The translations under genes and the position numbers were made by a program. From a virus: a stretch of DNA of 20,742 bases. The stretch covers positions 1 through 20,742 of the IMG/VR virus record IMGVR_UViG_3300010430_000534, one strand, 5' to 3'. Shown here piece by piece: positions 1 through 20,742 of the stretch. How positions within the stretch are numbered: the first letter of the stretch is position 1; each line of letters opens with the position of its first letter. The notes below the pieces were generated by a model, which saw only the letters and a list, made by a program, of their open reading frames with translations, ran no database searches and had not been told where the DNA came from.

Positions 1-37
1 CAAAAAGATACCAATAGGTACCATCCAGCAATACATA

Positions 38-116
38 GGGGTGGGGGGTGTTTTCCGTGGGGTATGCAACCCTGGAGACAAGACGAGACCCCCCGTACAC
101 CCCCTCCCTTACCCCC
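38..116. other. G-tract/C-tract region with quadruplex potential upstream of the terminase genes
   Basis: The + strand carries G-tracts at 38-41, 43-48 and 59-62, followed by C-tracts at 89-94, 100-104, 106-108 and 112-116. On the - strand the four C-tracts read as G5, G3, G5 and G6 separated by loops of 3, 1 and 5 bases, which fits the standard pattern for an intramolecular G-quadruplex. The two halves could instead pair with each other: GGGGGGTGT at 43-51 faces ACACCCCC at 97-104 with one bulge, and GGGGT at 59-63 faces ACCCC at 88-92. The position just before the small terminase gene would suit a packaging recognition site or the end of an upstream transcription unit, but nothing in the sequence decides between these. 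Confidence 0.5.
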
Positions 117-125
117 TTGTACACA

Positions 126-170
126 CACAGCACCTGTGAGTTTTCACCCCTTAGGAGGTCACTATCTCCT
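126..170. other. Cluster of small hairpins before the small terminase gene
   Basis: Two short perfect inverted repeats are visible: CACAG (126-130) with CTGTG (134-138) around a three-base loop, and AGGAG (153-157) with CTCCT (166-170) around an eight-base loop. The second hides a Shine-Dalgarno-like AGGAGG that has no useful start codon after it: the ATG at 178 is followed by ATA and the stop TAG. These may be transcript-end or packaging-site structures. The stems are only 5 bp each, so they could also be chance. Confidence 0.3.
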
Positions 171-176
171 CTACCC

Positions 177-208
177 AATGATATAGTAATGTAGACAAGA
201 AGATAAAC
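177..208 (+). promoter_or_regulatory. Promoter-like motif copy 1, before small terminase
   Basis: The first 14 bases, AATGATATAGTAAT, are identical to those at 5499-5512, and the shared TATAGTA core resembles TAATAGTA at 2707-2714 and 7819-7826. The motif lies immediately upstream of the small terminase gene, and its purine/A-rich tail ends about a dozen bases before that start. Its recurrence only in gaps before gene groups suggests a phage-specific promoter. The polymerase or sigma factor that would read it is not in this window, and a clear host -35 box is not seen. Confidence 0.5.
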
Positions 209-220
209 ATGGAGGAAATC

Positions 221-982
221 ATGAAGGAACTGTACCAACCGAAGGAAGAGTATCTCGGTCCTGTGTTAGAACTAACTGTCCGTAATCACTCACAGCAACA
301 GATAGCTGATTCCCTGGGTATAACCAAGAAGAAAGTACAAGTCATACAGCAGAGGTTTCGTAAGGACTACTTAGCCTTCTTAGCTTCTAAGGCTCTCATC
401 CCCAAGTACTACAATGAGAACCTACCAGAGAAGGATATCAATAAGGAGTTCTTCGATAAGTTAAGTAGACCTGACTCTGCCTTAACCACAGAGGAAATGC
501 TTTACTGTGCCTTCTATGTATCTACTGGTAACTCTATAGATGCCTTAATCAGGAGTGGTCTTGACTGTGGTATCGAGAAGGGACACGAGGACGTATACAC
601 TTCTAACTGTCTCCTCCGCAGTGAGATGCTCAAGCGTAAAGCAAACATACAAGAGGAGATCAGGAGAGTCCAGCAGGAGAAGCATGAGTACAGGGAGATC
701 AATAAGGATCGTATCTTAGAGATGCACTTAGAGATGATCGAACAGCTACGTGAAGAAGGTAACCCAAAGAACAAGAGCTACATCATTAAGCTACTGGATC
801 AGGTAAACAAGATGGAGGGTAACTATGCCCTTAAGATAGAAAGAACCGACATCTCAGCTGACGATGTACTGGACGGTATGCTAGCTCGAGCACAAGTAGC
901 TAAGCCTCCAGAACTACATGAACTGTATGAAGAAAACGAGGAGATTGAAGATGAGGATGATGAAAGCAAAGAAGCTTATTAA
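221..982 (+). CDS. Terminase small subunit (DNA-recognition subunit)
   Basis: The product is 253 residues and would bind the packaging site and load the large terminase on phage DNA. The N-terminal 50 residues contain a helix-turn-helix-like segment (QQQIADSLGITKKKVQ, about residues 25-40), typical of small terminases. The middle is helical and charged, fitting the oligomerisation region. The C-terminus is strongly acidic (EENEEIEDEDDESKEAY) and may contact the large subunit. I chose ATG 221 because GGAGG at 211-215 sits five bases upstream. The in-frame ATG at 209 has no such site and would overlap the GGAGG. The gene overlaps the next one and precedes the large terminase, the usual order. 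The assignment rests on position, the HTH and overall character; no single diagnostic motif exists for this family. Confidence 0.8.
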   Translation: MKELYQPKEEYLGPVLELTVRNHSQQQIADSLGITKKKVQVIQQRFRKDYLAFLASKALIPKYYNENLPEKDINKEFFDKLSRPDSALTTEEMLYCAFYVSTGNSIDALIRSGLDCGIEKGHEDVYTSNCLLRSEMLKRKANIQEEIRRVQQEKHEYREINKDRILEMHLEMIEQLREEGNPKNKSYIIKLLDQVNKMEGNYALKIERTDISADDVLDGMLARAQVAKPPELHELYEENEEIEDEDDESKEAY

Positions 983-1184
983 GGAAGCGTGTATTTCTAA
1001 AGTAGAGAGAGTGGTAAGGGGAGCTAAGATACCCGAGTGGGTAATGATTCAGCCTGACCTGTCTGCTCACATTAAACAAGCTCAACACGATGACTTTATG
1101 TGCCTCACAACCGAAGGGTCTGTACGGAGGGTTACTTCGGGTGAGGACTTGTATACAGCCATAGAGATGATCTACGGTCTGTAA
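951..1184 (+). CDS. Small basic-start protein between the terminase genes, function unknown
   Basis: The protein is 77 residues if translation starts at ATG 951, which has GAGGAG at 938-943 seven bases upstream. In-frame ATGs at 957 and 960 are close alternatives, and one at 918 lacks a ribosome site. The start lies inside the small terminase gene, giving a 32-base out-of-frame overlap in which the acidic tail of one protein and the basic start of the other (MRMMKAKKLIKEA) share DNA. The gap to the large terminase is only 23 bases, so the three genes are probably translated as one unit. No domain, signal peptide or membrane segment is visible. A packaging accessory role is suggested only by position. 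Confidence 0.65.
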   Translation: MRMMKAKKLIKEACISKVERVVRGAKIPEWVMIQPDLSAHIKQAQHDDFMCLTTEGSVRRVTSGEDLYTAIEMIYGL

Positions 1185-1207
1185 GTCGAACCGAGGAGGG
1201 TGACTAT

Positions 1208-2704
1208 ATGTCGGTGGAACAGAAGGAAGAATACGTTGATCCTGAAAGCCTGGAGTTCTCACATGGCTATACATTACAGGGTGACTTAGACGTATCGGCT
1301 AAGACCAGGCAGTTGATAGCAGAGATAGATAAGGACCCAGTACAAGGAGTCTTTATCCTCTTTGGTGTCTGGCCTACTAAGCAGCAAGCCGAGCTTATCA
1401 GGAGGGTCTGGGAAGAAGATTCCAGGGTAGCAGTTAGCTCATGTACAGGTGCGGGTAAGACTACTGCTCTTGTCTGGCTAACATATATGTTACTGTTGTG
1501 TAAGATAGATTGCAGGATACTTATCACTTCACCATCGTTCCAGCAGTTAAACCGTGTCTTCAATGCAGAGGCAAGGAAATGGTTAGCAAAGATGGATGCA
1601 CAGTGGGCAGACCTCTTCACTGTGACAAGAGAAAGGATTGTACTAAACACAAAGAAAGGTGTACAGATCGCGAACATAGTCACTGCCAGTGCAGAGAACG
1701 AGGAATCTCTTCAAGGTGGTCACTCGGAGAACTATGTGATCTTAGGGGACGAAGCTTCGGCAATAAGTGAGGATGTCTTCGATGTACTTCAAGGTACACT
1801 GTCTACTGGTATAGGCAGGTTTGTGTTGACTTCCAACCCCACCAGATCATCCGGTAGGTTCTTTGATATCTTCCACAGGATGAAGGACAAGGGTGACTCT
1901 GACTGGTCAACCATGTTCTTCTCTGCCTATGACTGTCCACATATCCGCGAGAACTTCATCAAGGAGATGATCAACACTTACGGTAAGGACAGTGATCAGT
2001 ACCGTGTTCGTATCCTGGGGCAGTTCCCACGTACCTCTATCGACCAGTTCGTACCTACCGACATAGTAGAAAACGCTATGGATAAGCAGATCATGGCTGG
2101 TGAAGTTAAGCAGTTTCCTAAGATATGCGGTGTGGATATAGCCAGGAAGGGTGACGATGAGACTGTCTTTATCACTCGTCAAGGTCCTAAGCTAATGGAC
2201 GTAACGGTATACAACGGACTGGATGGACCTGAGGTAGCTGATAAGTTACTAGACTACTGGAGGGTACATAATCATAAGGTAGTGTTCATAGATGCTCATG
2301 GGGTGGGGGCTTCTCCCTACGATGCAGCCCGTAGGCTTCCTGGGCTAAAGTCAGTTATTCGACCCCTAAATGTATCCCTACCCAGTACCAGACCTAACGA
2401 GTATGCCAACGTCAGAGCACACCTCTGGGGTAGCATGAAGAAGTGGCTAGGTGGAGATGTAGATATCCCCTACGATACCACACTGAGGGATCATATAATA
2501 AGTCAGACGTATGGGTACAACGGGAAGCTTGCGTACCTATTAACCGCTAAGAAAGATATGAAGGCTCAAGGCATACCGTCACCAGATAGAGCTGATGCCT
2601 TGACCTTTACATTCGCGGAGGAACTGAACGAGGTCAACACTATCAACACTACGAAGAGAAGGGTCGTAAAGAAGAGGAGAAGAGTTCCTGGGTTTGCAAG
2701 GTGA
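1208..2704 (+). CDS. Terminase large subunit (packaging ATPase and nuclease)
   Basis: The product is 498 residues, a usual length for TerL. The N-terminal ATPase has a Walker A motif at residues 79-86 (CTGAGKTT), a Walker B motif at 177-182 (VILGDE, with catalytic D181/E182) and the coupling motif TSNP at 208-211. The C-terminal RNase H-like nuclease has its acidic residues in CGVDIARKGDDE (D310, D316-D317-E318), in VFIDAHGVG (D362) and in SPDRADA (D460/D463). All key residues are present, so the enzyme looks intact. It ends in a basic tail (KRRVVKKRRR). The start at 1208 follows GGAGGG at 1195-1200 with a seven-base gap. It would translocate DNA through the portal encoded next and cut concatemers. 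Confidence 0.97.
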   Translation: MSVEQKEEYVDPESLEFSHGYTLQGDLDVSAKTRQLIAEIDKDPVQGVFILFGVWPTKQQAELIRRVWEEDSRVAVSSCTGAGKTTALVWLTYMLLLCKIDCRILITSPSFQQLNRVFNAEARKWLAKMDAQWADLFTVTRERIVLNTKKGVQIANIVTASAENEESLQGGHSENYVILGDEASAISEDVFDVLQGTLSTGIGRFVLTSNPTRSSGRFFDIFHRMKDKGDSDWSTMFFSAYDCPHIRENFIKEMINTYGKDSDQYRVRILGQFPRTSIDQFVPTDIVENAMDKQIMAGEVKQFPKICGVDIARKGDDETVFITRQGPKLMDVTVYNGLDGPEVADKLLDYWRVHNHKVVFIDAHGVGASPYDAARRLPGLKSVIRPLNVSLPSTRPNEYANVRAHLWGSMKKWLGGDVDIPYDTTLRDHIISQTYGYNGKLAYLLTAKKDMKAQGIPSPDRADALTFTFAEELNEVNTINTTKRRVVKKRRRVPGFAR

Positions 2705-2728
2705 AATAATAGTATAGAAAGAATTTAC
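2702..2728 (+). promoter_or_regulatory. Promoter-like motif copy 2, before portal
   Basis: The 13 bases TGAAATAATAGTA at 2702-2714 are identical to those at 7814-7826, and the following TAGAAAGAATTTAC resembles the downstream halves of the other copies. The motif begins on the TGA stop codon of the large terminase gene. It stands at the head of the 125-base gap before the portal gene. The promoter role is inferred from recurrence and placement. Confidence 0.5.
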
Positions 2729-2794
2729 AGGGACTTCATTGCTAATCCTCCTACGACTGCCTCCTCCTCAGTCGAGCAGTGTGGTCCCTGTTTT
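2727..2794 (+). other. Structured leader upstream of portal, with pyrimidine-rich loops
   Basis: ACAGGGAC at 2727-2734 pairs perfectly with GTCCCTGT at 2784-2791, and a nested stem pairs CGACTG at 2754-2759 with CAGTCG at 2769-2774. Unpaired stretches contain CCTCCT (2747-2752) and CCTCCTCC (2760-2767), which are complementary to Shine-Dalgarno sequences, including GAGGA at 2819-2823 before the portal start. Four T bases follow the outer stem, so it could work as a weak terminator or attenuator, or as a translation-control or processing element. The pairing is directly visible; the function is inference. Confidence 0.45.
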
Positions 2795-2829
2795 GTATCT
2801 CAGATACATTTTTACATAGAGGAAAAACC

Positions 2830-5334
2830 ATGAGGGAAATGAGTGATCTTCTTGGCAATCAGCCAGGAATCGCAGTCAAATCAGCACAGCAAGTACTGGA
2901 CGAACAGATTGGTGAGCAGAAGGAAGCTGAAGCTCTGGAGGCAGAGTTAACTTCGCAACCTGAGGAAGACCTTGACATATTAGCTGCTCACGTTCTTAGC
3001 TCTTTCGAGACTAACAAGAATGCTCGAAGGGAGTCCGGTATCGAACAGGACATGATCGATGACCTGTATCAAGTTGCTGGTATGTATAGAGAGTTAGAGC
3101 TTGATGACTTGAACGGTTCTAACATCTACATGAACATCACCGCTACCAAGCAGAGAGCTGCTAAGTCTTGGATCAAAGACATAGTAATGCCAGCCAACTC
3201 CGATCCATTTGATATCATCACTAGCTACAAGGAAGAGATACCTGCAGCAATAAAGGAGATGATCTATGAGGCATTGCTCGAAGACGAAGAGAGACTATCG
3301 AAAGAGATCGAAGAAAAATATGCCGAAATGCAACAGAAGGCTCAGGGTGGTGGAGAGAAACCCCAAGGACCGTCTGAAGCTGAGATGCAACAAATGTCCC
3401 CTGAGCAGCAGCAGCAAATGCAAGCCCAGATGGAGCAACAGCAGAAAGCCAACAAGCTACCTGCATCAGCACTCATTGTGTCAAAGAAACTTAAGGAAAT
3501 CGCTAAGCTCAAGAGAGATGTTGAGGAAAGCATCCTTGGAGAAATCCACAAAGTAGCTAACCATAATGTAAAGAAGCTGGACAAAGAGATCAAGCAGCAG
3601 ATGTCAGACAGTAAGTTTGAAGATAGACTCAATGAGTTTATTGATGACTTCACTACGTTCCCTACTGCTTTTATGAAGGGTCCTATTACTGCTCATGACG
3701 AAGAGCTGTACTGGGATATGGGCGTACCTAAGACTAAAGAAACAAAGGTATATAAAGACTACAGGGTTAACCCACTGGATGCTTATCCTTCTCCAGGGGC
3801 TAACAACATCTACGATGGTGACTTCATCGAGCACATTAGGATCACTGCTAAAGAGCTTGCATCCTTTGCTAAACTTGACGAAGCTGCTACAGGATTCAGA
3901 ACAGTAGACATCATAGAGATACTAGAGAACGAGAAGACCGGACTTCCATTCTGGCTGTCCTCTGATATAGAGGAAGATAAAGCTAGAATAGAAAAGAGGG
4001 GCAGTCAAACCTACAGCAACACAGACATCTACCACGGTCTCCACTTCTGGGGATCAGTACCTGTAGGTAAGTTAATAGAGTTCGGTCTTCAAGATATAGA
4101 GTTGGTAGGTAGGTCTAACTGGGAACACGTTGAAGTAGAAGCTATGATGATCACTGGTAAGATCATTAAGCTCCGTATCAACAAGGACCCACTGAAACGT
4201 AGGCCCTACTATGCAGCTTGCTTTCACCCACGTAACGGATCGATCTGGGGTAGATCATTACCTAACCTGATGAGAGATATCCAGGGTATGTGTAATGCTG
4301 CAGCCAGGGCATTAGCTGACAACATGGGTATGGCATCCGGTCCTCAGATGGCTATCTTAGTAGATCGCCTAGCTGACGATGGAGATATAGAAGATCAAGA
4401 GCCATTCAAGATATGGCAGTTCCGTAGTGATCCACAAGGTAACGGAGGGAAACCAGTTGAGTATTTTATCGCACCTTCAAACGCTCAAGAACTACTTGCT
4501 GTATATGAAGCTTTTGAGGTCAAGGCTGATGACGTTACAGGAGTTCCCCGATACGCCTATGGAAACGAGCGAACTGGAGGAGCTGGACAGACTGCTTCAG
4601 GATTGTCGATGCTGCTTGAAAGTGCTTCTAAAGGAATCAAATCGGCAGTAATGAATATAGCCAGGGGATTGATTGTACCTAGAGTAGAGTTCCAGTCCTA
4701 CCTGTACTTACTGTCACAGTACGAGACAGAGGAACCTGCATTCAAGTGGAACGGTGACCTGAACGTAACTGTAAAAGCTGTCGAGAACATTACCATTAAA
4801 GCAGCTCAGCAGCAGCTACGTAAGGAGCTTCTCCAGGTAACTTCTAACCCGCAGGACATCAAGGTTATGGGTTACGAAGGTAGAGGTATCCTACTGAGAG
4901 AGCTGTTTAAAGACGTTAACTTGCCTGAGGATGTTATACCTGATAGGCTCGAGCTTAAAGAACGTCAGGCCAAAGATGATGCTAATGAGCAGAAGATGAT
5001 AGACGCTCAGAGTCAGAAGTCTGATGTAGGACTCAAGGCTACAGAGACCCAGGTACAAGGTCAGATGCAGATGCACCAGCAGACCCTGGAGACCAAGATG
5101 CAAGAACTCCAGGCTAAGCTTGACCAGCAGGAGAAAGACCGTCAGATCAAACTGGTCGAACTGGAGCAGAGGAACATAGACAGTGCTCGTAGAGAAGCGG
5201 GTAAACTCGAGGACAGCAGGAGGACTGCTTCTACTAAGGTAGCTATCGAGACTGTTAAGATGAATCAGAAAGAGCGGGAGGATTTAAGAAATGCCCAAAG
5301 AGAGGCTGAGCAAAGAAGAACTGAAGAGACTTAA
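2830..5334 (+). CDS. Portal protein
   Basis: This 834-residue protein would form the dodecameric ring at one capsid vertex through which DNA enters and leaves. Supporting features are its place directly after the large terminase, its length (long, as in podovirus portals) and a central region with the segments GSIWGRSLPNLMRDIQG and GGAGQTASGLSMLLESASKG, typical of this portal class. Around residues 160-210 there is a Q/M-rich low-complexity stretch (nt 3313-3460). The last 120 residues are charged and Q-rich with heptad-like spacing, probably a long coiled coil or barrel that could project into the head. ATG 2830 is preceded by AGAGG at 2818-2822. An upstream ATG at 2779 lies inside the leader stem and has no ribosome site. 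The 3' end overlaps the next gene by 44 bases. Confidence 0.9.
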   Translation: MREMSDLLGNQPGIAVKSAQQVLDEQIGEQKEAEALEAELTSQPEEDLDILAAHVLSSFETNKNARRESGIEQDMIDDLYQVAGMYRELELDDLNGSNIYMNITATKQRAAKSWIKDIVMPANSDPFDIITSYKEEIPAAIKEMIYEALLEDEERLSKEIEEKYAEMQQKAQGGGEKPQGPSEAEMQQMSPEQQQQMQAQMEQQQKANKLPASALIVSKKLKEIAKLKRDVEESILGEIHKVANHNVKKLDKEIKQQMSDSKFEDRLNEFIDDFTTFPTAFMKGPITAHDEELYWDMGVPKTKETKVYKDYRVNPLDAYPSPGANNIYDGDFIEHIRITAKELASFAKLDEAATGFRTVDIIEILENEKTGLPFWLSSDIEEDKARIEKRGSQTYSNTDIYHGLHFWGSVPVGKLIEFGLQDIELVGRSNWEHVEVEAMMITGKIIKLRINKDPLKRRPYYAACFHPRNGSIWGRSLPNLMRDIQGMCNAAARALADNMGMASGPQMAILVDRLADDGDIEDQEPFKIWQFRSDPQGNGGKPVEYFIAPSNAQELLAVYEAFEVKADDVTGVPRYAYGNERTGGAGQTASGLSMLLESASKGIKSAVMNIARGLIVPRVEFQSYLYLLSQYETEEPAFKWNGDLNVTVKAVENITIKAAQQQLRKELLQVTSNPQDIKVMGYEGRGILLRELFKDVNLPEDVIPDRLELKERQAKDDANEQKMIDAQSQKSDVGLKATETQVQGQMQMHQQTLETKMQELQAKLDQQEKDRQIKLVELEQRNIDSARREAGKLEDSRRTASTKVAIETVKMNQKEREDLRNAQREAEQRRTEET

Positions 5335-5503
5335 AGGTATGTGTCGGGAGGGGAAATACGAGGCAATCGTAGCTCTCCTCCAAGTACACCTTGAAGAAGC
5401 TATGACTAGATGTGCTACAACCCAGACGGATCATAGGTTTATACAAGGTAAATTCCAGGGGTTACTTGACTTCATGGAAGACATAACTAAGCAATCTAAA
5501 TGA
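5291..5503 (+). CDS. Small protein overlapping the portal gene, function unknown
   Basis: The gene encodes 70 mostly helical, charged residues (MPKERLSKEELKRLKGMCRE at the start). It begins inside the portal gene in another frame, with GGGAGG at 5276-5281 nine bases before ATG 5291, and runs 169 bases past the portal stop. The good ribosome site and the non-overlapping remainder argue that it is real. Its TGA stop is also the first triplet of promoter-like motif copy 3. It is probably co-translated with portal. A head-assembly accessory role is suggested only by context, and I do not recognise a family. Confidence 0.7.
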   Translation: MPKERLSKEELKRLKGMCREGKYEAIVALLQVHLEEAMTRCATTQTDHRFIQGKFQGLLDFMEDITKQSK

Positions 5504-5526
5504 TATAGTAATAAAGAAAGATTAAC
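5499..5526 (+). promoter_or_regulatory. Promoter-like motif copy 3, before scaffold and capsid
   Basis: AATGATATAGTAAT at 5499-5512 matches copy 1 base for base, followed by AAAGAAAGATTAAC, which resembles the tail of copy 2. It overlaps the stop codon of the preceding small gene and opens the 182-base gap before the scaffold and capsid genes, which need the highest expression. The promoter role is inferred. Confidence 0.5.
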
Positions 5527-5680
5527 TTGTGTGTTAATTTTGGTATGGGTTTTATTAACCTAGTTATTAATTTTATTTGGATCGCCCCCAACCGGAAGAA
5601 CTCATCTGTCCTTAACTACAACCTGCCGAGGGCGTAGTGAGATCACAGTGGAAGCTAGTACGGTGGGACCGCGAGAGGAG
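5521..5680 (+). other. Scaffold/capsid mRNA leader with 5' hairpin
   Basis: The gap between the small gene and scaffold starts with a perfect hairpin, ATTAAC (5521-5526) and GTTAAT (5533-5538), right after the promoter-like motif. An AT-rich stretch with two TTATTAA copies follows up to about 5580. The rest is of mixed composition and has possible pairings CGCCC (5583-5587) with GGGCG (5630-5634) and CGGT (5661-5664) with ACCG (5668-5671). The scaffold ribosome site GAGAGGAG lies at its end. A 5' hairpin on the mRNA of the capsid genes could stabilise the transcript. No open reading frame or tRNA is visible here. Confidence 0.35.
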
Positions 5681-5685
5681 ACAAC

Positions 5686-6723
5686 ATGAGTGATGGGCTA
5701 CAACAGAAGCAAAGACTGTCCAAGTTAGATGAGGATATAGCTAGGATGGAGGCAGAAATCTACGGAGATGCTGCCGAACAGGAGAAACAAGTATTGGGTG
5801 ACGATGAAGTTACCGATCCTGATCAGTCTACTGAGCCAACTGAGACATTGACGGATGATCCTTTTGAGACAGTAACCACTGATGAACATACTCAGCCCGA
5901 TAGTGGTGAGCTTGCTAAACTGCGTAGAGAATATGCAGAGTTAGAGCACCGAGCTAACCGTTACAAAGGCAAGACTGACCGTACCATTTTTGACTTACGT
6001 GGTGAAGTTGGTAGGCTTAACAAGTACGTTGCCAACTTACAGAAGGCCAAGACCGAACTCCAAGCAAAGCTCGATGAGCGCGAAACAACGCTTGATGAGG
6101 ACCAACGAGATATCCTCGGGGAAGATGCTGCTAAGATCATTGAGAACTTACAGAAAGAACTGAGAGAGATTAAGAGGTCCAGTGAGGTTAAGGAAGCTTC
6201 TGACTTTGAAGAGAAAGCCGAAGACTACAAAGTTGCTAACTCAACGGAGTTCATGGATAACCTGAATCGATTAGTACCTGATTTAGATGATATGAACAAA
6301 GACCCAGAGTTCAACGAATGGCTACGTCAAGAAGATGACTACGGTATCGAAAGACTTGCAACCCTTCGTAGCGATCAATCTCGCGGAGATTACGTGAGAG
6401 TCGCTCAGTTTTTTGATGAGTACAAAGCTCAGAAGGCAACGCTAGATACAGTTAAGAAGGACGCCAAGTTCCCTGATTCAACTGATGCTTACGCTGGCCC
6501 CACTGGGACCAAAGGAGATTCTTCTACTAAGCAGATTAAAGAGAGCAAGGATGGCTGGATCAAGCAGTCCGAGATCAATAAGTACGAGAAAGAAGTCATG
6601 GCTGGAAAGTACAAGTATGATTCATCTGTACCGGAAGCTATGGAGGCTCGGATATTCAAGGCTTCAATGGAAGGTAAAATTCACGCAGACGCACCTCCGC
6701 TACGTAGTTTTAAGGTGCGATAA
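5686..6723 (+). CDS. Capsid scaffolding protein
   Basis: The 345-residue product is very acidic at the N-terminus (rich in D, E, T and P in residues 30-75) and has a strong coiled-coil region at about 75-170 (for example LAKLRREYAELEHRANRYKG). A segment LVPDLDDMNKDPEFNEWL near 205 is of a kind often seen in phage scaffolds, and the C-terminus is basic (RSFKVR), which suits binding to capsid protein. It lies between portal and major capsid protein, the standard scaffold position. It would guide procapsid assembly and leave or be lost before DNA filling. No protease motif is seen, so it does not look like a protease-scaffold fusion. GAGAGGAG precedes ATG 5686. Confidence 0.87.
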   Translation: MSDGLQQKQRLSKLDEDIARMEAEIYGDAAEQEKQVLGDDEVTDPDQSTEPTETLTDDPFETVTTDEHTQPDSGELAKLRREYAELEHRANRYKGKTDRTIFDLRGEVGRLNKYVANLQKAKTELQAKLDERETTLDEDQRDILGEDAAKIIENLQKELREIKRSSEVKEASDFEEKAEDYKVANSTEFMDNLNRLVPDLDDMNKDPEFNEWLRQEDDYGIERLATLRSDQSRGDYVRVAQFFDEYKAQKATLDTVKKDAKFPDSTDAYAGPTGTKGDSSTKQIKESKDGWIKQSEINKYEKEVMAGKYKYDSSVPEAMEARIFKASMEGKIHADAPPLRSFKVR

Positions 6724-6752
6724 CCCATTTTCACAAATAAGAGGTAATTAAC

Positions 6753-7721
6753 ATGGCTGGTCCTGCTAGCGCACGATACGGTTCTGATGGAACCATTCAA
6801 TATAATCCTTTGCTGTTCTCCAGTAAAGTCATGCGTCTTTTCACTGAGATGTGTGTAGCCAACGAAATCTGTAACAACGATTACGAAGGCGAGATTAAAA
6901 ACAAAGGCGATCAAGTACAGGTTCGCGTAGCTCCTACTTACGTTACTGTAGGTACCTATGCTGTCGGTACTCCGATCAACTACGCCACTCCTGGCGAAGA
7001 CGCTCGTACCCTGAACATCGATCAGGCTAAATACGTTGCGTTTAAAGTAGACGATGTTGACGCTGTACAGTCTGACCTGCAGCTGATGAGCATCTTCGCA
7101 GAACGTGCAGCTCTGTCTGCCAAGATCGACACCGACTCTGCAATCCTTACCTACATGAAAGGTAAAGCGTTTGCTGGTGCTCGTGAAGGTATTGATGGAA
7201 ACGACATCAATGCAGCTTCCTCGGGTAACCTTGGAACCGCTGCTGGCGTAGTTTCTGCTTCCTTCAACTTGGGAGAAACCGCAGGTGCAATCACCATTAC
7301 GGCTGCTAACGCCACCGACAAGATCGTTGATCTCGGTGCTGTACTGTCCGAGCACAACGTACCGGATGAAAACCGTTTCGTAGTCATCCCCAACTGGTAT
7401 GCTGCTATGTTGAAGAAGTCTGATCTCAAAGCAGCTAACATCACTGGTGATGGCAAGTCGGTTCTCCGCACTGGTCTCATTGGCGAGATCGATAGCTTCA
7501 AGGTATACAAGTCTAACTTGGTACCGACCTCCTCTGATACTGGTCTTAAGTACCACGTATTTGCTGGTGTGAAGAACGCTACCACTTTCGCAAGCCAGAT
7601 CAACAAGTCTGAGACTGTCCGTAGTCAGGATCAGTTCGAAGACCTCTGGCGTTTACTCCTGCTGTACGGGCGCGAAGTCATTCAGCCCGAGGCTCTTGCA
7701 GAACTCTACTGTAATCCTTAA
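6753..7721 (+). CDS. Major capsid protein
   Basis: The 322-residue protein fits an HK97-fold coat protein of the P22/N4-gp56-like group. An N-terminal arm (SSKVMRLFTEMCVANEICNN) is followed by a segment typical of the family (GDQVQVRVAPTYVTVGTY), and the end has the pattern YGREVIQPEALAELY. Residues around 145-185 are G/A/S-rich and may be a surface loop. Codon use sets it apart: all 11 arginines are CGN (seven CGT, three CGC, one CGA), with many CTG, ATC and GGT codons, as expected for the most abundant virion protein. GAGGT at 6741-6745 lies seven bases before ATG 6753, and a terminator follows directly. A 291-codon reading frame on the other strand is a by-product of this codon bias. Confidence 0.93.
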   Translation: MAGPASARYGSDGTIQYNPLLFSSKVMRLFTEMCVANEICNNDYEGEIKNKGDQVQVRVAPTYVTVGTYAVGTPINYATPGEDARTLNIDQAKYVAFKVDDVDAVQSDLQLMSIFAERAALSAKIDTDSAILTYMKGKAFAGAREGIDGNDINAASSGNLGTAAGVVSASFNLGETAGAITITAANATDKIVDLGAVLSEHNVPDENRFVVIPNWYAAMLKKSDLKAANITGDGKSVLRTGLIGEIDSFKVYKSNLVPTSSDTGLKYHVFAGVKNATTFASQINKSETVRSQDQFEDLWRLLLLYGREVIQPEALAELYCNP

Positions 7722-7727
7722 GCAGCA

Positions 7728-7743
7728 GCTAGTCTAAACTAGC
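7728..7743 (+). other. Small hairpin between capsid stop codon and terminator
   Basis: GCTAGT at 7728-7733 and ACTAGC at 7738-7743 form a perfect 6-bp stem with the loop CTAA. It begins seven bases after the capsid stop and ends three bases before the terminator stem. It may protect the capsid mRNA 3' end or reinforce termination. Confidence 0.5.
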
Positions 7744-7745
7744 GC

Positions 7746-7786
7746 AAACCCCCAGTGATCCTAGCGGTTGCTGGGGGTTTTTCTTT
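7746..7786 (+). terminator. Intrinsic terminator after the major capsid gene
   Basis: AAACCCCCAG at 7746-7755 pairs perfectly with CTGGGGGTTT at 7771-7780. The intervening bases TGATC and GGTTG can extend the stem with A-T, C-G and G-T pairs, leaving the loop CTAGC. A T-rich run (TTCTTT) follows. This is a strong rho-independent terminator by all visible criteria. It separates the capsid gene from the tail genes, whose own promoter-like motif starts 28 bases later. Confidence 0.93.
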
Positions 7787-7813
7787 GTCCTACCCATCCC
7801 TCCTTCTCGTTAC

Positions 7814-7840
7814 TGAAATAATAGTAAAGGATAAATTCTA
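7814..7840 (+). promoter_or_regulatory. Promoter-like motif copy 4, before the tail genes
   Basis: TGAAATAATAGTA at 7814-7826 is identical to copy 2, followed by AAGGATAAATTCTAC, similar to the other tails. It lies between the strong terminator and the ribosome site (CGGAGG, 7841-7846) of the connector gene. Transcription of the tail genes needs either read-through or a new start here, which makes a promoter role likely for this copy in particular. Confidence 0.6.
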
Positions 7841-7852
7841 CGGAGGTTCTAA

Positions 7853-8530
7853 ATGAATTTCAGAGAACTCGCAACTAAAGTAAGGATTCACTCAGGATTC
7901 CAGGGAAGGATTTCCAGTGTTGATTCTGGAGACTTCACTGAGTATCTTACTGAGGCTATACGGTCTTCATGGGTAGACCTGCAGAATCAGAGGGAAGACT
8001 GGAAGTTTATGTGGGAGAGAGCTACACTCACTACTGATATAGGCCAGCATTTCTACAGCAATGACGATATCATGGATGGTCTCAGCAACGACTTCGGAGT
8101 AGCCAAGTGGGACCGTTCTTCCTTCCTTCGGGACGGTGAGCAGATCGAAGAGATCAGTTATGAGACTTACTTGCTAGAGAAGGACACCTGGGATGAGAAA
8201 GGTACAGGTATCTTTGCTGTCAAAGAGTTTCGTACTGCTGGCTTAGTACTGCCTACTCCTCTAGCCCAGGCAGATATTGAGGCATCCTACTACAGGACTC
8301 CTCAGATACTTACCAACAACACAGATATACCTCTTCTACCTGAGGAGTTCCACTACTTGATAGTATGGAAAGCTCTGGAAGACTTGGCATCTTACGTTGG
8401 GAACCCTTCTATCTACGAGAGACATAGCTATAAAGCTGACATACTCGAGAACAAACTGATGAGGTCTCAGGTACCTGCAAAGACAATCAAGAAGAGACCT
8501 ATCTATAAAGCTAGACGATACTGGGGTTAA
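7853..8530 (+). CDS. Head-tail connector/adaptor protein (podovirus type)
   Basis: The 225-residue product begins MNFRELATKVRIHSGFQGRI, followed by a helical segment ending LQNQREDWKFMWERA. This start and the W-rich motif are characteristic of the adaptor that binds under the portal ring in short-tailed phages. A mid region of beta character and a helical C-terminus with a basic end (KTIKKRPIYKARRYWG) complete it. It follows the terminator and promoter-like motif and opens the tail operon, with CGGAGG (7841-7846) six bases before the start region. The nozzle gene follows two bases after its stop, so the two are probably made together in the required ratio. It may equally be called tail tubular protein A. 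Confidence 0.82.
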   Translation: MNFRELATKVRIHSGFQGRISSVDSGDFTEYLTEAIRSSWVDLQNQREDWKFMWERATLTTDIGQHFYSNDDIMDGLSNDFGVAKWDRSSFLRDGEQIEEISYETYLLEKDTWDEKGTGIFAVKEFRTAGLVLPTPLAQADIEASYYRTPQILTNNTDIPLLPEEFHYLIVWKALEDLASYVGNPSIYERHSYKADILENKLMRSQVPAKTIKKRPIYKARRYWG

Positions 8531-8532
8531 TT

Positions 8533-11136
8533 ATGAGAAGAAGGAACAATATATCCTTTCCTCGAACTAACAGTAAGACAGTAGTATATACTGGAGGAGT
8601 CAATGAAGGTATCACTAACCTTGAACTTGGTGCTGGTGATCTATTCCAGTGCTATAATTATGAGGAGATAGATGGTGCCTTTCACGGATACAGCTCAGTC
8701 GAAGGATACGAAAGATACGATGGTCAGTCTTCTCCATCAGACGTACCAGTGGAGTTCCTTGAGGACGAGGGTAATGATGCTTACGCAATCGTACTACTTG
8801 AATCACAAACCAGTGAAGACATCACGGATAAATCAGAGTCGGATCGAGTTACTACACAGAGTAATCTTAGCTACTCCTCGGCACGTCTGCAATTCGGAGA
8901 AGGAAGTTGGTATTTCAACAACTTGGTCTCTTGTAACTGGACCTGTGATCTATCTGATGAGCCTATTGACTTCGCGACTGAAGTCTATACTCTCGATGGA
9001 GTTGTCCAAACAAACGACATCTTCTTATCCACAGTTGTTGTCGCAGAAATCTCAGGTGTCATCAAAATCACTTTAGAGGAAGGAATCACTCACGTATACC
9101 TTACTACCTCATCTGGTGTAGAGGAGTTCGTTGGTACCTCCCTGGCTAACTCAGGTAGATGGTACTTCCTCTCTGTAGTCGTAGAGCCTAGCGCAACTAC
9201 TTGCGATGTGTACATAGGGCTGAACGGTAACGTAGATAGCTTCACCTCTACTGGAGCAGGGGTACATGCAGCTAGTGATCTGGTAATAGGAGATGGTGAC
9301 AACTCTGATAAAGACTTGTATGTAGATACCCTCCGTCTTAGTAACGTAGCTAGGTGGAAATCTACTGTAGAGTTTGCATACACGATGGACTACCCTTTCA
9401 GTGACTACAGATACTACGTATTCAACGCTGATGATGCAGATAGAGAGACTGCTAGAGCTTTGATAACGGAACTTGAAGAGACACCAGACCAGTGCCAGAA
9501 CGGTGTACGAGATGTACACATCTATCAAGGTAAGGCATACGGAGTAAGAGACAAGACTGGTGGTGCTTCTGGAGGTATCTTCGAAGAGAGTGCCTCAGGG
9601 TGGGCAGAGTTGACTAACACCAGATATACCGTACCCTACATCGAAGGAACTATACCAAGCACTGACCTTATCTCAAGGAGTGGAGAGGCATGGACTGCTT
9701 CAGGTGGAGCTACAGGTACAATAGAGTTCGTCACTATAAACACTGGTGACTACACTTCTGGTACTCCTGCAGACCAAGCAATAGGAGCAGCAATAGTCAC
9801 AGTAGCTACAGGTACACTTGGTACAGGAGAGACTGTTACATTAGACAGCTACGTTACAGAGCTGTTCAAGACTTCAGCTGCAGCCTCCCTAGTATCTGTA
9901 GGGGCAGGATCAGATGTTGACTTCACTGATGGACGTTTTGCTTACTTCCCTGGTGGTGCTCCGAATACTCACACTATGTACTTCGTAGCTAACCAGCCTG
10001 GTATATTCTATTACAGTAATACAGAGCCTCTAGGGTTCATAGCTGGACCTGACGGTATAACTGACAACCCTACCCACGTAGTTCTATTCAAGGATAGATT
10101 GTGGCTAGTGTATCCGAACGGACACATGTTCTACTCAGCTCCTGGTGATCCTACCCAGTGGTCTGCAGAGTTTGGAGCAGGAGAAATATTCTTCGGTGAC
10201 GAGATAACTAACGCAGAAGTTGCTCCTGGCGATACGATGGCAGTCACTATGGACGAGACTATCAAGCTTCTGAAAGCTCAGCCACCTACTACTGCAACGA
10301 TTGATTACCCGTTCAGTGTAGAGGACTTCTCTACTTCAGCTGGTGCATACGAGCACTCTATAGCAAGTCTCTTGGGCGATCTGTACTTCTGCGATGATCG
10401 TGGTCCTACTAGCATGACTCAGGTAGATGCAGCTGGTGACTTCGCAATGGGTGATCTTAAGAAGAAAGCTCATATCACTTATCAGCTTTACAAAACCTCG
10501 TTTGTAGGAGCTTTTGTACAGAGGAAGAAGTCACAGTACAGAGTACACTTTCACGATACTGCTACTGAATCCACTAAGATCATCATCTACACTTTCAGTG
10601 AGAAGAAAGTAAAAGGAGTAACCCTAGCTGAATACCCTGTAGTAATGAGCAGGTTCCATGAGGATGAAGATGCAGACGGTAACATATTCATCGTAGCTGC
10701 TGGTGCTGATGGGCACGTATACAAGCTAGAGACAGGGGCATCTTTCGATGGAGAGATCATCGAGACCTCTATGAAGACAGCTTACTACCACTACGGTACC
10801 CCGAGATTGTGGAAGAGATTCTATCGTGTCCTCTTTGAGATTACCTCCGCGAACAAGATGGTATTCGAAATCCGGTCAGACTACAACTACTCAAGTTCCG
10901 CTTTGATGTCCTCTATACAGAGGGAGATTCAAACAGCTGGACAGGGTGGTGTCTGGGGAGCTTCGATCTGGGGTGACTTCATCTGGGGTGGTGCTATTAT
11001 CAGTAACCCAATGCTGTATTTAAACGGATACGGTGTCAACATGAGTATAGAAATAGCTACCTCTAGTAAACACCATGAGCCACACACATACCACAACATG
11101 GTTGTAGACTATGCCAACGGTAGCAGGTTCATGTAA
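8533..11136 (+). CDS. Tail nozzle/tubular protein B-like with an inserted LamG (concanavalin A-like) domain
   Basis: The 867-residue protein should form the hexameric nozzle at the end of the short tail. The N-terminus with GYERYDGQSSPSDV (about residues 58-71) and the long beta-rich remainder from residue 290 fit the podovirus stabilisation/nozzle family, including HVVLFKDRLWLVYPNG and the ending HTYHNMVVDYANGSRFM. Between them, residues of about 83-290 look like a separate laminin-G/concanavalin A-like lectin domain. It has the ordered features SARLQFGEGSWYFNN, SGRWYFLSVVV, DVYIGLNGNV, DLVIGDG and DTLRLSNVARW, which match the usual fold signature (fG.gs.yf, W..lsvv, vyvNG, iDe.Ri...aRy). 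The domain would lie on the outside of the tail and could bind host surface glycans. The ribosome site is a weak GGGG at 8523-8526 in the end of the connector gene. Confidence 0.83.
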   Translation: MRRRNNISFPRTNSKTVVYTGGVNEGITNLELGAGDLFQCYNYEEIDGAFHGYSSVEGYERYDGQSSPSDVPVEFLEDEGNDAYAIVLLESQTSEDITDKSESDRVTTQSNLSYSSARLQFGEGSWYFNNLVSCNWTCDLSDEPIDFATEVYTLDGVVQTNDIFLSTVVVAEISGVIKITLEEGITHVYLTTSSGVEEFVGTSLANSGRWYFLSVVVEPSATTCDVYIGLNGNVDSFTSTGAGVHAASDLVIGDGDNSDKDLYVDTLRLSNVARWKSTVEFAYTMDYPFSDYRYYVFNADDADRETARALITELEETPDQCQNGVRDVHIYQGKAYGVRDKTGGASGGIFEESASGWAELTNTRYTVPYIEGTIPSTDLISRSGEAWTASGGATGTIEFVTINTGDYTSGTPADQAIGAAIVTVATGTLGTGETVTLDSYVTELFKTSAAASLVSVGAGSDVDFTDGRFAYFPGGAPNTHTMYFVANQPGIFYYSNTEPLGFIAGPDGITDNPTHVVLFKDRLWLVYPNGHMFYSAPGDPTQWSAEFGAGEIFFGDEITNAEVAPGDTMAVTMDETIKLLKAQPPTTATIDYPFSVEDFSTSAGAYEHSIASLLGDLYFCDDRGPTSMTQVDAAGDFAMGDLKKKAHITYQLYKTSFVGAFVQRKKSQYRVHFHDTATESTKIIIYTFSEKKVKGVTLAEYPVVMSRFHEDEDADGNIFIVAAGADGHVYKLETGASFDGEIIETSMKTAYYHYGTPRLWKRFYRVLFEITSANKMVFEIRSDYNYSSSALMSSIQREIQTAGQGGVWGASIWGDFIWGGAIISNPMLYLNGYGVNMSIEIATSSKHHEPHTYHNMVVDYANGSRFM

Positions 11137-11165
11137 ATGTATCTGAGAAACATTCTGGGGATATA

Positions 11166-12845
11166 ATGGGAACATATTTTGATCCGACAGGACTATCAGT
11201 AACTGATGGCGAGACTGCTAAAGCTAGTGATGTTAATGCCTTTCTCACCGAGACTGATGCTGCATTCGATGTAGCTGAACAGGATATTGCTGCACTATCT
11301 GGTAGGGGTGAAGCCTGGGCAGAGAACGATCCATACGATCCAGTTACTATTGGTAAGTACTCTGCGAAACACTGGGCTACATTAGCTGAAGATTGGGCCA
11401 TAGGTACACCTACAGATAACGATGGGGTACCTACTGGTGATCAGTCAGCTAAGAAAGAGGCAGAGGATGCTGCTGCTGCTGCACTTGCTGCTTCGACTAG
11501 CGAGACTAATGCAGGTAATAGTGAGACTGCAGCTGCTGGCTCCGCTCAGGATGCAGAAGACTGGGCTGAGGCTATTAAGGGAACTGGTGACCCTGGTATT
11601 ACTAATGCTTCGGCAAAGGTATGGGCAGAAGAGGCAGAGGACAGCGAAGTAATAACAGGCTCTGGATTATACTCTGCGAAACACTATGCAGCCAAAGCTG
11701 CTACCTCAGCTAGTAATGCTGCAACTTCAGAGAGTAACATATTCGGAATAGAGACCACAGTAGAAGGGTATAAAGACGATGCTGAAGCTGCAAAGACAGG
11801 AGCAGAAACTGCTAGAGACTTCGCTAATGCCTGGGCCACTGAGCCTACTAATCAGATCAACGATGGAGTTAATGCACTAGACTACTCCGCAAAGTACTAC
11901 GCTAACTTAGCAGGTACATACCAAGCTCAAGTAGAAGCGGAAGGAGATACACAAGTAGCTAGGGTAGCTCAAGAGGGTTCAGATCAGTACGACTACATCA
12001 ACACCCTGGATGCTATCCTTAAGAACGATGGCGATACAGGTGCTGCAGGAATCCCCGCAGGAACTACGGTGGAAAGACCAGCTATTCCCAGTACAGGTAA
12101 CCTCAGGTTCAATACTACCTCAGGTGACTTCGAGGGGTACAACGGGTCCACTTGGGTCCAGCCAGGTACAGGAGCCTCGGTAACAGGTATCCCCGTAGGA
12201 GCTATTGTACCGTTCATTGGAGGTTACTTCGGAGATGGAAGCAACGGTACCTTTACTAGTGTACTAGGCAACGATGTAGCTACTGTTAATGCCCTTCTGA
12301 ATATCGATGGGTTCTATGTGTGTGATGGCTCAGCTCTTAACCTGACAGCTTCTCCTATATTCAACGGAGCTGGAAGATACCTCCCTAACCTTACAAGTGA
12401 TATCTTCTTAATGGGAGACACTGCAGCTGGAGTAACTGGTGGTGTAAATACTGATAGTCATCAACACTACGGTCCTGCTCATACCCACGATATGGGAGAT
12501 CATACTCACTCAGTTGATCCACCATCTACTGGAACCAGCTCTACAGGTTTATCATCTAACTACAACGGTAGTCATACACATAGCCAGATGGGTAAATCTT
12601 CTGGTGGTTGGGATTTTGACTATGGTTCTCGGTCTTTCTCTGATGATGTCAACACTAACACAGGCAGTTCTGGCTCTGGCTGGGGCCACTCCCACTCAGT
12701 AAACATAGGAGCATTCACATCAGGTGCAGGAGGCCTTGGTGTTGAGACAACTACATCAGGTACTGCAGAGACTTCAGGAAGGACAGGCAATACAGAGAAT
12801 AGACCTAACTTTCTCACTTGCTTGTATATCATGAGAGTTCTATAA
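11166..12845 (+). CDS. Tail fibre with collar domain and His-rich tip
   Basis: This 559-residue fibre has several parts. Residues 1-50 are an anchor (YFDPTGLSVTDGETAKASDVN) homologous to the start of the giant fibre at 13747. An Ala/Ser-rich shaft at about 55-265 carries the repeated motif YSAKHYA/YSAKYYA. A neck motif at about 289-336 (LRFNTTSGDFEGYNGSTW) comes next. A phage tail-collar domain starts near 342 with IPVGAIVPF and continues with DGFYVCDGSAL and YLPNLTSDIFLMGD. The tip is rich in HxH pairs (HTHDMGDHTHS, HTHS, HSHS) and ends in ENRPNFLTCLYIMRVL. In T4 gp12 similar HxH motifs coordinate iron in a trimer, and by analogy this tip may bind metal. It is likely a trimeric short fibre. 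The ribosome site is only a weak GGGG at 11157-11160. Confidence 0.87.
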   Translation: MGTYFDPTGLSVTDGETAKASDVNAFLTETDAAFDVAEQDIAALSGRGEAWAENDPYDPVTIGKYSAKHWATLAEDWAIGTPTDNDGVPTGDQSAKKEAEDAAAAALAASTSETNAGNSETAAAGSAQDAEDWAEAIKGTGDPGITNASAKVWAEEAEDSEVITGSGLYSAKHYAAKAATSASNAATSESNIFGIETTVEGYKDDAEAAKTGAETARDFANAWATEPTNQINDGVNALDYSAKYYANLAGTYQAQVEAEGDTQVARVAQEGSDQYDYINTLDAILKNDGDTGAAGIPAGTTVERPAIPSTGNLRFNTTSGDFEGYNGSTWVQPGTGASVTGIPVGAIVPFIGGYFGDGSNGTFTSVLGNDVATVNALLNIDGFYVCDGSALNLTASPIFNGAGRYLPNLTSDIFLMGDTAAGVTGGVNTDSHQHYGPAHTHDMGDHTHSVDPPSTGTSSTGLSSNYNGSHTHSQMGKSSGGWDFDYGSRSFSDDVNTNTGSSGSGWGHSHSVNIGAFTSGAGGLGVETTTSGTAETSGRTGNTENRPNFLTCLYIMRVL

Positions 12846-12854
12846 GGAGGAACC

Positions 12855-13076
12855 ATGCAAAAGTACAAAGTGAAATATAGATTACATGGAAGGAGATTCT
12901 TCAAGACTTTAAAGAATGTAGTAGGAGATGGGATGGAAGGTAACTTCAGGTTCTTTGCCCTGGATGATGAATCCTTGATCCATGTCCCTTGGGATACTGA
13001 GGTGCGGTTCTCTAAAGAAAGGGCTGTAGCTATTAGAGAGAAGATGAGTAAACAAGCTGGACAACCAATAGTGTAG
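12855..13076 (+). CDS. Small protein between fibre genes, function unknown
   Basis: The 73-residue product starts MQKYKVKYRLHGRRFFKTLK and is basic at the N-terminus. A very good ribosome site (AAGGAGGA, 12844-12851) overlaps the stop of the collar fibre, so it is translated from the same message. It shows no membrane segment or signal peptide. The alternation of short hydrophobic and charged stretches (GNFRFFALDDESLIHVPW) suggests a small mixed alpha/beta protein. A fibre accessory or assembly role is possible but rests on position only. Confidence 0.7.
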   Translation: MQKYKVKYRLHGRRFFKTLKNVVGDGMEGNFRFFALDDESLIHVPWDTEVRFSKERAVAIREKMSKQAGQPIV

Positions 13077-13083
13077 GTGCGGA

Positions 13084-13722
13084 ATGAATAACAAGAGTAA
13101 GATAAAGCCAGGGATGTACGAGCGTATATGTGTAGTCCCTGATGACCGTCTAGTTATTGTAGATGATTTTGGTGCCTATCTACCAGAGGAAGACTTCGCT
13201 CAGTTCGAGCCAGACCTTAGGATGATATCCTATTGGGGTCTTGACACTGCAGAGATGGAGTACCATACTCACGAAAGGTTCAACGATATTATAGACAACA
13301 TAGATTTCTTAGAGCCTCTGGTACTTAAGGTGCTGGAGATCAAGGATATAGAAGAGAAGAGAAAGACTGATCCTCTCTACGGATATGAAGGAGAGGAGCT
13401 TAAGGAGAAGAAGAAAGAGAAGGACAAGGAGAAGAACGCAGAGGAATATACAAATAAGATCAGCGGTTACATCGTTGTGAACATACCGGAAGGAACCTTC
13501 AAGTCTAGGATCAGACGAGACATCCTTCTGAACATGCTTATATTCATCGACACTGCACGATATAACCTCTCCCCTACTGCCACCCTCTTCGACTCTGACG
13601 ATGAGCCTATGGTCATGTCAGTAGCCTCAGCGACAAGAGTACTTGCAGAGGCTGGTAAAGCTCTCGAGGAAGCAACATACGAGAAGATTACCAAAGACAA
13701 AGAAGTAGATACAAGAGACTAA
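13084..13722 (+). CDS. Hypothetical protein in the fibre cluster, possible fibre accessory or assembly factor
   Basis: The protein has 212 residues. The N-terminal half contains LVIVDDFGAYLPEEDFAQFEP and an acidic segment. Residues of about 95-125 form a highly charged K/E stretch (EELKEKKKEKDKEKNAEEY), probably an exposed helix or linker. The C-terminal half (SGYIVVNIPEGTFKSRIRRD onward) looks folded and mixed. It lies seven bases after the previous gene and 24 bases before the giant fibre. The ribosome site is poor (GTGCGGA), so translation may depend on coupling. Fibre genes often have chaperone-like partners nearby, but no recognised chaperone motif is visible, so this role is only a guess. 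Confidence 0.7.
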   Translation: MNNKSKIKPGMYERICVVPDDRLVIVDDFGAYLPEEDFAQFEPDLRMISYWGLDTAEMEYHTHERFNDIIDNIDFLEPLVLKVLEIKDIEEKRKTDPLYGYEGEELKEKKKEKDKEKNAEEYTNKISGYIVVNIPEGTFKSRIRRDILLNMLIFIDTARYNLSPTATLFDSDDEPMVMSVASATRVLAEAGKALEEATYEKITKDKEVDTRD

Positions 13723-13746
13723 TTAATTTGATACAAGGAAAGCTAA

Positions 13747-16700
13747 ATGTCAAATAGATACTTCACAAAGACAGGGCTTGAAGTTATTGACGGTACGCTA
13801 GCTCAAGGGAAGAACGTCAATCAGGTAACTGATGAGACTGACTCTGCGTTTGATTTAGTACAGGGCGAGATCGATACTATACAGACGGTTGCTAACGATG
13901 CCTATAAGTGGGCTAATAACGACCAAGGTGATGAACCTAAGCCTATTGAGCATCCTGATGAGTACTCTGCCAGAGCTAACGCACTAGAAGCTGAGGGACA
14001 TGCTAGCGGTACAGAAGGTGTGTCTACTAGAGCAGATGGTGTAACTGTTATCCAATACACTGCGAAGGATAGAGCACAAGCTGCTAGAGATAGTGAGCTA
14101 GAAGCTATAGCCTCCGCTGCAGCTGCTCTTGCCTCTGAAACCAAAGCAGAACAGTGGGCTACCTACACAGGTGGTACGGTGCCTGGAGAGGTAGAATACT
14201 CTGCCAAGTACTACGCACAGCTCTGTGTAGCTTACTCCGATTCTGCTGCTGCTTCTGCAAGTGCTGCAAGTACCTCTGAAGGTAATGCCCTAGCTAGCGA
14301 ACAAGCTGCTGCTCTCAGCGAAACTAATGCAGGTAACAGCGAGACTGCTGCAGCTCTTAGTGAATCTAATGCTGCCGATAGCGAAGCTGCTGCTGCTCTC
14401 AGTGAATCCAACGCTGCAACTTCTGAGGCTAACGCACTAGCCAGTGAGCAAGCTGCTGAAGCTGCATTTGATGATTTCGATACAAGGTACCTCGGTGCTA
14501 AAGCAAGTGACCCTACACTGGATAACAATGGTGATCCACTAGCCGAAGGAGCCTTGTACTTCAACACTACATCTGATGAGATGAGGGTGTATGACGGAGG
14601 CTCTTGGACGGTAGCTTATGTACCAGCTGGAGATTATATACTCAAGAGCGACATCGATGATACCCCAGTTGACGGAGTAACGGATGCTCCTATCTCCAGT
14701 AACTGGGCCTATGACCACGAGAACGCTACAGCACCTCATGATGGTGTTGTTGTTCCTCAGGACTCCGACACCGGAGCTGCCAGTATACCTGTAGGTACTG
14801 AGGCTCAACGACCTGGCACTCCTGCTTCCGGCATGTTCCGATTCAACACTGACGATCAAGTCTTCGAGGGATATGACGGAACAGACTGGGACACCATAGG
14901 AGGCAGTGTCCAATGGCAATCTCCGATGGTTGGAACTGCTGACCTATTTATAAACGGTGACTTCTCTGATACAGACCTTAGTGACTATATCAATCCAGGT
15001 GCAATAGCTGTAGTTGAGAATGGCGAACTTAAAGTAACTAGAGATGCTCAGTGGTACATAGCACAGGCAGTAACTGTAGAGATAGGCCGTACCTACGTCC
15101 TTAGAGGAAAAGGTAGACCATCTCCCACTAATGACGAGTGTACGTTCAGGGCTGGTACCACAATAAGTATTGGACAATACTTAAACCTATCTGCCACTGA
15201 TGATACACAGATGACTACGATGCAGGGGGAGTTCGTAGCCACTAGCACAACTTGCTACGTGACTCTCGGTGCTGGTAACGCAGGCGATAAGACAGTATAC
15301 TATGACGATATCGAGCTATACGATAAGGCTGGAGCTTATGGTGCGGAAATAACTGCTGAAGCTGGCAAGGGATATCCTGTAATTTTAGGACAGAGTATTC
15401 TCCTTCCAGCCACTCCACGTAACGGAGATGTTGTAGCGGTAATGGATCATGGAGATAACTTCCACCTTGAGCCGTGTGTCGTAGACCCGAATGGTGAAAA
15501 CATAGATGGTTATGGGTCTGGAGACTTTACACTCTCCGGTAGAGGGACCTGTGTGTACTTCACCTACATAGAGGATAAGTGGCAGATAACCTCGCTCACT
15601 CCTTCCAGTGCTGTACTGAAAGACTCCGACACAGGTGCTGCTCAACTTCCTGCAGGTACTGCAGCTCAGAGGCCTGGCACTCCTGCATCTGGTATGCTCA
15701 GGTTCAACGATGATGATGATACCTTTGAAGGGTATGACGGTACTGAGTGGGGAGCTATAGGTGGTGGTGGTGGGGGTGGGGGTGGACTCGCATGGTCTGG
15801 ACCTTACCCTCAGGACGTAGAATCAGGCACCATAGTTGCTAATAGTTACTACCTAGTAACCTTCCAGATCACTGAATACACCTCCGGTTCTGTAACTCCT
15901 ACAGTGGGTGGAACCTCAGGGACCGCACGTAATGCAGTTGGTGTCTGGCAAGAGGTTATACAAGCTACGAACACTAATGCCTTTGCATTCAGTGAGTCTA
16001 GCTTTGTAGGTACCTACGGGACTGCCACAGTCTTTGAGGTAACTGACAGTTCTGGCTCTGCCTACGTGGATGTAGATGCTGAGGATACAAATGGATACTC
16101 GTTGAGATGGGGAGTGACCCTCGTGTTACCTGCCAGCCCTACAGATAATCTGCAAGTGGGCTTCAAGGATCATGACAATAGCTTCCATACGGTGCCTAGT
16201 TACATAGACCCCAATGGTAATGAGGTTGAGGGCGAAGGTACTGGACTCATTAAGCTGGACTCGAAGGGTCAGGCAGGGGTTCTTACTTACATAGACGATA
16301 GGTGGCTGTATACTGATAGTACACCTTTTGCACCTGTAGTCGGTAAGCCTCTGATGCATGTACAGGATATACAGCCAGAAGACACAGCAGGCCAGTCACT
16401 AATCGTAGGAGATACCACAAGGAACCTGACCAGTGTGATAGTAAATGAAATTTCTGGTGCTTCTCTGGTAAACAATACTGTTACGCTACCTGCTGGCGAG
16501 TATTGGATTGAAGCCGAAGCAGCGGTGAATTGCATTAACACTGCTGCTAATGATGGCTTCAGGAACTTCATTGAGGTTGATGGAGTTAAGGTACTCTCAA
16601 GTAATTCAAGTAACGTATCCTACCACAACGCTGTCGATGCCAGTATTTCTGGACGGTTGGTACTTACCGAAGCATCTGATATAACCATAGTCACCACATC

Positions 16701-18477
16701 TAAGTCATCTGTTCCTACAGCTGGGAAACCTAATGACATAACAGGGCAACCGGAGAAGTACGCAGACCTACGCATCTGGCAGATCGACAGGGACATCCAG
16801 AAGTATACTGTCAGTGATCCAGAGAAGTACCTGAAGAAGCCTTTGTTCAGAGCAGAACACATTACAGCTAGTGCTCCGTACATACTGCCCACGGGTACAT
16901 CAGATATTGTGTACAACACGACACCTGTGAATGAGATACCAGGAGCATCTTTAAGTGGTTCTTTGATTACGCTGCCTGCTGGTGAGTACGAGATTCAGGT
17001 TGTTAATCCGAGGCATGGAACAAACAGAGGTACTGTTTGGATAGCCGATTCGTCAAACAATATACTATCTCCACAGTTAGGCGCGTCTGATGGTACTTTC
17101 TACGTAACATTTAGCCATCGTCTCGTTCTAGCTTCTGAAACAACTATTAAAGTCAGGAAAAATATCGGTGCAACAGCCTCTGATCTTGATGTTCTTACTG
17201 GGACACTAGTAGAGCAGATCAGCATCTGGCAGAATGATGCAGTCATGGAGGATTCTATCATCTCCGTGCCTAATCCTGACAAGTGGCTCAAGCAGCCCAT
17301 GTTGCAAGTGGCTCACATTGAACCCTCTGCAACAGATGGTGGTACCTCAGTTTCTGGTGACAACACTAGAACCCTCAATACCGTAATCACCAACGAGATT
17401 ACTGGTGCTTCATTAAGTTCCAATCAGGTAACTCTACCGGCTGGGGAATACTGGTGTGAAATTGATGCGAGTGCTAGTGGTAGTACGGACCCTTTGCAGG
17501 GCCAGCTGTTAGACGCAAGTGATGATTCGGTCCTGTTAACAGGTATACCTGTAAGGCCTGAGGCGTTCAAAAACCAGACAGTTACTATATCTGGCAAACT
17601 CACATTCTCGACAGCAACCGCAGTATACATCAACACTTACATTGGTGGTAGTGGGGTAGCGGATACTGGACTCGGATATCCTGCAGGTTCAGGGGAAGAT
17701 AACCGTTACGTTGTAGCAAACTTCTGGAGACTAGACGCAGTAGTCCAGCAGCCTAGAATCCATAAGCAAGCTAACACTGCTATCTCAGGTGCTTATGTAA
17801 CTGGTGATATCTTTGGTGGTGAATTGATCTATAGCACTGCCTCAGCCTTCAACGTGGCACCTGTTAGTTGTATGTCTGATGATTTGACTACAGCACTGTT
17901 CATCAACACGCAGACTGGAGTCACCATGACCTCTCCAGCTATCAACACGATCTACAATGTGTTCATCGTGAAGTACACTGGAGATACATACGGTATAGAG
18001 TACGATACAGATATAGATGGTGCAAATCTTCCAGGCACTGTAGTTGCTCAAAGGTGGCTAGGTGTTATATGGATAGACTCTAGTGGTGACATTATAAAGT
18101 TTAAGCAGAATCAGGATTTTGTCCGGTTCCTGAGTCCTGGCGATACTAAGATAGGCTCTGGGTTTACAAGTGCAAACTGGACAGCACTGGATATATCTAT
18201 ACTCCCAACCGCTAGGATCAGAGAAATTCATTTCCTGCCTGTATCAGACACCGCATCAGCAACAACTATGAGTTGGGGGTGGAGCAACTCTGAGAATATG
18301 AGTGATGGTTCTTCTCAAACTGCTACCACAACAAACATCAGTGACGGGTATACTACTAGCAGATTTTCGACTAACTGGACAATAGTCCCACTGAGTGCTC
18401 CAACGACTTTGTATATTAGAGAGCATGGTTCTTATGCTGGCAGTGTATCTGCTTGGGGCCTTAAGCTTAAACGATAA
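13747..18477 (+). CDS. Giant modular tail fibre with carbohydrate-binding-like and receptor-binding modules
   Basis: This 1576-residue fibre is built of clear modules. Residues 1-50 are a virion anchor homologous to the collar fibre. Residues of about 100-242 form an Ala/Ser-rich coiled-coil shaft with 14-residue repeats. Neck motifs (RFNTDDQVFEGYDG type) lie near 339-388 and 625-674. Residues 399-528 resemble a carbohydrate-binding module of the galactose-binding fold (DLFINGDFS to YYDDIELYD). Residues 531-624 and 769-866 are two copies of a beta module containing DH..NFH/SFH and DPNG. A poly-Gly hinge lies at 672-680, and a module with YLVTFQITEYTSGSVTPTVG at 681-768. Three beta-sandwich receptor-type modules (867-1030, 1031-1182, 1183-1340) and a C-terminal domain shared with the next gene finish it. 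Trimerisation is likely. AAGGAAA precedes the start. Confidence 0.9.
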   Translation: MSNRYFTKTGLEVIDGTLAQGKNVNQVTDETDSAFDLVQGEIDTIQTVANDAYKWANNDQGDEPKPIEHPDEYSARANALEAEGHASGTEGVSTRADGVTVIQYTAKDRAQAARDSELEAIASAAAALASETKAEQWATYTGGTVPGEVEYSAKYYAQLCVAYSDSAAASASAASTSEGNALASEQAAALSETNAGNSETAAALSESNAADSEAAAALSESNAATSEANALASEQAAEAAFDDFDTRYLGAKASDPTLDNNGDPLAEGALYFNTTSDEMRVYDGGSWTVAYVPAGDYILKSDIDDTPVDGVTDAPISSNWAYDHENATAPHDGVVVPQDSDTGAASIPVGTEAQRPGTPASGMFRFNTDDQVFEGYDGTDWDTIGGSVQWQSPMVGTADLFINGDFSDTDLSDYINPGAIAVVENGELKVTRDAQWYIAQAVTVEIGRTYVLRGKGRPSPTNDECTFRAGTTISIGQYLNLSATDDTQMTTMQGEFVATSTTCYVTLGAGNAGDKTVYYDDIELYDKAGAYGAEITAEAGKGYPVILGQSILLPATPRNGDVVAVMDHGDNFHLEPCVVDPNGENIDGYGSGDFTLSGRGTCVYFTYIEDKWQITSLTPSSAVLKDSDTGAAQLPAGTAAQRPGTPASGMLRFNDDDDTFEGYDGTEWGAIGGGGGGGGGLAWSGPYPQDVESGTIVANSYYLVTFQITEYTSGSVTPTVGGTSGTARNAVGVWQEVIQATNTNAFAFSESSFVGTYGTATVFEVTDSSGSAYVDVDAEDTNGYSLRWGVTLVLPASPTDNLQVGFKDHDNSFHTVPSYIDPNGNEVEGEGTGLIKLDSKGQAGVLTYIDDRWLYTDSTPFAPVVGKPLMHVQDIQPEDTAGQSLIVGDTTRNLTSVIVNEISGASLVNNTVTLPAGEYWIEAEAAVNCINTAANDGFRNFIEVDGVKVLSSNSSNVSYHNAVDASISGRLVLTEASDITIVTTSKSSVPTAGKPNDITGQPEKYADLRIWQIDRDIQKYTVSDPEKYLKKPLFRAEHITASAPYILPTGTSDIVYNTTPVNEIPGASLSGSLITLPAGEYEIQVVNPRHGTNRGTVWIADSSNNILSPQLGASDGTFYVTFSHRLVLASETTIKVRKNIGATASDLDVLTGTLVEQISIWQNDAVMEDSIISVPNPDKWLKQPMLQVAHIEPSATDGGTSVSGDNTRTLNTVITNEITGASLSSNQVTLPAGEYWCEIDASASGSTDPLQGQLLDASDDSVLLTGIPVRPEAFKNQTVTISGKLTFSTATAVYINTYIGGSGVADTGLGYPAGSGEDNRYVVANFWRLDAVVQQPRIHKQANTAISGAYVTGDIFGGELIYSTASAFNVAPVSCMSDDLTTALFINTQTGVTMTSPAINTIYNVFIVKYTGDTYGIEYDTDIDGANLPGTVVAQRWLGVIWIDSSGDIIKFKQNQDFVRFLSPGDTKIGSGFTSANWTALDISILPTARIREIHFLPVSDTASATTMSWGWSNSENMSDGSSQTATTTNISDGYTTSRFSTNWTIVPLSAPTTLYIREHGSYAGSVSAWGLKLKR
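14269..14436 (+). repeat. Four 42-base units coding for 14-residue Ala/Ser coiled-coil repeats
   Basis: Units at 14269-14310, 14311-14352, 14353-14394 and 14395-14436 encode variants of the pattern xxSExNAxxSExAA (for example ALSETNAGNSETAA). Each unit is exactly 42 bases, so changes in copy number keep the frame and only lengthen or shorten the fibre shaft. The peptide SETNAGNSETAAA also occurs in the shaft of the collar fibre (about 11503-11541), with very similar DNA. Confidence 0.85.
15760..15786 (+). repeat. Nine-glycine tract (GGT/GGG run) in the giant fibre
   Basis: Four GGT codons are followed by GGG GGT GGG GGT GGA, coding for nine consecutive glycines at residues 672-680. It separates the end of a neck motif from the next beta module, so it is likely a flexible hinge. 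The triplet run could change length by slippage without changing frame. Confidence 0.85.
16345..17766 (+). repeat. Three tandem receptor-type beta modules in the giant fibre
   Basis: Copies begin at 16345, 16837 and 17293 with KPLMHVQD, KPLFRAEH and QPMLQVAH. Each holds the core NEI(S/P/T)GASL followed about 8-10 residues later by TLPAGEY, and the first ends IWQID and the last FWRLD. Copy length is about 152-164 residues. The pattern is that of a jelly-roll module common at the tips of phage fibres, with some resemblance to C1q/TNF sandwiches; the fold is inferred. The middle copy is the most divergent at its start. Confidence 0.85.
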
Positions 18478-18483
18478 AGGAGA
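18471..18483 (+). repeat. 13-base direct repeat at the giant fibre stop codon (copy 1)
   Basis: ACGATAAAGGAGA spans the last arginine codon, the stop and the ribosome site of the following gene. The identical 13 bases occur at 20646-20658 at the end of the next fibre gene. The repeat could come from duplication of the whole 3' domain plus ribosome site. Confidence 0.8.
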
Positions 18484-18489
18484 TTAACT

Positions 18490-20652
18490 ATGAGTAGAGT
18501 TCAAGATGTATTCGGTGGGTCTCCTAAGACTGTGCTGAATAAACCGTTCATGCATGTACAAAATCGACAAGCCCAAAACACTGCTAGAGGCTCTTCTTCT
18601 GCAGGAGCTAATGATCGCTCTTTTAATACTACGTTGGTTAACGAAATACCTGGAGCCGTAGTAAGTGATCCCTATATCAGCCTGCCTGCGGGAGTTTACT
18701 ATGTTGAAGGCATGGTCCCAGGACAAGATACTGAAATGTACAGGGCCGAGGTACATGATGATGGTGGCACTCAGTTGCTAATAGGACCAAACCGGTACAT
18801 AGCTGGAGCCTCCCATTCTTCATCGGCTAAGGTAGCTGGGCAGATAACACTGTCGTCAACGGCTAATATTAAATTGGTTTCTAGGCATGGAAAGGCACTT
18901 GCTGCTTCTGGACTAGGGACACCTTTCAATCAGCCTGTAGAAGTTTATGAAGATTTTAGAATCTGGAAGCTCGATGAGGCCATTGAGACCGTAGTCAAGC
19001 AGAACCCTCTGTACAAAGAGATCAGACCTCTGATGCATGTGCAGTACCAAGAAAATATTGGCGTAGTTGGTGACACAGTACCGAGTGGGCTTGGAAGACG
19101 GCCACTGAACACTACTTTGATCAATGAGATTTCCGGTGCCTCATTATCTTCTGAGGTTATCACTTTGCCAGCTGGTGAGTACGAGATAGATGCTACCACC
19201 GTGTTAAGAGCCGGTGCAGCCGATGCTGCAAGATACACATCCACCGGAATCAAAAGAGACTCCGATGATGTAACACTTTTACGGGGATTGAACGCTGGGC
19301 CAAGGAATGCCCATGAGATGCACCATGCAATAACATCAGGTAGGTTCACCCTTTCGGTTGAAACCGATGTCTACCTCTATACGTATACAACTGCTGCATC
19401 GCAGACCATAGCTGCTTGCAGTGAGACAGGATCAAATGAAGTCTACGCTGACGTACGCATCTGGAGAGTTGACGCACTGAAGACCATAGAGTCCTACGGT
19501 GACTCAGAGCTTACACTGGCTAGGCCTTTTATGCATGTGCAGGATCAGAAGACTAATGGTACTAGTGGAGGAGCTTCAGTAACTAGTTCGCAACTTAGAG
19601 ATTTAAATACTGTACTTACTAATGAGATCAGTGGAGCATCTTTAAGTTCAGATGAGATTACACTGCCTGCTGGAGAATACTATATAGAAGCCTACTCACA
19701 ATGTTACAATACATCCGGAAACAGGCTTTTGATAGAGGACACATCATCAACTCAGTTACTGTTAGGTACATCAATATATGCACACCCTACAGGAGTAGCA
19801 AGGAGTGTTCCAGTTTCAGGTAGAGTAACATTAGCTTCCACCACAGTGATACGAGTAAGGCACTATACACAAGCAGTCTCCGCTAATGGTCTTGGAGTAC
19901 CGGAAGCTTCTACACTGAGTGATGATGAAGTCTACACGGATATTAAGATATGGCAGATAGACGCAGTTACCCAGACTCCAGTACTGATAAATGATAAACT
20001 CTACCCACTGCCAGGAAACACTATAGTCACTGGCAATATGCATGGGCTTGAGTATGCCTACAATGGAACCAGTAGTGTCACAGTACAGCCTGGAATCTGC
20101 ATGGACTCTCTGAATAAGGAGATACTCTGCTTACCTAGTGCTGTGAACGTTACGATAGGCACTACGATCAATGAGATATACAATCTGTTTATCTGCAAGA
20201 CCTCGGCTGGTGCTGTCAGTGTACAGACGGACACCGATGTTAACGGTGCGAATCTGACAGGGACCTATGATTACTTCAGGTGGATAGGGTTTGTAGCTAC
20301 GAATAGCTCTGGGAATGTATATGAGTTTAACACTAAAGAAGACTACGTGTCATATCCATTAAGCACTTCCGCACCCAGTCTTGGTACAGTATCAGGAACT
20401 ACTACCTTTGATATATCAACAGTACTGCCAGCAGGGAGAATTGCTATGCTTCTCCCAGCGAGTATAGGACAGAACACAGGTAAGCTCACCCATTGGTATA
20501 ATACCAGTGATGCCACTGATAAACTTTCTTATCAGAATTCCTACTATGGTTTTTCAACTTTATGGCTAGTTCCAGATGATGATAAGATTAAAGTTTTGGC
20601 TAGTGGATGGACACCAGTGGTTTACGTAGCTGGGGTCAAACTCAGACGATAA
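18490..20652 (+). CDS. Second receptor-binding fibre/tip protein, paralogous to the 3' half of the giant fibre
   Basis: The 720-residue product starts almost at once with three copies of the receptor-type beta module (residues 18-178, 179-344 and 345 to about 500). It then has the same C-terminal domain as the giant fibre (about 501-720), recognisable by the shared pattern D.NGANL.GT....RW.GF/GV and the ending KLRR versus KLKR. It has no anchor, no coiled-coil shaft and no neck motif. It therefore cannot join the virion the way the first two fibres probably do. It may cap or branch from the giant fibre, or attach through its first 17 residues. AAGGAG lies just before ATG 18490. It is a gene of its own rather than a frameshifted remnant, because module borders are complete and it has its own ribosome site. 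Confidence 0.87.
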   Translation: MSRVQDVFGGSPKTVLNKPFMHVQNRQAQNTARGSSSAGANDRSFNTTLVNEIPGAVVSDPYISLPAGVYYVEGMVPGQDTEMYRAEVHDDGGTQLLIGPNRYIAGASHSSSAKVAGQITLSSTANIKLVSRHGKALAASGLGTPFNQPVEVYEDFRIWKLDEAIETVVKQNPLYKEIRPLMHVQYQENIGVVGDTVPSGLGRRPLNTTLINEISGASLSSEVITLPAGEYEIDATTVLRAGAADAARYTSTGIKRDSDDVTLLRGLNAGPRNAHEMHHAITSGRFTLSVETDVYLYTYTTAASQTIAACSETGSNEVYADVRIWRVDALKTIESYGDSELTLARPFMHVQDQKTNGTSGGASVTSSQLRDLNTVLTNEISGASLSSDEITLPAGEYYIEAYSQCYNTSGNRLLIEDTSSTQLLLGTSIYAHPTGVARSVPVSGRVTLASTTVIRVRHYTQAVSANGLGVPEASTLSDDEVYTDIKIWQIDAVTQTPVLINDKLYPLPGNTIVTGNMHGLEYAYNGTSSVTVQPGICMDSLNKEILCLPSAVNVTIGTTINEIYNLFICKTSAGAVSVQTDTDVNGANLTGTYDYFRWIGFVATNSSGNVYEFNTKEDYVSYPLSTSAPSLGTVSGTTTFDISTVLPAGRIAMLLPASIGQNTGKLTHWYNTSDATDKLSYQNSYYGFSTLWLVPDDDKIKVLASGWTPVVYVAGVKLRR
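18541..19989 (+). repeat. Three tandem receptor-type beta modules in the second fibre
   Basis: Copies begin at 18541 (KPFMHVQN), 19024 (RPLMHVQY) and 19522 (RPFMHVQD). All carry NEI(P/S)GA and (S/T)LPAGEY or PAGVY cores and end in IWK.D, IWRVD and IWQID. ATGCATGTRCA recurs at DNA level at each module start, as it does at 16354 in the giant fibre. Sequence between the cores differs strongly from copy to copy, as expected for surface loops that bind different ligands. Confidence 0.85.
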
Positions 20653-20658
20653 AGGAGA
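20646..20658 (+). repeat. 13-base direct repeat at the second fibre stop codon (copy 2)
   Basis: ACGATAAAGGAGA here matches 18471-18483 exactly, again covering the last arginine codon, the stop and the next ribosome site. Together the two copies mark the ends of the second fibre gene. Confidence 0.8.
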
Positions 20659-20663
20659 ATCAA

Positions 20664-20742
20664 ATGAAATACGCATGGATTGAAGGAACAGAAATAGTAC
20701 AGGAGGAAGTCTTTGATGAGTTCGGTGAACCATTTGATCCTC
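20664..20742 (+). CDS. Start of a further gene, cut by the window end; possible fibre accessory protein
   Basis: ATG 20664 follows AAAGGAGA with a five-base gap and opens a frame that stays open to the window end (MKYAWIEGTEIVQEEV at the start, about 26 residues visible). The MKYAWIE beginning resembles small proteins found after fibre genes in phages, but too little is present to name it. It is probably co-transcribed with the fibres. Confidence 0.65.
   Translation, partial: MKYAWIEGTEIVQEEVFDEFGEPFDP

Follow-up and report, generated by a model that had tools for sequence, protein, structure and literature searches.

Two adjacent genes of an uncultivated phage end in paralogous tips, each made of three tandem copies of one module followed by a common C-terminal domain (CTD). 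On balance, we consider it probable that these are multi-module adhesin tips, that of the first protein (gene A) anchored by a stem and that of the second (gene B) joined through a short peptide, and that both serve as exchangeable cassettes. The evidence for this reading comes from the homology of the tips, the architecture of the genes, the movement of tip cassettes among relatives and the predicted fold of the module; trimerisation, ligand binding and the docking of protein B are what we infer beyond these.

The two fibre genes and their surroundings

The window, by which we mean the whole stretch of DNA analysed, is a 20,742-base IMG/VR fragment of an uncultivated tailed phage that encodes a terminase, a portal protein, a P22-like coat protein, a neck protein and fibre proteins. 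Gene A (13,747-18,477, on the plus strand, as are gene B and the parts of both genes given below) is an open reading frame of 1576 aa with matches to PHROG tail fibres (E 2.5e-28 over aa 103-301), and it runs from an N-terminal stem through three modules to the CTD. Gene B (18,490-20,652; 720 aa) has no stem: an N-terminal peptide of 17 residues leads directly into three modules and the CTD. The tail fibre family phrog_24210 matches gene B with E 5.8e-45 and gene A with E 1.8e-22, in either case over three stretches that correspond to whole modules.

Directly after the stop codon of gene A begins a Shine-Dalgarno-like AGGAG (18,478-18,482, plus strand), situated 7 nt upstream of the ATG of gene B, which itself starts 12 nt past that stop codon. 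Given this motif at good spacing, the sequence makes translation of gene B likely.

The stem of gene A harbours an internal duplicate of 161 nt (14,748-14,908 and 15,609-15,769; 71% nucleotide identity), with the repeat unit DSDTGAA...RPGTPASGM.RFN...FEGYDGT at the protein level. A similar stretch is present as a single copy in a third fibre gene of the window (11,166-12,845; 559 aa), which has its N-terminal start (TGLxVxDG...) in common with gene A. In place of modules, this third fibre has a His-rich tip (DSHQHYGPAHTHDMGDHTHS), so that the phage seems to carry at least two kinds of tip.

Another contig (L106, IMGVR_UViG_3300027980_000122) is 99.97% identical to the window over 11.4 kb (3 mismatches; window positions 4,012-15,378) and ends at position 15,378, inside gene A and upstream of the modules; an assembly break at this point would fit variation of the tip region within the population. 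The searches, in which genomes were scanned for two short patterns, found no prophage or plasmid relatives.

Six copies of one module

The earlier note on this DNA had described six copies of one module, divided equally between two neighbouring genes, and both profile search and alignment bear this out. In gene A, the copies are A1 (16,345-16,794; aa 867-1016; profile E 2.9e-27), A2, the shortest and most diverged (16,837-17,244; aa 1031-1166; E 8.4e-12), and A3 (17,290-17,739; aa 1182-1331; E 3.7e-31); in gene B, they are B1 (18,541-18,975; aa 18-162; E 1.3e-31), B2 (19,024-19,476; aa 179-329; E 5.8e-31) and B3, the least diverged copy, which adjoins the CTD (19,522-19,962; aa 345-491; E 2.7e-44). 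The profile was built from the modules of other contigs alone, with the window left out, and it recovered all six copies at E values of 8e-12 to 3e-44 (42-148 bits), the top match among 2000 shuffles of both proteins reaching 10.6 bits. Pairwise, the six copies are 26-40% identical, with shuffle Z-scores of 10-40.

The conserved core NEISGASL...TLPAGEY with variable stretches is as had been noted. The length of 152-166 residues originally given for the module agrees with the start-to-start spacing (151-166 aa), whereas the domain itself measures 136-151 aa. The proposed KPLMHVQ-type start can be clearly recognised in A1, B1, B2 and B3; in A2 (KPLFRAE) and A3 (KQPMLQV) it is degenerate.

Predicted fold of the module

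In an AlphaFold monomer model of B3 together with the CTD, pLDDT is about 97 across the module. A Foldseek search of the PDB with the B3 model returned APRIL, CD40L, F-BclA, gC1q and TNF, all at a probability of 1.00, and a BFVD search returned phage fibres at an rmsd of about 1-1.7 Å (for example, Synechococcus S-RIP1 at 1.7 Å). By its matches to APRIL, CD40L, gC1q and F-BclA, the model is a jelly-roll beta-sandwich, and the module is, as judged from this predicted structure, a TNF/C1q-like jelly-roll domain. Since Pfam yielded no match to the module above the cut-off and the PDB sequences no credible one, its membership in the TNF/C1q group is a matter of fold, not of sequence. We put the PDB sequence matches with antibody, usher and flavivirus chains down to chance or to linkers.

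The N- and C-termini of a jelly roll sit at one pole, so that tandem modules would probably protrude as lateral knobs rather than stack upon each other; coaxial trimers are perhaps not formed by all of the tandem TNF-like domains.

A common C-terminal domain

The CTDs of gene A (17,740-18,474, ending in LKR) and gene B (19,963-20,649, ending in LRR), of about 230-245 aa each, are homologous (Z = 25), and, as each is preceded by three modules, genes A and B are paralogous in their distal halves. No credible match to the CTD was found in Pfam, PHROGs or 50,697 phage records, and a fold search of the PDB gave no match below E 0.001; nor was an S74-type intramolecular chaperone/peptidase domain recognised in the CTDs with Pfam, PHROG or PDB folds. 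We consider the CTD to be a hitherto undescribed fibre domain.

CTDs occur in few contigs only and are diverse across them (21-53% identity), as is the number of modules that precede them: none in L032, L033 and L035, one in L006, L013, L034, L036 and L090, and three in the window. The module-free CTD fibres L032 and L033 lie at both ends of one contig of 142 kb (IMGVR_UViG_3300035698_017437), and their presence in this much larger phage indicates that the CTD is shared by phages of very different types.

Recurrence of the two-gene layout

The N-terminal peptide of gene B, MSRVQDVFGGSPKTVLN (18,490-18,540), conforms to the motif M[ST][RK]xx[DE]xF, which is present in 8 of 857 ORFs (five distinct), every one of them a module protein encoded by a second gene. 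These second genes belong to five distinct contig groups, namely the window, L006, L036, L055 and L090. The gene order in L036 and L090 is like that in the window: a fibre with stem, module and CTD is followed by a stand-alone gene that consists of a short N-terminus, a module and the CTD. The layout of L055 has two genes without a CTD, and that of L006 starts with a stem gene devoid of a tip. Thus, the second protein is without an anchor and carries a short conserved N-terminal peptide, the arrangement expected of a branched receptor-binding protein. A sequence search with Pfam gave no match to a T4gp10-like docking domain in gene A.

In L006, an HNH-endonuclease-like gene (5,270-5,950) occupies exactly the interval that separates the stem gene without a tip from the stand-alone tip gene; it is possible that this endonuclease drives tip exchange. 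Module genes are paired in other phages as well: in L009 (5,096-6,444) and L063 (2,026-3,398), two genes with one module apiece overlap in head-to-tail orientation, and the second module gene of L009 has a different short N-terminus (MPLSKILSDSLASGVGQ).

Tips and modules among the relatives

The census of the module covered 97 loci with 108 module-bearing proteins. A single module is the rule (103 of 108 proteins); two modules are scored in three proteins, that of L030 by a split and partial match, and three modules in only two, both of them from the window. In 95 of the 108 proteins, the module forms the C-terminal end.

The fibre of L013 has a stem like that of the first gene of L090, with a tip that is 74% identical in amino acid sequence to the second gene of L090; nucleotide identity in the flanks is 87-90%, and the first-gene tip of L090 is only distantly similar. 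Similarly, L031 and L032 are 88% identical in nucleotide sequence from the boundary between module and CTD onwards, and nothing upstream of it can be aligned. These are comparative signs that, in the relatives, tips have probably shifted between genes and between phages and that modules were gained or lost in front of the CTD. The view that the modules are a substrate for recombination thus gains comparative support from the moved tips and from the module number of zero, one or three. The homology of the CTDs, the module census and the recurring two-gene layout go beyond the earlier note.

Age of the copies and variation of the loops

A tree had been proposed as a means of finding out which copies duplicated first, but a tree of 76 modules did not resolve this order. 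It contains no supported clade that holds all six copies of the window, and a single clade is not rejected by the AU test either for the six copies (p 0.30) or for the copies of gene A (0.39) or gene B (0.08) taken separately. The partner of A1 in the tree is the only module of L034 (support 94/91), and A1, A2, A3 and B3 each score best with an outside module, above any other copy of the window. The tree and these outside resemblances mark the six copies as old and are compatible both with old duplication and with import by recombination. Recent tandem duplication is excluded for the present sequences by their identity of 26-40%, the longest stretch of DNA that all six have in common being a core of 65 nt (62-75%).

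The loops that vary most across the family also do so between the six copies (B3 residues of about 56-99 and 113-133), and variability among the copies tracks that of the wider family (r = 0.70). Between relatives, in pairs about 65-72% identical, the loops evolve faster than the core, with dN/dS of about 1 as against about 0.2, dS being alike in both regions in some pairs only; since the variable region was picked by entropy, the raised dN of the loops is partly due to construction. Neutral evolution, too, would give a dN close to dS.

Proposed function and alternative explanations

On this reading, genes A and B would code for two fibre proteins of a podovirus-like phage whose tips, paralogous to one another, are each built of three tandem TNF/C1q-like jelly rolls and the common CTD. 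Each module would combine a rigid conserved core (the strands around NEISGASL/TLPAGEY and IWQID) with variable loops, which are the probable binding surface; hence our proposal that the particle presents to molecules of the cell surface several binding sites that are related yet distinct. The multivalent receptor array that had been suggested is plausible on these grounds. The stem of gene A should fix the fibre to the tail, and the stemless protein B would probably be a second receptor-binding protein that forms a branch, attached by the short conserved peptide at its N-terminus. The tips could be viewed as cassettes that are exchanged by recombination at module and CTD boundaries, the window representing a lineage where the module count reached three in both genes. 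A further-reaching version, namely a standing two-gene exchange of tips that operates without an invertase in an uncultivated phage family, with a stem-bearing fibre gene, an adjacent docking-peptide tip gene, module-CTD cassettes that pass from gene to gene and from phage to phage, a number of modules free to increase and the window as its 3+3 extreme, is put forward as tentative.

The modules might, alternatively, be structural spacers, a string of beads that lengthens and stiffens the fibre while the terminal CTD binds the receptor and the loops vary under relaxed constraint. In the window all six modules are indeed internal, the next element being always another module or the CTD, and the CTD is terminal, common to both genes, as diverse as described above and found also without modules; the loop dN about equal to dS fits neutrality, too. 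Against the spacer stand the C-terminal placement of the module in the great majority of the proteins of the census, which is the usual position of a receptor head, and the fact that the same fold is taken as receptor-binding in other phages (PMC3909814, PMC9608196), so that we regard this explanation as rather unlikely.

Gene B might also serve above all as a genetic reservoir: its tip would be kept in reserve and transferred to the gene A stem by recombination, as in tip-switching systems, whether or not the product of gene B itself enters the particle. The fibre of L013 does resemble a first-gene stem fused to the second-gene tip of L090, and the long common CTDs could provide recombination tracts; an invertase would not be required. 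A silent cassette, however, would have no use for a start codon and a Shine-Dalgarno motif of its own, or for an N-terminal peptide conserved in relatives, and in L006, where the first gene is without a module tip, the second is the sole module gene in the stretch read; we find such a role improbable. Even less credence, indeed very little, is due to the notion that protein B, instead of being an adhesin, acts as a chaperone of assembly or as a cap by pairing with the gene A tip. A gene directly 3' of a fibre gene is in the usual position of a fibre chaperone (PMC10579305, PMC9608196), but protein B has the fibre's own module and CTD, shows no TFA-type or S74 match in Pfam or PHROG, and has loops that vary as in a recognition domain.

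Comparison with known systems

Marine phages carry hypervariable C1q-domain genes beside their tail fibres, which are candidate receptor-binding genes (PMC3909814), and in cryoconite phages C1q-like domains adjoin tail fibres (PMC7468147). The likeness to the window is one of fold and description (C1q/TNF-like, adjacent to fibres) rather than of compared sequences. The words "tandem" and "copies" are absent from PMC3909814, in contrast to the window with its three modules in each of two genes, followed by the CTD. A homologous module (34% identity) is found in a 303-aa fibre of the Sulfitobacter phages pCB2047-A/C and NYA-2014a (NC_020858 and relatives); there it is single and C-terminal, and the region read contains neither a CTD nor a second module gene. 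In the solved trimeric tail fibre gp24 of Pam3, a single TNF-like domain is followed by a glycine-rich tip, without a tandem array (PMC9608196). Work on these phages ties the TNF/C1q-like fold to the recognition of receptors (PMC3909814, PMC7468147, PMC9608196).

In KP32/KP34, K1-5 and G7C-like phages, a first, anchored protein holds a second receptor-binding protein by a short peptide (PMC6872550). The short conserved N-terminal peptide of the second protein is the likeness to the window, where it is read from the genes alone; the differences are that the second proteins of those phages are mostly enzymes and that gene A has no detected T4gp10-like domain. Duplicated domains inside phage recognition proteins are also known from the fibres of Alteromonas phage A5, with a duplicated knob (PMC10579305), and from crAssphage, with tandem BACON repeats (PMC6949934), a family distinct from the module described here. 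Unlike the window, neither has parallel triplets of one domain in adjacent genes.

Given that the tips appear swapped or moved between genes in the relatives, which nearly always have one module per gene, the window would seem to represent a known recognition device in enlarged form. It gives the hypervariable "C1q" genes known from marine phages a concrete architectural setting: a tandem array, a tip domain common to both genes, and a second gene whose peptide is of the docking type. Together with its relatives, it offers a natural series, with zero, one or three modules, with a single gene or a pair, and with the same tip placed in the first or the second gene, for measuring how valency and tip exchange affect adsorption.
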